Below are positions 1-64,000 of a stretch of 64,000 bases of DNA, piece after piece. Source of the DNA: Nocardia sp. BSTN01. GTDB taxonomy: Bacteria > Actinomycetota > Actinomycetes > Mycobacteriales > Mycobacteriaceae. The first letter of the stretch is position 1; each line of letters opens with the position of its first letter. The DNA is taken from the NCBI RefSeq assembly GCF_015354405.1, contig NZ_JADKYP010000007.1, positions 124,001-188,000 of the forward strand, written 5' to 3'. The translations under genes and the position numbers were made by a program. The notes under the pieces are model-generated. The model saw only the letters and a list, made by a program, of their open reading frames with translations, was not told the DNA's origin and searched no databases.

Positions 1-67
1 GGGCCGGCTTGTCGCCGTAGCGCCCGAACGGATGCAGTCCGACACCGACAATCGCAACATCGGTCAT
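1..67 (-). CDS. Thiolase-like / lipid-transfer protein, N-terminal fragment
   Basis: Only the first 22 codons lie in the window; the gene continues past the left edge. The start (MTDVAIVGVGLHPFGRYG) is the typical beginning of SCP2-type thiolases and Ltp-type lipid-transfer proteins. The ATG overlaps the TGA of the upstream OB-fold gene (ATGA), so the two are translationally coupled. Thiolase-like Ltp proteins and DUF35 OB-fold proteins are known partners, for example Ltp2 with the ChsH2 DUF35 domain in cholesterol side-chain cleavage. Whether this one is a thiolase or an aldolase cannot be told from the fragment. Confidence 0.6.
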   Translation of the reverse strand, partial: MTDVAIVGVGLHPFGRYGDKPA

Positions 68-483
68 CGCGTCGTCTCCTCGTCTGTGGCCACCGGCGCG
101 AACGCGTAGGTCAGCACCTCGGTGCCGTCGTCGCGGACGGTGTAGGGAACGATCCGGAGTTCCATCTCCTGCCCGATGGTCAGCTTCGCGGGATCGGATT
201 CGGTCAAGCGGCCTTGCACCAGCAGCTCGTTCGGCAATTCGACATAGCCGATGGCGTAGGGCACGAAGGTCGCGGCGGTGTCGTCGCCGTCGTAGGGCGG
301 GGAGGGCGGGCGAAACTGCTGTGTGGTGAAGCTCCACAGGGTGCCCCGGCGGCCGAGAAGCCGCTGCGGTGCGCCGGGCTGAGCTGGGAAGGAGATCACA
401 CCGTCACGCTCCGAGGCGATCAGCTGCGGATCCTCGGATGGCCAGGTGAACAGGCCGTCGGCGACCGGTTCTCGCTTTGTCAT
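64..483 (-). CDS. DUF35-type OB-fold protein lacking zinc-ribbon cysteines
   Basis: A protein of 139 residues. I place the start at ATG 483 (MTKREP); a TTG three codons upstream is possible. The C-terminal half has the OB-fold pattern of DUF35 proteins (GRRGTLWSFT, then YAIGYVELP and IGQEMELRI). Family members usually begin with a Cys4 zinc ribbon just before the GxG-(V/L)-xSFT strand. Here that region reads DGVISFPAQPGAPQRLL and the protein has no cysteine at all, so the metal site is lost. Such proteins act as acyl-CoA-binding partners of thiolase-like enzymes, which fits the overlapping downstream thiolase-like gene. Function is inferred from fold and context. Confidence 0.65.
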   Translation of the reverse strand: MTKREPVADGLFTWPSEDPQLIASERDGVISFPAQPGAPQRLLGRRGTLWSFTTQQFRPPSPPYDGDDTAATFVPYAIGYVELPNELLVQGRLTESDPAKLTIGQEMELRIVPYTVRDDGTEVLTYAFAPVATDEETTR

Positions 484-491
484 GGTCAGCA

Positions 492-526
492 ACCTATCAA
501 ATAGTTTAGTAATTTATCTATATAGC
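492..526 (-). promoter_or_regulatory. AT-rich promoter/operator candidate
   Basis: A sharply AT-rich stretch just upstream of the OB-fold gene start at 483. On the plus strand it contains AAATAG-TTTAG-TAATTT (499-515), a weak match to the AAATAG-N5-CTATTT inverted repeat found elsewhere in this window. It overlaps the last bases of the gene ending at 518. It is likely the promoter of the OB-fold/thiolase pair. Confidence 0.4.
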
Positions 527-1561
527 CCGAGGCGTATCGGTGGCGGGTACGGTCTCGCCCCAAGCCATCCACGTGCGGATTTCGCGCGTCTCGTCGCGCC
601 GGCGGATCTGCGCCTCCTGCTGCGGGTTCGGGATCGGCCCCAGTTGCATCCGGCCGCGCGGGTCCGGCTCCGCCACCCAGGCCTCGCCGTCGAGGTCGTA
701 CTCGAGTCCGGCATGCCAGTACCCGTCTTCGGCCCGGGTGATCGCGGCGGACATACTCCCTACGGAACGGACGCCGTGGACACTCGACGAGATGACCCCG
801 ACGTGGAAATCATTGCCGCCGAACAGGAAGTGGCCCACCTCGATCTCGCCGTCGTCGTATTCGTTGGCCCACGAGTACCACGTGGTGTATCCGACCTCGT
901 GCAGCGGTTCCTGGTCGACGTAGAGCCGAGCCCCGGGCTTCATGAACGGCTCCTCCCAGAACAGGAAGCCGTCCACCGGGCGCCCGAGCAGCCGGCCCGA
1001 TACCCGCCAGGTCTGAGTCAGGTAGAGCGTCGACGCGCCCCCGGCCGTCAGAAACCACTGCAGCCCGGGCACCGCCAGCCGGCCGTTCACATCAGCCAGC
1101 TGTTCCTCCGAATATGTCAGGGAATCGGTGGTCAGAACCAGATCGAGGGCCCGCGAGTCCGCCCCGGCCGGAGCATGGAATCGCACCCCGTTGTCGACCG
1201 CCGCCCGCGAGAGGGCGTCGCTGAGTGCGGCCCCCTTCGCCTCGCGGCGAATGTCCATGGTGCCGGACCCGCCGATGGTCGAGAGGACGACGAGTTTATT
1301 GCTCATCGACGACTGCGTTCCCGCGATTCCCGATACCCCGGCCGGCGGGATCCGCCGCATCACCGAGAAGATGTCGCCGTTCTCGGAATCCCGGACGGTA
1401 CCCCAGAGATAGCCCGCTTCCCGGGTCAGTCCCAGTATGGGCTCGTCCGATGTCCACTGGCGCGGATCCAGCCGCCGCCCGCTCGCGATCGCCCGGCCAC
1501 CGAAGCCGCCCGCCACGTCGCCCACGCCGGCCAGATCATCGGCCACTGTTTTGTCAGCCAT
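518..1561 (-). CDS. Conserved protein of unknown function (347 aa)
   Basis: I do not recognise this family with confidence. It is 347 residues, has no signal peptide or membrane segment, and is rich in aromatic residues and beta-strand patterns. The N-terminal half contains GYLWGTVRDSENGDIFSVMR and the C-terminal half GVRSVGSMSAAITR with many Trp/Tyr. This is compatible with a lipocalin- or CrtC-like beta-barrel that binds hydrophobic ligands, but that is only an impression. ATG 1561 has GGAG about 8 nt upstream. It lies 54 nt downstream of the hotdog thioesterase gene in the same direction, so the two are probably co-transcribed. The context suggests a role with hydrophobic acyl substrates. 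Confidence 0.6.
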   Translation of the reverse strand: MADKTVADDLAGVGDVAGGFGGRAIASGRRLDPRQWTSDEPILGLTREAGYLWGTVRDSENGDIFSVMRRIPPAGVSGIAGTQSSMSNKLVVLSTIGGSGTMDIRREAKGAALSDALSRAAVDNGVRFHAPAGADSRALDLVLTTDSLTYSEEQLADVNGRLAVPGLQWFLTAGGASTLYLTQTWRVSGRLLGRPVDGFLFWEEPFMKPGARLYVDQEPLHEVGYTTWYSWANEYDDGEIEVGHFLFGGNDFHVGVISSSVHGVRSVGSMSAAITRAEDGYWHAGLEYDLDGEAWVAEPDPRGRMQLGPIPNPQQEAQIRRRDETREIRTWMAWGETVPATDTPRAI

Positions 1562-1615
1562 GCTTGTCCACTCCCAACTGTTGTCGAACGACCGCCAACT
1601 CGGCGCACCCGGATC

Positions 1616-2098
1616 TCAGCCGACCGCGCCACTGTCCGAGATCGGCTCCAGGCCCGGCCTTTCGCCGACGATGCTCACCGCGACCTGACCGCTGGCGACC
1701 AGCTTGTCCGAGTCCCACCCGTACATTCGCACCTCGCCGTAGTGCACTGACTTGCCTCGCCGCAGGCATGTTCCGACCGCACGCAGGTCTTCACCCGGCG
1801 CGACACTGAAGTACTGGACCGACAGCGAAATCGTCGTGAGGCGACTGCCCTTGCGGTAATCGTGGCCGGCCATCACAGCCCCCGAGGCGCAGGTGTCGAT
1901 CACCGCGGCGACGACGCCACCGTGAAATATTCCGTCATGGGCGGACAGCTCGCTCCGGTACGGAAGTCGCATGACGACTCCCTGGTCGTCCCACTGGTGC
2001 ACCTCGAGACCCGCGAAGGCGTTGAACGCGACGCCGCGCTGCCAATGCTCACGAAACCATTGCCTGCGCCGCTCCTGCTGCTCATCGGCAGTACTCAT
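1616..2098 (-). CDS. PaaI-family hotdog acyl-CoA thioesterase
   Basis: A single hotdog domain of 160 residues. The helix-start signature HDGIFHGGVVAAVIDTCAS is the usual PaaI/YbgC-type active-site region (HGG), followed by TISLSVQYF and a final strand at LVASGQVAVSIV. The family hydrolyses acyl-CoA thioesters, releasing CoA and the free acid. In a beta-oxidation region it probably frees CoA trapped in dead-end intermediates. ATG 2098 has GGAGGG directly upstream. It is divergent from the dehydrogenase at 2,204 and shares its AT-rich promoter region. Confidence 0.85.
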   Translation of the reverse strand: MSTADEQQERRRQWFREHWQRGVAFNAFAGLEVHQWDDQGVVMRLPYRSELSAHDGIFHGGVVAAVIDTCASGAVMAGHDYRKGSRLTTISLSVQYFSVAPGEDLRAVGTCLRRGKSVHYGEVRMYGWDSDKLVASGQVAVSIVGERPGLEPISDSGAVG

Positions 2099-2137
2099 GG
2101 AACCCTCCAGCCAGCCGGGGCGTAGCCCCTCACCCAG

Positions 2138-2170
2138 CGTATAATAAGTTAACTAGTTGCACTATATGCT
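2138..2170. promoter_or_regulatory. Divergent AT-rich promoter/operator
   Basis: Lies between the thioesterase (leftward) and the dehydrogenase (rightward). The plus strand holds TAATAA-GTTAA-CTAGTT (2142-2158), the same 6-5-6 layout as the AAATAG-N5-CTATTT repeat. The minus strand reads AACTTATTATACG, matching the shared TAACTRATTATACT element with its -10 box facing the thioesterase. It is a candidate operator overlapping both promoters. Confidence 0.5.
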
Positions 2171-2203
2171 ACGTGAGTAGCGGCCCAGAGAGGTGGCTTG
2201 CCA

Positions 2204-3430
2204 GTGGACATCGAGTACGGTCCGGATGCCGAACGGTTCAGGGAGGAGATTCAGTCGGTACTGGCCGAGGAACTGCCGGCCGACTGGTCCGGCATCGGAG
2301 CGATTCCGGACATCGAGCAGGCCAACCAGTTCATCGAGCACTGGCGTGAGGTCCTGTATCGGCACACATTGCTCGGCCTCACCTGGCCGACCGAATACGG
2401 CGGCCGTGGCCTGACCAAGCTGCACCAGGTCGTGCTCACCGAGGAGTTCGCCAAGGCCGGGGTTCCGGTCGGTGGCCACAACGACACCTTCGGGATCAAG
2501 ATGGTCGGCAACACGCTGCTGCGGTGGGGCACCGACGAGCAGAAGCGTCACTTCCTGCCGCGCATCCTCTCCGGCGAATACCGCTGGTGCCAGGGCTATT
2601 CCGAGCCGAACGCCGGTTCCGACCTCGCGAGCCTCAGCACCCGTGCGACCGCTCGCGACGGTGAATGGGTGATCAACGGCCAGAAGGTCTGGACCTCGCA
2701 GGCTCAGCGAGCGAACTGGATCTTCGTCCTCGCGCGCACCGATCCGGATGCCCCCAAGAATCGGGGCCTGTCGTTTCTGCTGGTCCCGATGGGTCAACCC
2801 GGCCTGCAGGTTCGCCCCATCCAGTCCGCCACGGGTGACAGCGAATTCAACGAGGTCTTCCTCGACGACGTCCGCACACCTGTCGACAACGTCGTGGGGC
2901 CCGTGAACAGCGGCTGGCAGGTCGCGCAGACGCTGCTGGGATACGAGCGTGGCGACGAGGCCGCCACCAATCCGATCCTTTTCCGCGCCGAATTCGACCG
3001 CATCGTCGCACTCGCGCGTGAGACCGGCGCGGACTCGGATCCGGTCGTCCGTCAGAAGCTCGCACAACTCCTGATCGAGGTCGAGATCATGCGATACCTC
3101 GGCTACCGGGTACTCACCGGCTATCTGGCGGGTTCAGCGCCGGGCGCCGAGTCCTCGGTGTCGAAGCTGTACTGGAGCGAATACCACAAACGCGCCACCG
3201 ATCTGGCATTCGAGCTGGCGGGCATGCGCGTCCAGGCCGACGTGGGCCGGCGGCCGCTGCGGGGCTACCGCACCGACGATCCGGGTGCTCCCAATACCTC
3301 GGCGTCCTGGATCGGCAGCTACATCAACGCCCGGGCGGGCACGATCTACGCCGGCACGTCCGAAGTGCAGCGCAACATTCTCGCCGAAGCGGTACTCGGT
3401 CTCCCCCGCGAGCCCCGGGTCGCGCGCTAG
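2204..3430 (+). CDS. Acyl-CoA dehydrogenase
   Basis: About 408 residues. It has the full acyl-CoA dehydrogenase layout: N-terminal helical domain with LTWPTEYGGRGL, the middle beta-domain motif CQGYSEPNAGSDLAS, the substrate-loop region VWTSQAQRANW, and the C-terminal FAD-contact motif YAGTSEVQRNI. It belongs to the class with a W-P-x-E-Y-G-G-R-G start, as in many actinobacterial FadE proteins of steroid and terpenoid pathways. I prefer GTG 2204 because AGGTGG lies 7 nt upstream; a TTG at 2198 is in frame. It appears monocistronic and ends at a bidirectional hairpin. The substrate is unknown. Confidence 0.88.
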   Translation: MDIEYGPDAERFREEIQSVLAEELPADWSGIGAIPDIEQANQFIEHWREVLYRHTLLGLTWPTEYGGRGLTKLHQVVLTEEFAKAGVPVGGHNDTFGIKMVGNTLLRWGTDEQKRHFLPRILSGEYRWCQGYSEPNAGSDLASLSTRATARDGEWVINGQKVWTSQAQRANWIFVLARTDPDAPKNRGLSFLLVPMGQPGLQVRPIQSATGDSEFNEVFLDDVRTPVDNVVGPVNSGWQVAQTLLGYERGDEAATNPILFRAEFDRIVALARETGADSDPVVRQKLAQLLIEVEIMRYLGYRVLTGYLAGSAPGAESSVSKLYWSEYHKRATDLAFELAGMRVQADVGRRPLRGYRTDDPGAPNTSASWIGSYINARAGTIYAGTSEVQRNILAEAVLGLPREPRVAR

Positions 3431-3458
3431 GAAACAGTCGCACGCTGGAAAACAACGG

Positions 3459-3497
3459 TAGCCCGGCACCATCCGGTCGATCGGACCGTGGTGCCGG
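3459..3497. terminator. Bidirectional terminator hairpin
   Basis: Arms GCCCGGCACCA and TGGTGCCGGGC are perfectly complementary. A second inner stem (CGGTC/GACCG) lies between them. It sits between two convergent genes. Confidence 0.7.
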
Positions 3498-3531
3498 GCC
3501 ACCGTGCGCGGCGTCGAACTCTGCCGTAGCT

Positions 3532-4971
3532 TCAGAGATCCAGCAGCCGCGTCCGCTGCACCTTGCCCGAGGGGGTCTTCGGCAAGGTCGCAACGAAGCG
3601 CCAGGAAGTCGGAACCTTGAAACCTGCCACGCGATCACGCAGAAAGCGTTCGAGCTCCTCGATCTGCGGCGGGCAGGAAGGATCGCGAGCCACCAGGAAA
3701 GCCCCGGCGATCTGACCGAGGCGGCGATCGGGTAACCCGACGACCCCCGCCTCGACGATGCCGGGATGGCTCATGAGCGCGTCCTCTATCTCCTGGGGAT
3801 AGATGTTCTCGCCCCCGCGAATGATCTTGTCCCCCTTGCGGCCTGACAGATACAGGTAGCCGTCCGCGTCGAGCCTGCCCAGATCCCCGGTCCGCAACCA
3901 GCCGGCGGCGTCCACCCGCATCAGGTGGTCGGCGCGCGCCCATACCTCGCCGACTCCATGCTCATCCGGTTCGGCAATCCGCACCTCGACGCCGGGAGCG
4001 GCCTGTCCGACGGAATCGAGCAGGTGATCGTGCCCGACTCGGGCGAGCCGGTGATCACGCGGACGCAGGCAGGTGATCGGGCTCCCTTCGGTCTGCCCGA
4101 AAAAGTTGAACAGCTCCACGTCGGGCAGTACCTCGAGCAACCGGCGCAGGGTATCGGCGCGGATGGGTGAGCCGCCGTACTGCAGCACCCGTAGCGAGCC
4201 CGGTTCGATGGCCCCCGCATCCAGCAGCATCTCGATCATCGACGGCACCAGCAGCGCGTGCGTCGGATGCAGGTTCAGCATCTCGCGCCAGGATTGAACC
4301 GAAAAGCGCGGCGCGGCAATGACTTCGGCGCCCGCCGCCAACGCGACGACCACATTGCCGGCACCGGCGATGTGATGCCACGGCGACGCGGTCGTGTACA
4401 CCCGGCCCGGGCCCAGATCCAGCAGCGTGCTGTTCACGCGCGCACGGGCCGCCGCCCGATCCTGACGCATCGCTACCGGCTTCGGGGCTCCCGTGGTTCC
4501 GGAGGTATGCAGATACATCGCGATGGCCTCGGCAGGCGGGCGGGGTAACGCGGTCGCCGACGAAGCCGGCTCGGGTACCACGACCGCGTCGCCGCCCGTA
4601 CGGGCGGCGATCTCACCGGCAAGGTCCGCAGACGCCGGGCCGGTGAGCAGCACCGGTGAGTTCAGCCCCGCCACGGCCGGCACCAGTTCACGGATCGTGT
4701 GCCGAGATGACAACGGGGCCAAGGGATTACCGATCGCGGCCCCGGCGATGGTCAAGGCGACGACCGACACGTCGGTGTCGGCGGACAGGAACGGGACCGC
4801 GGTGCCGGGCGCGACGCCGAGCGTGGTCAACCACTCGGCGGCACCACTCGCCACAGCCAGTAGTTCCGGGCCGCTCCACCGGCCTTCCTGCCCGATCAGC
4901 GCCGGCCCGCCGAGCCGGCAGGCCGACTCCACCTGCGCCGACCACGTAGTCGCGGCGGCAAGGCCTTCCAT
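3532..4971 (-). CDS. Acyl-CoA synthetase (AMP-forming)
   Basis: ANL-superfamily ligase of 479 residues. It has the P-loop YLHTSGTTGAPK, the adenine motif FNFFGQTEGSP, the hinge region TGDLGRLDADGYLYLSGR and the catalytic lysine near the end in KTPSGKVQR. It activates a carboxylic acid to the acyl-CoA via an acyl-adenylate. At 479 aa it is slightly shorter than typical long-chain FadD proteins. It is the last gene of a leftward beta-oxidation cassette starting at 11,290 and overlaps the upstream dehydrogenase by TGATG, so it probably supplies that pathway's starter CoA ester. Confidence 0.88.
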   Translation of the reverse strand: MEGLAAATTWSAQVESACRLGGPALIGQEGRWSGPELLAVASGAAEWLTTLGVAPGTAVPFLSADTDVSVVALTIAGAAIGNPLAPLSSRHTIRELVPAVAGLNSPVLLTGPASADLAGEIAARTGGDAVVVPEPASSATALPRPPAEAIAMYLHTSGTTGAPKPVAMRQDRAAARARVNSTLLDLGPGRVYTTASPWHHIAGAGNVVVALAAGAEVIAAPRFSVQSWREMLNLHPTHALLVPSMIEMLLDAGAIEPGSLRVLQYGGSPIRADTLRRLLEVLPDVELFNFFGQTEGSPITCLRPRDHRLARVGHDHLLDSVGQAAPGVEVRIAEPDEHGVGEVWARADHLMRVDAAGWLRTGDLGRLDADGYLYLSGRKGDKIIRGGENIYPQEIEDALMSHPGIVEAGVVGLPDRRLGQIAGAFLVARDPSCPPQIEELERFLRDRVAGFKVPTSWRFVATLPKTPSGKVQRTRLLDL

Positions 4972-6086
4972 CAGATCCCTGCGAGATCAGCGAGACGTTC
5001 CCGATGGTATGCCGGTGAACCGAACAGCAGTTCCGTGGCCTTGGCGCGGCGCAGATACAGATGCGCCGGATGCTCCCAGGTGAACCCGATCCCACCGTGA
5101 ATCTGCACGTTTTCGGCGGCACAGAAGCTGTAGGCCTCGGAGCAGTACGACTTGGCCAGACTCGCGGTCGCCGCGAAGTCGGCGGCGTCCGTCTCACCTG
5201 ACCACAGCGCGTACAGCACGGCCGAGCGCGCGGCTTCCACCCGCAGCAGCATGTCCGCCGCCTTGTGCTTGATCGCCTGGAACGAACCGATGGGCCGCCC
5301 GAACTGCATTCGAGTCTTCGCGTAGTCGACGGACATGTCGAGGGCCGCGGTCGCACCGCCCAACTGCTCGGCCGCCAGCAGCACCGAACTCACGGCCAGG
5401 GCACGTTCGACCGCCGCAGCGCCCGCGCCGTCCGCCCCGATCAAACGCGCTGGGGTACCCCGAAATTCGAGCTGTGCCATCGGCCGGGTCAGGTCGAATG
5501 TCGGCACCACGTCGACGCGCAGATCCTCGGCATCCCGATCGACCGCGAAGAGCCCGATTCCGTTCTCACTGCGCGCCACGACCAGCAGCAGATCGGCACT
5601 GCCACCGTCGAGCACGTAACACTTCGTTCCGGTCAGCTCCCATCCGGACGGGCCGGCGCTCGCCCGGGTGGCCACCGAATCGATTGTCCACGAACCGGAT
5701 TCCTCCGTCAGCGCGACCGTTGCCACCACGGTTCCCGCGGCGATACCGGGCAGGTAGTCGCGGCAGGCGGATTCGTCGTCCGATGCCAGGATGGCGCTAG
5801 ATGCCAGCGCGACCGTGGACAGCAGCGGCGCCGGCAGCAGCGCCCGGCCGGCCTCCTCGAAGACGACGCCGAGTTCGGCGATACCGAATCCACTGCCGCC
5901 GAACCGCTCCGGAATCGCCAGACCTTGCAGTCCGATTTCCGTCGCCATGCGCGTCCACAGCTCCGGGTTCCACCCACGAGGATCCTCGATCAGGCGGCGA
6001 ACTTCCGATTCCGGCGACAGTTCGGCGAGGAATTTGCGAACGACAGCGGCCAGCTCCCGCTGCTCGGGGGAAGGGGCGAAGTCCAT
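4971..6086 (-). CDS. Acyl-CoA dehydrogenase, heterocomplex-type subunit
   Basis: 371 residues, starting MDFAPSPEQRELAAVVRKF. The C-terminal helices read CAAENVQIHGGIGFTWEHPAH, the signature of the FadE subclass that pairs with a second dehydrogenase chain in alpha2beta2 complexes of actinobacterial steroid degradation. It lacks the usual TSEVQRN motif near the end (C-terminus LYLRRAKATELLFGS), which in those complexes comes from the partner. The likely partner is another dehydrogenase in this region, or it may work alone. It is the penultimate gene of the 11,290-3,532 cassette. Confidence 0.85.
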   Translation of the reverse strand: MDFAPSPEQRELAAVVRKFLAELSPESEVRRLIEDPRGWNPELWTRMATEIGLQGLAIPERFGGSGFGIAELGVVFEEAGRALLPAPLLSTVALASSAILASDDESACRDYLPGIAAGTVVATVALTEESGSWTIDSVATRASAGPSGWELTGTKCYVLDGGSADLLLVVARSENGIGLFAVDRDAEDLRVDVVPTFDLTRPMAQLEFRGTPARLIGADGAGAAAVERALAVSSVLLAAEQLGGATAALDMSVDYAKTRMQFGRPIGSFQAIKHKAADMLLRVEAARSAVLYALWSGETDAADFAATASLAKSYCSEAYSFCAAENVQIHGGIGFTWEHPAHLYLRRAKATELLFGSPAYHRERLADLAGI

Positions 6087-6097
6087 TCGTCAGCTCC

Positions 6098-6862
6098 TCA
6101 GACCATGGTCAGGCCGCCGGACACCGACAGCGTCTGGCCCGTGACGTATCCGGCCCCCGCGGAGAGCAGGAAGGCGACAACCGGCGCGACATCGTCCGGC
6201 TTGCCGATCCGGCGCATCGGGATCGCCCGCGCCAAACCGTCGTAGAGCTTCTGGCTGACGGAGGCAACCTGTCCGAGCAGTGCCGTGTCGGTCGGGCCCG
6301 GGCACACCACATTGATGGTGACCTGATGCTTGGCGACCTCGCGCGCCAGCGCCTTCGAGAAGGCGATGACGCCGCCCTTGGTCGCCGAGTAGACGACCTC
6401 GCCGGACGAACCGACTCGACCGGCATCCGAGGCGATATTGACGATCCGGCCCGCCTCGCGCTCGATCATCGCGTCCAGCACGGCCCTCGTGAACTGGATC
6501 GTGCCCTTGAGATTGACGTCGATGAGCCGGTCCCACGTCTCCGGGCGAGACTCGACGAACGGACCGATGACATCGATCCCGGCATTGTTCACCAAGCCAC
6601 CGATCGGGCCGAGTTCACGCTCCACCGTCGCCACCGCGAGCTTGACCGAATCCGCATCCGCGACGTCGACACCGACGCCGACCGTGCGGACCCCGTACTT
6701 GGTGGCCAGTTCTCCCGCCAGGGCCTGTGCCTTGTCCTGATTCAGATCCGCGACGGCGACGTCGGCACCTTGAGCCGCCAGTTCCTCGGAGATCGCGGCC
6801 CCGATGCCGGCGGCACCGCCGGTCACGGCGACGACCGTCCCACTCAATGTGCCCATCGTCAT
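6098..6862 (-). CDS. SDR dehydrogenase, BadH-like
   Basis: Short-chain dehydrogenase of 254 residues: TGGAAGIG cofactor motif, NNAG, catalytic Ser in [13 protein letters not shown], then YSATKGG (YxxxK). The stretches [14 protein letters not shown] and [12 protein letters not shown] closely resemble, from memory, BadH (2-hydroxycyclohexanecarboxyl-CoA dehydrogenase of Rhodopseudomonas), so oxidation of a ring or 3-hydroxyacyl-CoA is plausible. ATG 6862 overlaps the TGA of the upstream MaoC gene and has AAGG upstream; longer N-terminal extensions read in another gene's frame are not credible. General FabG-type activity cannot be excluded. Confidence 0.82.
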
Positions 6863-7263
6863 CCGACCTTCGCTGTGGCGGTGCCCGATACGACGGTGGC
6901 CCCGCTCTGGTTCTTGGTGACGAGTTCGAATCCCGCCACTCCGTCGGCAACCGACGTGACGGTCGCGGTCGTGGTCAGGGTGTCGCCCGGCCACACCTGT
7001 GCGGTGAAGCGCACACCGTAGCTGAGCAGGTTCTCCTCACCTACCCAGTCGCTCAATACCCGGCCGGTCAGCCCCATGGTGAGCATGCCGTGCGCGAAGA
7101 CGCCCGGGTAGCCGGCCACCTCGCGGGCGAAGCGTTCGTCGGTGTGCAACGGGTTGTAGTCACCCGAAGCACCGGCATACTGCACGATCCGGGTGCGCGA
7201 GAGATTGTCGACGACGACCGCCTCACGCACCTCGCCGACCGTCACGGTGTGTGTCGCCGTCAC
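6859..7263 (-). CDS. MaoC-like enoyl-CoA hydratase subunit
   Basis: A single hotdog domain of 134 residues with the hydratase-2 motif [18 protein letters not shown], whose Asp and His are the catalytic pair, then FAHGMLTMG. It hydrates 2-enoyl-CoA to the (R)-3-hydroxyacyl-CoA. The GTG start overlaps the stop of the preceding FAS1-type hotdog gene. Actinobacterial steroid hydratases such as ChsH1-ChsH2 and the HadAB dehydratases are built from just such a catalytic/non-catalytic hotdog pair, so the two products probably form a heterodimer. Confidence 0.87.
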
Positions 7264-7706
7264 TGTTCCTCCTTGGGGGTCTTGAGAACCGAAACCGACC
7301 GAGCGGTAACGACGAGATCGCCCTGCTCATCGCGGAATTCGGTGAGGGTTTCCGTGAAACGCAGGGTTCCCGACCTGCCGGTCTTCTCCCAGGTGTCGCC
7401 GGTGCGCACGGAACTCGACAGAACGTCACCGACACGCACCGGACGGTGGTAGGTGTAGTGCTGTTCGGCGTGCAGGGCACCGCCACCGCCCGGCATCGTG
7501 CCGGCCTCACGCGCCGATCCCCACCAGGGCTCGACGCCAGGCCGCAGCCGGTGGCCGGGCTCGAACTGTGACGAAGCCTGCACGAAGGTCGGCGGCGCGA
7601 CATGCTGACCGGCCGTGTCGGCGCCCGCTTCCGCGTCCGGATACCCGACCGCACGGCGGAACATGAGCACATGCCCGGCCTCGACCGGAAAACGCTCGAC
7701 GGTCAC
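7260..7706 (-). CDS. FAS1-type dehydratase-fold subunit, partner of MaoC hydratase
   Basis: 148 residues from GTG 7706, which overlaps the SDR stop as GTGA and has GAGG upstream; an ATG at 7727 would give a 25-nt overlap. The sequence fits the N-terminal MaoC-like (FAS1_DH) family: AGHVLMFRRAVGYPD, then APPTFVQASSQFEP, then LHAEQHYTYHRPVRVGDVL. The D/H catalytic pair of the neighbouring MaoC protein is absent, so this is the probable substrate-binding half of a heterodimeric hydratase acting on bulky enoyl-CoA. Confidence 0.82.
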   Translation of the reverse strand: MTVERFPVEAGHVLMFRRAVGYPDAEAGADTAGQHVAPPTFVQASSQFEPGHRLRPGVEPWWGSAREAGTMPGGGGALHAEQHYTYHRPVRVGDVLSSSVRTGDTWEKTGRSGTLRFTETLTEFRDEQGDLVVTARSVSVLKTPKEEQ

Positions 7707-8605
7707 TGCTCGTCCTCGCTCAGCCATGGCTGCCCGAGCTTGAATTCGACGTCCGCGAGCCGCGGCGCTTCCTTCTCCAGCTCATCGAGCGTCCAGCGGT
7801 GGTCGGTTTCGATCTTGTCGACGATCGACCACGGCTGGAACAGATGGACCGCCCCGCCGTGCACGTAGAACGCGCGCCCACTCAGTGGGCAATTCTCGGT
7901 TGCCAGGTACGCGACGAACGGCGCGACATTGGCCGGATCGTCGGGATCGAACGCGCCGTCGGCGGCCTCACCGAGGAACTGCTCGGTCAGCCGGGTGCGG
8001 GCGGTCGGGCAGATCGCGTTCAGGCGCACGCCGTAACGGCCCAATTCCATCTGCCCGATGATGGTGAGGCTGGCGATCGCGGCCTTGGCGGCACCGTAAT
8101 TTCCCTGCCCCGGATTACCGAACAGGCCGGATGTCGATGCCGTGTTGATCACCGCCGGAGCCAGGGTCTTGCCGTCCTTGTGCGCCGCACGCCAGTACTG
8201 CCCGGCGGCGCGCAGCGGCATGAAGTGGCCGCGCAGATGGACGCGGATCACGTCGTCCCAGTCCGAGTCGGACATGCTCACCACGAGCCGGTCCCGCAGA
8301 ATACCGGCGTTGTTGACCAGCACGTGCAATTCGCCGAAGGCATCGAGCGCGGTGTCGATCAGGCGCTGGGCGCCGGCGGAGTCGGTCACGTCGTCACCGT
8401 TGGCGACGGCCTCACCACCGGCGGCCCGGATCTCCTCGACGACCGATTCGGCCGCGGTCAAGTCCTGACCCGAGCCGTCCGAGGCTCCGCCCAGGTCGTT
8501 CACGACGACCTTGGCGCCTTCCGCCGCGAACAGCAGCGCGTGCTCGCGACCGATACCGCGGCCCGCGCCGGTGATGATGGCGACCCGTCCGTCCAAATGT
8601 CCCAC
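7703..8605 (-). CDS. SDR, 17beta-HSD4/Hsd4A-like (3R)-hydroxyacyl-CoA dehydrogenase
   Basis: 300 residues. It has TGAGRGIGREHALL (cofactor), VVNDLGG typical of multifunctional-enzyme-2 dehydrogenases, NNAGILRD, the catalytic Ser in TASTSGLFGNPGQGNY and the YGAAK motif. The extended C-terminus (about 50 residues after AFYVHGGAV) is also typical of Hsd4A-like proteins. It would oxidise the (3R)-hydroxyacyl-CoA made by the adjacent hydratase pair. GTG 8605 has AGAGGAA upstream. It sits between the thiolase and hydratase genes in the order expected for one beta-oxidation turn. Confidence 0.85.
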   Translation of the reverse strand: MGHLDGRVAIITGAGRGIGREHALLFAAEGAKVVVNDLGGASDGSGQDLTAAESVVEEIRAAGGEAVANGDDVTDSAGAQRLIDTALDAFGELHVLVNNAGILRDRLVVSMSDSDWDDVIRVHLRGHFMPLRAAGQYWRAAHKDGKTLAPAVINTASTSGLFGNPGQGNYGAAKAAIASLTIIGQMELGRYGVRLNAICPTARTRLTEQFLGEAADGAFDPDDPANVAPFVAYLATENCPLSGRAFYVHGGAVHLFQPWSIVDKIETDHRWTLDELEKEAPRLADVEFKLGQPWLSEDEQ

Positions 8606-8635
8606 GATGTGATTCCTCTCGATTCTGTGCAGTCT

Positions 8636-9847
8636 TTATGCGCTCGGTTCGCTGCCGACCACGGAAACGAACGACACGCAGTCACCGGGCACGCCGCCGA
8701 GGTTGTGCGTCAGCGCGAGCTTCCTGCCCTCGGCGAGGCTGGCGATGGTGCGCTCGGCGGGCGCCTCGCCGCGCAGCTGCAACCACGCCTCGAACATCAT
8801 TCGCAGTCCCGACGCACCGATCGGGTGCCCGAACGCCTTCAACCCACCATCGGGGTTCACCGGCAGCTCACCGCCGAGGTCGAAGACACCGGCCTGCACG
8901 TCCTTCCATGCCTGGCCGCGTTCGGAGAAGCCGAGGTCCTCCATCAGCACCAACTCGGTCGGAGTGAAGCAGTCGTGAACCTCCGCCATCGCCAGCTGGC
9001 TGCGGGGGTCGGTCACACCTGCCTGCGCGTACGCGTCGGCGGCCGAGGCGGCAACCTCCGGGAAGGTCGTGAAGTCGTAGTCGGAGCGGACCAGACCGGC
9101 GGCGGGACCGGCCACGAAGGACAGACCCTTCACGAAGATCGGCTTGTCGGTGTAGCGATACGCGTCCTCCGCGCGAACCACAATCGCCGCGGCGGCACCG
9201 TCGGAGACGCCCGAGCAGTCGAACACGCCCAACATGCCGGCGATCGACGGCGACGACTTGATCTTCTCGATCGGCACTTCCTTACGGAATTGCGCACGAG
9301 TATTCCGAGCGCCGTTGAAGTGGTTCTTCCAGGCGATCCGGGAGATCACGTCCTTCAAGGTGTCCTCGTCGACGCCGTACTTCTTCGCATAGGCGGGCGC
9401 CAGCAGCGAGAAGTTGGCCGGCGCAGTCGCTTCCCCGCGACCGTCGTCGCCGGCTCCGGCGACCGGCGTCGGAACCAGACCCGAGAATCCGGTGTCCTTG
9501 AGCTTCTCGACACCCGTCGCCATGGCGACGTCGTAGGCCCCCGAGGCAACCGCGTAGCACGCGTTGCGCAGCGACTCCGAACCGGAGGCGCACATGTTCT
9601 CGACGCGCGTCACGGGCTTGTACTGCACCTTCAAGGGCCGGGAGAGCACCAGACCCGAGATCCCGGCACTTCCCAGCGTGCCGAGCCAGTAGGCGTCGAT
9701 GTCGTCGGCGGTCACATTCGCCGACGCCAGGGCTTGGGTGGCCGCGTCGACGAGCATGTCGTCCGCCGACCGGTCCCAGTGTTCGCCGAACGTCGTGCAT
9801 CCCATGCCGACGATGGCGACTTTGTCACAGATACCGCGTGATCCCAC
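8636..9847 (-). CDS. Thiolase / acetyl-CoA acetyltransferase (SCP2 type)
   Basis: 403 residues. The nucleophile motif is ENMCASGSE; later come VHDCFTPTE and AFGHPIGASG with the catalytic His. The overall pattern, including the DKVAIVGMGCTTFGEHW start, is that of SCP2-type thiolases used for branched or steroid acyl-CoA. It would cleave 3-oxoacyl-CoA with CoA. GTG 9847 is preceded by GGAGGAG. The gene follows the synthase-like/OB-fold protein at 9,875, which may be its partner. Confidence 0.87.
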   Translation of the reverse strand: MGSRGICDKVAIVGMGCTTFGEHWDRSADDMLVDAATQALASANVTADDIDAYWLGTLGSAGISGLVLSRPLKVQYKPVTRVENMCASGSESLRNACYAVASGAYDVAMATGVEKLKDTGFSGLVPTPVAGAGDDGRGEATAPANFSLLAPAYAKKYGVDEDTLKDVISRIAWKNHFNGARNTRAQFRKEVPIEKIKSSPSIAGMLGVFDCSGVSDGAAAAIVVRAEDAYRYTDKPIFVKGLSFVAGPAAGLVRSDYDFTTFPEVAASAADAYAQAGVTDPRSQLAMAEVHDCFTPTELVLMEDLGFSERGQAWKDVQAGVFDLGGELPVNPDGGLKAFGHPIGASGLRMMFEAWLQLRGEAPAERTIASLAEGRKLALTHNLGGVPGDCVSFVSVVGSEPSA

Positions 9848-9874
9848 GATCTTCTCCTCCAGGCCGGTGCCCGC

Positions 9875-11290
9875 TCAGCGCGCCGGACGCGCTTTCCAGA
9901 AATAGTTGTGAATGCCGCCCGAAGTGACGATCCGGCGGAAGGTCATCTCGACTTCGGCACCGATCTGGACGTCATCTGGTGACGCGTCCGTGAGTTCGCA
10001 CCGGAACCGGCCCCCGCCCTCGAAATCGAGGACGACGAGCAGCAGCGGCGGGCTGGGGGTGAACGCCAACCGGTCCACCGTGTAGGTCGCGATGCGCGCC
10101 CGGACACCCGCCATCGGCACGTCGACCGACTGATCGATCGCCTGGCAGTTGGTGCACACCTGGGCAGGCGGCAGATGCCGCTGGCCGCACGCCGTGCATT
10201 CGCCGGCGATCAGACCGAACTTCCAGCGCGCCCGGCGCTTCGACGGCGGCGCGTACGGATGTTCGGCATCGGGGCGGCGGGGCGGCTCCTTGGTGAGGAA
10301 ACCTCGCCAGGACAGGAAGGTGGCATAGCTCAACGTGTCGTCGCCGGAGGCGATCTGCGCCGCCACGGACCGCGCGGGACGGTTGGCCGCCAGCGCCTCC
10401 GTGGTACGCAGCAGGATGACACTGACCCCGTCCGCCACGACGACCAGCGCGATGAGCGCGTCCGGTTCGGCGCGGTCGAGCACGTCGGCCAGGAGAATTC
10501 CCGGTTGCGCGGTACCGGCGTTTCCGATCACGCCGGTGAGGGAGTCCACCGCGGCCTCGGGGCGAGTGCCCAGCGAGCCGGCGATCCTGGCCGTGGATCG
10601 ACCGTGCAATCCCGAGACGATCAGATGGTCGACCTCCGCGGGTGTCACCCCGCTCGCTTTGCACGCGTCGGCGAAGGTCTGCACGGCGAGCGGGACGTAG
10701 ACGTCCTCACCGAAACGCTCTTCCCAGACCCGTGAGGAGGGATCGCCGGGCATACGCCAGCGCTCCAGGACCTCGGTGCTGGCGTGCACCGCACCGATCT
10801 GCTCGGCGAGCACGGGGACGGCCGGGTCGCTGCTGAACACGAATGCCGCGGCGCCGTCGCCACCATCGCGTTCGTCGGAACCACCGGGCAGACCCGTCCG
10901 GATGTCGGCCGATACCGCGACCGCCGCGCCGGCACCGTCCGCCGCGCGGGCGGCTGCCATCAGAGCGGCCACACCGGATCGCACCGCGCCGGCCATATCC
11001 GCGGCGAAGGCGTGTTGCGGGAGATCGAGAGCCGCGTGCACGGCTGTCGCATTCGTCTTGTCCGCGTATGCCGGGACCGCCGTCGCGAAGTACAGGGACT
11101 CCACCGTCGACGTGTCGACGTTCGCGAGCGCTTGCCGTGACGCTTCCACCGCCATCGAGGTCGAGTCCTCGTCGTAGGAGGCCACGGCTCGCGTGCCACG
11201 CCCTCCCCCGGAACCGAGCACCTGCCCGATTGCCGCGCGCTGCAAGCGGTAGTGCGGGATATGCACCCCGTAGGCGACCAGCCCTGCCAT
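9875..11290 (-). CDS. HMG-CoA synthase-fold protein fused to zinc-ribbon OB-fold domain
   Basis: 471 residues from ATG 11290 (GGAGG 8 nt upstream). Residues 1 to about 330 follow the KAS III/HMG-CoA synthase fold (AYGVHIPHYRL, later LIVSGLHGRSTARIAG and GVIGNAGTAQPGILLADVLD). From about residue 363 there is a Cys4 zinc ribbon (CTACGQ ... VCTNC) and an OB-fold, i.e. a DUF35 domain fused in one chain. The position where this fold normally carries its nucleophilic Cys reads MAGAVRSG, with no Cys. It may therefore be a scaffold or partner of the thiolase encoded next, not a condensing enzyme. It is the first gene of the leftward cassette. Confidence 0.75.
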   Translation of the reverse strand: MAGLVAYGVHIPHYRLQRAAIGQVLGSGGGRGTRAVASYDEDSTSMAVEASRQALANVDTSTVESLYFATAVPAYADKTNATAVHAALDLPQHAFAADMAGAVRSGVAALMAAARAADGAGAAVAVSADIRTGLPGGSDERDGGDGAAAFVFSSDPAVPVLAEQIGAVHASTEVLERWRMPGDPSSRVWEERFGEDVYVPLAVQTFADACKASGVTPAEVDHLIVSGLHGRSTARIAGSLGTRPEAAVDSLTGVIGNAGTAQPGILLADVLDRAEPDALIALVVVADGVSVILLRTTEALAANRPARSVAAQIASGDDTLSYATFLSWRGFLTKEPPRRPDAEHPYAPPSKRRARWKFGLIAGECTACGQRHLPPAQVCTNCQAIDQSVDVPMAGVRARIATYTVDRLAFTPSPPLLLVVLDFEGGGRFRCELTDASPDDVQIGAEVEMTFRRIVTSGGIHNYFWKARPAR

Positions 11291-11335
11291 CAACAGACCT
11301 CCATGTTCACCGCGATTCACCGTCACGATATCGTT

Positions 11336-11352
11336 AAATAGTACACCTATTT
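11336..11352. promoter_or_regulatory. Inverted repeat AAATAG-N5-CTATTT (operator candidate)
   Basis: Perfect 6-bp arms with spacer TACAC, lying 46 bp upstream of the start at 11,290 in the divergent region with the fused dehydrogenase at 11,466. The same layout recurs at 2142, 17436 and 19532. Confidence 0.5.
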
Positions 11353-11397
11353 GATGTGGCACTGACCACATGCCGGAGTTGCACGAACGCGACTTTA

Positions 11398-11412
11398 TGA
11401 TAGAAACTATCA
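11398..11412. promoter_or_regulatory. Inverted repeat TGATAG-AAA-CTATCA
   Basis: Perfect 6-bp arms around AAA, 54 bp upstream of the fused dehydrogenase start. It is a second operator candidate in the same divergent region, with half-sites (ATAG/CTAT) related to the first. Confidence 0.45.
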
Positions 11413-11465
11413 ACTTGCAAATGTGTCACACATCGTCCGATCCCGGTCGATAGAGGAGCCCCCAG

Positions 11466-13772
11466 ATGAGCCTGACGCTGACCGAAGAGCAGGTGGAACT
11501 ACGTTCCGTCCTGCGCGATTTCTTCACGAAGCGATGCGATGAGGACGCCGTGCGTCAGCACCTCACCTCGACCGACGGGTACGACGCAACCGCGTGGAAA
11601 CAGTTAAATGAACAAATCGGGGCGCTGTCGCTGGCGGTCCCGGAAGATCTCGGCGGCGCGGGGTTCGGCTACCTGGAGTTGGGCATCGTGCTGGAAGAAT
11701 CGGGCCGCGCGCTCTACAGCGCCCCGCTGCTGTCCACGGCGCTCGCCATCGAAGCCGTCATCCAGAGCCGCGATACCGCCGCTATGGCCGAATATCTCCC
11801 CAGGCTCGCGAGCGGTGAGCCGGCTACCATCGCCTTCGTCGAGTCACCCGGCCACTGGGCGGTGACGGACATCGAGACACGCGCGGAAGCCACCTCCGAC
11901 GGATGGATCCTCAGCGGGCGCAAATGTCACGTCATCGCCGCGCAGCAGAGCTCGGTGATCCTGGTCAGCGCGAAGACCGACCAGAGTGTGAGCGTTTTCG
12001 CCGTCGATGCCACGGCCCCGGGACTGTCGATCACGCCCACGCCCACCGTGGACCAGACCCGTCGCCAGGCACACATCGCGTTCGACCGGACGCCCGCGCG
12101 GCTGGTGGGGTCACTGTCCAGCGGGTCGTCGATCGTGCGTCACACGCTGGACGCCGCGGCGATATTCCTCGCCGCCGAGCAGGTAGGTGGCGCGTCGCGG
12201 GCGCTGGACCTCGCGGTCGAATACTCCAAGACACGCGTCCAGTACGGCAGGTCCATCGGTTCGTTCCAAGCGCTCAAACACCTCTGCGCGGATTCGCTGG
12301 CCGAGATCGAAACCGCTCGATCAGCCGTGTACGACGGGCTGCGCGCGTTGCAGGACCGCGCACCGGATCTTTCGCCGGCGGCCGCATCGGCGAAGATCTT
12401 CTGTTCGGAAGTCTTCGTCTCCACGGCTCGCAACTGCATACAGATTCACGGCGCGATCGGCTTCACCTGGGAACATTCCGCGCATCTCTACTTCAAGCGC
12501 GCGACCTCCGCGCACGTCCTCTTCGGTACTCCGGCGTGGCATCGGCAGCGGCTGGCCGACCTCCTCGACACCTTCCGTGATCGGACGGTATCCGCCGACA
12601 CGAGCGCCGACACGCCCGAGGAAGCCGAATTCCGCGCGCAGGCCCGGAAGTGGTTGGCCGAGAATCTCGTCGGCGAGTTCGCCGAACACCCGTCCGTGGG
12701 CAGCGCCGACGACGGTGAGCATTGGGAACTGCGGCTCGCGTGGGAGAAGAAACTCTCCGCGGCCGGCTGGCTGGGCCTGACGTGGCCGGCCGAATACGGC
12801 GGCCGTGGGCTGCCGCTCTCCTACGAGATCATCTTCTCGGAAGAATCCGCGCGTGCCGGGGCGCCCTACCGCGTCGGCGTGCACGGCCAGGACCTGTTCG
12901 GCCCCACGCTGTTGATGCACGGAACCCCCGCGCAGAAGAAGCGGTTCCTGCCCGCCATCCTCGCGGTCGAGGAGTTCTGGGGACAGGGTTTCAGCGAACC
13001 GGAGGCAGGCTCCGACCTGGCCTCACTGCGTACCCGGGCCCGCTTGGAGGGCGACGAATGGGTCATCGACGGGCAGAAGATCTGGATGACCCTCGGCCAC
13101 CACGCCGACTGGATGTACGTACTGTGCCGCACCGATCCGCAGGCGCCCCGGCACAAGGGCATTTCGTTGCTGGTGATTCCAGCGCATCAGCCGGGCGTCG
13201 AGGTTCGTCCGATTCGGAACATGGCGGGCGAGGCCGACTTCTGCGAGGTGTTCTTCAACGGGGCGCGTACTGCCGCCGATTGCGTGATCGGACCGGTCAA
13301 CGAGGGCTGGCGGGTAGCGATGAGCGCACTGCAGGTCGAACGCGGAAGCCTGCTGATGCCGGTCCAATTCGGTTTCGAGCGCGAGATCGACGAGGCGCTG
13401 GAAATCGCGCGCACCGCATCGGTTCCCGACAGCCTGCGCGATCGCTTGATCGACGCATGGGTGGCCGTCCGGCTGATGCGCGCCACCAATCTGCGGACCA
13501 TCGCCGAGGTCAGGCAAGGCGTGACTCCGGGCTCACAGGCGACCACCAGCAAACTGTTCGCCTCGGTTCAGCATCAACGGCTTCTCGATCTCGCGGTCGA
13601 GTTGCTGGCCGAGACCGGAACCGTGGCCGGCCCGGACTACGAGCTGCACCCACTCGTGCGGGCCTCCCTGCATTCCCGTGCCGAGACGATCTACGGCGGA
13701 AGTAGCCAGGTGCAGCGCAACATCATTTCCGAGCGCCTGCTCGGGATGCCACGTGAGGCCCAATCTCGTTGA
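11466..13772 (+). CDS. Fused double acyl-CoA dehydrogenase (FadE34-like)
   Basis: 768 residues made of two full acyl-CoA dehydrogenase domains. Domain 1 (about 1-372) has LAVPEDLGGAGFGYLELG and IQIHGAIGFTWEHSAH, the subclass seen at 4,971. A short Asp/Thr-rich linker follows, then domain 2 (about 388-768) with GLTWPAEYGGRGLPL, GQGFSEPEAGSDLAS and the FAD-contact motif YGGSSQVQRN. This matches the natural fusion known from mycobacterial FadE34, which acts on steroid side-chain acyl-CoA, where two chains of an alpha2beta2 dehydrogenase are joined. It heads a rightward operon with DoxX, a CoA-transferase, a dehydrogenase and a TetR gene. The substrate is inferred only by class. Confidence 0.88.
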   Translation: MSLTLTEEQVELRSVLRDFFTKRCDEDAVRQHLTSTDGYDATAWKQLNEQIGALSLAVPEDLGGAGFGYLELGIVLEESGRALYSAPLLSTALAIEAVIQSRDTAAMAEYLPRLASGEPATIAFVESPGHWAVTDIETRAEATSDGWILSGRKCHVIAAQQSSVILVSAKTDQSVSVFAVDATAPGLSITPTPTVDQTRRQAHIAFDRTPARLVGSLSSGSSIVRHTLDAAAIFLAAEQVGGASRALDLAVEYSKTRVQYGRSIGSFQALKHLCADSLAEIETARSAVYDGLRALQDRAPDLSPAAASAKIFCSEVFVSTARNCIQIHGAIGFTWEHSAHLYFKRATSAHVLFGTPAWHRQRLADLLDTFRDRTVSADTSADTPEEAEFRAQARKWLAENLVGEFAEHPSVGSADDGEHWELRLAWEKKLSAAGWLGLTWPAEYGGRGLPLSYEIIFSEESARAGAPYRVGVHGQDLFGPTLLMHGTPAQKKRFLPAILAVEEFWGQGFSEPEAGSDLASLRTRARLEGDEWVIDGQKIWMTLGHHADWMYVLCRTDPQAPRHKGISLLVIPAHQPGVEVRPIRNMAGEADFCEVFFNGARTAADCVIGPVNEGWRVAMSALQVERGSLLMPVQFGFEREIDEALEIARTASVPDSLRDRLIDAWVAVRLMRATNLRTIAEVRQGVTPGSQATTSKLFASVQHQRLLDLAVELLAETGTVAGPDYELHPLVRASLHSRAETIYGGSSQVQRNIISERLLGMPREAQSR

Positions 13773-13804
13773 TACCCAACCGATCACGCTGACATGGAGA
13801 TCCG

Positions 13805-14323
13805 ATGAGTACCGATCCGACCGCGTTCGACGCGGGAATCTGCCTGCTGAGAATCGTGGCGGGCACGACCATGGCCGCACACGGCTGGCAGAAGTTCTTC
13901 GCCGGCGGACGCATCCCGGGCACCGCCGGCTGGTTCGACAGTATGGGCATGCGGCCCGGCCGGGTTCATGCCGTCGTCGCCGCCGGGACCGAGGTTGCGG
14001 CCGGAGTGATGCTCGCACTGGGCTTCGCGACTGCCGCGGCGGGGGCCGCCTTCGCCGCACTGATGCTGGTGGCGGCGTGGACGGTGCACCGCGCCAACGG
14101 CTTCTTCTCCGTGCGATCCGGGTGGGAATACAACCTCGTCCTGGCGACGATCGGCGTGGCAGTCGCCACGACCGGAGCCGGACGGTGGTCGCTGGACCAC
14201 GCTTTCGGATGGACGAATGCCATGTCGGGCGTTCCGGGATTCGTGATCGCGTTCGGCGGCGGAATCGTGGCCGGCATCGGCCAGCTGGCAATGTTCTACC
14301 GGCCGGCGGCCGCGGCGGCATGA
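13805..14323 (+). CDS. DoxX-family membrane protein
   Basis: 172 residues with about four hydrophobic helices (near 10-25, 55-75, 78-95 and 140-165). The first helix ends in the DoxX-type MAAHGWQKFF motif. DoxX-like proteins are small inner-membrane proteins; some take part in redox or thiosulfate:quinone systems, but most have no known role. The gene lies 32 nt after the fused dehydrogenase, and its TGA overlaps an ATG at 14320, so it is part of the same operon. A link to electron disposal from the dehydrogenases is speculation. Confidence 0.8.
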   Translation: MSTDPTAFDAGICLLRIVAGTTMAAHGWQKFFAGGRIPGTAGWFDSMGMRPGRVHAVVAAGTEVAAGVMLALGFATAAAGAAFAALMLVAAWTVHRANGFFSVRSGWEYNLVLATIGVAVATTGAGRWSLDHAFGWTNAMSGVPGFVIAFGGGIVAGIGQLAMFYRPAAAAA

Positions 14324-14331
14324 GGAGTGAA

Positions 14332-15549
14332 GTGAGCAACCAGGGCCCGCTGACAGGGATTACGGTGGTCAGCCTCGAGCAAGCCGTTTCCGCGCCGCTG
14401 TGCACCCGGACGCTGGCGGATATGGGCGCCCGCGTCATCAAGGTGGAAAATCCCCACGGTGGCGACTTCGCCCGCTACTACGACGATGTCGTCAACGGAA
14501 TGGCGGCGCACTTCGTATGGCTGAACCGCAGTAAGCAGTCGATCACTCTCGATCTCAAAACCACGGCAGCACAACAAGTTCTGGGCCGTTTGCTGCAGAA
14601 CGCCGATGTGTTCGTCACCAATCTCGCCCCCGGGGCGACACACCGGCTCGGCTTGGACCCCGATACCCTCGCGCGAACCCACCCACACCTGGTCACCTGC
14701 GAGATCTCCGGGTACGGCGACGACGGGCCGTTGTCGGGCAAGCGTGCGTACGACCTGCTGGCCCAGGCAGAATCCGGCGCCTGCTCGATTACCGGCTGGC
14801 CCGACGCTCCCGCCAAACCCGGCCCGCCGATGGCGGACTCGTGCACCGGGCTCTACGCCGCGATCTCGATCCTGGCGTCCCTTCAGGAACGCAAGGACAC
14901 CGGGCGCGGCAGATCGATTTCCGTGAGCCTGTTCGACACCATGGTGGAACTCATGGGATATCCGCTGACCTGGAGTCGGTACACCGGGACGGATCAGCAT
15001 CCGGTGGGCCTCGGCTCGCCCGCGGTAGCGCCGTACGGGGCCTACCGGACCGTCGACGGCCACACCGTGATCCTGGGCACCACCAACGACAACGAGTGGC
15101 GGCGTCTGGCGACGAATCTGCTGAACCGCCCGGACCTGGCGGCATCGGAACGCTACCGGCGCGGACCGGATCGCGTGGCCCACCGAGACGAACTCGACGC
15201 CGCCATCGGGGCCTGGTGCGCAGAGAACACCCTTGCCGACATTCAGGACGCCGCCGACGCGGCCGGTATCGGCAACGCCCGGTACAACACGACGACCGAT
15301 GTGGTCGCCCATCCACATCTGGCCGCACGCGATCGGTGGCGAGAGGTGGATTCGCCGGTGGGTCCCGTGGTCACCCCCCTGCCGCCGCCGATCATCGCGG
15401 GACTCGACCCCGTCCTGGGACCGATTCCGGGCCTCGGCGAACACACCGACCTGGTGCTCGAGGACCTCGGCCTGGACGAGTCCGACATCCACGCGCTACG
15501 CCGAGACGGTGCCTTCGGCCCGCCGCGGCACGCCGACGAACTCCACTGA
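14332..15549 (+). CDS. Family III CoA-transferase (CaiB/BaiF)
   Basis: About 405 residues. It starts with ITVVSLEQAVSAPLCTRTLADMGARVIKVE, the family III N-terminus (family members pass CoA via an aspartyl thioester). The candidate catalytic Asp lies in PMADSCTGLYAA. I prefer GTG 14332 (GGAG four nt upstream); an in-frame ATG at 14320 would overlap the DoxX stop. It probably activates a carboxylic acid intermediate using succinyl-CoA or another acyl-CoA as donor. Racemase activity is less likely because the GHD...GD pair of 2-methylacyl-CoA racemases is not present as in the protein at 37,663. Confidence 0.85.
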   Translation: MSNQGPLTGITVVSLEQAVSAPLCTRTLADMGARVIKVENPHGGDFARYYDDVVNGMAAHFVWLNRSKQSITLDLKTTAAQQVLGRLLQNADVFVTNLAPGATHRLGLDPDTLARTHPHLVTCEISGYGDDGPLSGKRAYDLLAQAESGACSITGWPDAPAKPGPPMADSCTGLYAAISILASLQERKDTGRGRSISVSLFDTMVELMGYPLTWSRYTGTDQHPVGLGSPAVAPYGAYRTVDGHTVILGTTNDNEWRRLATNLLNRPDLAASERYRRGPDRVAHRDELDAAIGAWCAENTLADIQDAADAAGIGNARYNTTTDVVAHPHLAARDRWREVDSPVGPVVTPLPPPIIAGLDPVLGPIPGLGEHTDLVLEDLGLDESDIHALRRDGAFGPPRHADELH

Positions 15550-15585
15550 CCTTTCGACAAGCTATACCCGGAAAGCGAGACCGAC

Positions 15586-16743
15586 ATGGACCCCGAAGAC
15601 CTGGCCGACGTCGTTGCATCGGTGCGGAAATTCGTTCGTGACGAGGTAGTGCCCCTCGAGGAGCGGATCGATGCCGACAACGAGATCCCCGAACACATCG
15701 TTCAGCAGTGCAAGAAGATGGGGCTGTACGGCTTCACCATTCCCGAACAGTTCGGCGGGCTCGGGCTCAACACGTACGAGGAAGCTCAGCTCATGTTCGA
15801 GCTCGGCTACACCACGCCGGCTCTGCGCTCACTGTTCGGCACCAACAACGGCATCGCCGGTCACGTCCTCCTGGAGGGCGGTACGGCGGAACAGAAGCGC
15901 GCCTGGCTGCCGATGCTGGCCTCGGGCGAAGCCACGGCGTCGTTCGGCCTCACCGAGGCCGATGCCGGATCCGACCCCGCCACGCTCAAGACCGTCGCTC
16001 GACGGGACGGCTCGGATTGGGTGATCAACGGAGCCAAGCGCTACATCACCAACTCGCCGGTCGCCGACGTGTTCATGGTCTTCGCGCGGACCAACCCCGA
16101 CGCCCCGGGCAGCCGCGGCATCACCACCTTCCTGGTGCCGAAAGGTACGCCGGGTCTGTCGGTCGGCCCGAAGGACCACAAGATGGGGCAGTTCGGTGCC
16201 TGGACCGCCGATGTGTACCTCGATGACGTCCGGGTGCCGGCGGAATCGGTCATCGGCGGGGACGAGGGTGTGGACAACGGCTTCCGCATCGCGGCCAAAT
16301 GCCTCGCTCACGGTCGGGTGCACATCGGAGCCCTGTGCGTCGGTATGGCCGGCCGATTGGTCGAGGAGTCGGTCGAATTCGCCCGGACCAGGCAATCGGG
16401 CGGAAAGCCGATTGCGCGATTCCAGCTGGTTCAGGGGCTGATCGCCGATTCCATCACCGACTACCGCGCCGGCCGCGCACTGCTGTTGGATACGGCGCGC
16501 GAGTACGACGCGGGAACCGATCGGATCAGCGGCCCGGCAACGGCCAAGTACTTCTGCTCGGAAATGGTCGGACGCGTCGCGGACCGCGCCGTTCAGATCC
16601 ACGGTGGCGCGGGGTACATGCGCGGCGTGGCTGTCGAGCGCTTCTACCGCGATGCGCGACTGTTCCGGATCTACGAGGGCACCAGCCAGATTCAGCAGGT
16701 GATCATCGCCCGAGCCGCACTGGGAGACGCGGCACGCGGCTGA
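15586..16743 (+). CDS. Acyl-CoA dehydrogenase
   Basis: 385 residues with the classical domain order: GLYGFTIPEQFGGLGL, ASFGLTEADAGSDPATLKT, YITNSPVADVFMVFART, then VQIHGGAGYMRGVAVERFYRD and YEGTSQIQQVIIAR at the C-terminus. This is the standard tetrameric short/medium-chain or glutaryl/isovaleryl-like subclass, distinct from the steroid-type dehydrogenases nearby. It is 37 nt after the CoA-transferase, so it may oxidise the CoA ester that enzyme makes. Confidence 0.88.
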   Translation: MDPEDLADVVASVRKFVRDEVVPLEERIDADNEIPEHIVQQCKKMGLYGFTIPEQFGGLGLNTYEEAQLMFELGYTTPALRSLFGTNNGIAGHVLLEGGTAEQKRAWLPMLASGEATASFGLTEADAGSDPATLKTVARRDGSDWVINGAKRYITNSPVADVFMVFARTNPDAPGSRGITTFLVPKGTPGLSVGPKDHKMGQFGAWTADVYLDDVRVPAESVIGGDEGVDNGFRIAAKCLAHGRVHIGALCVGMAGRLVEESVEFARTRQSGGKPIARFQLVQGLIADSITDYRAGRALLLDTAREYDAGTDRISGPATAKYFCSEMVGRVADRAVQIHGGAGYMRGVAVERFYRDARLFRIYEGTSQIQQVIIARAALGDAARG

Positions 16744-16797
16744 TACTTATGATCATCTCGAGTTGAGATTTCCCATCAGGGCGAGAGGTAGCCATCG

Positions 16798-17382
16798 GTG
16801 AGCACGCTTCGAGAACGAAACCGGCTTCGCGCCCGCGCCGAAATCGCGGCGTCGGCGATGGCATTGATCGAGCAACAAGGGTACGAAGCGACAACCATCG
16901 AACAAATCGCCAAGGCGGCGGGCGTTTCGACCGCTACGTTCTTCCGGCACTTCCCGAACAAGGAGGATGTTCTCTTCGCGGACGAGGATGTCTCTGCCGC
17001 GATGATGGTGAACAGGGTGGCGAGTCGATCCGACCCCTCGCTCGATGTAGCCGCACTCGCCGAACCGATCGCCGAATTCGCCACCGAACTGCAAGACGAG
17101 CGGACGCTGCGGCTCACACATTTGGTGATGACCAACCGCTCGCTCGAAGGGCGCAGCTTGCGCATGCGGTTGCGCTGGGAGCGCGAGATAGCTCGCCGGC
17201 TCGCCGCCGAGGCGGGGGTGGCCGAACCGACCAGCCAACACGCGTTGGTCGCGGCCATCTCCATCTCATGCTTGACCACCGCTCTGCGGTTCTGGGACAG
17301 CGACAGCCATGCAACGGGTCTGGCCCCCCTCGTTCGGCAGATGTTTCAGCAGGCGATTCTGCTGTCGAGCCGGCATACGTAA
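16798..17382 (+). CDS. TetR-family transcriptional regulator
   Basis: 194 residues. The N-terminal helix-turn-helix is clear: IEQIAKAAGVSTATFFRHFPNKEDVLF at about 38-64. The C-terminal ligand domain is short and helical with an Arg/Glu-rich segment (SLRMRLRWEREIARRLAAEAG) like MftR/TetR_C-type actinobacterial regulators. GTG 16798 has GAGAGG upstream. It follows the dehydrogenase gene by 54 nt, and ATCTC-N5-GAGAT at 16755-16769 in that gap may be its own operator. It is the best candidate in the window for binding the AAATAG-N5-CTATTT repeats, though this is inference. Confidence 0.85.
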   Translation: MSTLRERNRLRARAEIAASAMALIEQQGYEATTIEQIAKAAGVSTATFFRHFPNKEDVLFADEDVSAAMMVNRVASRSDPSLDVAALAEPIAEFATELQDERTLRLTHLVMTNRSLEGRSLRMRLRWEREIARRLAAEAGVAEPTSQHALVAAISISCLTTALRFWDSDSHATGLAPLVRQMFQQAILLSSRHT

Positions 17383-17435
17383 CAGTCGGGTTTCCTTACG
17401 AAGCCGGAGACCGCACAGCCTGGCGAACCTGCGGT

Positions 17436-17452
17436 AAATAGATATACTATTA
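17436..17452. promoter_or_regulatory. Inverted repeat AAATAG-ATATA-CTATTA
   Basis: Five of six arm positions pair around a 5-nt spacer. It sits 31 bp before the small-protein operon start at 17,483 and shares its layout with the repeats at 2142, 11336 and 19532. Confidence 0.5.
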
Positions 17453-17482
17453 ATCTCATTGAGCCGCAGGATGGGAGGGCCG

Positions 17483-17950
17483 ATGGGTACGCCGGCCGAA
17501 AACAGTCGACAGGATCTGCATCCCGAAAGCCGGGAGGTGATCCGCACTGCTGGGGCAATTCTCGCCGAGCATGTGCGCATTCGGATCCTGAGGAGCCCGC
17601 GACCGGTCTTCCTGTACCACGTGACGCGAACCTTCGACGAACTCAACACAGCCCTCGCCGCGTCTCACCTGCCGGTACCGACCACACCCGCCCAGCGCCT
17701 CTGTTTGCATCTGACGGTGGCGTTCGCACAACACCTCAGTGGTGGCGCCAACGATGAGATCAACAGTCTGCACGCACTGTTCGAACGTGCCGCGGCCGCG
17801 AACGACGAGTACGGTCCCCTTCTCGAAATAGGCCGTACATCGCCGCAATCCGGCGAAATCTTCGATTTCGTCGCCCTGTGCGGGGCCCTCACCTCGGAGG
17901 GAATGAGCCGATTCTTCGCCCCGTTCGAAACCGGCGGCCGAGCCGCTTGA
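17483..17950 (+). CDS. Conserved hypothetical protein (155 aa)
   Basis: Not recognised. ATG 17483 has a strong GGGAGGG upstream; an upstream TTG in frame is less likely. The product is soluble, mostly helical, with a run resembling RTAGAILAEHVRIRILRSPR and a C-terminal segment rich in Phe (MSRFFAPFETGG). No catalytic motif or metal-binding cluster is visible. It is the first of three small genes in the same direction (17,483-18,282), directly downstream of an AAATAG-type repeat. Confidence 0.6.
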   Translation: MGTPAENSRQDLHPESREVIRTAGAILAEHVRIRILRSPRPVFLYHVTRTFDELNTALAASHLPVPTTPAQRLCLHLTVAFAQHLSGGANDEINSLHALFERAAAANDEYGPLLEIGRTSPQSGEIFDFVALCGALTSEGMSRFFAPFETGGRAA

Positions 17951-17966
17951 CCCGAAAGGGAGCACA

Positions 17967-18056
17967 ATGATCATCGATCTCGTGGATCCGATTCAGCATC
18001 TGGTGACCGCCATCGCCTACCTGCTCCTACGCGGCCAATTGCCGCCGCTCACCTAG
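17967..18056 (+). CDS. Possible small protein (29 aa)
   Basis: A 29-codon reading frame, MIIDLVDPIQHLVTAIAYLL followed by LRGQLPPLT. It has a good ribosome-binding site (AAAGGGAG, 6 nt before ATG) and lies 16 nt after the preceding gene and 10 nt before the next. The sequence would form one hydrophobic, possibly membrane-associated helix. The tight packing and ribosome-binding site support translation; there is no homology I can name. Confidence 0.4.
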   Translation: MIIDLVDPIQHLVTAIAYLLLRGQLPPLT

Positions 18057-18066
18057 GAAGAACGCG

Positions 18067-18282
18067 ATGTCGACAGGATCTCAACTCTCCGAACGAGGTA
18101 CCGGGTTATGCCGTGTTCGGATCTTCGCGAATGGCCTCATGCTGCAATTCCGCGCATCCGTCGAGCAAGCCCGCAACTTCACGACTGCCGTGAACGGCTG
18201 GCCCTCGCGATTCCATATCCTGATCGACCACGAGGCCGATCCGGATCTTCCCTGGCTTCCGTGCCGCAACCTCTGGGACTGA
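18067..18282 (+). CDS. Hypothetical small protein (71 aa)
   Basis: 71 residues, preceded by GGAAG at a good distance. It contains VRIFANGLMLQFRASVEQARNF and a C-terminal acidic/Trp region (DPDLPWLPCRNLWD). No family recognised. Third gene of the small operon, ending just before a hairpin terminator. Confidence 0.5.
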   Translation: MSTGSQLSERGTGLCRVRIFANGLMLQFRASVEQARNFTTAVNGWPSRFHILIDHEADPDLPWLPCRNLWD

Positions 18283-18299
18283 GTCAGCGAAGACGGGAA

Positions 18300-18326
18300 A
18301 GCGGCCGATCCGCCGGATCGGCCGCT
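18300..18326. terminator. Bidirectional terminator hairpin
   Basis: Perfect 12-bp arms AGCGGCCGATCC/GGATCGGCCGCT with loop GCC, between convergent genes. Confidence 0.7.
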
Positions 18327-18351
18327 AGCACATCCCTGACAGGCCCGTCCC

Positions 18352-19494
18352 TTACAAACCCATCGAACGGCCGATGAGGTCCTTCATGATCTCGTTCGTG
18401 CCGCCGTAGACCCGCTGCACTCGCGAGTCGCGCCACAACCGCGCGATCTCGTACTCGTTCATGTAGCCGTAGCCGCCGTGCAGCTGCAGACAGCGATCGA
18501 GAATCTCCCACTGGGTCTCCGTGGTCCACCACTTGGCGCCGGCGGCTTCCTCCGGCGTCAACTCCCCCGCGTTGACCGCGATGATGCATTGGTCCAGATA
18601 GGTCTGCATGACTTCGATCTTGGTCCGCACCTCCGCCAGGAAATGGCGGTTGACCTGGAATTTTCCGATCGGCTGCCCGAATGCCTTACGTTCTTGCGCA
18701 TAACCGAGGGTCAATTCGTACGCGCGCCGGGAGCTCGCAACCGCATGCACCGCGATGCCCAGCCGCTCCTTGGGAAGGTTGCGCATCAGCTGATAGAAGC
18801 CGCGATTCTCCTCGCCGATGAGGTTTTCCACCGGCACGCGGACATCCTCGAAGTGCAGCTCGGCGGTGTCGGCCGAAAACTGGCCGATCTTGTCCAGCTT
18901 GCGGCCGCGGGTGAAGCCCGGCATGCCGGACTCGACCGCGATCAAGCTGATACCCCGATGACCGGCCTCCGGATTCGTCTTGCACGCGACGATCACGAGG
19001 TCCGCCAGCAGGCCGTTGGAGATGAACGTCTTCGAACCGTTGATGACGTACTCGTCACCCTCGCGTCGCGCCATGGTGCGAATCGAACTCAGATCCGAGC
19101 CGGCACCCGGCTCGGACATGGCGATCGCCGTGATGATCTCTCCGGAGACGAATCCCGGCAGCCACCGGCGTTTCTGCTCCTCGGTGGTCAGGTCGACCAG
19201 GTAGGGCGCCACGATATCGTTCTGCACCCCGAAGCCGACGCCGACCGATCCGGTCAGCCAGAACTCTTCGTCGAGGATGGCATTGAACCGGAAATCGACG
19301 ATGCCCGCGCCGCCGAACTCCTCGGGGACCTCCCAGCCGAGCAGGCCGAGCTCGCCGGCCTTCAGCCACACGTCGCGACTGGTTTTCCCGGCCTTCTCCC
19401 ACTCGTCGACGTGGGGCACGCATTCCTTCTCGAAGAAGGTCCGCGCTGTCTGCCGAAACTGCTCGTGCTCGGGCTCGAAGATGCTGCGCCGCAT
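18352..19494 (-). CDS. Acyl-CoA dehydrogenase
   Basis: 380 residues: LGLLGWEVPEEFGGAGI, TAIAMSEPGAGSDLSSIRT, TFISNGLLADLVIVACKT, then LQLHGGYGYMNEYEIARLWRD and VYGGTNEIMKDLIGRSMGL. The GGTNEIMK ending is that of long-chain/isovaleryl-like dehydrogenases that use the standard homotetramer. ATG 19494 has AGGAAG upstream. Its promoter region, 19,495-19,550, holds a strong AAATAG-type repeat separating it from the next dehydrogenase gene. Confidence 0.88.
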   Translation of the reverse strand: MRRSIFEPEHEQFRQTARTFFEKECVPHVDEWEKAGKTSRDVWLKAGELGLLGWEVPEEFGGAGIVDFRFNAILDEEFWLTGSVGVGFGVQNDIVAPYLVDLTTEEQKRRWLPGFVSGEIITAIAMSEPGAGSDLSSIRTMARREGDEYVINGSKTFISNGLLADLVIVACKTNPEAGHRGISLIAVESGMPGFTRGRKLDKIGQFSADTAELHFEDVRVPVENLIGEENRGFYQLMRNLPKERLGIAVHAVASSRRAYELTLGYAQERKAFGQPIGKFQVNRHFLAEVRTKIEVMQTYLDQCIIAVNAGELTPEEAAGAKWWTTETQWEILDRCLQLHGGYGYMNEYEIARLWRDSRVQRVYGGTNEIMKDLIGRSMGL

Positions 19495-19531
19495 GACTTC
19501 CTGTCCTCCAGTTCCGCTCCAACGAAGCGGT

Positions 19532-19548
19532 AAATAGATTAACTAGTT
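19532..19548. promoter_or_regulatory. Inverted repeat AAATAG-ATTAA-CTAGTT
   Basis: Same 6-5-6 layout as the sites at 2142, 11336 and 17436, with one mismatch. It contains the internal palindrome AACTAGTT shared with the 2142 site. It lies 38 bp upstream of the dehydrogenase start at 19,494. Confidence 0.5.
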
Positions 19549-19550
19549 TA

Positions 19551-20702
19551 CTAATATGATCGCAGACCCATGCTTCGCGCAATCGCATTGCGCTGAATCT
19601 GGCTCGTACCGCCCGAGATGGTGGTGACGATCGATTCCCGGTAGCGGAAACTCATGACGCTTTCGGTCGAGAAGCCGTGCGACGCCATCACCTGCATGCC
19701 GAGGCGGGCAGCCGCGACGTAGGTCTCCGAGCCCTTCAACTTGGCCATCGCGCCCTCGCGGGAACACGGCTTCCCCTGGGCCAGCAGCCACGCGGCCCGG
19801 TGAGTCAGGAGCCGGGCGGCGTCGATGTCCATCTGCAGATCGGCCATCTGATGGGCGAGGGCCTGGAATTCCCCGACCGGCCTGCCGAAGGCCTTGCGCG
19901 TCTTGGAATAAGCGAGCATGTCGTCGAGCGTCGCCTGGGCCGCCCCGACATAACCGCCGGACAGCAGCACCTTCTCCAATTCCAGATTGGACAGCATGAC
20001 GCCCCAGCCCTTGTTCTCGGGTCCGACGAGGCGATCCTTCGGCACCCGGACGTCCACCAGGGTCACTTCGGTAGTGCCCAGCAGATGCCGCGCCAACGTG
20101 GGCATGCGGCGGATCTGCACACCCTCTGCGGCCGGGTCGAGCAGCAGCAGGCTCAGACCCTCATGTTTGCGAGAGGTCTGTTCCGTGCGGACATACATGG
20201 CGATGGTGGTGTCCGGCTGACCACCGCCCGTGCACCACATCTTGTGCCCGTTGACGACGTAGTGATCACCGTCGTCGACGGCCACGGTTCGCAATGCCGC
20301 GGCATCGGAACCGGTATCAGGCTCGGAGATGGCCACGGCAAGGCGATGCTTACCGGTCATGACCTCGTCTCGAATCCACCGCTTCTGCTCGTCGGAGGCC
20401 CATCGGAAGACGGTCAGGCCCGGAATGAGCACACCGATGAAGGACATCGCCACATCGAAACTCGCGCGACCGAGCTCCTCGGCGATGATCGCCAACTCCA
20501 CCGGGCCGCCGCCGTCACCGCCGGCCTCCTCCGGAAACGGCATCGCGAACCAGCCCATGTCGGCGTATCCACGCAACAGTTCCGCGGGAAGCACCTCGAG
20601 CTCGTCCCACTCCTTCGCCCGCTCGGGCGGGCACACCGCGGTGACGAAGTCCCGCGCCGATTTTCGGAGCATCTCCTGCTCGTCGGTCAGTCCGAAATCC
20701 AC
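19551..20702 (-). CDS. Acyl-CoA dehydrogenase
   Basis: 383 residues from GTG 20702 (MDFGLTDEQEMLRKSARDF); GGAG and AAGGGG lie just upstream. It has WFAMPFPEEAGGDGGG, LAVAISEPDTGSDAAALRT, a Trp-containing HKMWCTGGGQPDT substrate loop, QVMASHGFSTES, and the FAD-contact ending ISGGTSQIQRNAIARSMGL. It runs in the same direction as the dehydrogenase at 18,352 but has its own promoter region (20,703-20,879) shared with the divergent SDR. Confidence 0.88.
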   Translation of the reverse strand: MDFGLTDEQEMLRKSARDFVTAVCPPERAKEWDELEVLPAELLRGYADMGWFAMPFPEEAGGDGGGPVELAIIAEELGRASFDVAMSFIGVLIPGLTVFRWASDEQKRWIRDEVMTGKHRLAVAISEPDTGSDAAALRTVAVDDGDHYVVNGHKMWCTGGGQPDTTIAMYVRTEQTSRKHEGLSLLLLDPAAEGVQIRRMPTLARHLLGTTEVTLVDVRVPKDRLVGPENKGWGVMLSNLELEKVLLSGGYVGAAQATLDDMLAYSKTRKAFGRPVGEFQALAHQMADLQMDIDAARLLTHRAAWLLAQGKPCSREGAMAKLKGSETYVAAARLGMQVMASHGFSTESVMSFRYRESIVTTISGGTSQIQRNAIARSMGLRSY

Positions 20703-20749
20703 GTCTCCGATCCCCTTCCAGCCACACACTTCACTGAGCCAAGCACATA

Positions 20750-20774
20750 TTTAACTAACTAATTATACTATAAG
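20750..20774 (+). promoter_or_regulatory. Shared promoter element CTAACTAATTATACT
   Basis: Reads TTAACTAACTAATTATACTATAAG on the plus strand. The -10-like TATACT faces the SDR at 20,880, preceded by the CTAACTRAT block found also at 42627, 44109, 2138 and 52960. On the other strand the same DNA reads GTATAATTAGTTAG, so it could serve the divergent dehydrogenase too. Confidence 0.5.
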
Positions 20775-20879
20775 CTTTCCATAGGGCGTTCGCCATGCTG
20801 GGCATCGCGATCTCGCTCACAAGCCGGCGGCGACCACCGCCGCCGGAACCTATGACCCGTATTCGAAAGGGATTGAGTG

Positions 20880-21782
20880 ATGGGACTTCTCGACGGACGT
20901 GTCGTCATCGTGACCGGTGGCGGCCGCGGCATCGGCCGCAGCCACTGCCTGGAACTCGCCGCTCACGGCGCCAAGGTCGTGGTGAACGACCTCGGCGTCG
21001 GGCTCCACGGCGAGGACTCGGCGGAAACGCCGGGCGAGGCAGTCGTCAACGAGATCAAGGAATTGGGCGGCGAGGCCTTCGCCGATCGCACCAACGTGAC
21101 CGATTGGGACGGCGTCGCCGACCTCGTCGCCCGCACGGTGGATACCTGGGGCCGGCTGGACGCGGTGGTGAACAACGCCGGCATCGTGCGCGATCGCATG
21201 ATCACCTCGATGTCCGAACAGGACTGGGACGCCGTGATCGCGGTGCATCTCAAGGGCACCTTCAACATCACCAAACACGTCTGCGACCACTGGCGTGCCG
21301 TCGCCAAGGCCGGCGGTTCGGTCAGCGGCCGGATCGTCAACACCACATCGGGTACCGGTCTGTTCGGCAACGTCGGCCAAGCGGCCTATGGCGCGGCGAA
21401 AGCAGGCATCGCCAGCCTCACCACGATCACGGCGATGGAGATGGCCCGATACGGAGTCACCTGTAATGCCATCTCACCGCTGGCGTTCACGCGGATGACG
21501 GAGGGATCGGTGATGTCGAACCGCGAGCAATCCAGCGGCTGGGACCCGATGGACCCGTCGGCTTCCTCTCCGGTGGCCGCCTGGTTGTGCTCCGAGGAAG
21601 CCGGCTGGCTGAGCGGCGCGGTACTGCGCGTCAACGGCAGCACGGTCGCCCGGGTGAACCCGTGGGCGATCGACGCTACGGCGCGAGTCGATTCGCGCTC
21701 CGGCGAACGGCTGACGGTCGAGGAGATCGGACCGGGCCTGCGTCGTGCCTACGGCGTGATTCCCCGCGGGATCGGCGGGTGA
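20880..21782 (+). CDS. SDR, Hsd4A-like hydroxyacyl-CoA dehydrogenase
   Basis: 300 residues starting MGLLDGRVVIVTGGGRGIGR; VVNDLG and NNAGIVRDRMI, then NTTSGTGLFGNVGQAAYGAAK with the catalytic Ser and YxxxK. It is close in type to the SDR at 7,703 (multifunctional-enzyme-2/17beta-HSD4 class), so it probably oxidises a 3-hydroxyacyl-CoA. The start is ATG 20880 with AAAGGGA upstream; a GTG one codon earlier is possible. It is followed after 7 nt by a 63-aa gene. Confidence 0.85.
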   Translation: MGLLDGRVVIVTGGGRGIGRSHCLELAAHGAKVVVNDLGVGLHGEDSAETPGEAVVNEIKELGGEAFADRTNVTDWDGVADLVARTVDTWGRLDAVVNNAGIVRDRMITSMSEQDWDAVIAVHLKGTFNITKHVCDHWRAVAKAGGSVSGRIVNTTSGTGLFGNVGQAAYGAAKAGIASLTTITAMEMARYGVTCNAISPLAFTRMTEGSVMSNREQSSGWDPMDPSASSPVAAWLCSEEAGWLSGAVLRVNGSTVARVNPWAIDATARVDSRSGERLTVEEIGPGLRRAYGVIPRGIGG

Positions 21783-21789
21783 GCACATC

Positions 21790-21981
21790 ATGACCCACGA
21801 ATTTCCGCTCTACGGGGTCAACTGCGTGATCTGCGGACGTCCCGGCGTCGCGTTCGTTCCGGACGTGGGGGTCAAGCACATGTCCGGCTGGTGCCGATTC
21901 CCGGCCGCCGACCGGTCGTTGCGCACCCTACTGCGCGCCGAATTGGCCGCGTCCTCCACCGGACTGGCGCGGTCCGCGTAA
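21790..21981 (+). CDS. Small hypothetical protein (63 aa) with CxxC
   Basis: MTHEFPLYGVNCVICGRPGV then a second Cys in SGWCRF. The CVIC knuckle plus one later Cys could bind zinc or a metal, but three Cys is too few for a clear call. The C-terminal half is a predicted helix rich in Arg/Ala/Leu. It lies 7 nt after the SDR stop, so it is probably co-transcribed. No family recognised. Confidence 0.5.
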   Translation: MTHEFPLYGVNCVICGRPGVAFVPDVGVKHMSGWCRFPAADRSLRTLLRAELAASSTGLARSA

Positions 21982-22000
21982 GGTCCGTCCGGCATATGCG

Positions 22001-22039
22001 CAGGTGGCCCGCCTCGAACGAATCGAAGCGGGCCACCTG
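22001..22039. terminator. Bidirectional terminator hairpin
   Basis: Perfect 12-bp arms CAGGTGGCCCGC/GCGGGCCACCTG with an inner TCGA/TCGA pair, between convergent genes. Confidence 0.75.
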
Positions 22040-22063
22040 GCTGCAGGGTCGGGCTGCAGGGGG

Positions 22064-22906
22064 TCAGAACGCCTTGTTGGTCATACCTTCATCCACCGCC
22101 AGCACCTGTCCGGTGACGAACCGGGCCTCGTCACTGGCGAAGAAGAGCACCGCGTTCGCGATGTCCACCGGATCGACCCAGGGCTCCCCCATGGGCATCA
22201 TCATGGCGAACACCGGCCGCGCGTCCTCGAGGGTCGGGTTCTCGAGATCCGGCCGGAACAGCTTGAAGGTCTCCTCGTTCTCGGTGACCATCGGGGTGCC
22301 GACCGTACCGGGAGCGATCACATTGACTCGAATACGCTGCGCGGCAAGCTCATTGGCGAGGGTCTTGCCCAGGGCGACCACACCCGCCTTCGACGCGTTG
22401 TAGTCACCCAGGTTCTGCGGGCTCTTGAGCCCGGCGCCCGAAGCGGTCAGCACGATCGAGCCGCCGTTGCCCGCGGCGACGAGCGCCGGAACCGTGACCG
22501 CCAGGGTGTTGAACACACCGGTGAGGTTGACGTCCAGGACACCGGACCACTGCGCGGGGTCGATCTCCCACAGCGGTCGTCCCGGCGGCGAGATGCCGGC
22601 ACTCGCGCAGACGATGTCCAGGCGTCCGAACTCCGCCAGTCCCTGGTCCAGGGCGGCCTGCAGCGCGGCGCGGTCGCGCACGTCGGCTTTGACACCGATC
22701 ATGCGCCGACCGGCCTTCTCGACCAGGGCAATGGTTTCGTCCAGGTCTGCCTGGGTGCCCATCGGGTACGACGCGTAAGGGTCGGCGGCCAGCGAGTCGA
22801 CGCCGATGATATCGGCCCCCTCCTCCGCCAGCCGTATCGCATGTGCGCGGGCTTGCCCGCGCGCCGCGCCGGTGATGAACGCGACCTTGTTTTCGACACG
22901 TCCCAT
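22064..22906 (-). CDS. Mycofactocin-type SDR oxidoreductase
   Basis: 280 residues from ATG 22906 (AAAGGAG upstream). The cofactor region VAFITGAARGQARAHAIRLA and the insertion after GVDSLAADPYASYPMG are hallmarks of the SDR subfamily whose bound NAD is recycled by mycofactocin (carveol-dehydrogenase-like). The catalytic region is LTASGAGLKSPQNLGDYNASK and the ending VTGQVLAVDEGM. It probably oxidises an alcohol made by the adjacent P450. Last gene of the leftward operon 26,713-22,064. Confidence 0.83.
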   Translation of the reverse strand: MGRVENKVAFITGAARGQARAHAIRLAEEGADIIGVDSLAADPYASYPMGTQADLDETIALVEKAGRRMIGVKADVRDRAALQAALDQGLAEFGRLDIVCASAGISPPGRPLWEIDPAQWSGVLDVNLTGVFNTLAVTVPALVAAGNGGSIVLTASGAGLKSPQNLGDYNASKAGVVALGKTLANELAAQRIRVNVIAPGTVGTPMVTENEETFKLFRPDLENPTLEDARPVFAMMMPMGEPWVDPVDIANAVLFFASDEARFVTGQVLAVDEGMTNKAF

Positions 22907-22938
22907 GGTGTACTCCTTTGTCTCCGATGGCACGGGGG

Positions 22939-24192
22939 TCAGTCGACCGTTTCTGTGGTGGGCGCGGCGAGCCGCGCGCCAGGGGTGAAGGTGGCAGGAA
23001 CGCTCAGGAATCCGTTGACCGTTCCGATCGAGTGGTACTTCTGGGCGCGCTCGTAGTCGACGACGAAATCGGGCATACGCGTGAGGACGCCCTCGAGCAT
23101 CGCGCGCAACTCCACCCGAGCGAAGTTCGATCCGAGGCAGCGGTGGTGCCCGACGCCGAATGCCAAGTGGCGGTTGGGGGCTCGATCCAGCTGAACCTCT
23201 TCGGGCGCGTCGAATTCGTCCGGATCGTGGTTGGCGGCGGCCCAGCTGAGCATCACCCGGTCACCTTCGCGCAGACACTGGCCACCGACTTCGACGTCTT
23301 CCCGCACTGTCCGCGCGTTGTTCTGAGTCGGGCTGAAGTAGCGCAGGAATTCCTCGATCGCCGGCTGCAGCCGATCGAAGTCCTCGGCCAGGTAGGCCCG
23401 TTCTTCGGGGTGACGACTCAACCATTCGACGACATCGCCGAACAACGAGGTGGTGGTATCGACCCCACCCGCCACGATCAGGAAGCAGATCTCGGTGATC
23501 ATCTGTTCCGACAGCGGCTCGCCGTCGACCTCACACTGAGTGAGGTAGGTGATGAAGTCGTCGCGGGGCTCACGCCGACGGTCCGACACGTGCTCGTACA
23601 ACCGGCCCGCCAGCAACATCAGATCGGTGATCGCCTGGTTGTGCCGATCGGACCCCTCGGGAGACATGAAGTCGTGGAAAGGCAGAGCGTAGGTTCGCCA
23701 TTCCGACTCCGGGAGTCCGAGCAGCTTCATGGTGAACCGCCCGGGTACCACGGCCCCGAGGTCGTAGATCAGGTCGCACTCGCCCTTCTCGATGATGAGG
23801 TCGAGCTGCTCGTCGACGGCCTCGCGCAACCACGGCAACCACTTCTGCGCCGCACCGGGCGTGAACGACTTCTGAAGCAGGTTGCGGATAACGGTCGCTT
23901 CCGGCGGGTCGAGTTCCAGCGGGATGGCTCGCATCGGCGCCTGCGGGATGGCGATTCCGCCATACCCGTTACCGTCACCGGAGACGTCGTGCTCGGTGGA
24001 GAAGTGGTCGCTGTCGCGCGCCGCAGTGCCGACATCGGCGTGTTTGGTGAGCACCCAGAAACCATCGTGCTCATCGGTCCAGGCGACCGGGCAGCGGGAC
24101 CGAATGCCGTCGAGCGTTTCGATCCAGTTCTCGGCATAGTGGTTGGACTGATGGTCGAAGTCCACAGTGGGACGGGTGTCCGAACTGGTCAT
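22939..24192 (-). CDS. Cytochrome P450
   Basis: 417 residues from ATG 24192 (AGGAAAAGC upstream; ATGA overlap with the synthetase stop). I-helix AGGVDTTTS at 241-249, ExxR at E281-R284, heme loop FGVGHHRCLG with Cys352 as ligand. It is a soluble class I bacterial P450 of the CYP125/142/124-like size range, needing a ferredoxin and reductase; candidates are the [3Fe-4S] ferredoxin at 38,927 and the reductase at 34,943. It is placed between an acyl-CoA synthetase and an alcohol-oxidising SDR, so hydroxylation of an alkyl or terpenoid substrate is likely. Confidence 0.92.
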   Translation of the reverse strand: MTSSDTRPTVDFDHQSNHYAENWIETLDGIRSRCPVAWTDEHDGFWVLTKHADVGTAARDSDHFSTEHDVSGDGNGYGGIAIPQAPMRAIPLELDPPEATVIRNLLQKSFTPGAAQKWLPWLREAVDEQLDLIIEKGECDLIYDLGAVVPGRFTMKLLGLPESEWRTYALPFHDFMSPEGSDRHNQAITDLMLLAGRLYEHVSDRRREPRDDFITYLTQCEVDGEPLSEQMITEICFLIVAGGVDTTTSLFGDVVEWLSRHPEERAYLAEDFDRLQPAIEEFLRYFSPTQNNARTVREDVEVGGQCLREGDRVMLSWAAANHDPDEFDAPEEVQLDRAPNRHLAFGVGHHRCLGSNFARVELRAMLEGVLTRMPDFVVDYERAQKYHSIGTVNGFLSVPATFTPGARLAAPTTETVD

Positions 24193-25865
24193 GCTTTTCC
24201 TGCTTTCACTGGCTGGCGCGGGCTGCCGGCGGGCCGAGTGGGTTCCCAGTCGGGTGCCGCCACCGTCCGGTCCCACGTTCCGGAACCGACACCACGCTCG
24301 CGCAGTTTGAACTTCTGAATCTTGTTGGTGGGCGTCATCGGGAATTCCGACAGCACCTCGACGTAGCGCGGCACGAAGAAGTACGGCGCCTTCGCGTCGA
24401 TGAACTTGCAGAACTCGAGCGGGTCGATCTCCACGCCGTCCTCGACCAGGAGGTAGGTCATCAGCTCCTCCTCGTGCTCGAGTTCGGCGACCTTGACACC
24501 GACGGCCGCGACGTTCACGACGCCCGGGAACTGCCGCGCGATGTGCTCGACCTCGAAGGTGGCGGTGTTACGGCCCTTGTGGCGCAGCGAGTCCTTCTTA
24601 CGGTCGACGAAGAAGACCTCGCCGTCCTCATCGCGGCGACCGAGATCGCCCGAGTGGTGCCAGAAGTTGCGGAACGCCTGGGCGGTTTCCTCCGGCTGGT
24701 TGAAGTAACCCGAGAATACGGAGAAGGGCACCTTCGGCCGGACACAGAACTCGCCCGGCACGCCGACGCCGACCTCCTCGTCGTTCTCATCGAGCAGTTT
24801 GCACTCCACGAGGTCGTCCGACAGCGGAACTCCGCAGGATCCCGGCTTGAGGGTCATGGCCGAGGTCGCCAAAGTGGCGCCCATGATCTCACTCTGGCCG
24901 AATCCGCCCGCCACCAATTCGATGCCGAAGCGCTCCATGAACGCGTCGAGGATCTGGGGCACCATCGGATTCATCACCAGGGTGCGCAGCGGGTTGTCGG
25001 CGTCGTCGGGCCGGTTCGGCTGCTGGAACAGGTAGATGTGCATCGTGCCCAGCGTCATCGTGTGATTGGCGCCGAAATGCCGGATCCGGTCCCAGAAATT
25101 GGTCACCGAGAACCGCTTGTCGATACATGCGGCGTTCGCGGTGATGAGCGCCGGGAAGACATTCATCAGCCAGCCGCCGGAGTTGTACATCGGCATGCAG
25201 TAGTAGAACCGCTCACCGTCGCGCACTCCGCCGCGGAAGACCTCGTTGTGGCGCTGCGGCCACAGCATCCACGCGGCATGCGGCTGCATGACCCCCTTGG
25301 ACGGCCCGGTGGTACCCGAGGTCCAGAGCACCGCGCTGGTGTCTCCGTGATACAGCGTCGGGAACCGCGCCGGTGGCTGATGCTTCGCGAAGGTCGCCAG
25401 GTCGTGCAGTGTCACTCCCGGAATATCGATTCCGTCGATGCCACCGTTCACCACGACGTGTTCCACGGGGATCTCGTCGAGCGCGGCCACTTCATCCACG
25501 AGGTGACGGTCCACGACCAGAATCCGCGAATTGACCGACCGCAGCAGCTCCCGCAGCCATTCACCGCGATATTCGGTCGACAGCGGCGACCAGATACCGC
25601 CGATCCGGTTGATACCGAAGGCCGTGACCGCCAGCGTGGTGGAGTTCTCCATGAACAGCGCCACGGTATCGCCCTCGGACAGACCCAGTTCCGCGTAGGC
25701 ACCGGCATGGCTGTCCGCGAGCGCGTCGACCTCGGCGTAGGTCAGCGAACCGCGGTCGTCGACGAGATATTCACGGTCGCCGAACTGCTGTGCCTGCAGG
25801 CGCAGCACGTTGACCGGGATCCGGTGCTCGACATTGCCGAGCGGATCGATGGTGATGGCGCTCAC
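24189..25865 (-). CDS. Acyl-CoA synthetase (AMP-forming), long
   Basis: 558 residues from GTG 25865, which forms GTGA with the stop of the upstream SDR and has GGGGGG upstream. Motifs: VLWTSGTTGPSKGVM (P-loop), GGFGQSEIMG in place of the usual YGxTE, HHSGDLGRRDEDGEVFFVDR, and the C-terminal lysine in TPTNKIQKFK. The AMP-binding motif FGQSE is typical of a FadD17/FadD19-like subset for steroids and bulky acids. It activates a carboxylate to CoA and is probably in one operon with the P450. Confidence 0.87.
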   Translation of the reverse strand: MSAITIDPLGNVEHRIPVNVLRLQAQQFGDREYLVDDRGSLTYAEVDALADSHAGAYAELGLSEGDTVALFMENSTTLAVTAFGINRIGGIWSPLSTEYRGEWLRELLRSVNSRILVVDRHLVDEVAALDEIPVEHVVVNGGIDGIDIPGVTLHDLATFAKHQPPARFPTLYHGDTSAVLWTSGTTGPSKGVMQPHAAWMLWPQRHNEVFRGGVRDGERFYYCMPMYNSGGWLMNVFPALITANAACIDKRFSVTNFWDRIRHFGANHTMTLGTMHIYLFQQPNRPDDADNPLRTLVMNPMVPQILDAFMERFGIELVAGGFGQSEIMGATLATSAMTLKPGSCGVPLSDDLVECKLLDENDEEVGVGVPGEFCVRPKVPFSVFSGYFNQPEETAQAFRNFWHHSGDLGRRDEDGEVFFVDRKKDSLRHKGRNTATFEVEHIARQFPGVVNVAAVGVKVAELEHEEELMTYLLVEDGVEIDPLEFCKFIDAKAPYFFVPRYVEVLSEFPMTPTNKIQKFKLRERGVGSGTWDRTVAAPDWEPTRPAGSPRQPVKAGKA

Positions 25866-26713
25866 TGGTTGCCCCCCATCGTCCACTGACCGGAAACCGT
25901 CATGTACAGCGACATATCGGTCATCAGGCCCGCGGCAACACCCTTGTCGAGGTGGATGTTGGCGGCGGTCATCATCGACATGTCGTCGGAGGCCAGATGA
26001 GAGATCGCGGCACCGATGCGCTCGGCGGGTTCCTCGAGCGCGCCCTTGAGCTGCGCCTGAGCCTCCAGCTGCTCCGGGGTGGCCGGGGCGCCGGTGACAT
26101 ATTCCAGCACGCCGGCGGTGACCGCGTCGTTGGTGTCACCGGGAACGGCGCCCAGCAGAATGGTGTTGGCGCGCACACCCCACATCAGGTATTCGATCGC
26201 GAGGGTGCGGGTGAACTGCGTGATGGCGGCCTTCGACGAGTTGTAGGCGGCCATCCGGGACAACGGCACCTCGGAGTTCATCGACGAAATGGTGAAGATG
26301 ACGCCGTCGTGCTGGCTCATCATGTAAGGCAGTACGGCCTTGGACGACAGGAAGGTGCCCGTCAAGTTGGTCGTGACGATCTGGTTCCACACGTCGAGTT
26401 CAACCTCGTGCGTGTCGATAATGGCCGGGTTGCCCACAATGCCGGCGTTGCAGACCAGAACGTCGATCCGGCCGTACGCGTCGTTCGCGGCCTCGGCGAA
26501 CCGCTCGCAATCCGCCTCGGACGTCACATCCGACTGGACGAACAGCAGTTCGCCACCCGACTCGCGGACCGACTTCTCGAGTGCCGCGCCTTCTTCCTGG
26601 CGCCGACCGGTCGCGACCACGCGCGCACCCCGGCGCGCGAGCTCCTCAGCGACTCCGCGACCGACACCGGACGTAGCGCCAGTGATGATCACGACCTTAC
26701 CGGCGATGCTCAC
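25862..26713 (-). CDS. SDR-family oxidoreductase
   Basis: 283 residues: VIITGATSGVGRGVAEELARRGARVV, CNAGIVG, TISSMNSEVPLSRMAAYNSSKAA with Ser and YxxxK. The C-terminus is extended by about 50 residues (MSMMTAANIHLDKGVAAGLM). It is first in the operon SDR-synthetase-P450-SDR. The substrate is unknown; sequence around the active site does not match the Hsd4A class seen elsewhere here. Confidence 0.83.
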   Translation of the reverse strand: MSIAGKVVIITGATSGVGRGVAEELARRGARVVATGRRQEEGAALEKSVRESGGELLFVQSDVTSEADCERFAEAANDAYGRIDVLVCNAGIVGNPAIIDTHEVELDVWNQIVTTNLTGTFLSSKAVLPYMMSQHDGVIFTISSMNSEVPLSRMAAYNSSKAAITQFTRTLAIEYLMWGVRANTILLGAVPGDTNDAVTAGVLEYVTGAPATPEQLEAQAQLKGALEEPAERIGAAISHLASDDMSMMTAANIHLDKGVAAGLMTDMSLYMTVSGQWTMGGNQ

Positions 26714-27050
26714 CTAAAACCTCCATGCATGGGTGCCCCGCCGAGGCGGCAGTTCACGGCACTGTGATACAGACAACTATTTATATCTCTTAACTGATTC
26801 ATCTACAAGACCCTCGCTTGCCCGTGGACCATCTCCGAGCGGTCGCCTGATGCACAGGCAGCTGTGGCAGAAACTTGCACTTGAGCAACCATCTCGCCCG
26901 CGAGCGTGGCGTTTCGGCTAGCCTGACCGTCGGACAGCAGCTGTCAGGGTAGTATAGTGCAATTAGTTAAATCAATCACCCAAACCCGGTCGGTAGCCGC
27001 ATCGTGCGGCCTCGAGCCGGCCGGAAGTGTTCTGGGGAGGAGAGCCCCTC
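26714..27050. promoter_or_regulatory. Divergent intergenic region with two AT-rich elements
   Basis: 337 bp between the leftward operon and the rightward CoA-transferase; no credible gene. It holds AACTATTTATATCTCTTAAC near 26775 and, at 26949-26971, an element whose minus strand reads TTTAACTAATTGCACTATACT, a variant of the shared TAACTRATTATACT promoter motif facing the leftward operon. The plus-strand transcript would start near the second element, about 80 bp before the CoA-transferase start. Confidence 0.45.
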
Positions 27051-28286
27051 ATGTCCGATCTGCTCGCGGGAATCCGCGTGCTCGAATCCGCAATGCTCCT
27101 CAACGGCGACACCCTGGGCGGCCACCTGGCCGACCTCGGCGCCGATGTCATCAAAGTCGAAGCACCCGGCCGGGGGGACTATCTGCGGTACATCCTGGGC
27201 CAGGTCGCGCCGGGACGCAGCCCCGCGCACCTGCAGGCCAACCGGGGTAAGCGAAGCGTCACCCTCGACCTGCGCACACCCGAAGGACTGGAAGCCTTCT
27301 GGAAACTGCACCAGACCGCCGACGTCTTCATCGACGGCAATCGCGCCGGCGCGCTGGATGCGCTGGGAGTCGGCTACGACGCGCAACAGACGCGCAAACC
27401 GGACATCGTCTACTGCCAGTACACCGGATACGGCAGTGAAGGCCCGTACGCCGCCATCGCGACACACGGCCGGATGATGGACGCACTCGCAGCAGCCTTC
27501 CCGCGTGAGATGGGGCCCGACGGCTTCATGGCTCCGGCACCCAGCCGCGACCCGATGGCCGGCATGGCGTCGGGTGGAGAGGGCACCGCGGCCGGCGCGA
27601 TTCACGCCGCCTTCCATGTCGCGGCGGCACTCGTCCAACGCGAACGGACCGGACAGGGCGCGCATATCGATGTGGCGGGCTTCGACGGCGTCGTCGCCCA
27701 AGCGTGGACCACGGCCACCTACGCCCTCAACCAGCACCGGCTCACCGACACCAGCACCCTGCCCGCGATGCAGGACGGCGAAATGAGCGGCGCTCGGTAC
27801 CAGTTCTACGAAACCGGCGATGGCCAGGTCGTACTCTTCTGCTGTATCGAGCCGAAGTTCTGGCGGAACTTCTGCCGCGCTATCGGCCGCGACGACCTCG
27901 TGGACACCATCGCGGACGGCCACGTGGACTTCGGCAACGACGGCGACGAGTTGCGCCACGAACTGCAGAAGATCTTCCACGAACGGACGCTGACGGAGTG
28001 GATGGCGCTCGCCGCAGAACACGATATGGCGCTCGGACCGGCGTATCGCTCGATCACCGAGGCCGCCGCGGATCCGCACGTATCAGGCCGCGGAGTGATT
28101 CACACGCAAGAGTTCCCGGAGATCGGCGAATTCACCTATATCGGTGAGGCCGGCCGGGTCGCGGGCCAGCCCTACACCGTTCAGCGCCCGGCACCGGATC
28201 TCGGCCAGCACACCCGGGAAATCCTCGCAGAGCTCGGCTATTCCGACGGCGAGGTGGACCACCTCGCCGGTACGAGCAACAGCTGA
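27051..28286 (+). CDS. Family III CoA-transferase (CaiB/BaiF)
   Basis: 411 residues from ATG 27051 (GGGGAGGAG upstream). N-terminus IRVLESAMLLNGDTLGGHLADLGADVIKVEAP, with a family III CoA-binding fold; the likely catalytic Asp lies in the middle domain near SRDPMAGMASGGEG. The C-terminus GRGVIHTQEFPEIGEFTYIG is typical. Monocistronic, ended by a strong hairpin. It is a candidate for activating an acid that feeds the pathway encoded downstream on the other strand. Confidence 0.85.
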   Translation: MSDLLAGIRVLESAMLLNGDTLGGHLADLGADVIKVEAPGRGDYLRYILGQVAPGRSPAHLQANRGKRSVTLDLRTPEGLEAFWKLHQTADVFIDGNRAGALDALGVGYDAQQTRKPDIVYCQYTGYGSEGPYAAIATHGRMMDALAAAFPREMGPDGFMAPAPSRDPMAGMASGGEGTAAGAIHAAFHVAAALVQRERTGQGAHIDVAGFDGVVAQAWTTATYALNQHRLTDTSTLPAMQDGEMSGARYQFYETGDGQVVLFCCIEPKFWRNFCRAIGRDDLVDTIADGHVDFGNDGDELRHELQKIFHERTLTEWMALAAEHDMALGPAYRSITEAAADPHVSGRGVIHTQEFPEIGEFTYIGEAGRVAGQPYTVQRPAPDLGQHTREILAELGYSDGEVDHLAGTSNS

Positions 28287-28311
28287 TCGTCCGGCGTCCG
28301 CACCTGCACAA

Positions 28312-28346
28312 AGCGCCGCGGTCCTGACAACCAGGACCGCGGCGCT
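28312..28346. terminator. Bidirectional terminator hairpin, 15-bp stem
   Basis: Perfect arms AGCGCCGCGGTCCTG/CAGGACCGCGGCGCT with loop ACAAC, between convergent genes. Confidence 0.8.
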
Positions 28347-28381
28347 CATGTTGTGCCGGGCGAAATCTCTACCGCAACCGA

Positions 28382-29971
28382 TCAGGCACTCGTCAGCTGT
28401 CGCGCGATGACCTTCAGCGCCAGAACCTCGTCGGCGCCCTCGAAGATCGACAGCACCCGGGCGTCCACGAAAAGTCGTGAGATCGCGAACTCTTCCGCAT
28501 AGCCGTAGCCGCCGTGCAATTGCTGGGCTTCCCGCGTCACCCATTCGGCGGCCCGGCATGCCAGCTGCTTGACCTGGGCCGCCTCCAACTGCCCGCCATG
28601 ATCGGTGACCGCGCGAGCAGCCGAATACGCGAAGGTCCGACATGCCGCGATCAGCGCCGCCATCCTGGCGATCTTGGCGCGGGTCAGCTGGTATTCGGCC
28701 AAGGGGCGACCGAATACCGCACGCTGCTGGGTGTATTCGATCGCGTGCTCGAGTGCGCTCTGCATAACTCCGACCGCACGGGCGGCGGTCTGCAGACGAG
28801 CATTGGCAAATGCCTGCATCTGGAGGTAGAAGCCACGGCCGATGCCCTCGTGTGTGCCGATCAGATCGGCCATCGGCACCCGCCAATGATCGATATTCAC
28901 CTCGAAGGAGTGCATACCCCGATAGCCCAGCGTCGCGATGGCGCGTCCTTCGATCGATCCGCCGCCCTCCTGGGTGATTCGCCAGCTGTGCCCGTCGAAC
29001 GAGGGCTTCTCGACGACGAACAGCGACAACCCGCGATGGCCCGCCGACCGATCCGGATCGGTGCGGGCGAGCACGAGCAGGTAATTCGCCTTACCGGCGA
29101 AGGTGCACCAGGTTTTCACACCCGTCAGCACCCAGTCGTCACCGTCGCGGACCGCGCTGGTGCCGACCGCGGCGACGTCGGAGCCACGATCCGGTTCGGT
29201 GACCGCGACACCGCAGAGCTTCTCGCCGGTCGCGATGCGCGGAAGCCAGCGCTGCTTCTGCTCCTCGGTTCCACCCCGCACGATGGCGGTGCCGATGATC
29301 TCCGGCCGGGTGATCAGCGAGCCGGCCACACCGAGCGAGCCACGGGACAACTCCTCGGTCACGAGCACCATGTTGAGCAGCTCGTCCGCACCGCCCTCGG
29401 CGAATCCACCGAACTCGCTCGGAATCGAGAGACCGAAGCAGCCCATCTCGGACAATCCGGTGATGATGCTCTCCGGGATGTCCGCGTCCTCCCGGTGGAC
29501 CCGTTCCGCCACGGGCGAGACTCGTTCCTCGGCGAACTTGCGGAAGGTCCGGCGCACCATGTCCTGATCGGGAGGAAGCTCGCGCGAGCCCGCTTCCATT
29601 GTCTCCGTTACTCTTTCGGCCACACGCTCCAGCAGGCGCGGATCCCGCCCGGCAGCGATCTCGGAACGAACGCCGTCGAGCATCGACGCCTCGACGCCCC
29701 ATTCCGCCTCGCGTCCGGCCAGCCGCCCGGTCAGGTCCGCCGCCGCATCCGCGGCGAAAACGAGTGCCAGATCGGCATCGTGCGAATCGCGGACGCCGTG
29801 CGCGACCAGCTCCGCGGCCGCCGCGACCGACGACGAGATCGACGCCAGGTCGTAGGCCACGACCTGTTCGCCGTCCGAGCGCGCCGACTGCGCCGCGGCC
29901 TTGTCGACGAGATCGCGCAGCGCCGCCACGATGGCGCGGGTCTGGGTCACACTCACGGGTTCAGCATTCAT
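28382..29971 (-). CDS. mcd: (2S)-Methylsuccinyl-CoA dehydrogenase-like acyl-CoA dehydrogenase
   Basis: 529 residues: an extra helical N-terminal segment of about 138 residues, then a full acyl-CoA dehydrogenase domain. That long extension and the motifs EMGCFGLSIPSEFGGF, VAVTEPDRGSDVAAVGT, GRGFYLQMQAFANARLQTAARAVGVMQ and SIFEGADEVLALKVI match methylsuccinyl-CoA dehydrogenase (Mcd) of the ethylmalonyl-CoA pathway, as I recall that family. The reaction is methylsuccinyl-CoA to mesaconyl-C1-CoA. It overlaps the hydratase gene by ATGA and is last in a four-gene operon whose other members complete the route to pyruvate and acetyl-CoA. A larger 2-alkylsuccinyl-CoA could also be the substrate. Confidence 0.78.
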   Translation of the reverse strand: MNAEPVSVTQTRAIVAALRDLVDKAAAQSARSDGEQVVAYDLASISSSVAAAAELVAHGVRDSHDADLALVFAADAAADLTGRLAGREAEWGVEASMLDGVRSEIAAGRDPRLLERVAERVTETMEAGSRELPPDQDMVRRTFRKFAEERVSPVAERVHREDADIPESIITGLSEMGCFGLSIPSEFGGFAEGGADELLNMVLVTEELSRGSLGVAGSLITRPEIIGTAIVRGGTEEQKQRWLPRIATGEKLCGVAVTEPDRGSDVAAVGTSAVRDGDDWVLTGVKTWCTFAGKANYLLVLARTDPDRSAGHRGLSLFVVEKPSFDGHSWRITQEGGGSIEGRAIATLGYRGMHSFEVNIDHWRVPMADLIGTHEGIGRGFYLQMQAFANARLQTAARAVGVMQSALEHAIEYTQQRAVFGRPLAEYQLTRAKIARMAALIAACRTFAYSAARAVTDHGGQLEAAQVKQLACRAAEWVTREAQQLHGGYGYAEEFAISRLFVDARVLSIFEGADEVLALKVIARQLTSA

Positions 29972-30906
29972 AGCGAACGACTTCTTTCGGTTGATGCGGG
30001 AGCAAGCTCCACCTCGAGACTCACACACGGATCGGATTCACCACGTCCGAACAACCCCACGGTGAGGAGATCGCCCTCGGCGTGGGTTCGGCGCAACATC
30101 GCCGGTTCGGCACAGAACAACGGCTTGAGATTTCGGTGCCGAAGGGTGGCGATTCGTCCGGAAATACCTTGGAGCCGAAGCGTTTCGGCCAGTGCCATGG
30201 TCATCAGCGGGCCGTGCACCACCAGGCCGGGATAGCCCTCCACATGTGTTGCGTAGGGCCAGTCGTAGTGGATGCGGTGCGCATTGGAGGTGGCGGCCGA
30301 AAATCTCATCAACAGGGTCGGATCGGTGGCGAACTCCCAGGTCCAGTCGTCGACCCGGTGCAGCGGTGGTCCGATCGGCAGCAGTTCCGCGGCGGGCTGC
30401 ACGGCCGGCCGCGACGATGACGCCCCGGCAGCTCGGTAGATGAGGTTCTGGCGTTCGGCGACAGCCAGTCGACCCGCAGCGCCGAAAATGCGCGTCGACA
30501 CGGTCACTACGACCAATGTGCCTGTGCGGCCTTTCTTTTCGACTACCGAGTCGACCACGGATTCGCGGCGGATCGTCTCGCCGACCGTCAGCGGCGCATG
30601 CAGTACCACCTCGCCACCCGCGAACATCCGTCGCGGCAGATCGATCGGCGGCAGGAACCCCCCTCGAACCGGATGTCCATCGGCGGCGATACGTCCCGAT
30701 GCGGTCCAGTCGGACAGCGCCGCCCAGTGCCACATCGGGGGCAACGGGTCGCCCGGCGCCGGCGTCGCCAGGCCATCGTCGAACAGCGCGGCCACCGCCC
30801 GCACCGCCGCCGGATCCACCACCTCTTCCGTCGTCGCGACCTGCGATGTCCACTCGTCCGGCGATACCGCGGGACCGGCGGAATTGCGTCCGTCGCCTGT
30901 ACTCAT
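29968..30906 (-). CDS. meh: Mesaconyl-C4-CoA hydratase-like (double hotdog, COG3777 type)
   Basis: 312 residues from ATG 30906, overlapping the lyase stop. The N-terminal half has MWHWAALSDWT and GGFLPPIDLPRRMFAGG; the C-terminal half has RFSAATSNAHRIHYDWPYA and YPGLVVHGPL. These are the signature blocks of the HTD2/mesaconyl-C4-CoA hydratase family (Meh of the 3-hydroxypropionate bicycle, related itaconyl-CoA hydratases). Expected reaction: mesaconyl-C4-CoA to (S)-citramalyl-CoA. Itaconyl-CoA hydration is the main alternative, but the presence of Mct- and Mcd-like neighbours favours mesaconyl-C4-CoA. Confidence 0.78.
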   Translation of the reverse strand: MSTGDGRNSAGPAVSPDEWTSQVATTEEVVDPAAVRAVAALFDDGLATPAPGDPLPPMWHWAALSDWTASGRIAADGHPVRGGFLPPIDLPRRMFAGGEVVLHAPLTVGETIRRESVVDSVVEKKGRTGTLVVVTVSTRIFGAAGRLAVAERQNLIYRAAGASSSRPAVQPAAELLPIGPPLHRVDDWTWEFATDPTLLMRFSAATSNAHRIHYDWPYATHVEGYPGLVVHGPLMTMALAETLRLQGISGRIATLRHRNLKPLFCAEPAMLRRTHAEGDLLTVGLFGRGESDPCVSLEVELAPASTERSRSL

Positions 30907-31730
30907 TCGCTCCGCTCCTCGACAGTTTCGAGTATCCGACGCGCCCGCTCGATCACCGGCTTGTCGACCATCCGTCCCTCGACCACGACGACAGCACCGC
31001 TGGTCGACGCCTCGACCACCGATCGCGCCCACCGGATATCGGCGTCCGAGGGCCGCAGGGCTTGCGCCACGGTGGCCACCTGCCGCGGGTGGATGCAGAG
31101 TTTGCCTCCGAATCCCAGCCGCCTGGCATGCGCCACATCGGTTCGCAGCCGGTCCGGGTCCGTGATGTCCCCCGTCACCCCGTCGACCGGTGCGGCCAGC
31201 TGCCCGACCGCCGAAGCCAGGACCAGCGCACTGCGGCACGCGAGCAGAGCGAGGGTGTCCTCGGGCGATATCCCGAGTTCGGCCGCCAGGTCGAAACTTC
31301 CGAAGGCCAGCCGGCGTACGCCCGGGGCCGTCGCGATGCGCGACGCATTCGTCACACCCGCCGCCGTTTCCACGAGCGCGATGACCGCCGATCCTGCGGA
31401 TAACCCCGCCGCGACACCGGCCAAGACCTCGGTATCTTCCGCTTTGGGCACCATCACGGCCACGTCGAGACCACGGACCATCTCGAGGTCGTCGTCGTAC
31501 CACGCGGTGCCGTGGGCGTTGATGCGGACGGCACAGGGGTGTCCGGCGGCGATCCAGTCGGCGGCCGCGGCGCGGGCGGCCGGCTTGCGGTCCGGCGCGA
31601 CCGCATCCTCGAGATCGATGACCACCAGGCCGGGATCGGCGGCCTGCGCCTTCTCGAATCGCTCCGGGCGGTCGCCGGGTACGAAGAGGAACGTGCCGGC
31701 TCGCTCGACGGATCGAGCGATCGAGCTCAT
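30903..31730 (-). CDS. CitE-like citramalyl-CoA lyase (HpcH/HpaI family)
   Basis: 275 residues from ATG 31730 (overlaps the Mct stop as ATGA). TIM-barrel lyase of the CitE/Mcl family: GTFLFVPGDRPERFEKA at the N-terminus, DLEDAV, metal ligands in ALVETAAGV (Glu) and FGSFDLAAELG (Asp), and GKLCIHPRQV. The family cleaves 3-hydroxyacyl-CoA such as citramalyl-CoA, malyl-CoA or methylmalyl-CoA. Given the neighbouring hydratase and isomerase, citramalyl-CoA to acetyl-CoA plus pyruvate is the best prediction. The protein is of the short, CitE-like length, not the longer Mcl form. Confidence 0.8.
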   Translation of the reverse strand: MSSIARSVERAGTFLFVPGDRPERFEKAQAADPGLVVIDLEDAVAPDRKPAARAAAADWIAAGHPCAVRINAHGTAWYDDDLEMVRGLDVAVMVPKAEDTEVLAGVAAGLSAGSAVIALVETAAGVTNASRIATAPGVRRLAFGSFDLAAELGISPEDTLALLACRSALVLASAVGQLAAPVDGVTGDITDPDRLRTDVAHARRLGFGGKLCIHPRQVATVAQALRPSDADIRWARSVVEASTSGAVVVVEGRMVDKPVIERARRILETVEERSE

Positions 31731-32995
31731 CGGGCGCCTCGCGACGCGGCCGGGGTGCCGATCACTCCGGCTTCCAGCAATTCGCTGAGCCGGGCGTCGG
31801 ACACCTTCAGCAGGTCCCCGAATACCTCTTCCGTATGTTCTCCGACGGCCGGCGCGGGACTCGCCCCGCTGCGCTCGCCACCGAAGGCCAGCGGCGATCC
31901 CGGTGCCCAGTACGAGCCCACCCGTGGCTGTTCGATCTTCGTCAGCAGGGGGTTTTCCCGCAGCAACTGCGCGTCGTCCGCGACCAGTTCGGCGAATGTC
32001 CGATACCACGACCACAGTAGCCGGCTACCCGTCAGCAGGCCGTCGACTTCGGGCGCGGTACGCCCGGCCATCCAGGCGGCGATGACGCCGGCCAGCGCTT
32101 CTCGGTGGCGGAAACGATCCGCTTCCAGCGTGAAGTCCGCGTCGAAGGCCTGTTCCAACGCCGCGAAGGCGGTCTCCAAACCGGTAATTTCGACCAGTTC
32201 CCGCCAATGCCGGGCGGTCAGCACCACCACGACCAAGCGCTGTCCGTCCGACGTGGTGAAATCGCGCCCGAACGTACCGAAGATGTGATTGCCGAGGCGC
32301 TGGCGGGGCTTGTCGTCGAGCTGCGCCTCGGCCAGATAGCCGAGATTGCCCGCCATGGCCAGTGCCACATCTTCCAGCGCCACACTGAGGCGACTCGCCT
32401 CTCCAGTGCGTGCGCGGTGCCGTTCGGCTGCCAGGAGCCCGATGGTCAAGAGCATGCCCGCGGTGATGTCCCAGGCGGGAAGTACGTGGTTGACCGGCCC
32501 GCGAGTGTTCTCCGGCCCGGTCACCATGGGGAATCCGGTCGCGGCCTGAACCGTGTAGTCGACGGCCGCGCTGCCGTCGTGCCGCCCGGCCAGCACCGCG
32601 TAGATGAGGTCCGGCCGCCTCGACCGGAGGTTCTCGAACGACAGCTCCCGGTACCGTTCCGAGTTGGTGATCACCACACCCGCGTCGACGATCAGGTCGG
32701 CGACCAGCTCCCGGCCCGCTGCGGACGACATATCGACTTCCACCGCGCGCTTGCCTTGGTTGAGGCCGTTCCAGTACAAGCTCGCACCGCTGTCCGCGAG
32801 TGGCCAGCGCGATCGGTCGACAGCGCCGCCCATCGGTTCCACCCGGATCACGTCGGCGCCCAGCTGGGCCAGGTTCAGTCCACACAGGGGTGTCGCTACG
32901 TAGGTGGACAACTCGACGACACGCAGGCCCGCCAAGGGCAGTGAGCGACCTCGCTCTCGACCGGCGGCCTCGGCGTCGGCACCGGGGTCAACCAT
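31727..32995 (-). CDS. mct: 2-Methylfumaryl-CoA isomerase-like (mesaconyl-CoA C1-C4 transferase)
   Basis: 422 residues from ATG 32995 (GGGAGG upstream). A family III CoA-transferase, but with the distinctive blocks of Mct from the 3-hydroxypropionate bicycle: ADVIRVEPMGGAVDRSRWPL, LYWNGLNQGKRAVEVDM, VDYTVQAATGFPMVTGP and NHVLPAWDITAGMLL, where Asp176 is the likely catalytic residue. Mct moves CoA within mesaconyl-CoA from C1 to C4. First gene of the operon mct-ccl-meh-mcd, each pair overlapping by 4 nt. It is divergent from a GntR/FCD regulator gene. Confidence 0.8.
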   Translation of the reverse strand: MVDPGADAEAAGRERGRSLPLAGLRVVELSTYVATPLCGLNLAQLGADVIRVEPMGGAVDRSRWPLADSGASLYWNGLNQGKRAVEVDMSSAAGRELVADLIVDAGVVITNSERYRELSFENLRSRRPDLIYAVLAGRHDGSAAVDYTVQAATGFPMVTGPENTRGPVNHVLPAWDITAGMLLTIGLLAAERHRARTGEASRLSVALEDVALAMAGNLGYLAEAQLDDKPRQRLGNHIFGTFGRDFTTSDGQRLVVVVLTARHWRELVEITGLETAFAALEQAFDADFTLEADRFRHREALAGVIAAWMAGRTAPEVDGLLTGSRLLWSWYRTFAELVADDAQLLRENPLLTKIEQPRVGSYWAPGSPLAFGGERSGASPAPAVGEHTEEVFGDLLKVSDARLSELLEAGVIGTPAASRGAR

Positions 32996-33006
32996 CAAAC
33001 CTCCCT

Positions 33007-33135
33007 AGAATTAGTAAGATAATAACATTCAATGACGTACCGTACTGGTCACGAGACCTACGCCACTACATGCAGCTTCGAGCCACCTTCGAGCCGCTCT
33101 AATAGTTAGAATAGTTTTCTAAATTAACTTCTTAA
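33007..33135. promoter_or_regulatory. Divergent AT-rich promoter/operator of mct operon and gntR
   Basis: AT-rich blocks at 33007-33035 (CTAGAATTAGTAAGATAATA) and 33098-33135. The latter contains the direct repeat AATAGTT-AG-AATAGTT (33101-33116) followed by TTCTAAATTAACTTCTTAAG. It is the likely binding region for the adjacent GntR protein, overlapping the gntR promoter. Confidence 0.5.
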
Positions 33136-33146
33136 GTGAGGCACCC

Positions 33147-33944
33147 GTGACATCGGAACCCCATGGCACCTCGCGCCACACCGTGGGCAGGGCCTCCACC
33201 GTCGGACACCGGATACGGGTGCCCAAGATGGCCGAACTCATCGCGAGCGACCTGCGGCGTCAGATCGTGCAAGCCGAGTTGCACGAGGGCGGCCTCCTTC
33301 CGCCCGAGGCAAACCTGATGAATCAGTATCAGGTGTCGCGCCCGACGCTGCGCGAAGCGTTTCGAATCCTGGAATCCGAATCGCTGATATCGGTCCGCCG
33401 AGGCGCCCGGGGCGGCGCCCGCGTCCAGTTGCCGACCAACGCGGTGGCGGCGCGGTACGCGGCCACGATCCTGCAGTACCACGGGACCACCCTCGAGGAC
33501 GTGTACGAAGCCCGCTTGGTGGTCGAACCCCCCTGCGTGGCGCTGTTGTGCGAAACGCGCACCCCGGAAACCCTGCGGCGCCTGCGGCAAGCACTCGCCG
33601 AACACGATGCGGCGACGGCGGAACCGGCTCGCTCGGTCCGCACGCACATCGCCTTTCATTCGTTGCTGATCGAGTTGACCGGAAATCAGACCCTTCGCCT
33701 GCTGATGGAACTGCTCGAACAGATCATCGATATGGCCAATGTGTCGCAGGTCGAGTCCACGGCCGGGTCGCCCGCTCACGAGCGGGCCAGCCGCAAGGGA
33801 CTGGCCGCCCATCACCGGATAGTCGAGTTCATCGAGAACCGCAATCCCGAGGAAGCCGAGCGGCTCTGGCGCAAACACCTCAGCGAAGCGCGTGACTATC
33901 TGGTCCGAGCCGATGTGCGAACGGTGCTCGACCTCATGGGCTGA
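33147..33944 (+). CDS. GntR-family regulator with FCD ligand domain
   Basis: 265 residues from GTG 33147 (GAGG upstream). Winged helix at about 20-85: LRRQIVQAELHEGGLLPPEANLMNQYQVSRPTLREAFRILE in segments, then LISVRRGARGGARV. The rest is an all-helical FCD domain with His/Asp metal-site positions (IAFHSLLIELTGN; HHRIVEFIENRN). FCD regulators usually bind small organic acids or acyl-CoA. It is divergent from the mct operon, so it is the likely controller, sensing an intermediate such as methylsuccinate or mesaconate (inference). Confidence 0.87.
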   Translation: MTSEPHGTSRHTVGRASTVGHRIRVPKMAELIASDLRRQIVQAELHEGGLLPPEANLMNQYQVSRPTLREAFRILESESLISVRRGARGGARVQLPTNAVAARYAATILQYHGTTLEDVYEARLVVEPPCVALLCETRTPETLRRLRQALAEHDAATAEPARSVRTHIAFHSLLIELTGNQTLRLLMELLEQIIDMANVSQVESTAGSPAHERASRKGLAAHHRIVEFIENRNPEEAERLWRKHLSEARDYLVRADVRTVLDLMG

Positions 33945-33964
33945 CGAGCCGGAGCCGTTGTCGC

Positions 33965-33997
33965 CCGTTGTCCAGGGTGAACGCTCACGGACAACGG
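33965..33997. terminator. Bidirectional terminator hairpin
   Basis: Arms CCGTTGTCC/GGACAACGG, perfect 9 bp, between gntR and the convergent NmrA-like gene. Confidence 0.6.
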
Positions 33998-34004
33998 CGC
34001 GCAT

Positions 34005-34919
34005 TCAGTCCCGCGGCCGGGCAGTCGCCGCCCGCACCTCGTCGGCGTGCGCTGTCGCCCATCGCTCGAAGGTGCTCAGCTCCAGACCGTACGCAGCCGC
34101 GTGCTCCGGGCGGGCCGCATAACCGACGCTGTTGAGCCAGACGTGCGTCGACGACCACGATGCGGCCCCGAGCTTGGCGTCGACTTCGGCAGCGGACACA
34201 CAGGACGCGGAGACCGGGCGGCCGGTAACCCGCGTGATGGTCTCGGCGATTTCCGGGAACGTGAGCAGATCGCCACCGAGCTCGAGCTCGACGCGCGCGA
34301 ACCGCCGCGGGTCGGTGATCGCCGCGACGACTGCCGCGCCGATATCCGCGGCCGACACCAGCGCGACGGCGGTCTCGGGAGCGACGGCGACCGGGAGCTC
34401 GCCATGGGCGAGGAACGGAAACAGCCACGCAGCCTTGGGTGCCATGAAGTTGTCCATCATGAAGGCCGGCTTCAGGATGGTATAGACCGGGAACCCCGCA
34501 TCTCGGACCATCGCCTCGACGCTTTCCTTGTTGTCCCAATACCGGCTCAACTCGACGCCGAGCGTTACCTCCGGATGCGCCGCTCGCCAGCCGGTGGCCG
34601 AGACCGAGGTGTGGACCATGTGTGCGACCCCGGCCTTGTGTGCCGCGTCGACAAGGTTGCGACCGTGCCGCTGCTCGGACTTTCCCGCCGCCTGCACCGA
34701 AAACACAGCGGTACAACCGGAACACGCGGCGTCGAGCGCGATCGGATCATCGAGGTCGCCGACGACCAGCGCGATTCCTTCCACGGCCAGCGCACGGGCA
34801 GGCGGCGAATCCGGATCACGAACCAGCGCCAGCACCTCGGCCCCCGTGCGGTGGAGTGCCCGGGCTGCGGCGCCGCCTTGCGAACCGGTCGCCCCGGTAA
34901 CGAGAACACGGCCAGTCAT
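34005..34919 (-). CDS. NmrA-like NAD(P)-binding protein
   Basis: 304 residues. N-terminal Rossmann motif VLVTGATGSQGGAAARAL, then VVGDLDD and a typical NmrA/isoflavone-reductase layout (HTSVSATG, FPVYTILKPAFMMDNFM). The Tyr-xxx-Lys of classical SDRs is not present in the usual place, so it may be a redox sensor or an atypical reductase. It lies 23 nt after the ferredoxin reductase gene in the same direction. Confidence 0.78.
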   Translation of the reverse strand: MTGRVLVTGATGSQGGAAARALHRTGAEVLALVRDPDSPPARALAVEGIALVVGDLDDPIALDAACSGCTAVFSVQAAGKSEQRHGRNLVDAAHKAGVAHMVHTSVSATGWRAAHPEVTLGVELSRYWDNKESVEAMVRDAGFPVYTILKPAFMMDNFMAPKAAWLFPFLAHGELPVAVAPETAVALVSAADIGAAVVAAITDPRRFARVELELGGDLLTFPEIAETITRVTGRPVSASCVSAAEVDAKLGAASWSSTHVWLNSVGYAARPEHAAAYGLELSTFERWATAHADEVRAATARPRD

Positions 34920-34942
34920 ATGGTTCCTCTCCGATCGATCGT

Positions 34943-36112
34943 CTAGATCTCGTCGATTCCGGCGGCGCGTTCGATCAGCGATCTCGCGCCGATCACCTTG
35001 GCCGGCATCCCACCACCGACGACGCCCGAAATACGGCCGGATCGGGCGTACACGGCCATGAACCGGCGGCCGTCGTCGTGCACGATCCGGACATCGTCGT
35101 CGGGCCGGAAGTCTCCCAGCGCTTGCAGTTTGACTCCGTGCTGATCACTCCAGAAGTACGCGAGCCCCCGCTGAGACGACGGAGGCTGCCCCAGCAGATC
35201 GCCCGCGGCGATCACTGCCTGCTCGGTCACGGGAGTCCAATGCTCGCGACGGACGGCGCGCCCGTGCGCCTGGTCATACCATGCCGCCACGTCCCCGACC
35301 GCCCAGACGTGCGGATCGCTCGTCCTCCCCCGCTCGTCGCACACGATGCCGTCGGCCAGTTCGAGACCGGACCCACTCAGCCAGGCGACTGCCGGAACGG
35401 AACCGATCGCGCTGACCACGAGGTCGGCTTCGATCTCGGTCCCGTCGTTTAGCCGAACCGTCTTCACCCGCGCGCCACCGTCGAGGCCGGCCACGCCCAC
35501 ACCGCAACGCAGGTCGACACCCGCGTCCAGATGCAACCTGCCGACAAGTGCGCCCACGGTCTGTCCGAGAGCGGCGCACAATGGCGTCGGCTGAGGCTCC
35601 ACGATCGTCACCTCGACGCCCAGCCCCACTGCTGTGGCGGCGATCTCGCAACCGATGAAACCTGCTCCGACAACGACCATTCGACGGCCGGCGCCGAGTT
35701 CGGCACGAAGTGCCGCGGCGTCGTCGAGCGTGCGGAGCACGTGCGTGCCGGCGAATTTCTCGCTGCCGGGCAGCGACCGCGGCACCAAGCCCGTGGCGAC
35801 CACCAGCCGGTCGTAGCCGAGATCGGAATCGCCGAGGACGAGCCGGCGCCCGGCGAGGTCCAGCCCGGTAGCCTGCGTTGCGGTGCGGAACTCGAGGTTG
35901 TGCGCCTCGGCGACACCGTCGCCGCACAGCGACACGTTGTCGCGATCACCGCGCAGGTACTCCTTGGACAACGGGGGCCTGTCGTACGGCAGATGCGGCT
36001 CGGCTCCCACGACGACCAACCTCCCGGTATAGCCTGCGGATCGCAGCGCTTCGGCAGTTCTGATCCCGCCGAGGCCGGCTCCGACGACGACAACAGGGTT
36101 CTTTTCGCTCAC
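34943..36112 (-). CDS. NAD(P)H-dependent ferredoxin/rubredoxin reductase
   Basis: 389 residues from GTG 36112 (GGAGG 8 nt upstream; a longer ATG start at 36148 has no ribosome-binding site). FAD site VVVVGAGLGGIRTAEALR, NAD site MVVVGAGFIGCEIAATAVGLG, and the second FAD motif WAVGDVAAW. YDRPPLSKEYL is characteristic of putidaredoxin/rhodocoxin reductase-type enzymes that serve P450 and Rieske systems. It is divergent from the aldehyde dehydrogenase-racemase-ferredoxin operon. It probably reduces the [3Fe-4S] ferredoxin at 38,927 for the P450 at 22,939. Confidence 0.88.
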   Translation of the reverse strand: MSEKNPVVVVGAGLGGIRTAEALRSAGYTGRLVVVGAEPHLPYDRPPLSKEYLRGDRDNVSLCGDGVAEAHNLEFRTATQATGLDLAGRRLVLGDSDLGYDRLVVATGLVPRSLPGSEKFAGTHVLRTLDDAAALRAELGAGRRMVVVGAGFIGCEIAATAVGLGVEVTIVEPQPTPLCAALGQTVGALVGRLHLDAGVDLRCGVGVAGLDGGARVKTVRLNDGTEIEADLVVSAIGSVPAVAWLSGSGLELADGIVCDERGRTSDPHVWAVGDVAAWYDQAHGRAVRREHWTPVTEQAVIAAGDLLGQPPSSQRGLAYFWSDQHGVKLQALGDFRPDDDVRIVHDDGRRFMAVYARSGRISGVVGGGMPAKVIGARSLIERAAGIDEI

Positions 36113-36149
36113 CGCGGAAGCCTCCACTCGGGTCTGTACGTACGCCAAT

Positions 36150-36181
36150 TCAGATAATATAGTTCATTTAGTTAGCTATAT
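36150..36181. promoter_or_regulatory. AT-rich divergent promoter element
   Basis: Minus strand reads TAGCTAACTAAATGAACTATATTATC, a variant of the shared TAACTRATTATACT element facing the reductase gene. The plus strand continues into AGTTAGCTATATGTGAAGGAG, just before the aldehyde dehydrogenase start. Confidence 0.4.
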
Positions 36182-36196
36182 GTGAAGGAGCGTGTC

Positions 36197-37666
36197 ATGG
36201 CCATCGCCGATGCCGCGATCGAGCAGCTGCCTCCGCGGGCACTGCTGATCGGCGACCAGGAAATCGTCGACACCAGCGGGGGTGAGTACCAGCACGTCTA
36301 CGCCGCGACCGGAAAGCCCAGCGCCACCGTGCCGCTGGCCGGCCGGAAAGAGGTCGACGAGGCAGTGGCGGCCGCTCGGGCCGCCCTGCCCGGATGGAAG
36401 GCGACACCCGCCGACCAGCGACGCAACCTGCTGCTGCGGATGGCCGACCTGGTGGAGGCCAACGCCGAACGCCTCACCGCGGTCAACATCGTGGACACCT
36501 CCACCCCCATGCTCGTCTCCGCGGCCCAGCTGTCGATGACCGTCGACCTGCTCCGCTACAACGCGGGGTGGGCCGACAAGGTCGGTGGTGAGGTGCACAG
36601 CACCTGGCCCGTGCCCGCGATCGACTACAGCCTCGACGAACCGTACGGCGTCGTCGGCATCATCATCCCGTGGAACGGCCCGATCACCTCGATCGGCCAG
36701 ATTCTCGGGCCCGCGCTCGCGGCCGGAAACTGCGTCGTGTTCAAGCCCTCCGAGCTCGCGCCGTTCGGCGCCCTGTTGATGGGACGGCTCTTCGCCGAGG
36801 CCGGCTTCCCTCCGGGCGTGGTCAATGTCGTGCCCGGTGGCCCCGACGCCGGTGACGCCATCGTGCGCCATGCCGGCATCGACAAGGTTCACTTCACCGG
36901 TGGCGGAGCTACCGCGCGGCACATCCTCGACGCGACGCGGGACACCCTGAAGCCCGTCGGCTTCGAACTGGGCGGCAAGTCGGCGATGCTCGTCTTCGAC
37001 GATGCCAACATCGACGCCGCTGTCGGCGCGGCGGTCGCGGCCGTCAGCATCAATCTCTCCGGACAGGCATGCATCACCGGCAGCCGTATTCTCGTCCAGC
37101 GCAGCATCTACGACGACTTCGTGGAGCGAACCGCACAGGCCGCGGGGCAGGTTCCGGTCGGGGATCCGACGGACCCCACCGTGACCATGGGCCCGGTCAA
37201 CAACGCCGGGCACTGCGCCCGCATCCTGAACACCATCCGCACCGCGGTCGATGAGAAGCATGGTCGTCTCGTCGCCGGCGGCGAACGCCTGGGCGGCGAA
37301 CTCGCCGACGGCTTCTACATCGCGCCGACCGTCTTCGCCGACGTCGACAACGGATCCTCACTGGCCCAGCAGGAAGTATTCGGGCCGGTCCAGACGATCA
37401 TCCCCTTCGACACCGAGAAGGAAGCGATCGCCATCGCCAACGGCACCAACTACGGCCTCGCCGCCTACATCCACACCCAGGAAGTGGGCCGCGTTCACCG
37501 CGTCGCGGCCGCTCTGGAGGCCGGCAACGTCTGGGTGAACGGCGGGTTCGGAATCCCCGCGTCGGTCCCGTTCGGCGGTGTGAAGCAGAGCGGCTACGGC
37601 CGCCTCGGCGGAATCGCCGGCATCCGCGAGTTCAGCCGGCCGAAGAATATCTGGATCGGCTTGTGA
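36197..37666 (+). CDS. Aldehyde dehydrogenase (NAD(P)-dependent)
   Basis: 489 residues from ATG 36197 (AAGGAG 6 nt upstream). Typical ALDH superfamily: IIPWNGPITSIGQILGPALA, catalytic Glu257 in FELGGKSA and nucleophile Cys292 in SGQACITGSR; C-terminal VNGGFGIPASVPFGGVKQSG. It oxidises an aldehyde to the acid. The stop overlaps the start of the racemase gene. In context it would finish the oxidation of an alkyl group begun by a P450 and SDR before CoA activation. Confidence 0.9.
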   Translation: MAIADAAIEQLPPRALLIGDQEIVDTSGGEYQHVYAATGKPSATVPLAGRKEVDEAVAAARAALPGWKATPADQRRNLLLRMADLVEANAERLTAVNIVDTSTPMLVSAAQLSMTVDLLRYNAGWADKVGGEVHSTWPVPAIDYSLDEPYGVVGIIIPWNGPITSIGQILGPALAAGNCVVFKPSELAPFGALLMGRLFAEAGFPPGVVNVVPGGPDAGDAIVRHAGIDKVHFTGGGATARHILDATRDTLKPVGFELGGKSAMLVFDDANIDAAVGAAVAAVSINLSGQACITGSRILVQRSIYDDFVERTAQAAGQVPVGDPTDPTVTMGPVNNAGHCARILNTIRTAVDEKHGRLVAGGERLGGELADGFYIAPTVFADVDNGSSLAQQEVFGPVQTIIPFDTEKEAIAIANGTNYGLAAYIHTQEVGRVHRVAAALEAGNVWVNGGFGIPASVPFGGVKQSGYGRLGGIAGIREFSRPKNIWIGL

Positions 37667-38949
37667 CAGTCCCCCGCCGATCGGTGGGCGGCGCTCGAGG
37701 CCCGCTGCGCGGAGTCGTCGTCACGGAATTGGCGGGGCTCGGCCCAGCGCCGTATGCCGCAATGCTGCTCGCAGATCTGGGTGCCGAGGTCATCCGGATC
37801 GACCGGCCGCAACGGCATGGTGACTCCAGCTACGAACGGGATCGGGCAGCGGCCGATCCCACTGTCTACCATCTGCACCGCGGGCGGCAGTCGCTGGTTC
37901 TCGACCTGCGCAAAGCCGACGGTGTCGAGATCGCCATGCGGTTGATCGAGCGCTCCGACGTGCTGATCGAGGGATATCGTCCCGGCGTCGCCGAACGCCT
38001 CGGACTAGGGCCCGGCGCGGTACACGAGCGAAATCCCCGGCTCGTCTACGGCCGCATGACCGGGTGGGGTCAGTCCGGACCGGCGGCGCACACCGCCGGC
38101 CACGACCTGACCTACCTGGCGGTGACCGGGGCGCTGCACGGGCTGGCACACCGGGACGGGCCACCCGTGACCCCGCCACCGATCATCGGCGATATGGCCG
38201 GCGGCGGGGTCTTTCTCGCGATGGGCATTCTGGCGGCACTGACCGAGAGCGCGCGCTCGGGTCTCGGTCAGGTCGTCGACGCGGCCATCGTCGACGGCGT
38301 CACCAGCCTGACCACCATGGTCAGAAGTCTTGCGGCACAAGGACGTTGGACGGACGTCCCCGCGGCCAACTTTTCCGACGGCGGAGCGCCCTACTACACC
38401 GTGTACCGAACCTCCGACGACAAACACATCGCGATCGCCGCACTCGAAGAACCATTCTGGACCGAATTCCTCCGTGTCCTCGGCCAGGCGGGCGAGCAGC
38501 TACCCGACCGGAACGATCCCGCGAACCACCCATTGCTGAGGCAACGGCTGACCGAACTCTTCGGCACCCGCACCCGGGACGAATGGGCGGCGCTGTTCGC
38601 CGATACCGATGCCTGCGTCGCACCTGTGCTGACGCTGGAAGAGGCCTCGGCACATCCGCAGCTGGCCGCGCGGAGAAGTCTGCTCACGACAGCGTCGGGT
38701 GAACAACCCGCACCCGCGCCGCGGTTCGATCGCACGCCGGCCGGCCCACCCTCCCCTCCTCCGGTACCGGGCGAGGACACCGATCGGATACTGCGCCGGC
38801 TCGGAATCGACAGCGAGACCCGCAGGCGCCTCCACGAGGACGAGACGGTACAGAGCCCCAGCCGCCCGGCACCCATACCCCCCATCACAGCCCAGGCACC
38901 GATGCCGAAAGAAGAGGAGAGCAGTAATGCGAGTACACGTCAAAGCTGA
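37663..38949 (+). CDS. 2-Methylacyl-CoA racemase (AMACR-like, family III)
   Basis: 428 residues. Family III fold with ELAGLGPAPYAAMLLADLGAEV, and the racemase pair His147 (AGHDLTYLAV) and Asp177 (IIGDMAGGG), which correspond to the catalytic His/Asp of mycobacterial 2-methylacyl-CoA racemase. It would interconvert (2R)- and (2S)-methylacyl-CoA so that stereospecific dehydrogenases can act, as needed for methyl-branched, terpenoid or steroid chains. The last 22 nt of the gene overlap the ferredoxin gene. A Pro/Ser-rich tail of about 40 residues extends beyond the family core. Confidence 0.83.
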   Translation: MTVPRRSVGGARGPLRGVVVTELAGLGPAPYAAMLLADLGAEVIRIDRPQRHGDSSYERDRAAADPTVYHLHRGRQSLVLDLRKADGVEIAMRLIERSDVLIEGYRPGVAERLGLGPGAVHERNPRLVYGRMTGWGQSGPAAHTAGHDLTYLAVTGALHGLAHRDGPPVTPPPIIGDMAGGGVFLAMGILAALTESARSGLGQVVDAAIVDGVTSLTTMVRSLAAQGRWTDVPAANFSDGGAPYYTVYRTSDDKHIAIAALEEPFWTEFLRVLGQAGEQLPDRNDPANHPLLRQRLTELFGTRTRDEWAALFADTDACVAPVLTLEEASAHPQLAARRSLLTTASGEQPAPAPRFDRTPAGPPSPPPVPGEDTDRILRRLGIDSETRRRLHEDETVQSPSRPAPIPPITAQAPMPKEEESSNASTRQS

Positions 38950-39127
38950 CCGCTGCCAGGGACATACCCTGTGCGCTATGAAGGCACCGGAGGTCTTTCA
39001 GCTCGGCGACGAAGACGGCCACTCGTCGGCCCCCGAGCCGCACGTGCCGGAACATCTGCAGGATGCGGTGCGAGCGGCCGCCGCAACGTGCCCCGAACTG
39101 GCCATCTCGGTCGACGAGGACGACTGA
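38927..39127 (+). CDS. [3Fe-4S] ferredoxin, P450-type
   Basis: 66 residues from ATG 38927 (AGAGGAGAGC upstream). Cys pattern DRCQGHTLC (Cx5C) and the distal ATCPELAI, the three-ligand set of the small ferredoxins that feed actinobacterial P450s. Acidic (pI low), soluble. Third gene of the aldehyde dehydrogenase-racemase-ferredoxin operon; probable electron donor for the P450 at 22,939, though that gene is 15 kb away. Confidence 0.9.
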   Translation: MRVHVKADRCQGHTLCAMKAPEVFQLGDEDGHSSAPEPHVPEHLQDAVRAAAATCPELAISVDEDD

Positions 39128-39144
39128 CCGCTAAGCCGGTCCCG

Positions 39145-39190
39145 AACAGTGAATGCCTCCCCACCGACCGGTGGGGAGGCATTCACTGTT
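39145..39190. terminator. Bidirectional terminator hairpin, 21-bp stem
   Basis: The arm from 39145 to 39165 pairs perfectly with 39170-39190 around loop GACC, giving an unusually long stem between convergent operons. Confidence 0.85.
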
Positions 39191-39206
39191 ACGGATGTGC
39201 CCCCGT

Positions 39207-40310
39207 TCAGGCTTGCGCCACGCGCGCGTTCTCGGCCTCGTTCTCCGGAACATCGGGCCCGGCGTCGGTGCCGGCCGTCTGCAGTTCGGGCGTGGTGGCA
39301 CTACCGAGCTCGCCCGCCGGGTAGAACTGCATGGCCCATTTCCGGATGGCCCGGAAGCCCTTTCCTTCCGCGGTCGCCAGGGCCGGCGGGTCGGAGTACT
39401 TCTGGTGCTCCCAGATATTCAGGTCGGCCAGGAACTGGTTGTTCGCCATCCGCTGCCGGCGCTCGAGCGACTCCGGCTGATGCGGGTTCTCATCGCCGGG
39501 CAACCGGTCGAGCCAGACGGTGGATCGGATGTCGGAGGTCTCGTCGTCCACCGGTGTGACCGCGACGATCGTGCGCATGTTGTCGGGACCCCAGAACTTC
39601 GCGAAACCGAGGCCGATGCCGACGTTGATCGCGTCGACGCCGCCGACCATCGCGCCGTTCGGAGTCATCACGGTCTTTTCCTTGGTACCACCGAAGAGCA
39701 TCTCGAAGGACGCATACGACACCGGGCCGTTGAACTCCTGACGGGTGAACCTGGGCACATCCGCCGCGCGGTGAACGAACTTGAAGTGCGCGTAGTCGAC
39801 GCCGTTCTCCATGACATATTGCGGATGGAGCTCTTTTTTCTCGAAATGCAAAATGCCCTCGGGGTAAGCGAGGTAGTAGTCGCCGGCGCCGCGGCCGTCG
39901 TCGTAGACATCGAAGACGTCGGGCACGTCGAAATTGGGCTCAGCGCCGTTCAGATCGTGCCAGATGTACACACTTTCGTTCTTCTCGGCGACCGGCCACG
40001 TCCGAATCCGCCGGACCCGGTTGGGCTTCTCCTGATAGGGGATGCACGCGTTACGTCCATCCTTGTCCCACTCCCAGCCGTGGAACGGGCAGATGATCCG
40101 GTCGTTCTCGACGCGGCCGCCGTACCCCAGGTGAGCACCGAGATGCTCACAGAAGGCGTCCATCACGGTCAGCGAGCCGTCGGCCCGCCGCCAAGCCACC
40201 AGCTCCTGACCGAAATATTTCATCCGATGGACGACTCCGGGCTCGATTTCGGCAGACCACGCCACCTGAAACCACCCCGTCGGCTTCATCGACAATGCGG
40301 GCTTGACCAT
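39207..40310 (-). CDS. Rieske non-heme iron oxygenase, KshA-like
   Basis: 367 residues from ATG 40310 (AAGGAG upstream). Rieske [2Fe-2S] ligands Cys54-x-His56 and Cys74-x2-His77 (CPFHGWEW). The mononuclear iron site is ENGVDYAHFKFVH, giving Asn169/Asp172/His175/His180. The arrangement and length fit the KshA-type terminal oxygenases (3-ketosteroid 9alpha-hydroxylase) and related monooxygenases. A KshB-like reductase is encoded at 44,155. The gene follows its own GntR regulator by 4 nt. Substrate unknown; a polycyclic or steroid-like ring is plausible. Confidence 0.88.
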   Translation of the reverse strand: MVKPALSMKPTGWFQVAWSAEIEPGVVHRMKYFGQELVAWRRADGSLTVMDAFCEHLGAHLGYGGRVENDRIICPFHGWEWDKDGRNACIPYQEKPNRVRRIRTWPVAEKNESVYIWHDLNGAEPNFDVPDVFDVYDDGRGAGDYYLAYPEGILHFEKKELHPQYVMENGVDYAHFKFVHRAADVPRFTRQEFNGPVSYASFEMLFGGTKEKTVMTPNGAMVGGVDAINVGIGLGFAKFWGPDNMRTIVAVTPVDDETSDIRSTVWLDRLPGDENPHQPESLERRQRMANNQFLADLNIWEHQKYSDPPALATAEGKGFRAIRKWAMQFYPAGELGSATTPELQTAGTDAGPDVPENEAENARVAQA

Positions 40311-40314
40311 CGTG

Positions 40315-41076
40315 CTATATCTCCTTGTCTTCCAGTTTCTCGTCGCCGGGCTGTTCTCGTGCGACGTCGCTCGGGGCCGTGCGCTGGACCCGCTCGATGT
40401 ACCTGCGCAGGCACAGCTGCGCCATTGCCACATCACCGGCGATCACGGCCTCCGCGATCTCGGTGTGACGTGCGTGCAACCACCCCGACACCTCGTGATG
40501 CTGGGTATGCGGGGCATACACACTCAGCGACAGGTCCGTGAGGGTCTCGATGAACAGTTCCAGGGCGTTGTTATCCGCGAGCCGCGCGATCGCCAGATGC
40601 AGGTTCGGCACGTCGCGCCAGGTCCGCGCGTCCTGCATCGCGGCCTCCGCCGCGATGATCGATCGCAGCAACCGTGCGCCGTCGGGGTCGATCGTCCCCG
40701 CAACCTTGGCGATCGCCATTTGCTCCAAGGCCAGCCAGACCTCGAACAGATCGGGGCCGGCCACTCCGACATACTCCAAGTACCGTCGAGCGGCATCGGT
40801 GACGAGCGAACGCTCGGGGACCGTAACCAGCAAACCGCCACCCGGCCCCCGTCGCGATTTCGCCAGACCGCGCGCCTCGAGCATACGAGCGGCCTCGCGA
40901 ACGGCAGCGACACCGACCCCGAAACGCTCGGTCAATGCCGCTTCCGAGCCGATCAAATGGCCCACCGGCCATCCTTGCCCGACGATGTCTCGCTCCAGCT
41001 CGCGTGCGATCCGGGCCGCCAGAGTTGACCCGACTCGCGAGGAGCGGTCCCAACGCGTGTGCACGTTTATCGCCAT
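40315..41076 (-). CDS. GntR-family regulator with FCD domain
   Basis: 253 residues. Winged helix at about 15-85 (LARELERDI, LIGSEAALTERFGVGVAAVREAARMLE, then RGPGGGLLVTVP), with an FCD domain behind it (NLHLAIARLADN; HARHTEIAEAVIAGD). The gene stops 4 nt before the Rieske oxygenase start and shares its operon. A 14-bp-arm inverted repeat lies 9 bp upstream of its start, so it very likely controls its own operon by repression. Confidence 0.87.
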   Translation of the reverse strand: MAINVHTRWDRSSRVGSTLAARIARELERDIVGQGWPVGHLIGSEAALTERFGVGVAAVREAARMLEARGLAKSRRGPGGGLLVTVPERSLVTDAARRYLEYVGVAGPDLFEVWLALEQMAIAKVAGTIDPDGARLLRSIIAAEAAMQDARTWRDVPNLHLAIARLADNNALELFIETLTDLSLSVYAPHTQHHEVSGWLHARHTEIAEAVIAGDVAMAQLCLRRYIERVQRTAPSDVAREQPGDEKLEDKEI

Positions 41077-41084
41077 GCCTCACA

Positions 41085-41122
41085 CCCTTAAGCTTAATTG
41101 TTCTACTGATTGAGCTTAAGGG
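41085..41122. promoter_or_regulatory. GntR operator candidate (14-bp inverted repeat)
   Basis: CCCTTAAGCTTAAT and ATTGAGCTTAAGGG pair at 13 of 14 positions around a 10-bp spacer. Located directly upstream of the GntR-Rieske operon. Confidence 0.7.
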
Positions 41123-41174
41123 GTGGTAGCCCGTGATGCAATACCGGGCTCGCCGCCGAAAAACGTCGACGGAA

Positions 41175-42035
41175 TCAGGAGGCGCGCGCCGCGGCGGCGG
41201 TGGTTCCGGTCGCGACGGCGACGACCTTGCCGTCCGAGCCCGCTATTTCGGTCCGAACGGTGCGCAGCCGACGTCCGCCCCGCACGACAGTGGATCGGAA
41301 CACCAGTCGCCCCTCGGACGGAGCGGGCCTCAAGTAGTCGACACAGAGGCGGAGCCTCCGGAAGTCGTAATCGGTGTCCGTCGCGAAGAATGCGTTCTGA
41401 GCTTCGTGCGCCAAACCCATGAGCACGCCACCGTGCACGGCGTCACGGAAATTCAACATCCCGGAGGTGATAGCCGCATATGCCTCGCCGGGACGGCGCC
41501 CATCGACTGCGACATCGCCGAGTTCGAATTCCGCGAAGGTTGCGGATCCGCGTTCCGTCCAGGACACCGGTTCGACCTTCTCGATCGACATGATCCCAAT
41601 GGCGTGGGCTACCGGATTGCCGCGATCATCCCGGAGATCGACTCGTGCCGTGCCGAAATCACCGGTCGTTCCGAGAAACGATCCCGAAGCCAGCAGGGCT
41701 TCGGCATCCGCCGCGGGTTCACCGAGATAATCAACGCGCAATTCGGCAGTCGTGCCGATCGCTCTCCATTCGAGTCCGGAGAAAACGGAAAGACCGGTGG
41801 CAGCGTCGGACATCACTGCCAGCAACGTGCGATGGACAGCCCCGTCGGCGTGCACGACATCGGCGGTCAAAGGCGCGCGTACCAGGACCTTGCCCGGGAC
41901 TTCCACGTCGACCGTCAATCCGAGCTTCGACTCGATGCCTGTCCCGACGATTATTTCGCCGGAATCATCGGGACGGCAATCGTCTACGCCGGAATCTTCG
42001 GACCAAACCGCAACAGCACGGTTCTCAATGATCAT
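41175..42035 (-). CDS. Tandem hotdog-domain protein, acyl-CoA thioesterase-like
   Basis: 286 residues with two hotdog repeats: the first around 40-150 (GKVLVRAPLTADVVHADGAVHRTLLAVMSDAATG), the second around 180-280 (MLNFRDAVHGGVLMGLAHEAQNAF). HGG in the second repeat is the PaaI-type active-site region; the first repeat lacks it. It would hydrolyse acyl-CoA or bind acyl groups. ATG 42035; an inverted repeat (42046-42064) sits just upstream. Same direction as the GntR gene, 98 nt ahead of it. Confidence 0.75.
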   Translation of the reverse strand: MIIENRAVAVWSEDSGVDDCRPDDSGEIIVGTGIESKLGLTVDVEVPGKVLVRAPLTADVVHADGAVHRTLLAVMSDAATGLSVFSGLEWRAIGTTAELRVDYLGEPAADAEALLASGSFLGTTGDFGTARVDLRDDRGNPVAHAIGIMSIEKVEPVSWTERGSATFAEFELGDVAVDGRRPGEAYAAITSGMLNFRDAVHGGVLMGLAHEAQNAFFATDTDYDFRRLRLCVDYLRPAPSEGRLVFRSTVVRGGRRLRTVRTEIAGSDGKVVAVATGTTAAAARAS

Positions 42036-42045
42036 GGCCCTATTC

Positions 42046-42064
42046 TATTTGCTTTGCGCAAATA
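42046..42064. promoter_or_regulatory. Inverted repeat TATTTGC-TTTGC-GCAAATA
   Basis: Perfect 7-bp arms with a 5-bp spacer, 11 bp upstream of the thioesterase-like gene. Candidate operator, different in sequence from the AAATAG-type repeats. Confidence 0.5.
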
Positions 42065-42160
42065 AAGACGTGTCCGGTGACGAATATCTCCGAATCGTGT
42101 AATGGAGGTATTTCAGCGCTGTTGTGTCACCGGTTCGTCGCAACCGGAACGACAAGCCTG

Positions 42161-42595
42161 TCAGCCGGCTTCGGCGACCTTCTTGATGGCCTTCAGGTTG
42201 TCGTTGACACCCTTCGCGATGATTTGCTTCATCATGAATTCGGGAAGGTTGAACTTGAGCCCGAGCAGCATTTCGCAATCGAGATCGGTACCGCCTGCGC
42301 CATTCTCTCGCGCCGCGTACTTGGTGTCGTTCTGCGTCATGGAATCCGCCTCGACGAGGTGCCATTCCACACCACCGTCGCTGTAGGTCACGGCAATCTC
42401 GTAACTCGTCTTCATCCCCATCGCGACGGCGGTCATCTTCGCACGCAACGGACGGCCCTGCTCATCGCGGTCGAGAACCTCGGCGGACTCGACCTCCTTC
42501 TGCCACTTCGGGTAGTTCTCGAAGTCGGTCACGACCGACAGCACCTGCGCCGGAGGCGCGGAAATCGTGAGGGTCCGCCGGATCGGTTCAACCAT
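42161..42595 (-). CDS. SRPBCC/START-like (polyketide-cyclase fold) protein
   Basis: 144 residues of the helix-grip fold: ISAPPAQVLSVVTDFENYPKWQKEV at the N-terminus, VEWHLVEADS in the middle, and the long C-terminal helix MMKQIIAKGVNDNLKAIKKVAE. Such proteins bind hydrophobic ligands such as sterols, polyketides or lipids. It could carry or protect a hydrophobic pathway intermediate. It has its own promoter with the shared TAACTGATTATACT element. Confidence 0.83.
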   Translation of the reverse strand: MVEPIRRTLTISAPPAQVLSVVTDFENYPKWQKEVESAEVLDRDEQGRPLRAKMTAVAMGMKTSYEIAVTYSDGGVEWHLVEADSMTQNDTKYAARENGAGGTDLDCEMLLGLKFNLPEFMMKQIIAKGVNDNLKAIKKVAEAG

Positions 42596-42626
42596 GACAC
42601 TCTCCCTTGAGTCGGAAACTGAGCCA

Positions 42627-42650
42627 TCAGTATAATCAGTTAGCTATTCG
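42627..42650 (-). promoter_or_regulatory. Shared promoter element TAACTGATTATACT
   Basis: Minus strand reads TAGCTAACTGATTATACTGAT, with TATACT as -10 box facing the SRPBCC gene about 35 bp downstream. It matches the element at 44109 and 20750 almost exactly. Confidence 0.6.
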
Positions 42651-42665
42651 ACGCAAGGGGCGGAG

Positions 42666-42700
42666 CCGCCGGGGCCACCGAGCGGCGATGGCCCCGGCGG
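42666..42700 (-). terminator. Terminator hairpin
   Basis: Perfect 12-bp arms CCGCCGGGGCCA/TGGCCCCGGCGG just downstream of the amidohydrolase stop. Confidence 0.65.
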
Positions 42701-42704
42701 GGCT

Positions 42705-43910
42705 TTACGAAAGTCCCAGCAACTCGAGACCGTTGTCCCGCAGGAAACGGCGGCGAGTTTCCTCGCCGAGCCCCTCGACCTTGGCGTAGAAGTCCGCCGG
42801 CTCCCGCAGACCTTCGGCATGCGGCCAGTCCGAACCCATCACCAGGCAGTCGACGCCGCCGAGCCGGTCGGCGAGCGAAATCGTGTCGTCCTCCGGATAG
42901 GGCACGACGCGCACATGGTTCTTGAAGATGGTGCTCGGCCGCTCCGTCAGCTGTCCACCCAGCCACGGACCGTTGCGGCCCATCCCCCGGCTCTTGTCCA
43001 TATGCCGGATGAAGTGCGGCACCCACTCCGCGCCGAACTCGCTGACCAGCACCTTGATATTCGGGAAGCGGCCGAAGAGGTTGTCGAAGATCAGGGCCGA
43101 CAGCGTATCGGTGATCGGGCGCTCACCGTAGGTGTTCTGCCACTGCCAGGCCGAGAACTGGAACGGCGGCACCAGACCCCAGCCCCACTGCGAGGCCACG
43201 TTGGCCTGGTAGTGGAATTCGGAGATGTGGTACGCGACCGCCACCCCGGCCTCGTTGATCCGCGACCAGAAGGGGTCGAAGTAGGGATCTCCGGGAGAGC
43301 GTCCGTAGGCGGGTCCCGGAGGAAGCAGGATGAATCGCGCACCGGCAGCCAGCACCCGGTCCAATTCCGCACAGGCACGGTCGAGATCACGCAGCGACAT
43401 CAACGCCGGCGCGAAAATGGTGTTCTGATACGCGAAGCCCCAGTCCTCGGCGATCCATCGGTTGAACGCTTCGATATTGGCGTAGAGCGCCTCGACGTCA
43501 TCGAGGTACGCCTCGACCATCAGCGCCCAGCCGCCCGGATACATGATCGCGTGTTCGATCTGCTGCTCGCCCAGCTGCTGGATCCGCGCATCCTTGTTCC
43601 GATACTCGATCTGGATCGGCTCGTAGAAGCGCTCGGCGTCGCTGGCCTCGCCGGACGAACGAGCCTTCAGCATTTCCACCAGCGAACCGGGGACGTACGC
43701 CTGATCCAGATCCGCTTCCAGCGCGGTCACAACACGGTCGTTGGCCAGCAGAATCTTGCGGCCGCTCGCCGAGCGAATCGGGTAGACGGCCATGTCCAGC
43801 TTCGACTTCGGCATGTGCCGGGTGAAGCAGTCCTCGGCTTCGTACGAGTGCTGGTCGAAATCGAGCAGTTTGTACGGCAGCTGCCCCACCGTGTCCTTGA
43901 TCAACGCCAT
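42705..43910 (-). CDS. Amidohydrolase-2 family protein (decarboxylase/hydrolase fold)
   Basis: 401 residues from ATG 43910. TIM-barrel amidohydrolase: metal-site start DFDQHSYE in place of the usual DxHxH (only one His visible), later YHISEFHYQ (His), LVSEFGAEWVPHFI and the C-terminal Asp in MGSDWPHAEG. The set resembles ACMSD/2,3-dihydroxybenzoate decarboxylase-type proteins. The N-terminal HxH motif is incomplete, so the metal content is uncertain. It is common near oxygenases in mycobacterial lipid or aromatic catabolic regions. Substrate unknown. Confidence 0.78.
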   Translation of the reverse strand: MALIKDTVGQLPYKLLDFDQHSYEAEDCFTRHMPKSKLDMAVYPIRSASGRKILLANDRVVTALEADLDQAYVPGSLVEMLKARSSGEASDAERFYEPIQIEYRNKDARIQQLGEQQIEHAIMYPGGWALMVEAYLDDVEALYANIEAFNRWIAEDWGFAYQNTIFAPALMSLRDLDRACAELDRVLAAGARFILLPPGPAYGRSPGDPYFDPFWSRINEAGVAVAYHISEFHYQANVASQWGWGLVPPFQFSAWQWQNTYGERPITDTLSALIFDNLFGRFPNIKVLVSEFGAEWVPHFIRHMDKSRGMGRNGPWLGGQLTERPSTIFKNHVRVVPYPEDDTISLADRLGGVDCLVMGSDWPHAEGLREPADFYAKVEGLGEETRRRFLRDNGLELLGLS

Positions 43911-43986
43911 CGCCGGCGTTCCTCTCTCGCGATGAAAGCCGCGCCCGAATCGACGCGGGGCCTCGACGGCATCTTGCGATGCCATG

Positions 43987-44013
43987 ACAACATGAGAGAC
44001 TCTATCATGTTGT
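43987..44013. promoter_or_regulatory. Inverted repeat ACAACATGA-N9-TCATGTTGT
   Basis: Perfect 9-bp arms with a 9-bp spacer, in the divergent region between the amidohydrolase and the reductase gene. Good operator candidate for a dimeric regulator. Confidence 0.6.
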
Positions 44014-44026
44014 AAGGGTGTTGCAA

Positions 44027-44130
44027 GCTATTCAGTTAGATATATTTCGCCGGAGGCCGCCCAGCGAACGCTTCGACCCCGCAGGCCACCCGGACTTGGA
44101 TCTATTTATCTATCTGATTATACTTTTTTG
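44027..44130. promoter_or_regulatory. Divergent AT-rich promoter elements
   Basis: At 44109-44130 the plus strand reads TATCTATCTGATTATACTTTTT, matching the shared element with TATACT as -10 box about 30 bp before the reductase start. At 44027-44048 the minus strand reads ATATCTAACTGAATAGCTT facing the amidohydrolase. Confidence 0.55.
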
Positions 44131-44154
44131 ACCGAGACTAGCGAGGATCTCACC

Positions 44155-45207
44155 ATGCCGGACAACGCACGAAACCCCAAGGTCAGGAGTCTGACCGTCA
44201 TCGACGTCGTCGACGAAACACCGGACGCGAAGTCGATCGTCTTCGGCATCCCGCCGGCGGAACGGGACCGGTTCACATACCAGCCGGGACAGTTCCTCAC
44301 GCTACGCATCCCCAGCGAGCGCACCGGTTCGGTCGCGCGGTGCTACTCCCTCGCCAGTTCTCCCGCTACCGATGACAACCTGATCGTCACCGTCAAACGC
44401 ACTGCCGATGGCTACGGATCGAACTGGCTCTGCGACAACGTGGCGCCCGGCACCGTGCTGGACGTGCTGCCCCCGTCGGGCCACTTCACGCCCACGTCAC
44501 TGGACACCGACATGTTGCTGTTCGCCGGCGGAAGTGGCATCACGCCGATCTTCTCGATCCTGCGTTCGGCGCTGACGAACGGCCGGGCGCGGATCACGCT
44601 TCTCTACGCCAACCGCGACGAGCGATCCGTCATCTTCGCCGAGCGGTTGCGTGAGCTGGCCGAGAAGTACCCCGACCGCTTGACCGTCCTGCACTGGCTC
44701 GAATCACTCCAGGGACATCCCCAGCCGGGGGTCGTTCGCGCCCTCGCCGCACAGCACCAGCAACGCCACGCGTTCATCTGCGGCCCGGGGCCGTTCATGC
44801 GCGCGGTATCGGACACCCTCGCGGCGGCAGGGATGGCGCACGAACGAATTCATATGGAGATCTACTCCTCCCTGAGCGGGAATCCGTTCGACGACGAGGC
44901 GGCGCCCGTAGCCACCGCCGAAGCGGATACCCCGACTGTCCCGGCCACCATCGAACTCGACGGCGACGTCCACCAGATCGATTGGCCCGTGACGGTTCCA
45001 CTCGTCGACGCGCTGCTCGCTCGCGGGATCGAAGCCCCGTACATGTGCCGTGACGGCGAATGCGGCGCGTGTCAGGCAACCGTGACGTGTGGAGCGGTGC
45101 GGATGCTGCGCAACGACTTGCTCGGCGAGGACGACGTCGCCGACGGATACGTACTCACCTGCCAGGCCGTCCCGGACGGCGACAGCGAAATCCACATCGC
45201 GTACTGA
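44155..45207 (+). CDS. KshB-like ferredoxin reductase component (FAD, NAD(H), [2Fe-2S])
   Basis: 350 residues from ATG 44155 (GAGG upstream). Order: FAD-binding barrel (ARCYSLASSP), NAD domain (LLFAGGSGITPIFSIL; CGPGPFM), and a C-terminal plant-type [2Fe-2S] domain (MCRDGECGACQATV ... LTCQA). The ending resembles KshB of 3-ketosteroid 9alpha-hydroxylase and Hmp-like reductases. It would pass electrons from NADH to the Rieske oxygenase at 39,207. First gene of an operon with an LLM oxidoreductase and FprB. Confidence 0.9.
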   Translation: MPDNARNPKVRSLTVIDVVDETPDAKSIVFGIPPAERDRFTYQPGQFLTLRIPSERTGSVARCYSLASSPATDDNLIVTVKRTADGYGSNWLCDNVAPGTVLDVLPPSGHFTPTSLDTDMLLFAGGSGITPIFSILRSALTNGRARITLLYANRDERSVIFAERLRELAEKYPDRLTVLHWLESLQGHPQPGVVRALAAQHQQRHAFICGPGPFMRAVSDTLAAAGMAHERIHMEIYSSLSGNPFDDEAAPVATAEADTPTVPATIELDGDVHQIDWPVTVPLVDALLARGIEAPYMCRDGECGACQATVTCGAVRMLRNDLLGEDDVADGYVLTCQAVPDGDSEIHIAY

Positions 45208-45279
45208 CCGCTCGACGGCCCCGACGACGCTCCGATCACATCTTTTCCGCGAATTACCTGCTATCTGCGAGGACCGGTT

Positions 45280-46347
45280 ATGCGCATCGATATGAAACTG
45301 CCGAAACCCGACGCGCTCGGCGGAGACCGCCTGACGCGCCTCGGCGAAGTCGGCGCGGCGGCGGAGCGGAGCGGATACTCGGGCCTCTGGAGCGCGGAAT
45401 CCTCGGGCGACCCGTTCCTCCCTCTCGTGCCGGCCGCCGCCGCGACCGAGCAACTCCAGCTCGGAACCGCCATCACGGTGGCGTTCGCCCGCAATCCGAT
45501 GTCGCTGGCCTACACCGCACACGACCTGCAACTGCTGAGTTCCGGTCGCTTCCTCCTCGGACTGGGCAGCCAGGTGCGCCCCCACATCGAGCGTCGATTC
45601 GGCATGCCCTGGAGCCAACCGGCCGCGCGGATGCGCGAGTTCATCGAGGCGATGCGCGCCATCTGGAATACCTGGAACACCGGGGAGAAATTGGACTTCC
45701 GGGGCGACTTCTACTCGCACACGCTCATGACGCCGTTCTTCTCCCCGGCGCCCAGCCCGTCGGGGCCGCCGAAGGTCTATCTCGCCGCAGTGGGCGACAA
45801 GATGACCGAGGTCGCCGGTGCCGTCTGTGACGGGTTGCTCCCCCATCCGTTCACCACCGAGCGTTACCTGCGCGAGCACACGCTGCCGACTGCTCACCGC
45901 GGACTGGCGAGCGCCGGTCGCACTCTGGCGGATTTCTCCGTCAGCTTCTCCGGCCTGGTCGTCAGCGGCCGGACCGAGGAAGAAATGGAACGGGCTCGCG
46001 ACGGAGCCCGTGCGCAGATCGCGTTCTACGGCAGCACTCCCGCGTATCACTCGGTACTGGAAACACACGGCTGGGGGGAGCTGGGCCGTGCGCTGACCGA
46101 ACTGTCCAAGAGTGACGCCCCGGATCGCTGGACCCAGATGGGCAAACTCATCGATGACGAGGTCTTGGACAGTTTCGCCGTGGTCGCCGAGCCGGACCGG
46201 CTCGGAACGGCGATCGAGGCCCGATTCGGCGACATCGTGGACCGGTTCAGCTTCTACGCACCCTACGACCACGATCCCGAGATCTGGCTCCCCGCGATCG
46301 AGCACCTGCGGCAGACCGGGCCGGCACCACGCTCCACCAGCAAGTAA
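45280..46347 (+). CDS. LLM-class F420-dependent oxidoreductase
   Basis: 355 residues, ATG 45280 with GAGGA upstream. Luciferase-like TIM barrel: GYSGLWSAESSGDPFLPL, LQLGTAITVAFARNPMSLAYTAHDLQ, SSGRFLLGLGSQVRPHIERRFG. These match the actinobacterial family of F420-dependent LLM proteins. F420 use is inferred from the family, not shown. It could reduce an enone or oxidise an alcohol of the pathway substrate. Next in the operon is FprB after 10 nt. Confidence 0.85.
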   Translation: MRIDMKLPKPDALGGDRLTRLGEVGAAAERSGYSGLWSAESSGDPFLPLVPAAAATEQLQLGTAITVAFARNPMSLAYTAHDLQLLSSGRFLLGLGSQVRPHIERRFGMPWSQPAARMREFIEAMRAIWNTWNTGEKLDFRGDFYSHTLMTPFFSPAPSPSGPPKVYLAAVGDKMTEVAGAVCDGLLPHPFTTERYLREHTLPTAHRGLASAGRTLADFSVSFSGLVVSGRTEEEMERARDGARAQIAFYGSTPAYHSVLETHGWGELGRALTELSKSDAPDRWTQMGKLIDDEVLDSFAVVAEPDRLGTAIEARFGDIVDRFSFYAPYDHDPEIWLPAIEHLRQTGPAPRSTSK

Positions 46348-46357
46348 GGACTCCACC

Positions 46358-48046
46358 ATGGCCTATGTCGTCACTCAGAAATGCTGCAACGACGCCAGCT
46401 GCGTCTCGGAATGCCCGGTCGACTGCATTCGGCCCCGGCCCGAAGACCCCGAGTTCACCACAGCGGAGATGCTCTACATCGATCCGAATACCTGCATCGA
46501 CTGCCAAGCGTGCGCCGACGCGTGCCCGGTAGGAGCGATCTACGCGGATTCGGAGCTGCCGAGCGAGCTCGCTCGCTTCCAGGAGGTCAACGCGTCCTAT
46601 TTCGAGCGGCGACCGCTGGAGATAGCAGACAACGACGGTGCGGCAGCCGCACCTGCCCGGATCGGAAAGGACCACAGCAAGCTCCGGGTCGCCATTGTCG
46701 GCGCCGGGCCGTCCGCGGCGTACGCCGCCGGTGAGCTGATGCGCCGCGCCGACGTCGACATCGACATGTTCGATCGACTGCCGACCCCGCACGGACTGAT
46801 CCGCGCGGGCGTCGCGCCGGATCACGCGGCCACGAAGACGATCGCTGCCACCTTCGACGCGTTCGCCCGCCGCAAGAACTTCCGTTATCTGCTGAACGTC
46901 GAAGTCGGCAAGCACATCACCCACGACGAGCTGACGAAGCACTACCACGCTGTGGTGTACGCCGTCGGGGCCTCGGCCGACCGGCGGCTGGACATCCCCG
47001 GCGAGGACGTTCCCGGTAGCCATTCGGCCACCGAATTCGTGGCGTGGTACAACGGCCATCCCGAATACGCGGACCGCCGGTTCGATCTGACGGGTGAAAC
47101 GGCGGTCATCGTCGGCAACGGGAACGTCGCCCTGGACGTGGCGCGCATCCTGACCACCGATCCCGAGATCCTGACCAAGACCGACATTGCCGACCACGCG
47201 CTGGAAGCGCTGCGGCACAGCACGATTCGCGAAGTGGTCCTGCTCGGCCGGCGAGGCCCGCTGCAGGCGGCCTACACCAGCCCCGAATTCATGGCCCTCG
47301 GCCACCTCCCGGGCGTCGACGTCGTGATCGACCCGGACGAGTTGACCCTGACCGATGCCGGCGAGGCCGCGGTCGGCGACTCCAGCTCGCACCCGTCTCT
47401 GGCGCTGAAATACGAACTCGCCCGCGAGTATGCGGCGCAGGCTCCCGACCCCTCGAACAAGCGAATCGTCTTCCGGTACCTCGTTTCCCCGACCGCCGTG
47501 CTCGGCTCCGACCGCGCCGAGGCAGTGGTAGTGGAGCACAACGAACTCGACGAAGCGGACGGCGTGGCCGTCGCACGGGCAACAGGGCGTACCGAAACCA
47601 TCCCGGCCACGCTGGTCCTGCGGTCGGTCGGCTATCAGGGACGTCCGGTCGCGGATCTCCCGTTCGACGACCAGCGGTGCGTCGTGCCGAACCTCGCGGG
47701 CCGAGTGATCACAACCGGTGACACACCTCTGCCAGGGACCTACGTCACCGGATGGATCAAACGCGGTCCCCGCGGCGTGATCGGCACGAACCGGCTCTGC
47801 GCCGAGGAAACGGTGAATTCACTGCTCGATGATTTCGTGGCCGGCAGGCTCAGCGCACCGGCCGAGGATGCCGGCGCTGTTCCCGAGCTGTTGTCCGAGC
47901 GGCGGCCCGAGATGATCGAGCGAGCGGGATGGCAAGCTATCGATACCGCCGAGCGCACCAGCGGCAAAGCGCAACGCCGCCCTCGGGTGAAGTTCGTATC
48001 CGTCGAAGAAATGATCGCCACAGCGCGCGCGGCGACTACGCCCTGA
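46358..48046 (+). CDS. fprB: FprB-type ferredoxin-NADP reductase with N-terminal ferredoxin
   Basis: 562 residues from ATG 46358. Residues 1-70 are a bacterial 7Fe/8Fe ferredoxin (CCNDASCVSECPVDC, then CIDCQACADACPVG). From about 110 an adrenodoxin-reductase-like flavoprotein follows: VAIVGAGPSAAYAAGEL, FDRLPTPHGLIRAGVAPDH, IVGNGNVALDVARIL and GWIKRGPRGVIGTN. This fusion is the hallmark of mycobacterial FprB. It supplies low-potential electrons from NADPH, here probably for oxygenases in the region. Downstream of the KshB-like reductase and LLM genes in one operon. Confidence 0.93.
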   Translation: MAYVVTQKCCNDASCVSECPVDCIRPRPEDPEFTTAEMLYIDPNTCIDCQACADACPVGAIYADSELPSELARFQEVNASYFERRPLEIADNDGAAAAPARIGKDHSKLRVAIVGAGPSAAYAAGELMRRADVDIDMFDRLPTPHGLIRAGVAPDHAATKTIAATFDAFARRKNFRYLLNVEVGKHITHDELTKHYHAVVYAVGASADRRLDIPGEDVPGSHSATEFVAWYNGHPEYADRRFDLTGETAVIVGNGNVALDVARILTTDPEILTKTDIADHALEALRHSTIREVVLLGRRGPLQAAYTSPEFMALGHLPGVDVVIDPDELTLTDAGEAAVGDSSSHPSLALKYELAREYAAQAPDPSNKRIVFRYLVSPTAVLGSDRAEAVVVEHNELDEADGVAVARATGRTETIPATLVLRSVGYQGRPVADLPFDDQRCVVPNLAGRVITTGDTPLPGTYVTGWIKRGPRGVIGTNRLCAEETVNSLLDDFVAGRLSAPAEDAGAVPELLSERRPEMIERAGWQAIDTAERTSGKAQRRPRVKFVSVEEMIATARAATTP

Positions 48047-48078
48047 TCGCAGTTCCGTATCAGCTGTGCCCTTGCCAA

Positions 48079-48092
48079 CGATCATATGATCG
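48079..48092. promoter_or_regulatory. 14-bp palindrome upstream of pknK
   Basis: CGATCATATGATCG is a perfect palindrome, about 110 bp before the kinase start, in a 153-bp gap. Possible operator; could also be chance. Confidence 0.3.
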
Positions 48093-48199
48093 AGGGGTCG
48101 GGATGATGAGAGTCACGCCTCGAAAACGGTGAAGGATGGTCAGCACAGGGCACGTACGGACCGACGCATCTAGGACGGTGCGCCGCAGCGGACGCACGC

Positions 48200-51100
48200 G
48201 TGGGCAGGCGCATCATGTCCGGCGATGACGGCGACCGAACGATGCACGATCTGGAACTCGGCGCGGCGGCCGAACTGTCGGCGGCCGGATTCGCCGGCGC
48301 CGAGGAAGTCGGTAGCGGCGGATTCGGCAAGGTCTACCGGTGCGTCGAGGAATCACTCGACCGGGTCGTGGCGGTCAAGGTTCTCACGGCAGAAGTCGGG
48401 GCGGACAATCGGAACCGGTTTCTTCGTGAGCAACATGCCCTCGCGAAATTCTCCGATCACCCGCATATCGTGCAGGTATACCAGGCCGAGACCACGCCCG
48501 CCGGGCGGCCGTTCATCGTGATGCCGTTCCACTCCCGAGGATCCCTCGACGCCCGGATCCGAGCGAACGGCCCCCTGCCCTGGCAGGAACTGCTGTCGAT
48601 CGGCGTGAAGTTGGCAGGCGCTTTGGAGACGGCACATGCCCACGGAGTGATACATCGCGATGTGAATCCGGCGAATGTATTGATCACCGACTACGGAGAA
48701 CCACAGCTCGCCGATTTCGGAATCGCGCGGATGAGCGGCGCCTTCGAAACCGGGCGGGGCCTGATCGCCGGCACACCCGCCTATACCGCGCCCGAGGTTC
48801 TGCGCGGCGGACCGCCCGATGTGCTTTCCGACGTCTACGGGCTCGGCGCGACGCTTTTCACCGCACTCACCGGCCACGCCGCATTCGAACGCAAGGCGAA
48901 CGAATCGATGCTCGCCCAGTTCGTGCGAATCAGTTCCGAGCCGCTGACCGATTTGAACCTCAGTGGCGTACCTGCTCTGTTGTGCAATGCGATCGAGTCC
49001 GCCATGTCGCACGATCGCTCGAACAGGCCCGAATCCGCCCGCGTCTTCGGCGAGCGGCTCCGCAACATCCAATTCTCGTCCGGTGTGCCGGTCGACGCGA
49101 TGGTGGTTCCGGCGCAGGTGGACTCGGTGCGGGCGGAGGATTCGGATGCACATCCGGCGACAGCGCGAGGACCGGCCCGCCCGGCAGTTTCCGCCGCACC
49201 GACAACCAGATACCGGCCGCCGACCTCCCTCCGCCGGCTCGTCGATCGCCCGCGACTGCTGGGCGCGCTACGCGATGGACAGCCACGGCGTCTGGTCTTC
49301 GTCCACGCACCGCCCGGCTTCGGAAAGAGCACTCTGGCCGCGCAATGGGGGGAAGCACTCGAGGCCGAAGGCATACCGGTCGCGTGGCTGGCCATCGTCT
49401 CCGACGACAACAACGTCGTCTGGTTGCTGACCCACCTGATCGAGGCCGTGCGGCGTGTCCGTCCTGCCTTGGCCGGCGAACTGGCGCAAATACTCGAGGA
49501 GCGCTCGACCGATGCCGCCCAGCAGGTCATGACAACACTCATCAACGAGATCCATGCCCGCGGCGAAGTGGTGGCCGTTGTGGTCGACGACTGGCATCGC
49601 ATCACCAGCCCCGCCGCGATCGGTGCGATGGAGTTTCTCCTCGACAACGCCTGCCATCACCTGCGATTGGTCGTCACCAGCCGCGCCGAGACCGGTTTGC
49701 CGTTGGGGCGCATGCGAGTTCGAGACGAGCTCGTCGAGATCGGGGAGAACGAACTCCGGTTCGAATCCGGCGAGGCGGAACGCTTCCTGATCGAACTCAA
49801 AGGCCTGCATCTGGCCCCCGAAGATGTGGACCGCTTGTGCTCGTCGACGGAGGGTTGGGTAGCGGCCCTGCAGTTGGCGGCATTGTCGATGCGGGGCAAG
49901 AACAATCCCGCCGCCCAGATCAAACAGATCAGCGGCCGGCATTTCGCCATCGGTGAATATCTCATGGAAACCGTCGTCGAGGTTCTCGAGCCGGACGTCC
50001 TCGACTTCGTCATGCGCACCGCGATCACCGACGCGATCTGCGGCGAGCTGGCCGAAGTGCTGACCGGCGTCAAAGCTGGTCAGCAGATGCTGGAGCAGGT
50101 TTGCCGTCGCGAACTTTTCCTGCGCAGAGTGGACGACGACGAGGGCTGGTTCCAGTATCACGGACTGTTCGCGGATTTCCTTCGCCGACGGTTGGCCGAC
50201 CAGGACACCGAACTGCTCCAGCACCTTCATCTGACCGCATCCGAGTGGTTCGCCGAGCGCCACATGCTGATCGAGGCCGTCGACCACGCGCTCGCGGCGA
50301 ACGCGCCGGAGCGAGCTACTCGATTGGTCCGGGAGCACGCCGACGCGTTGATCGAGGACTCCCAGATGGCCACGTTCCTCGGCTTGGTCGCCAAACTTCC
50401 GGCGTCGACGGCCATCGCCGATGCGCGGCTGCAACTCGCCGTCGCCTGGGCCAATGTGTCTCTGCAGCGCACAGACGCCGCGCACACGGCACTCGAACGG
50501 GCCCGCGCCGCGTTGGCGGAGCTCCCGGCCGAGGATGAGACGCGGGCAGATCTCGTGATCGAAGCCGACGTCATCCGGGTCGCGGAGTCCCTTGTCCAAG
50601 ACCGTGTCCGGGATATGCCCGCCGCGGCGGTGGAACGCATGCAGCGACCGGTGCGCCCATTTTTCGCGAATGCGGCCGGAACCATGGCGTCGGTGGTATC
50701 CCTGTTCCGTTTCGACTTCGACGGGGTGCACCGCTGGCATGCATGGGCTGCTCCGTATCGCACCCGGGTGAGTGGTCCGTTCGGCGTGGTCTACGGCGAT
50801 TGTGTCGCCGGTACGGCCGCCTCCGAACAACTCGACCTCGCGAACGCCGAACGGCTCTACCGAACCGCGACCAGCTTGGCGCTCGACGCCGGGATCAGGT
50901 CCAGCCCGACTCGCCTGGCAGCCGCGCTGCTGGCCGAATTGCTTTACCAGAGAGGCCAATACACCGAAGCCGAGGAGCTGCTCGCCCCCGGCGAGGGTAT
51001 CGAAGTCGGCGGCGTCGACTACATGCTCGCCGCGTACAGCACCGGAGCCCGGCTGGCCGCGCTCCGAGGCAGGATCGACACCGCGGAAGAGGTTCTCGCG

Positions 51101-51664
51101 GAAGGCCAGAAGGTTGCCGACAATCTGTCCTTGTCTCGGCTGTCGGCACGAATTCTCAACGAACGGATCCGCCTCGGGATTCCGATCGGCGAGGCGGAAC
51201 GGCATTTCCTCGAACAGTCGCTGTCCACGTACCGCAGACAGCCGAACCTCATCCTGGCGACGGCCACCGACCTCGCGCACGACTCCGCGATCCGGCTGCT
51301 CCTGGCCCAAGGCAACCGCGACGCGAGCCGGCAGGCCGGCAAACGGGCCGAGCGGATGCTCCGCGAGATCGGCAAGCAGAATCGGCCGCGCGCCTTGCTC
51401 GAAGCTCAACTCCGCTACGGCTGTTGCCTTTTCGCCGCGGGTGAGTTCGAACGATCGGTGGCGTTGCTGTCACCCGCCCTGTCCCGATGCGCCGAACTGG
51501 GCGTTGCCCGGCTGGCACTCGACAGCGCACCGACCATGCCGTTCGCCGTCGAGGCCATGTTCGACGCCCCGGAGTCACCCCACCTGCCGCCGCGGTATTT
51601 CCTTCGCCAGTTGCTGGCCGAAATCGATTCGGAGCGGCGCCATAAGCGTGCGGCGGCACAATGA
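48200..51664 (+). CDS. pknK: PknK-like Ser/Thr kinase with MalT-type ATPase/TPR region
   Basis: 1154 residues. Kinase domain about 30-290: G-loop VGSGGFGKVYRC, ATP Lys60 (VAVK), catalytic loop HRDVNPAN (152-159) and DFG at 172-174. The loop has Asn156 where Ser/Thr kinases carry Lys, a change in a near-invariant residue. From about 350 there is an AAA/STAND ATPase (Walker A GFGKST at 373-378; VVVDDW) with an alpha-helical TPR-like region to the end, as in M. tuberculosis PknK and MalT. No C-terminal LuxR helix-turn-helix is present. Likely a signalling protein coupling ATP-driven sensing to phosphorylation; kinase activity may be weak. Confidence 0.85.
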   Translation: MGRRIMSGDDGDRTMHDLELGAAAELSAAGFAGAEEVGSGGFGKVYRCVEESLDRVVAVKVLTAEVGADNRNRFLREQHALAKFSDHPHIVQVYQAETTPAGRPFIVMPFHSRGSLDARIRANGPLPWQELLSIGVKLAGALETAHAHGVIHRDVNPANVLITDYGEPQLADFGIARMSGAFETGRGLIAGTPAYTAPEVLRGGPPDVLSDVYGLGATLFTALTGHAAFERKANESMLAQFVRISSEPLTDLNLSGVPALLCNAIESAMSHDRSNRPESARVFGERLRNIQFSSGVPVDAMVVPAQVDSVRAEDSDAHPATARGPARPAVSAAPTTRYRPPTSLRRLVDRPRLLGALRDGQPRRLVFVHAPPGFGKSTLAAQWGEALEAEGIPVAWLAIVSDDNNVVWLLTHLIEAVRRVRPALAGELAQILEERSTDAAQQVMTTLINEIHARGEVVAVVVDDWHRITSPAAIGAMEFLLDNACHHLRLVVTSRAETGLPLGRMRVRDELVEIGENELRFESGEAERFLIELKGLHLAPEDVDRLCSSTEGWVAALQLAALSMRGKNNPAAQIKQISGRHFAIGEYLMETVVEVLEPDVLDFVMRTAITDAICGELAEVLTGVKAGQQMLEQVCRRELFLRRVDDDEGWFQYHGLFADFLRRRLADQDTELLQHLHLTASEWFAERHMLIEAVDHALAANAPERATRLVREHADALIEDSQMATFLGLVAKLPASTAIADARLQLAVAWANVSLQRTDAAHTALERARAALAELPAEDETRADLVIEADVIRVAESLVQDRVRDMPAAAVERMQRPVRPFFANAAGTMASVVSLFRFDFDGVHRWHAWAAPYRTRVSGPFGVVYGDCVAGTAASEQLDLANAERLYRTATSLALDAGIRSSPTRLAAALLAELLYQRGQYTEAEELLAPGEGIEVGGVDYMLAAYSTGARLAALRGRIDTAEEVLAEGQKVADNLSLSRLSARILNERIRLGIPIGEAERHFLEQSLSTYRRQPNLILATATDLAHDSAIRLLLAQGNRDASRQAGKRAERMLREIGKQNRPRALLEAQLRYGCCLFAAGEFERSVALLSPALSRCAELGVARLALDSAPTMPFAVEAMFDAPESPHLPPRYFLRQLLAEIDSERRHKRAAAQ

Positions 51665-51665
51665 A

Positions 51666-52922
51666 TCAATCCGCTCGGTAGGCGTGCATCCGGGAAATTC
51701 TCCCGTCCGGGGCGATCGTAAAGAAGTCGGCCATCCGATAATCCGCGCCGTCCAAGTGCAGGGCGATGCGCACGGCGACCTGATCTCCGTCGGCCATGAG
51801 CGGACCGGGAGTGGGCAACGGCGTCGATCGCTCGAACACCCCACGGTAGAAGTCGCGGACCGCGTGGTTACCGGTGAGCCGGGCGCCCGGCACATCGAAA
51901 TCGGCATCCTCGGTGAACACGTCGTACAGAGTGTCGGCGTCCTTGCGCCGCACCGCGTCGAAATAGCCGCGCACCGCGCTGTACGGATCGGCCCCGTCTC
52001 CGTGGTTGGCCTCGATATCGGCCCCCAGGGAATCGGGCACCGTATACCCCGCGCGCGAGCGGATCTCGGCGAGATGCGCGGCAATGTCCTCGGGTGTGGG
52101 TACGGCGCCGGTCGGGCTGCGCCATCCGCGAGTGGTGGCGACGAAGGCGCTGTAGTACCGGCCGGCGGCGGCGGCGAATACTTCATGCGTATGGGTGCAG
52201 CGCTCGCTGACCAGGTAGGTGACCAGCGCGCCGACCATCTCGGCGTCATCAGCGTGCACAGTCGCCGGATCTATCCCGCCGATGGCGGCAGTGGCCTGTG
52301 CGGACATGCCGGCCAGAGCGCGCGATGTGCCGGCCATCGGTAACAGCACGTTGGACAGGATGCCGTTCGGGGCGCCCTCGACAGCCAGTGCCTGCGACAG
52401 GCCGAAAACTCCGGCTTTGGCTGCGGCATAGGAGATCTGCCCGGCATTGCCGAATAATCCGGCAGACGAACTGGTGAAAAGAAACCTGCCGTACCCCTGC
52501 TCTTTCATCACCGCAAAAGCGGGCTGGCTCACATACAACGCACCTTTCAGATGCACGGCCAGAACGGATTCGAGATCGTCCGGGGTAATTTCACCGATCG
52601 GCGCGTTACGCCGGTTCCCGGCGTTGTTGATCACGATGTCGACCCGGCCGAACTCCTTGATCGCCGTGTCCACGACGGCTCGCCCGCCGTCCGGTGTGGC
52701 GACGCTGTCGACGTTCGCGACCGCCCGGCCACCTGCGGCGATGATATCCGCGACGACGCGGTCGGCAGGATGACTGCCGTCTCGGCTTCCGTCGACGCTG
52801 GTGCCGAGATCGTTGACGACCACCGCTGCCCCCCGTGCGGCAAGGGCACGCGCATAGCTCGCGCCCAGCCCGTTGCCGGCGCCGGTGACGATCGCCACTC
52901 GATCGGTGAAATCAATTCCCAT
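51666..52922 (-). CDS. SDR dehydrogenase fused to SnoaL-like domain
   Basis: 418 residues from ATG 52922 (GGAGGAG upstream). Residues 1-300: VAIVTGAGNGLGASYARAL, VVNDLGT, NNAGNRRN, SSSAGLFGNAGQISYAAAK, an MFE2/Hsd4A-like SDR. Residues about 310-418: YFDAVRRKDADTLYDVFTEDADF, a SnoaL/NTF2-like cone domain usually found in isomerases, cyclases and hydratases or as a binding module. The fusion suggests a dehydrogenase with a built-in second step or substrate clamp. Divergent from an esterase; promoter with the shared element at 52960. Confidence 0.83.
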   Translation of the reverse strand: MGIDFTDRVAIVTGAGNGLGASYARALAARGAAVVVNDLGTSVDGSRDGSHPADRVVADIIAAGGRAVANVDSVATPDGGRAVVDTAIKEFGRVDIVINNAGNRRNAPIGEITPDDLESVLAVHLKGALYVSQPAFAVMKEQGYGRFLFTSSSAGLFGNAGQISYAAAKAGVFGLSQALAVEGAPNGILSNVLLPMAGTSRALAGMSAQATAAIGGIDPATVHADDAEMVGALVTYLVSERCTHTHEVFAAAAGRYYSAFVATTRGWRSPTGAVPTPEDIAAHLAEIRSRAGYTVPDSLGADIEANHGDGADPYSAVRGYFDAVRRKDADTLYDVFTEDADFDVPGARLTGNHAVRDFYRGVFERSTPLPTPGPLMADGDQVAVRIALHLDGADYRMADFFTIAPDGRISRMHAYRAD

Positions 52923-52959
52923 AGCTCCTCCAAGGAACGCGATAGTGCGGCAATCTCCA

Positions 52960-52985
52960 CGTATAATTAGTTTTATCTTTCTACT
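52960..52985 (-). promoter_or_regulatory. Shared promoter element AACTAATTATACG
   Basis: Minus strand reads AAAACTAATTATACGTGG, with the -10 box facing the SDR-SnoaL gene about 40 bp downstream. The esterase on the other side may use the same AT-rich patch. Confidence 0.5.
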
Positions 52986-53057
52986 CAACTTACTTTACGC
53001 CGTCCAGACGGGCGCTTCGCCAGTGCACGTGACGCAACACACTCCCGGAGGAACACC

Positions 53058-54008
53058 GTGACTTTTCACCCGGATCTGCGCGCCCAGCGCGTCCTTCCCC
53101 GCGCCATCGTCCCGCTGCCGTGGCTCATCAAGCCGGTCAGGTGGGTGATGCGGCTCGGTTCGTTCGGCGCCGGCGGTGACGTCGTGGAACTCCCCGGCAC
53201 CCCCGAAGTCTCCGTTCGCGTCTTCCGCCCGGCCGGGCAAGGCGTTCCCGAAGCAGGCTCTCCCAAACCAGCGTTGCTCTGGATCCACGGCGGCGGGTTG
53301 ATCATCGGAGACGCGGGGCAGGACCACGCGTTCTGCCAACGGGCGTCCGACGAACTCGATGCGGTGGTCGCCTCGGTCCAATACCGGCTCGCCCCCGACC
53401 ACCCATTCCCGACACCGCTGGAGGACTGCTACAGCGCGCTGCGCTGGCTGGCCGGGCAACCCGACGTCGATCCCGAGCGCATAGCCATCGGCGGAGGGAG
53501 CGCCGGCGGCGGTCTGACGGCCGCACTCGCCCTGCTGGCCCGGGACCGCGAAGAAGTCCGGCCGGCATTCCAGCTGCTGGTCTATCCGATGCTCGACGAT
53601 CGGACCACGCGTCGCACCGATATCGACGAGCGCGGCTTCCGGCTGTGGAACCAGCGCGCCAATCGAATCGGCTGGCGCTCGTATCTGGGATCGGCATACG
53701 GATCCGCCGACGTTCCCCCGACCGCCTCGCCCGCCCGCAGCACCGACCTGTCGGGCTTGCCGCCGGCATGGCTGGGGGTCGGCGACCACGATCTGTTCTA
53801 CGACGAGGACCTCGAGTACGCCCGGCGCCTCCGGGAAGCGGGCGTCGACTGCGACCTGACCGTCGTTCCGGGGGCCTATCACGCCTTCGACGGCATCGAG
53901 CCGAAGGCTCCGGTTTCCCGGGACTTCACTCAGGCACAGATCACCGCGCTGGGCCGGGCGCTGCACTGCGCCGGTTTCGAGACAGTGACCGATATCGGCG
54001 ACGTGTAG
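53058..54008 (+). CDS. Alpha/beta-hydrolase, HSL/LipR-type esterase
   Basis: 316 residues from GTG 53058 (GGAGGAAC upstream). Oxyanion motif IHGGGLIIGD, nucleophile in GGGSAGGG, acid in DHDLFYDED and His in YHAFDGI. This is the hormone-sensitive-lipase family of carboxylesterases. It acts on short acyl esters; could cleave an ester intermediate or an environmental ester. No signal peptide seen. Confidence 0.87.
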   Translation: MTFHPDLRAQRVLPRAIVPLPWLIKPVRWVMRLGSFGAGGDVVELPGTPEVSVRVFRPAGQGVPEAGSPKPALLWIHGGGLIIGDAGQDHAFCQRASDELDAVVASVQYRLAPDHPFPTPLEDCYSALRWLAGQPDVDPERIAIGGGSAGGGLTAALALLARDREEVRPAFQLLVYPMLDDRTTRRTDIDERGFRLWNQRANRIGWRSYLGSAYGSADVPPTASPARSTDLSGLPPAWLGVGDHDLFYDEDLEYARRLREAGVDCDLTVVPGAYHAFDGIEPKAPVSRDFTQAQITALGRALHCAGFETVTDIGDV

Positions 54009-54069
54009 GTCGGCGCCGCACCGGGCATGCGCGACTGGCCGACTGCGGCGGTCGCGCAGCCGGCCTCGG

Positions 54070-55362
54070 TCAGGGGAGAAGTGCGTCGAGCGGTACCGTG
54101 TCGGCCATCATGGCGTAACCCGCCGGGCCGGGATGAATGCCGTCCAGTGTCTCGGTGCCGGGCTTCTGATGCTTATCGGAGGGATCGGCGAGAGCGCGAT
54201 CGAAATCGACGACGGTGACGTCGCGCTGGGTCCGGATCCAGTCGTTGAGAATCTGACGCTGGTCGTCACCGAACGTGTCGGGCACGGCGTCCGGGAGCAT
54301 GACGGTGCGCGACACACGGGGAAGATACGTTCCCAGAAGCACTTTGACGCCGGCGGCGTGCGCGGCGTCGATCAGTTGGCGCAGTCCGGTCTCGACCTCA
54401 CCCGCGGTCCGGTTGCAGTAGCGCAGGTCGTTGCCGCCCTCGTTGATGATGACGGTCTTGATGTTCGGGACAGCCAGCGCGTCACGAGCGAAGCGAGTGA
54501 CAGCAGCCTCGCCCACTACCTCCTTCGTCGCCTCCACCGTATGGCACGGCAGCACGGTGTTTCCCGCAATACCGGCATTGACGATCGACAGCGGCAGTCC
54601 CGCGTCGTGGATCCTGTCGGCGAGGCGATCAGGATAGTCGGCGTGGTTGTCGAGGCCCGACAGTGTCCCTTCGGTGATCGAATCACCGAAGGCGACAACC
54701 GTACCCCGAGTGCCGGGGTCCGCGGCGTCGACGCGGGTGAGGAACGAACGGAACGGCGTAACGACCGGGAATGCGCTGCCGTCGGTATCCGAGGTACGGT
54801 CGCCGGCTGCAGGTAGTGAGCTGTAACTGCTGATGTCGAATGCGGCGATTCCGCCGCCGGTGGTCAGCGCGCCGACGGTGGGCACGAAGAACGACACCGC
54901 CAGATCGGTACCGTAGCCGAATTCGATGTCCGCCGGGTCGCTGACGACCGAACTGCCGGGGGCGACCGTCACCTCGCGACCACCACCGAAAGTGATCGCC
55001 TGCCCGAGCTCGGCCCGGATCGCGGCTCCGGCCGCGCGCGGCGCTATCGAGGCCGAACGGAAGGTCACCGGGGCGTTGCCGTACTGATTGGAGAGGGTGA
55101 TCCGAACACCCCTGCCAGGCATGGACATCCGGACGATCGCACGGTATGACTGGTCTGCCGCGGGCGGGTAACTCGGACCCGACGGCGAGGTCTGCCAAGC
55201 TCCGGACCACGTATCTCGCTCGCCGGGCGAGGCGACTGCCGGCGGACCGCCGGCGAACAGTGGGCCCGCGGCGAAACATGCGGCGACCATCACCGAGACG
55301 AGGGCTGTTCCACAGCTGCTCCGCCCGTGCGCCGACCGGCTTCCACCGAGGAACCATTCCAT
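54070..55362 (-). CDS. Secreted SGNH/GDSL hydrolase
   Basis: 430 residues with an N-terminal signal peptide (basic start, then ALVSVMVAACFAAGPLFAGG, cleavage near AVASPGE). Catalytic blocks: AFGDSITEG (Ser), NAGIAGNTVL (Gly), NEGGNDL (Asn) and DGIHPG (Asp/His). The extra beta-sandwich of about 180 residues before the SGNH domain is typical of actinobacterial secreted esterases. It may release acyl groups from polysaccharides or lipids outside the cell. Confidence 0.87.
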   Translation of the reverse strand: MEWFLGGSRSAHGRSSCGTALVSVMVAACFAAGPLFAGGPPAVASPGERDTWSGAWQTSPSGPSYPPAADQSYRAIVRMSMPGRGVRITLSNQYGNAPVTFRSASIAPRAAGAAIRAELGQAITFGGGREVTVAPGSSVVSDPADIEFGYGTDLAVSFFVPTVGALTTGGGIAAFDISSYSSLPAAGDRTSDTDGSAFPVVTPFRSFLTRVDAADPGTRGTVVAFGDSITEGTLSGLDNHADYPDRLADRIHDAGLPLSIVNAGIAGNTVLPCHTVEATKEVVGEAAVTRFARDALAVPNIKTVIINEGGNDLRYCNRTAGEVETGLRQLIDAAHAAGVKVLLGTYLPRVSRTVMLPDAVPDTFGDDQRQILNDWIRTQRDVTVVDFDRALADPSDKHQKPGTETLDGIHPGPAGYAMMADTVPLDALLP

Positions 55363-55807
55363 GCGCGACCACTCCCGTCGTGTGCCTCATCACTATCTTC
55401 ACCGGTGCACGAAACTATCACGAACAGTGTAATGATTAGCCCGTTTTGGATCGGCGTTAACTACTGCCGGGTACTGATTTCGTCGATGTTACGAATCGGT
55501 CCGGTACTCGGATCCGATTGTTACCAGTTCACCGGAAACGCCTGGACAACGGTTACACGGCAATGATCGACCGATACGAGATGCAACACGTCGCAGCTGC
55601 ACAGAATCGGCTGAATACCTTGCAGCACAACAGATTAGCCGCCATCTGACGCTGATCCCGGCGGCGAGAACTCAGCAACCTCACCTTCTTCCGGACGTGA
55701 CCAACGCGAAATAACTCGGGCGTCAACTTGAGTCATCGGTGAGCCGCACCCGCGCCGGCAAACGCTCCTCCCACACCGATCCACGCCAACTCAGCAGGAG
55801 ATCACTC
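55363..55807. other. Intergenic region upstream of the Nit1C-type cluster
   Basis: 445 bp without a credible gene. GTTAC occurs at 55488, 55520 and 55552, exactly 32 bp apart. A weak GCCGCC/GGCGGC stem lies at 55638-55665. The last 20 bp contain AGGAG for the first gene. I do not see a known riboswitch. Confidence 0.4.
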
Positions 55808-56353
55808 ATGTCCGCACCCACCAAGACGACCGCCGACATCGACAAGGCGATCGAGGAGAACATCGCGAAGTCGCTCGCCGAGATCCCGCATCCGGCGCTG
55901 CCCAAGGGCACCAACATCTACGGCGCGACGAAGATCTTCCCCGATTATCAGGCCGAGGCCGGCGAAACCTACTTCACCCTCGTCCACGGCATCGCCCACG
56001 AGTCGTCGGTCAGCTTCGTCGCGGTGCTGCAGGCCACGCGGGCGCTGCGCAAGGGCTTCGAATCGGCCATCTACTTCTACGGTCCCGGCGCGATCAACGC
56101 CATCGCCACCCGTGGATTCCCGACCACCGGCGACAGCGGCTTCCCCGGCGAGCAGAACATCAACGAGGCGCTGTCCACCTTCATCAAGGAAGGCGGCAAG
56201 GTCTTCGCCTGCCGGTTCGGGCTGGCGTTGCACGGCGCGCGTGAGGAGGACCTCATCGAGGGCGTCATCCCCGCACATCCGCTGGATGTGCAGGACGCGC
56301 TGATCCACTACGCGCGCAAGGGCGCCATCATCAACTCCACGTACCAGGTGTAG
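55808..56353 (+). CDS. MSMEG_0572/Sll0783-family nitrogen-starvation response protein
   Basis: 181 residues, ATG 55808 with AGGAG upstream. The sequence (GTNIYGATKIFPDYQAEAGE, later SGFPGEQNINEALSTFIKE, GGKVFACRFGLALHG) is that of the MSMEG_0572/Sll0783 family, always found at the start of the conserved nitrilase cluster. It resembles a DsrE/peroxiredoxin-like alpha/beta fold; its biochemical role is unknown. In cyanobacteria a homologue responds to nitrogen starvation. First gene of the operon. Confidence 0.88.
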   Translation: MSAPTKTTADIDKAIEENIAKSLAEIPHPALPKGTNIYGATKIFPDYQAEAGETYFTLVHGIAHESSVSFVAVLQATRALRKGFESAIYFYGPGAINAIATRGFPTTGDSGFPGEQNINEALSTFIKEGGKVFACRFGLALHGAREEDLIEGVIPAHPLDVQDALIHYARKGAIINSTYQV

Positions 56354-56363
56354 GCGGCGGGAC

Positions 56364-57422
56364 ATGACCGAGGTATCCACTCGAGTAGACCTCGCGCTAC
56401 TCGGCATCCGCGTCGATGTGCCGGTGCAGCGCCGTTCCGGGGCCGGGCCCAGCGATGACGGTCATGTGCTGTTCGGGGGTGCCGGCGCTGCCATCCCCAT
56501 CCGCTCCGACTCGCCCTACACCCTGCGCGACAACAGGCTGCTCCTCGACGGCGCCGACCTGGGTATCCCGGTCGAGCCGGTGCGGCGGCCGCGCTTCTAC
56601 GATCTGCGCACCGCCGACGGCATCGGCTACGAGCAGATCGCCAAGCTGCACGGCGCCGACGTGCTCGCCACCACGGTGGTGCAGACCTGCATCCGCTATG
56701 CCGAGGACCAGCGCTGCCGCTTCTGCGCCATCGAGGCCTCGCTGCAGGCGGGGCAGACCATCGCGGTCAAGCGGCCCGAGCAACTCGCCGAGGTCGCGGC
56801 CGCCGCGGTTCGGCTCGACGGGGTGCGCCAGATGGTGATGACCACCGGCACCTCCGCCGGAAAGGACCGTGGCGCACGGCATCTGGCACGGTGTGTGCGG
56901 GCCGTGAAGGCCGCGGTACCGGACCTTCCGATCCAGGTGCAGTGCGAACCGCCCGCCGATCTGTCCGTTCTGACCGAACTGCGCGAGGCCGGGGCGGAAT
57001 CGATCGGCATTCATGTCGAATCCCTCGACGATCGGGTGCGCGCCCGCTGGATGCCGGGCAAGTCGACTGTTCCGCTGACCGAATACCGGGCGGCCTGGGC
57101 CGAGGCCGTGCGCGTGTTCGGCCGCAACCAGGTGTCGACCTATCTGCTCGTCGGGCTCGGCGAGGATCCGGACGAATTGGTCGCCGGCGCAACGGAACTG
57201 ATCGCGATGGGGGTATATCCGTTCGTCGTGCCGTTCCGGCCGTTGGCCGGCACGCTCGCCGTGGACGTCGACCACGTGCTGGCGCCGACCCCGGAGCTGC
57301 TCGAGGACGTCACCCGCAGGGTCGCCGCCGAATTGCGCCGGGCCGGGATGTCCGGCTCGGACCAGAAGGCCGGCTGCGCCGCGTGCGGCGCGTGCAGCGC
57401 GCTTCAGACCGCGGGAGGCTGA
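56364..57422 (+). CDS. MSMEG_0568-family radical SAM protein
   Basis: 352 residues. The [4Fe-4S] ligands are Cys109, Cys118 and Cys121 in TCIRYAEDQRCRFCAI (CX8CX2C, not the canonical CX3CX2C). The remainder follows a radical SAM TIM barrel (RQMVMTTGTSAG; GIHVESLDDRV; VGLGEDPDELV). A second Cys cluster, CAACGAC at 338-344, may hold an auxiliary cluster. The family always sits beside the nitrilase and flavoprotein; the reaction is unknown. The start ATG is 10 nt after the previous stop. Confidence 0.88.
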   Translation: MTEVSTRVDLALLGIRVDVPVQRRSGAGPSDDGHVLFGGAGAAIPIRSDSPYTLRDNRLLLDGADLGIPVEPVRRPRFYDLRTADGIGYEQIAKLHGADVLATTVVQTCIRYAEDQRCRFCAIEASLQAGQTIAVKRPEQLAEVAAAAVRLDGVRQMVMTTGTSAGKDRGARHLARCVRAVKAAVPDLPIQVQCEPPADLSVLTELREAGAESIGIHVESLDDRVRARWMPGKSTVPLTEYRAAWAEAVRVFGRNQVSTYLLVGLGEDPDELVAGATELIAMGVYPFVVPFRPLAGTLAVDVDHVLAPTPELLEDVTRRVAAELRRAGMSGSDQKAGCAACGACSALQTAGG

Positions 57423-57423
57423 G

Positions 57424-58896
57424 ATGACCACCACCGAATCCTCCGACACCACAACCACTCCCACCCACTCGAGAATCGGCCGAGCGGCCGCACTCGGCGC
57501 GTCCCCGCTGGACTACTGCGTGCTGTCCGGGCATTCGTGCCCGGAGCCACGGGACGGTTTCCTGATCCACCCGGCCGACGACCGGCAACTGGCCGCCTAT
57601 CGGGCATTGCGGCGCGAGAACTTCGTCGTCGAGCAAGGCCTGTTCTCCGGCAGCGACGCCGACGATGTGGACGACGATCCGCGCACCGTCGTGCTGGTGG
57701 CCCGGGCACCGGACGGTGCCGTGCTCGGCGGCGTGCGGCTGGCACCGGCCACTGCCGAGGATCTGGGCTGGTGGACCGGCAGCCGCCTGGTCGTGGACTG
57801 CCGGCGACGCACCCGCGGGGTGGGCCAGGCGCTGGTGCGCGCGGCCTGCGCCTACGCGGAAAGCAACAACGTGCTGCGGTTCGAGGCGACGGTGCAGACT
57901 CGTTACGCCGAGATGTTCACACAGCTGGGCTGGATCGGGCTGGGCGCCACCGAGGTCGGCGGCGTGCCCCATGCCTGGATGCGCTGGCCCATCAACCGCA
58001 TCGAACGACTGGCGCAGGCCACCAAGGCGATGCTCGGGCCACTGCTGAACGAATTCGGCGACCACCCGACGATGTTGGGAGGCAACGGTTTCCGGGGCGA
58101 CGACGGCGCGCCGGTGCCGGGCAGCGATCTCGTCGCCGCATGCGATTCCATCCTTTCGTCGATGGTGGAACGCGATCCGGAATGGGCCGGATGGTGTTCG
58201 GCGCTGGTGAATATCAACGACCTGTCCGCCATGGGCGCCGAGCCCGTCGGCCTGCTGGACGCGGTCACCGCCCCGACTCGCTCCCAGCTGACCAGAATCC
58301 TGCGGGGACTGGCCCACGCGAGCCGGACGTGGGGCGTTCCGGTCCTCGGCGGGCATACCCAGATCGGCCCCGCCGCATTGTCGGTGACAGCGCTGGGCCG
58401 CACCGGCCGTCCGGTGCCCGGCGGCGGCGGGCGAGCAGGTGACCAGCTGCGGCTCACCGCGGATCTGGGCGGCGACTGGCGTCCGGGATACCGTGGCAGC
58501 CAATGGGATTCGTCGTCGCACCGCAGCGGTGCGGAACTGCGACTGATGGGCCGATTCGTCGCCGATACCGCCCCTGCCGCCGCGAAGGACGTCAGCATGG
58601 CCGGCATCGCCGGCACCGCGGGCATGCTCGCCGAAGCGTCCGGAACGGGTGTCGAGTTGGACCTGGCACGTATCCCCCGACCGGCGAAAGCCGGACTCGC
58701 GGACTGGATCACCTGCTTTCCCGGCTTCGCCATGCTCACCGCCGACCGCCCCGGTGCGGTGACCACCGACCCCGGCCCCGCCACCTCCGCGGTGTGCGGG
58801 GTGCTCATCTCCACCCCCGGCGTGCGATTGCGCTGGCCGGATGGAACAACCACCACCGCGGTGCCCGGCGCCGTTACCGGAATGGGACCCTCATGA
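57424..58896 (+). CDS. MSMEG_0567/Sll0787-type fusion: GNAT acetyltransferase plus AIR synthase-like domain
   Basis: 490 residues. Residues about 30-170 form a GNAT domain (RENFVVEQGLF, VVDCRRRTRGVGQALVRAACAYA, with the acetyl-CoA loop). From about 200 a PurM/AIR synthase-like ATP-binding fold follows (DLVAACDSILSSMV, VNINDLSAMGAEPVGLLDA, GGHTQIGP). In some organisms these are two genes; here they are one. The pairing suggests that an amino or amide product is acylated or phosphorylated in the cluster's chemistry. Stop overlaps the nitrilase start (ATGA). Confidence 0.87.
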   Translation: MTTTESSDTTTTPTHSRIGRAAALGASPLDYCVLSGHSCPEPRDGFLIHPADDRQLAAYRALRRENFVVEQGLFSGSDADDVDDDPRTVVLVARAPDGAVLGGVRLAPATAEDLGWWTGSRLVVDCRRRTRGVGQALVRAACAYAESNNVLRFEATVQTRYAEMFTQLGWIGLGATEVGGVPHAWMRWPINRIERLAQATKAMLGPLLNEFGDHPTMLGGNGFRGDDGAPVPGSDLVAACDSILSSMVERDPEWAGWCSALVNINDLSAMGAEPVGLLDAVTAPTRSQLTRILRGLAHASRTWGVPVLGGHTQIGPAALSVTALGRTGRPVPGGGGRAGDQLRLTADLGGDWRPGYRGSQWDSSSHRSGAELRLMGRFVADTAPAAAKDVSMAGIAGTAGMLAEASGTGVELDLARIPRPAKAGLADWITCFPGFAMLTADRPGAVTTDPGPATSAVCGVLISTPGVRLRWPDGTTTTAVPGAVTGMGPS

Positions 58897-59816
58897 CCGA
58901 ACTGACAATGTCCGTAGCCGCCGCCGAATTCGGCCGCGATATGGAAGCCTGCTACCACACCATCGGCGCGCTGATCGACCAGGCACGCGAGCGCGGTAGC
59001 CGCCTGCTGGTGCTGCCCGAAGCCTGCCTCGGCGGGTACCTGCCCAGCCTGGGCGGGGGCGACGAGAGCGACGAGGCCAAACAGCGCCGCCTGCGCAGCC
59101 TGCCGCCGGCACTCGCCCTGGACGGGCCCGAATTGCGCCGCATCGCCGCGATGGCCGGGGACCTGGTCGTCACCCTCGGCTTCTGCGAAGCCGACGGCGA
59201 GGTGCGCTACAACGCGGCGGTCACCCTGAACGGCGACGGCGTTCTCGGCTCCTATCGCAAGGTGCATCAGCCGCTCGGCGAAAACCTCTGCTATGCGGCG
59301 GGTTCGGAGTACCGCGCGTTCGACACACCGGTCGGGCGGATGGGTATGCAGATCTGCTACGACAAGGCCTTCCCGGAAGCAGCCCGCGCACTGGCGCTGG
59401 ACGGCGCGCAGATCATCACCTCCCTGTCGGCATGGCCGACCTCGCGCACCGCCACCGTCGAACGACTCGCCGACGATCGCTGGACCCAGCGTTTCGACAT
59501 CTTCGACCGTGCGCGGGCGGTGGAGAACCAGGTGGTCTGGATCGCATCCAACCAGGCCGGTACCTTCGGTTCGTTACGGTTCGTCTGTAGCGCCAAGATC
59601 GTCGGGCCGGGTGGCGACATTCTCGCCACCACCGGTACCGAAGCCGGATTGGCCACCGCCACAGTCGATGTCGAGCACGCGCTCGGGCAGGCACGCGGCG
59701 GCGGCATGTACAACCTGGGCGATCGGCGGCCGGAGATCTACCACAGCGTCGTCGCGCCGTACGGCGTCGTCGGACAGCCTTCGCACCCCGAGCACCTGGC
59801 GGCCGCTCATGCCTGA
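58893..59816 (+). CDS. Nitrilase of the Nit1 cluster
   Basis: 307 residues with the full carbon-nitrogen hydrolase triad: Glu43 (LPEACLGG), Lys123 (YRKVHQ) and Cys155 (QICYDKAFPE). It hydrolyses a nitrile to the acid plus ammonia, or an amide-like C-N bond. In this family cluster (Nit1C) the nitrilase has been linked to cyanide or nitrile use as a nitrogen source. An inactive paralogue follows at 61,409. C-terminal tail beyond the core fold, about 30 residues. Confidence 0.92.
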   Translation: MTELTMSVAAAEFGRDMEACYHTIGALIDQARERGSRLLVLPEACLGGYLPSLGGGDESDEAKQRRLRSLPPALALDGPELRRIAAMAGDLVVTLGFCEADGEVRYNAAVTLNGDGVLGSYRKVHQPLGENLCYAAGSEYRAFDTPVGRMGMQICYDKAFPEAARALALDGAQIITSLSAWPTSRTATVERLADDRWTQRFDIFDRARAVENQVVWIASNQAGTFGSLRFVCSAKIVGPGGDILATTGTEAGLATATVDVEHALGQARGGGMYNLGDRRPEIYHSVVAPYGVVGQPSHPEHLAAAHA

Positions 59817-60129
59817 GATGACATTCGACATCCGCTGGCCCGACGGTAACGTCCAGTCCTGCTACTCGCCGTCGCTGGTGATCCACGACCACCTCACGGC
59901 CGGCGCCGACTATCCGATCGACGAATTCCTGCAGCGGGTGTCGACCGCCTTGACCGTCGCCGCCGAACGCGTGAAGGAGAAGTTCGGCTTCTACTGCACC
60001 TCGGCCATGCAGACCCTCGAGGCCATCGAATCGGCTGCGGCGCAAACGCTTACCGAGACCGGCACCGTACGTGTGCTGTCGATGAACCCATCGTCTGTGC
60101 CGGCCGCTACTCCGGGAGGAAAATCGTGA
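59809..60129 (+). CDS. MSMEG_0570-family small protein
   Basis: 106 residues starting MPEMTFDIRWPDGNVQSCYS, overlapping the nitrilase by 8 nt. The family is small, acidic and mostly helical in the second half, with no known catalytic motif. A partner or regulatory subunit of the nitrilase or flavoprotein is likely because the gene is always between them. The GTG start of the flavoprotein gene overlaps its stop. Confidence 0.85.
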   Translation: MPEMTFDIRWPDGNVQSCYSPSLVIHDHLTAGADYPIDEFLQRVSTALTVAAERVKEKFGFYCTSAMQTLEAIESAAAQTLTETGTVRVLSMNPSSVPAATPGGKS

Positions 60130-61397
60130 CTTCGCACACCGATTCGGGAACCACCGTCGAGCATCACGATGTCGTCGTGATCGGCGCCGGACAAGCCGGA
60201 CTGTCGATTTCCTGGCATCTGACCGCACGCGAGGTCGACCACGTGGTGCTCGAACGCGACACCGTCGCCCACGAATGGCGTGACACCCGCTGGGACAACT
60301 TCACCCTGGTCACACCGAACTGGCAATGTGTCCTTCCCGGCTACAGCTATCAGGGCAAGGATCCCCACGGATTCATGGCCCGCGACGAGGTCTATGCCTG
60401 GGTCCGGAACTATGCCGACAGCTTCGGCGCGCCCGTTCGCGAACACGTCACCGTCACCGGGGTCACCGTCGCGCAGGACGGCGGATTCGACATCGAAACG
60501 ACCTCCGGACCCTTACATGCCGATCAGGTGGTGGTCGCGGTCGGCGGCTACCACACGCCGACGGTTCCGCGCTTCGCCGAGCGGCTGCCCCGCTCGATCC
60601 TGCAGCTGCATTCGGCCGAATATCGCAGCGCCGCGGACCTGCCGGCCGGCGAAGTACTCGTTGTCGGTACCGGGCAATCCGGTGCTCAGATCGCCGAAGA
60701 CCTGCATCTGGAAGGCCGGCGCGTCCACCTGGCTGTCGGCAACGCTCCGCGGGTGGCCCGCTTCTACCGCGGCCGCGACTGTGTGGCCTGGCTACAGGAC
60801 ATGGGTCACTACGACATCCCCATCCAAGACCAGCCCGGCGGGCTGGGCAAACGCGAGAACACCAACCATTACGTCACCGGCCGCGACGGCGGGCGCGACA
60901 TCGACCTGCGCCAATTCGCGCTCGACGGCATGGCACTCTACGGCCGGATGGTCGAGGTCGCCGACGGCACAGCGCATTTCGATCCGTCACTGGAGGAATC
61001 GCTGGACGCCGCGGACGCCGTCAGCGAAAGCATCAAGGACTCCATCGACGCCTACATCGCCCGTGAGGGCATTCAGGCGCCCGTCGAACCGCGCTACCGG
61101 CCGGTCTGGCGGCCCGAACAGGAGATCACCGAACTCGACCTGACCGCAAGCGGTATCACGTCGGTGGTGTGGTCGGTCGGGTTCCGTACCGACTACCGGT
61201 GGCTGCAGGTCGGCGTATTCGACGGCGAGGGCCACCCCTGCCACAATCGCGGCGTCACCACGACGCCGGGCCTGTATTTCCTCGGCTTGCCCTGGCTGCA
61301 CACCTGGGGTTCGGGCCGCTTCGCCGCCATCGCCCGAGACGCCGAGCACCTCGCCGACCAGATCACCGTCAGCGCGCGCGCCACCGCCGCCGCGTGA
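60126..61397 (+). CDS. MSMEG_0569-family flavin-dependent oxidoreductase
   Basis: 423 residues. FAD motif VVVIGAGQAGLSISWHL at the N-terminus, NAD(P) motif VVGTGQSGAQIAEDL in the middle, and SVGFRTDYRW near the end, the layout of flavin monooxygenases (FMO/BVMO-like). Likely oxygenates or oxidises a nitrogen or carbon centre of the cluster's substrate. GTG 60126 forms GTGA with the upstream stop. Confidence 0.88.
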   Translation: MTSHTDSGTTVEHHDVVVIGAGQAGLSISWHLTAREVDHVVLERDTVAHEWRDTRWDNFTLVTPNWQCVLPGYSYQGKDPHGFMARDEVYAWVRNYADSFGAPVREHVTVTGVTVAQDGGFDIETTSGPLHADQVVVAVGGYHTPTVPRFAERLPRSILQLHSAEYRSAADLPAGEVLVVGTGQSGAQIAEDLHLEGRRVHLAVGNAPRVARFYRGRDCVAWLQDMGHYDIPIQDQPGGLGKRENTNHYVTGRDGGRDIDLRQFALDGMALYGRMVEVADGTAHFDPSLEESLDAADAVSESIKDSIDAYIAREGIQAPVEPRYRPVWRPEQEITELDLTASGITSVVWSVGFRTDYRWLQVGVFDGEGHPCHNRGVTTTPGLYFLGLPWLHTWGSGRFAAIARDAEHLADQITVSARATAAA

Positions 61398-61408
61398 GTC
61401 GAGTTGGC

Positions 61409-62263
61409 ATGGCTGTAACCCGAATAGCCGCTGTCGCAGCACATTTCGGTGCCGACATAGGCCGGGCGCTCGACAAGATCACCGGTATCGTCGAGCGCCT
61501 CGGCCACGACGGCGTGGATTTGCTCGTCCTTCCCGATGCCAGCCTCGGCGGCTACATCGGCGACTTGCGGAATCCGGATCCGACCACCGGGCCCGAGGCC
61601 ATCGACTCGGACGGTCCGGAGATCCGCCTGCTGTGCCGGATCGCGGGCGCCATGACCATCTGTGTCGGCTACGCCGAACTCGCCGACGGCGTCCGCTACA
61701 ACGCCGCGGTCTGCCTCACCGGCGACGGTGTTCTCGGTCGTCACCGCAAAGTTCATCAACCCGCCGGCGAGCACCTCGCCTACGCCGCCGGAACGCAATT
61801 CTCGGCGTTCGACACCCCGGTCGGCCGGCTCGGCATGCTCATCGACTACGACAAGACCTTCCCCGAATCCGCCCGCACCCTGTCGCTCGACGGCGCACGC
61901 ACGATCGCCGCACTGTCCGCGTGGCCGGCCAGCGTCACCGACCGCGCCTCGCGCATGCCCAACGACCGCCAAGCCCTCTTGTTCGACCTCTACGATCAGG
62001 CCCGCGCGGCAGAGAACCAGATCGTGCTCGCTTCCTCGAACCAGACTGGCATTACCGGCAATCTGCGTTTTCTCGGCCAGGCCAAGATCGTGGGTCCCGG
62101 CGGCGACATCCTCGCCAAGACCTGGTCCAAAGGCGGCCTCGCCGTCGCCGACATCGATATCGACGCCGAAGTCGACCGCGCCCGCCGCGTGCTTCGGCAT
62201 CTCGAGGAACGCCGTGTCGACGCCTACCACAACCTGACCATCGACAAGAGCGGCCACCGATGA
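61409..62263 (+). CDS. Nitrilase-fold paralogue without catalytic Cys and Glu
   Basis: 284 residues, 12 nt after the flavoprotein. Alignment with the nitrilase at 58,893 is clear over the whole length (GVRYNAAVCLTGDGVLG; HRKVHQPAGEHLAYAAGT; DTPVGRLGMLIDYDKTFPE). The Lys (114) is kept, but Glu is Asp43 (LPDASLGG) and the nucleophilic Cys is Asp146 (LIDYDK, codon GAC where the neighbour has TGC). It cannot use the nitrilase mechanism. Possibly a regulatory or structural subunit forming mixed oligomers with the active enzyme. Confidence 0.88.
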   Translation: MAVTRIAAVAAHFGADIGRALDKITGIVERLGHDGVDLLVLPDASLGGYIGDLRNPDPTTGPEAIDSDGPEIRLLCRIAGAMTICVGYAELADGVRYNAAVCLTGDGVLGRHRKVHQPAGEHLAYAAGTQFSAFDTPVGRLGMLIDYDKTFPESARTLSLDGARTIAALSAWPASVTDRASRMPNDRQALLFDLYDQARAAENQIVLASSNQTGITGNLRFLGQAKIVGPGGDILAKTWSKGGLAVADIDIDAEVDRARRVLRHLEERRVDAYHNLTIDKSGHR

Positions 62264-62276
62264 AGGACCAGCACTG

Positions 62277-63395
62277 ATGCGGATCGCGCTACTCACCTAC
62301 TCCACGAAACCGCGCGGCGGCGTCGTCCACACTCTCAACCTCGCCGAGGCCCTCGCCCGACTCGGTGCCGATGTCACGGTGTGGACGCTCGGTCGCGGCG
62401 GCGACGGCGGATTCTTCCGGCCGGTCGACCCCGCCGTGACCGTTCGGGTCGTCCCGTTCGACGGGATCCACGGCGAAGCGGTCGGTGCCCGAATCATGCG
62501 CTCCATCAGTGTTTTACGGGAAGCGTTCACCCCGGACGACTACGACATCGTGCACGCCCAGGACTGCATCAGCGCCAACGCCGTCGGCCGCTGCATCCGC
62601 ACCATCCATCACCTCGACACCTTCACCACACCCGAACTGGCCCGCTGCCACGACCGCGCCATCACCGACCCCTATGCCCACATCTGCGTCTCGGCTGCCG
62701 TCGCCGCGGAAGTGCGCGACGGCTGGGGCCTGCGACCCACCGTTATCCCCAACGGCGTCGAATACCACCGTTTCGCCGCCGCCGGCAGCGACTCACCCGC
62801 CGCAGTCGCCGATCGCGCCTCCTGGAGAGAACAGCTGGGCCCCTATGTCCTGGCCCTCGGCGGCATCGAACCCCGCAAGGGCAGCATCGACCTGCTCGAA
62901 GCATTCGCCGTGCTCCGCCGGGACCATCCGACACTGAACCTGGTATTCGCCGGTGGCGAAACCCTGTTCGACTATCGCGAATATCGGGCCGAATTCGACA
63001 CTCGCGCAGCGGCACTCGATATCCAACCCACCATTCTGGGTACCGTCGACCATGCCGATCTGCCCGCCCTGATGGCAGGGGCCGCACTGGTGCCCTTCTT
63101 CTCCACCAAAGAAGGATTCGGCCTGGCCGCGATGGAGGCCCTCGCGGCAGGAATTCCCGTCGTGGCACGGGACCTTCCCGTGCTGCGCGAGGTCTTCGCC
63201 GACAGTGTGCGCTATGCCGTCACCGCAGGTGAGATGGCGAGTGGTATGGCCGAAGCGCTACGGCCGGAACGGGCCCGCAAGACCCGCGGGCAGGCCCTCG
63301 CCGCTCGCTACCGCTGGGAACAGGCGGCACAAGCACATCTCGACTTCTACCGAACCCAGCCCACCGGCGTCGAAACCCCGCTCGCCACCGTTTGA
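62277..63395 (+). CDS. MSMEG_0565-family glycosyltransferase
   Basis: 372 residues, ATG 62277 with AAGGA upstream. GT-B fold, family 4-like: YSTKPRGGVVHTLNLAEAL at the N-terminus, PTVIPNGVEYHRF in the middle, and C-terminal donor-site region PFFSTKEGFGLAAMEALAAGIPVVARD (in parts: EGFGLAAMEA). It transfers a sugar to an unknown acceptor; in the conserved cluster it is thought to modify the product of the other enzymes. Confidence 0.88.
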   Translation: MRIALLTYSTKPRGGVVHTLNLAEALARLGADVTVWTLGRGGDGGFFRPVDPAVTVRVVPFDGIHGEAVGARIMRSISVLREAFTPDDYDIVHAQDCISANAVGRCIRTIHHLDTFTTPELARCHDRAITDPYAHICVSAAVAAEVRDGWGLRPTVIPNGVEYHRFAAAGSDSPAAVADRASWREQLGPYVLALGGIEPRKGSIDLLEAFAVLRRDHPTLNLVFAGGETLFDYREYRAEFDTRAAALDIQPTILGTVDHADLPALMAGAALVPFFSTKEGFGLAAMEALAAGIPVVARDLPVLREVFADSVRYAVTAGEMASGMAEALRPERARKTRGQALAARYRWEQAAQAHLDFYRTQPTGVETPLATV

Positions 63396-63417
63396 ACAAC
63401 TCTGAACCGGAGCACGA

Positions 63418-63816
63418 ATGGAAATTCCCACCAATCTCGTCAGCATCCTGTCCGTCGACGCCTCCCGGATTCCCTGGGACACTCTGCTGGTCGAGCAAAC
63501 CGGCGCGAAAATCCCGGTCAAACCGCTGTTCTCCGATCCGGACACCGGCATGTCGGTCCAAATCATCAGGTACGCAGCGGGATTCACCAACATATGGCAC
63601 TCGCACCCCTGCGGGCACGGCATGTATGTCCTCGACGGTATTTTGAAAACCCATCAGGGCGAATACGGCCCCGGCAACTGGGTCTGGTTCCCCGAGGGGG
63701 GCTGGATGGAACATGGCGCCACCGAGGCCAGCGACGTCACGTTCCTGTTCATCACCAATAAACCGTTCAGCATCTGCTATGCCTTCGAACCGAATCCGCC
63801 GGCACCTCTGCACTGA
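63418..63816 (+). CDS. Cupin-domain protein
   Basis: 132 residues. Conserved cupin blocks: WHSHPCGHGMYVLDGIL (His-x-His-x-x-x-His type metal site) and GNWVWFPEGGWMEHGA (second motif with His). Typical of small mononuclear metal-binding cupins. It follows the glycosyltransferase by 22 nt in the same direction, but it is not part of the standard Nit1C set that I know. It could be an isomerase, dioxygenase or ligand-binding protein. Confidence 0.83.
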   Translation: MEIPTNLVSILSVDASRIPWDTLLVEQTGAKIPVKPLFSDPDTGMSVQIIRYAAGFTNIWHSHPCGHGMYVLDGILKTHQGEYGPGNWVWFPEGGWMEHGATEASDVTFLFITNKPFSICYAFEPNPPAPLH

Positions 63817-63845
63817 GTCCGGGTCACCGTCGCGGACCTCTCGAA

Positions 63846-64000
63846 TCAGGTCGGTCGCTCGCCCGTGATCCGATTCGCCACGGTGATCGCACGGGCACGT
63901 TGCAACTGATCCATCGTCAGCGGCGGTCCCAGTGGCCGGCAGATATCCCTGTCGGCGCGAATTCCCATCAACAACAACGTCAGATAACGACGCCAGCCGC
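63846..64000 (-). CDS. TetR-family regulator, C-terminal fragment
   Basis: Only about the last 50 residues lie in the window (RYLTLLLMGIRADRD ... RPLGPPLTMDQL). This tail is typical of actinobacterial TetR/AcrR regulators. Convergent with the cupin gene and separated by 29 bp without a clear hairpin. The DNA-binding domain is outside the window. Confidence 0.6.
   Translation of the reverse strand, partial: GWRRYLTLLLMGIRADRDICRPLGPPLTMDQLQRARAITVANRITGERPT

Follow-up and report, generated by a model that had tools for sequence, protein, structure and literature searches.

The four genes at positions 28382-32995 on the minus strand of the window, the 64,000-nucleotide stretch of Nocardia sp. 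BSTN01 DNA analyzed here, on balance probably encode the end of a catabolic pathway in which methylsuccinyl-C1-CoA would be converted to acetyl-CoA and pyruvate through Mcd, Mct, a hydratase, and a lyase. The operon opens with P0004 (Mct-like; 32995-31727; 422 amino acids), whose ATG is preceded by a GGGAGG box, and continues with P0003 (CitE/Ccl-like C-C lyase; 31730-30903; 275 amino acids), P0002 (Meh/Ich-like hydratase with a FAS1-type dehydratase region, PF13452; 30906-29968; 312 amino acids), and P0001 (Mcd-like dehydrogenase; 29971-28382; 529 amino acids). As described in the first-pass annotation, the genes overlap by 4 nucleotides; the three overlaps read ATGA and lie at 31727-31730, 30903-30906, and 29968-29971. 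No ETF gene lies inside the operon, a domain scan found no MmgE/PrpD domain among its four proteins, promoter and terminator searches across 27000-34000 gave no signal above chance, and the window carries no tRNA genes.

Families were assigned by a PDB sequence search of each protein, together with NCBIfam and domain models. Judged from sequence, the homology of the four proteins to their families is far beyond chance, and the question is one of substrate, not of homology. The assignment to the Mct, CitE, Meh, and Mcd families made in the first-pass annotation is borne out by the ranking of PDB matches, by conserved residues, and by phylogeny, as is the joining of a dehydrogenase of the ethylmalonyl-CoA pathway type to Mct, Meh, and lyase of the 3-hydroxypropionate bicycle type. 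None of the four proteins reaches an NCBIfam equivalog cut-off, P0004 and P0003 scoring below theirs.

The assignment of P0001 as Mcd is the firmest of the operon, because its two best PDB matches are Mcd structures, the three substrate arginines are kept, and the protein nests within the Mcd clade. It matches 8ciw, "(2S)-methylsuccinyl-CoA dehydrogenase," presumably from Pseudomonas migulae, with 473 bits and 6es9 with 318 bits, ahead of 249 bits for the next acyl-CoA dehydrogenase (ACAD). The PDB lists 6es9 as "Acyl-CoA dehydrogenase"; we take it to be the Mcd of P. denitrificans (PdMCD), since all 15 published PdMCD residue numbers fit its sequence. Ten of these residues are conserved in P0001 (S248, R252, W318, T320, Y375, R376, T418, R421, F534, and E535), with R222, R351, R398, and E511 of P0001 corresponding to the substrate arginines R252, R376, and R421 and the catalytic E535, and five are not (A285, F287, K379, E380, and F515). 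The methyl-pocket positions A285 and F287 are both valine in P0001 and both isoleucine in 8ciw, and the A282V variant of RsMCD is reported to remain active (PMC5798300). An N-terminal extension of about 127 residues precedes the core and aligns with 8ciw from residue 32; the published length is about 170. Eight of the ten conserved positions, taken together, are complete in 39 of 81 ACAD sequence rows, all 39 of them Mcd-type, and in none of the other 42, which include eight rows of paralogs from the same genome. A placement of the dehydrogenase outside Mcd would have spoken against the assignment; instead, P0001 falls inside a 22-row Mcd clade (support 99/99) as sister to a Nonomuraea protein (L133; 100/100).

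Similarly, P0004 is placed inside a 39-row Mct clade (100/100) and apart from Ict and Frc, where a position outside Mct would have argued against the Mct assignment. Its best PDB matches are 8apq, "2-methylfumaryl-CoA isomerase" (376 bits), and 7xkg (370 bits), with the next at 100 bits. In the alignment used for the Mct residue check, with 46.8% identity over 402 positions, the catalytic or substrate residues D165, R47, and Y136 are conserved, as is R314; the cork residues R75, F101, and R104 and the constricting L43 are replaced by S, S, Y, and V, in this order. The combination of R47, Y136, and D165 occurs in all 39 Mct-like rows, and the full set is missing from Ict and Frc. As P0004 scores 392.9 bits against a TIGR04253 cut-off of 725, it is classed here as Mct-like and not as a member of that family. 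The cut-off is narrow, however, since the Mcd-linked Mct proteins of four other loci (L096, L098, L100, and L123) also fall below it, at 397-554 bits. P0004 does not fall into the Chloroflexi Mct subclade. Mct proteins of L096, L097, and L098, which are Mcd-linked, group with Chloroflexi; L43 and R104 are retained in all three, F101 in two, and R75 and R314 in none, while the Mct proteins of L100 and L123 conserve neither L43 nor any of the cork residues.

The hydratase is less securely named. P0002 is the single match of its kind in its own genome, its only PDB matches, at about 190 bits, are 8huc and an entry that bears the name itaconyl-CoA hydratase, 8khg, and it shares the motif HRIHYDWPYA...GYPGLVVHGPL with the Ich of P. 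aeruginosa type. In a tree that did not contain Chloroflexus Meh, it falls apart from the Ich of P. aeruginosa type, into a separate actinobacterial subclade (100/100) that has nine distinct proteins in 12 rows, alternative starts included. Four of the nine (L101, L102, L130, and L136) lie with a reductase and a thiolase; in such a setting citramalyl-CoA, being a tertiary alcohol, could not be oxidized. The kinship with Ich thus stands, and because of the separate subclade and these neighbors the label "Meh" is held with less security than it was first given. P0003 is an HpcH_HpaI family protein nearest to Ccl: 9nzb and 8khl, "acyl-CoA lyase beta chain," match best (159 bits), ahead of CitE entries (133 bits) and malyl-CoA lyase (82 bits); in a partly resolved tree it groups with the lyases of L101 and L102 (97/96). 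Its score against the RipC model NF038242 is 158.9 bits (cut-off 375), a model that seems to cover another lyase type, as the P. aeruginosa lyase of L127 itself has no family match at E<=1e-60.

When these families are placed in reaction order, the sequence Mcd, Mct, Meh, lyase proposed in the first-pass annotation fits them, and from them we infer each substrate and reaction direction of the following scheme. P0001, with ETF as its electron acceptor, would oxidize (2S)-methylsuccinyl-C1-CoA to mesaconyl-C1-CoA; P0004 would move the CoA intramolecularly to give mesaconyl-C4-CoA; P0002 would add water to form (S)-citramalyl-CoA; and P0003 would cleave this into acetyl-CoA and pyruvate. Control is probably exerted by P0005: a gene with GntR and FCD domains lies divergently at 33147-33944 on the plus strand, 151 nucleotides from the Mct start. 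The intergenic region holds an inverted repeat, TTAGAA-N5-TTCTAA (33106-33122), which is a candidate operator only, as the pattern was picked post hoc and its shuffle control used whole-window composition although the intergenic stretch is AT-rich.

This route resembles, yet differs from, the pseudomonad methylsuccinate pathway. The first-pass annotation presented a complete operon from methylsuccinyl-CoA to acetyl-CoA and pyruvate, which appears to hold here, but the conversion itself is already published for the pseudomonad cluster ich-mcd-mmgE-ict-ccl (PMC12290011). Hydratase and lyase are related in the two systems; the pseudomonad dehydrogenase, in contrast, yields mesaconyl-C4-CoA, and Ict and an MmgE/PrpD isomerase are used without Mct. 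In the reference copy (L127), that dehydrogenase has 386 amino acids, lacks the extension, and is 26.7% identical to P0001. A cluster of this C4 type (PA0879-type dehydrogenase, Ict, MmgE/PrpD) was therefore rejected for the Nocardia operon, where the dehydrogenase is another one and P0004 is not of Ict type. With the Mcd of the ethylmalonyl-CoA pathway (6es9) and with 8ciw, P0001 shares family, N-terminal extension, the three arginines, and FAD/ETF chemistry, but there mesaconyl-C1-CoA proceeds to propionyl-CoA and glyoxylate, whereas here Mct-, Meh-, and Ccl-like genes are present. The 3-hydroxypropionate bicycle of Chloroflexus and Roseiflexus runs through the same steps from mesaconyl-C1-CoA via mesaconyl-C4-CoA and (S)-citramalyl-CoA to acetyl-CoA and pyruvate (PMC9813914); there, however, mesaconyl-C1-CoA derives from beta-methylmalyl-CoA in CO2 fixation, and here it would come from the dehydrogenase.

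As the pseudomonad route makes the C4-ester without Mct, whereas an Mcd-type enzyme is joined to Mct here, entry as the C1-ester is implied. This ester most likely arises by thiolysis of a 4-methyl-3-oxoadipyl-CoA-type intermediate of the surrounding catabolic island, since thiolysis puts CoA beside the methyl branch. A likely ortholog of the Mct-linked thiolase lies 31 kb from the operon (C174:120002-121222), 67% identical to the L101 thiolase (581 bits; next 239) and 66% identical to that of Sinorhizobium mexicanum, and for this reason we take thiolysis, and not growth on free methylsuccinate, to be the likely source of methylsuccinyl-C1-CoA. Thiolases that share 60% identity or more with this copy occur in the fetched stretches of 26 of 80, 6 of 20, and 2 of 14 loci, counts that come mostly from related mycobacteria and hence are not independent, and in none of 20 Mcd-only loci; a Meh homologue is missing from 23 of the 26. 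An ACAD at 15586-16743 on the plus strand, which shares 57-59% identity with the ACAD that comes first in the Mct operons of L102 and L130, may provide an upstream beta-oxidation step. A likeness is found in the 4-methylmuconolactone (mml) pathway, where, according to a paper citing Marin 2010 (PMC6449761), thiolysis gives methylsuccinyl-CoA and acetyl-CoA. MmlI, a marker of a 4-methylcatechol source, had no match here, but no control genome gave one either. Of the role first suggested, an end-module for methylsuccinate or 2-methyl-branched acids, the catabolic end is retained, and free methylsuccinate fits less well given Mct, with its C1 entry, and the thiolase linkage; C1 entry would agree better with thiolysis of a 4-methyl-3-oxo diacyl-CoA.

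It is nevertheless conceivable, if rather unlikely, that the organism grows on free methylsuccinate or mesaconate, which a CoA-transferase would activate at C1 for processing by the same four steps. The transferase could be the adjoining P0006 (27051-28286, plus strand; ATG at 27051, open reading frame listed from a GTG at 27027), a family III enzyme and candidate dicarboxylate activator whose best PDB match is 9br6, succinate--hydroxymethylglutarate CoA-transferase (146 bits). Another could serve as well, as a Paraburkholderia gene annotated acetyl-CoA hydrolase/transferase adjoins Mct in L096, and a haloarchaeal succinyl-CoA:mesaconate transferase is reported to form the C1-ester exclusively and to act on methylsuccinate too (PMC5592240). 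However, P0006 is convergent with the operon and not part of it, scores 138.9 against a cut-off of 700 for the succinyl-CoA:mesaconate transferase model, and no transporter was recognized among 20 scanned proteins of about 55 called in the window. We give slightly less credence to the reading that P0004 is no isomerase but itself activates a free dicarboxylic acid, as an inter-molecular CoA-transferase. Its unconserved cork residues (some kept in L096-L098), its score below TIGR04253, and mycobacterial homologues found without nearby Meh or Ccl would allow this, but the R47, Y136, and D165 set and the narrowness of that cut-off speak against it.

Less probable again is a pathway for larger methyl-branched or alkyl dicarboxylyl-CoA esters, in which P0002 would serve beta-oxidation as a general enoyl-CoA hydratase and the CitE-like lyase would cleave a citramalyl-CoA homologue. 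The P0002 subclade and its operons with reductase and thiolase point this way, as do related Mct loci, whose dehydrogenase is another one (19 of the 42 non-Mcd rows carry HWYKVRGE or HWYRVRGE as a signature); P0001, however, has the Mcd residues that bind a short diacid, and the operon itself lacks reductase and thiolase. A role of the operon as a glyoxylate-free exit from the ethylmalonyl-CoA pathway, for anaplerosis from acetyl-CoA, was rejected as highly improbable. P0001 is indeed of that pathway's type, but the 99.65% complete genome has no Ccr over the cut-off (best 76 bits against 378.6), and therefore this pathway does not feed the operon; the idea would become tenable again if the unassembled part held a Ccr. 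Among Mcd-bearing members of the phylum, Ccr exceeds the cut-off in 18 of 19 tested, and Mct is found in none of 10 tested.

The gene set proposed for this conversion of methylsuccinyl-C1-CoA to acetyl-CoA and pyruvate recurs on plasmids. P0001 has a match in 17 plasmid records; 11 of them also match P0004, eight of these from Azospirillum. The full set is contiguous as Mcd-Mct-Meh-Ccl, preceded by a thiolase, on a Sinorhizobium mexicanum plasmid (L123) and more spread out, within about 9 kb, on a Paraburkholderia sp. D15 plasmid (L096); Mct-Meh without Mcd also exists, as only these two of five plasmid loci with both have an Mcd-type gene. It is plausible, though less so than the reading of the operon itself, that Mcd-Mct-Meh-Ccl is a natural, horizontally moving module, which in some hosts also has an ETF and a dedicated thiolase and which finishes beta-oxidation of methyl-branched dicarboxylates, with Mcd and Mct lineages independently recruited in Actinomycetota and Proteobacteria. 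Mct, by its intramolecular CoA transfer, would then rescue an otherwise dead-end C1-ester, left by thiolysis, for conversion to acetyl-CoA and pyruvate. Our literature search found no published report of this natural combination. Methylsuccinyl-C1-CoA is a dead end for C. necator according to the authors of the C4 route (PMC12290011), and it is exactly this ester that thiolytic routes should yield. If such a natural Mcd-Mct-Meh-Ccl line is real, it would account for the use of methylsuccinyl-C1-CoA, and Mct would gain a role beyond autotrophic CO2 fixation.

The four-gene operon at 28382-32995 on the minus strand proved to be laid out as the first-pass annotation had claimed, with 4-nt overlaps, ATGA at every junction, and the first gene starting from the ATG at 32995. 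A GntR/FCD regulator is encoded divergently from it at 33147-33944, and in the promoter region between the two a perfect inverted repeat (33106-33122) is a candidate site for this protein. GC content, measured in 1-kb windows across 22-40 kb, ranges from 63 to 71% with no break at the operon. A catabolic island surrounds the operon (22064-26713 and 34005-43985) and includes a P450, an AMP-binding ligase, SDRs, a ferredoxin-reductase-like protein, an aldehyde dehydrogenase, a second family III CoA-transferase, a KshA-type Rieske oxygenase, and an amidohydrolase. Within the literature searched, outside which most subscription papers fall, we recognized no description of a natural cluster of dehydrogenase (Mcd), transferase (Mct), hydratase (Meh), and lyase (Ccl); the synthetic HOPAC cycle reportedly combined related steps in vitro.

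Searched against the PDB, the dehydrogenase P0001 scores highest with 8ciw, an entry titled methylsuccinyl-CoA dehydrogenase (473 bits), and next with 6es9 at 318 bits, whose title says just acyl-CoA dehydrogenase; the score then drops to 249 bits. We take 6es9 to be the Paracoccus denitrificans Mcd, since each of the 15 residues compared from PMC5798300 occurs in it at its stated position. In the numbering of 6es9, P0001 keeps S248, R252, W318, T320, Y375, R376, T418, R421, F534, and E535 and differs at A285, F287, K379, E380, and F515. The full set at eight kept positions is present in 39 of 81 acyl-CoA dehydrogenase rows, all of Mcd type, and in none of the 42 non-Mcd rows, 8 of which come from 7 loci of this Nocardia genome (77 P0001 matches in total). 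Phylogeny bears out the proposed Mcd identity: in a 63-row tree, which retained 12 of 29 Mcds from other genomes of the phylum and from which one short row was dropped, P0001 lies inside a 22-row Mcd clade (support 99/99), with a Nonomuraea turkmeniaca protein as its sister (100/100) and the Mcds of the phylum adjoining.

A place for P0001 in the ethylmalonyl-CoA pathway is very unlikely, as the genome has no Ccr over the model cut-off (best 76 bits versus 378.6). Ccr exceeds that cut-off in the Nonomuraea genome and in 18 of 19 tested Mcd-bearing genomes of the phylum, chosen from 52, the single miss being an 88% complete genome. At E<=1e-50, Mct was found in none of 10 tested Mcd-bearing genomes of the phylum and is present in Nonomuraea. 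Around the Mcds of the phylum, neither Mct nor Meh occurs in any of 20 stretches of up to 17 kb, and a lyase homologue occurs in 6. With scoring confined to the best 9 or 3 candidates in each genome, Mcd at E<=1e-120 was found in 1 of 151 genus genomes and 1 of 394 class genomes, this Nocardia being the sole carrier, and the P0001 gene therefore looks recently acquired.

The transferase P0004 shares 46.8% identity over 402 positions with Chloroflexus aurantiacus Mct. Conserved in it are the catalytic residue D165, R47 and Y136 as substrate residues (PMC9813914), and R314 (PMC9196870). At the positions of R75, F101, and R104, said to cork the Mct tunnel, P0004 has S, S, and Y, and V replaces L43. 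All 39 Mct-like rows of a 42-row tree have R47, Y136, and D165 and fall into one clade (100/100), apart from Pseudomonas aeruginosa-type Ict and a formyl-CoA transferase. P0004 is placed in an actinobacterial subclade; the Chloroflexi Mcts cluster with three Mcd-linked plasmid proteins, L096-L098 (100/98), which have L43 and R104 in 3/3 and F101 in 2/3 and do not keep R75 or R314. The TIGR04253 score of P0004 is 392.9 against a cut-off of 725, and the Mcd-linked Mcts of L096, L098, L100, and L123 score 397 to 554. On residues and tree, P0004 thus ranks as Mct-like, though not demonstrably as Mct itself. Mct-like genes are common: within the order, 86 of 397 genomes carry one (E<=1e-50). In 21 of 80 loci, mostly from Mycobacterium (L130-L209; e.g., L160, 6778-9197), an NF004853-like thiolase directly precedes the Mct-like gene, and a short acyl-CoA dehydrogenase (ACAD) with the partial Mcd signature HWYKVRGE often follows, with no Meh or Ccl nearby; these loci would represent an uncharacterized dicarboxylyl-CoA pathway.

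The hydratase P0002 is its own only match in the genome and matches just two PDB sequences, both nearly P. aeruginosa-type Ich. That kinship stands, but the Meh label in its strict sense, a mesaconyl-C4-CoA hydratase, is doubtful for the whole actinobacterial subclade of 9 distinct proteins in which P0002 lies, separate from P. aeruginosa-type Ich, since 4 of the 9 sit in operons with a reductase and a thiolase, both identified from sequences and by similarity. These operons read Mct-Ccl-reductase-Meh-thiolase (L101), ACAD-Ccl-ACAD-reductase-Meh-thiolase-Mct (L102), ACAD-Mct-ACAD-reductase-Meh-thiolase (L130), and Mct-reductase-Meh-thiolase (L136). L101 (2551-7533) and L102 (7278-14354, with two ACADs) are extended actinobacterial operons that combine Ccl, reductase, Meh-like hydratase, thiolase, and Mct-like genes. 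The lyase P0003 clusters with the lyases of L101 and L102; its nearest structures, 9nzb and 8khl, correspond to the P. aeruginosa-type lyase found in L127, and its two paralogs in the genome are weaker (110 and 58 bits). L127 itself (6905-14633) is a cluster on an 847-kb conjugative P. aeruginosa plasmid; its genes are arranged like those for itaconate/methylsuccinate, with a TRAP transporter in addition.

Among plasmids, 17 records match P0001 and 24 match P0004, with 11 common to both, 8 of them Azospirillum; Mcd without Mct is found in 5 Paracoccus records and one Sphingobium record. Sinorhizobium mexicanum plasmid pEmeITTGR7c (L123, 3021-13667) carries, in order, a thiolase, a 2-hydroxyacid dehydrogenase, Mcd (44% identity; 555 aa, full signature), Mct (39%), Meh (40%), Ccl (49%), two ETF-like genes, and a LeuC/LeuD-like pair, the ETF-like proteins and LeuD-like being recognized by eye. 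A plasmid of Paraburkholderia sp. D15 (L096) also has the complete set within about 10 kb, as Meh and Ccl, annotated ETF beta and FAD-binding protein genes on the opposite strand, followed by Mcd, Mct, and a gene with the annotation acetyl-CoA hydrolase/transferase. Mcd-Mct pairs are present in IncP plasmid pAKD34, Variovorax SRS16 (L098), and Azospirillum TSH58 (L100; 2 kb apart); the pair of the conjugative pAKD34 is located between two annotated ISPps1-family transposase genes (L097, 7771-17989). Nonomuraea has Mct-ACAD-Meh-Mcd, with no lyase match over 70 bits within 16 kb. The best 80 Mct-like loci of named genomes include a Meh/Ich homologue in 8, a Ccl homologue in 1, and an Mcd-type gene in 1. 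Among the 5 plasmid loci that have homologues of both Mct and Meh, an Mcd-type gene is present in only 2, so loci with all four genes are rare. In Sphingobium pTomTYG74a (L099, 4790-11284), an 8ciw-type Mcd-clade gene stands beside an annotated beta-methylmalyl-CoA dehydratase and a CitE-like aldolase, neighbors suggesting an exit to propionyl-CoA and glyoxylate instead.

In the published methylsuccinate pathway (PMC12290011), the dehydrogenase product is mesaconyl-C4-CoA, and methylsuccinyl-C1-CoA is described as a dead end for Cupriavidus necator. An Mcd whose product is the C1-ester requires Mct ahead of a hydratase that acts on the C4-ester. According to PMC6449761, 4-methyl-3-ketoadipyl-CoA yields acetyl-CoA and methylsuccinyl-CoA on thiolysis, and by structure the CoA would then sit beside the methyl group. 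The best match in this genome to the L101 thiolase (67%, 581 bits; next 239) lies on the same contig (120002-121222), 31 kb from the operon and just outside the window; it scores 677 bits with NF004853 (cut-off 551) and shares 66% identity with its S. mexicanum counterpart. In the fetched stretches, a thiolase at least 60% identical to it occurs at 26 of the best 80 named Mct-like loci, directly 5' of Mct in 21 (mostly mycobacteria); the counts are 6 of 20 for loci of the order, 2 of 14 for plasmid loci (some without Mct), and 0 of 20 for Mcd-only loci. Furthermore, the window itself contains, at 15586-16743, an acyl-CoA dehydrogenase with 57-59% identity to the ACADs that come first in L102 and L130. 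From this linkage, the likely ortholog 31 kb away, and the acyl-CoA dehydrogenase, we therefore favor, with moderate confidence, a thiolytic supply of methylsuccinyl-C1-CoA to the operon.
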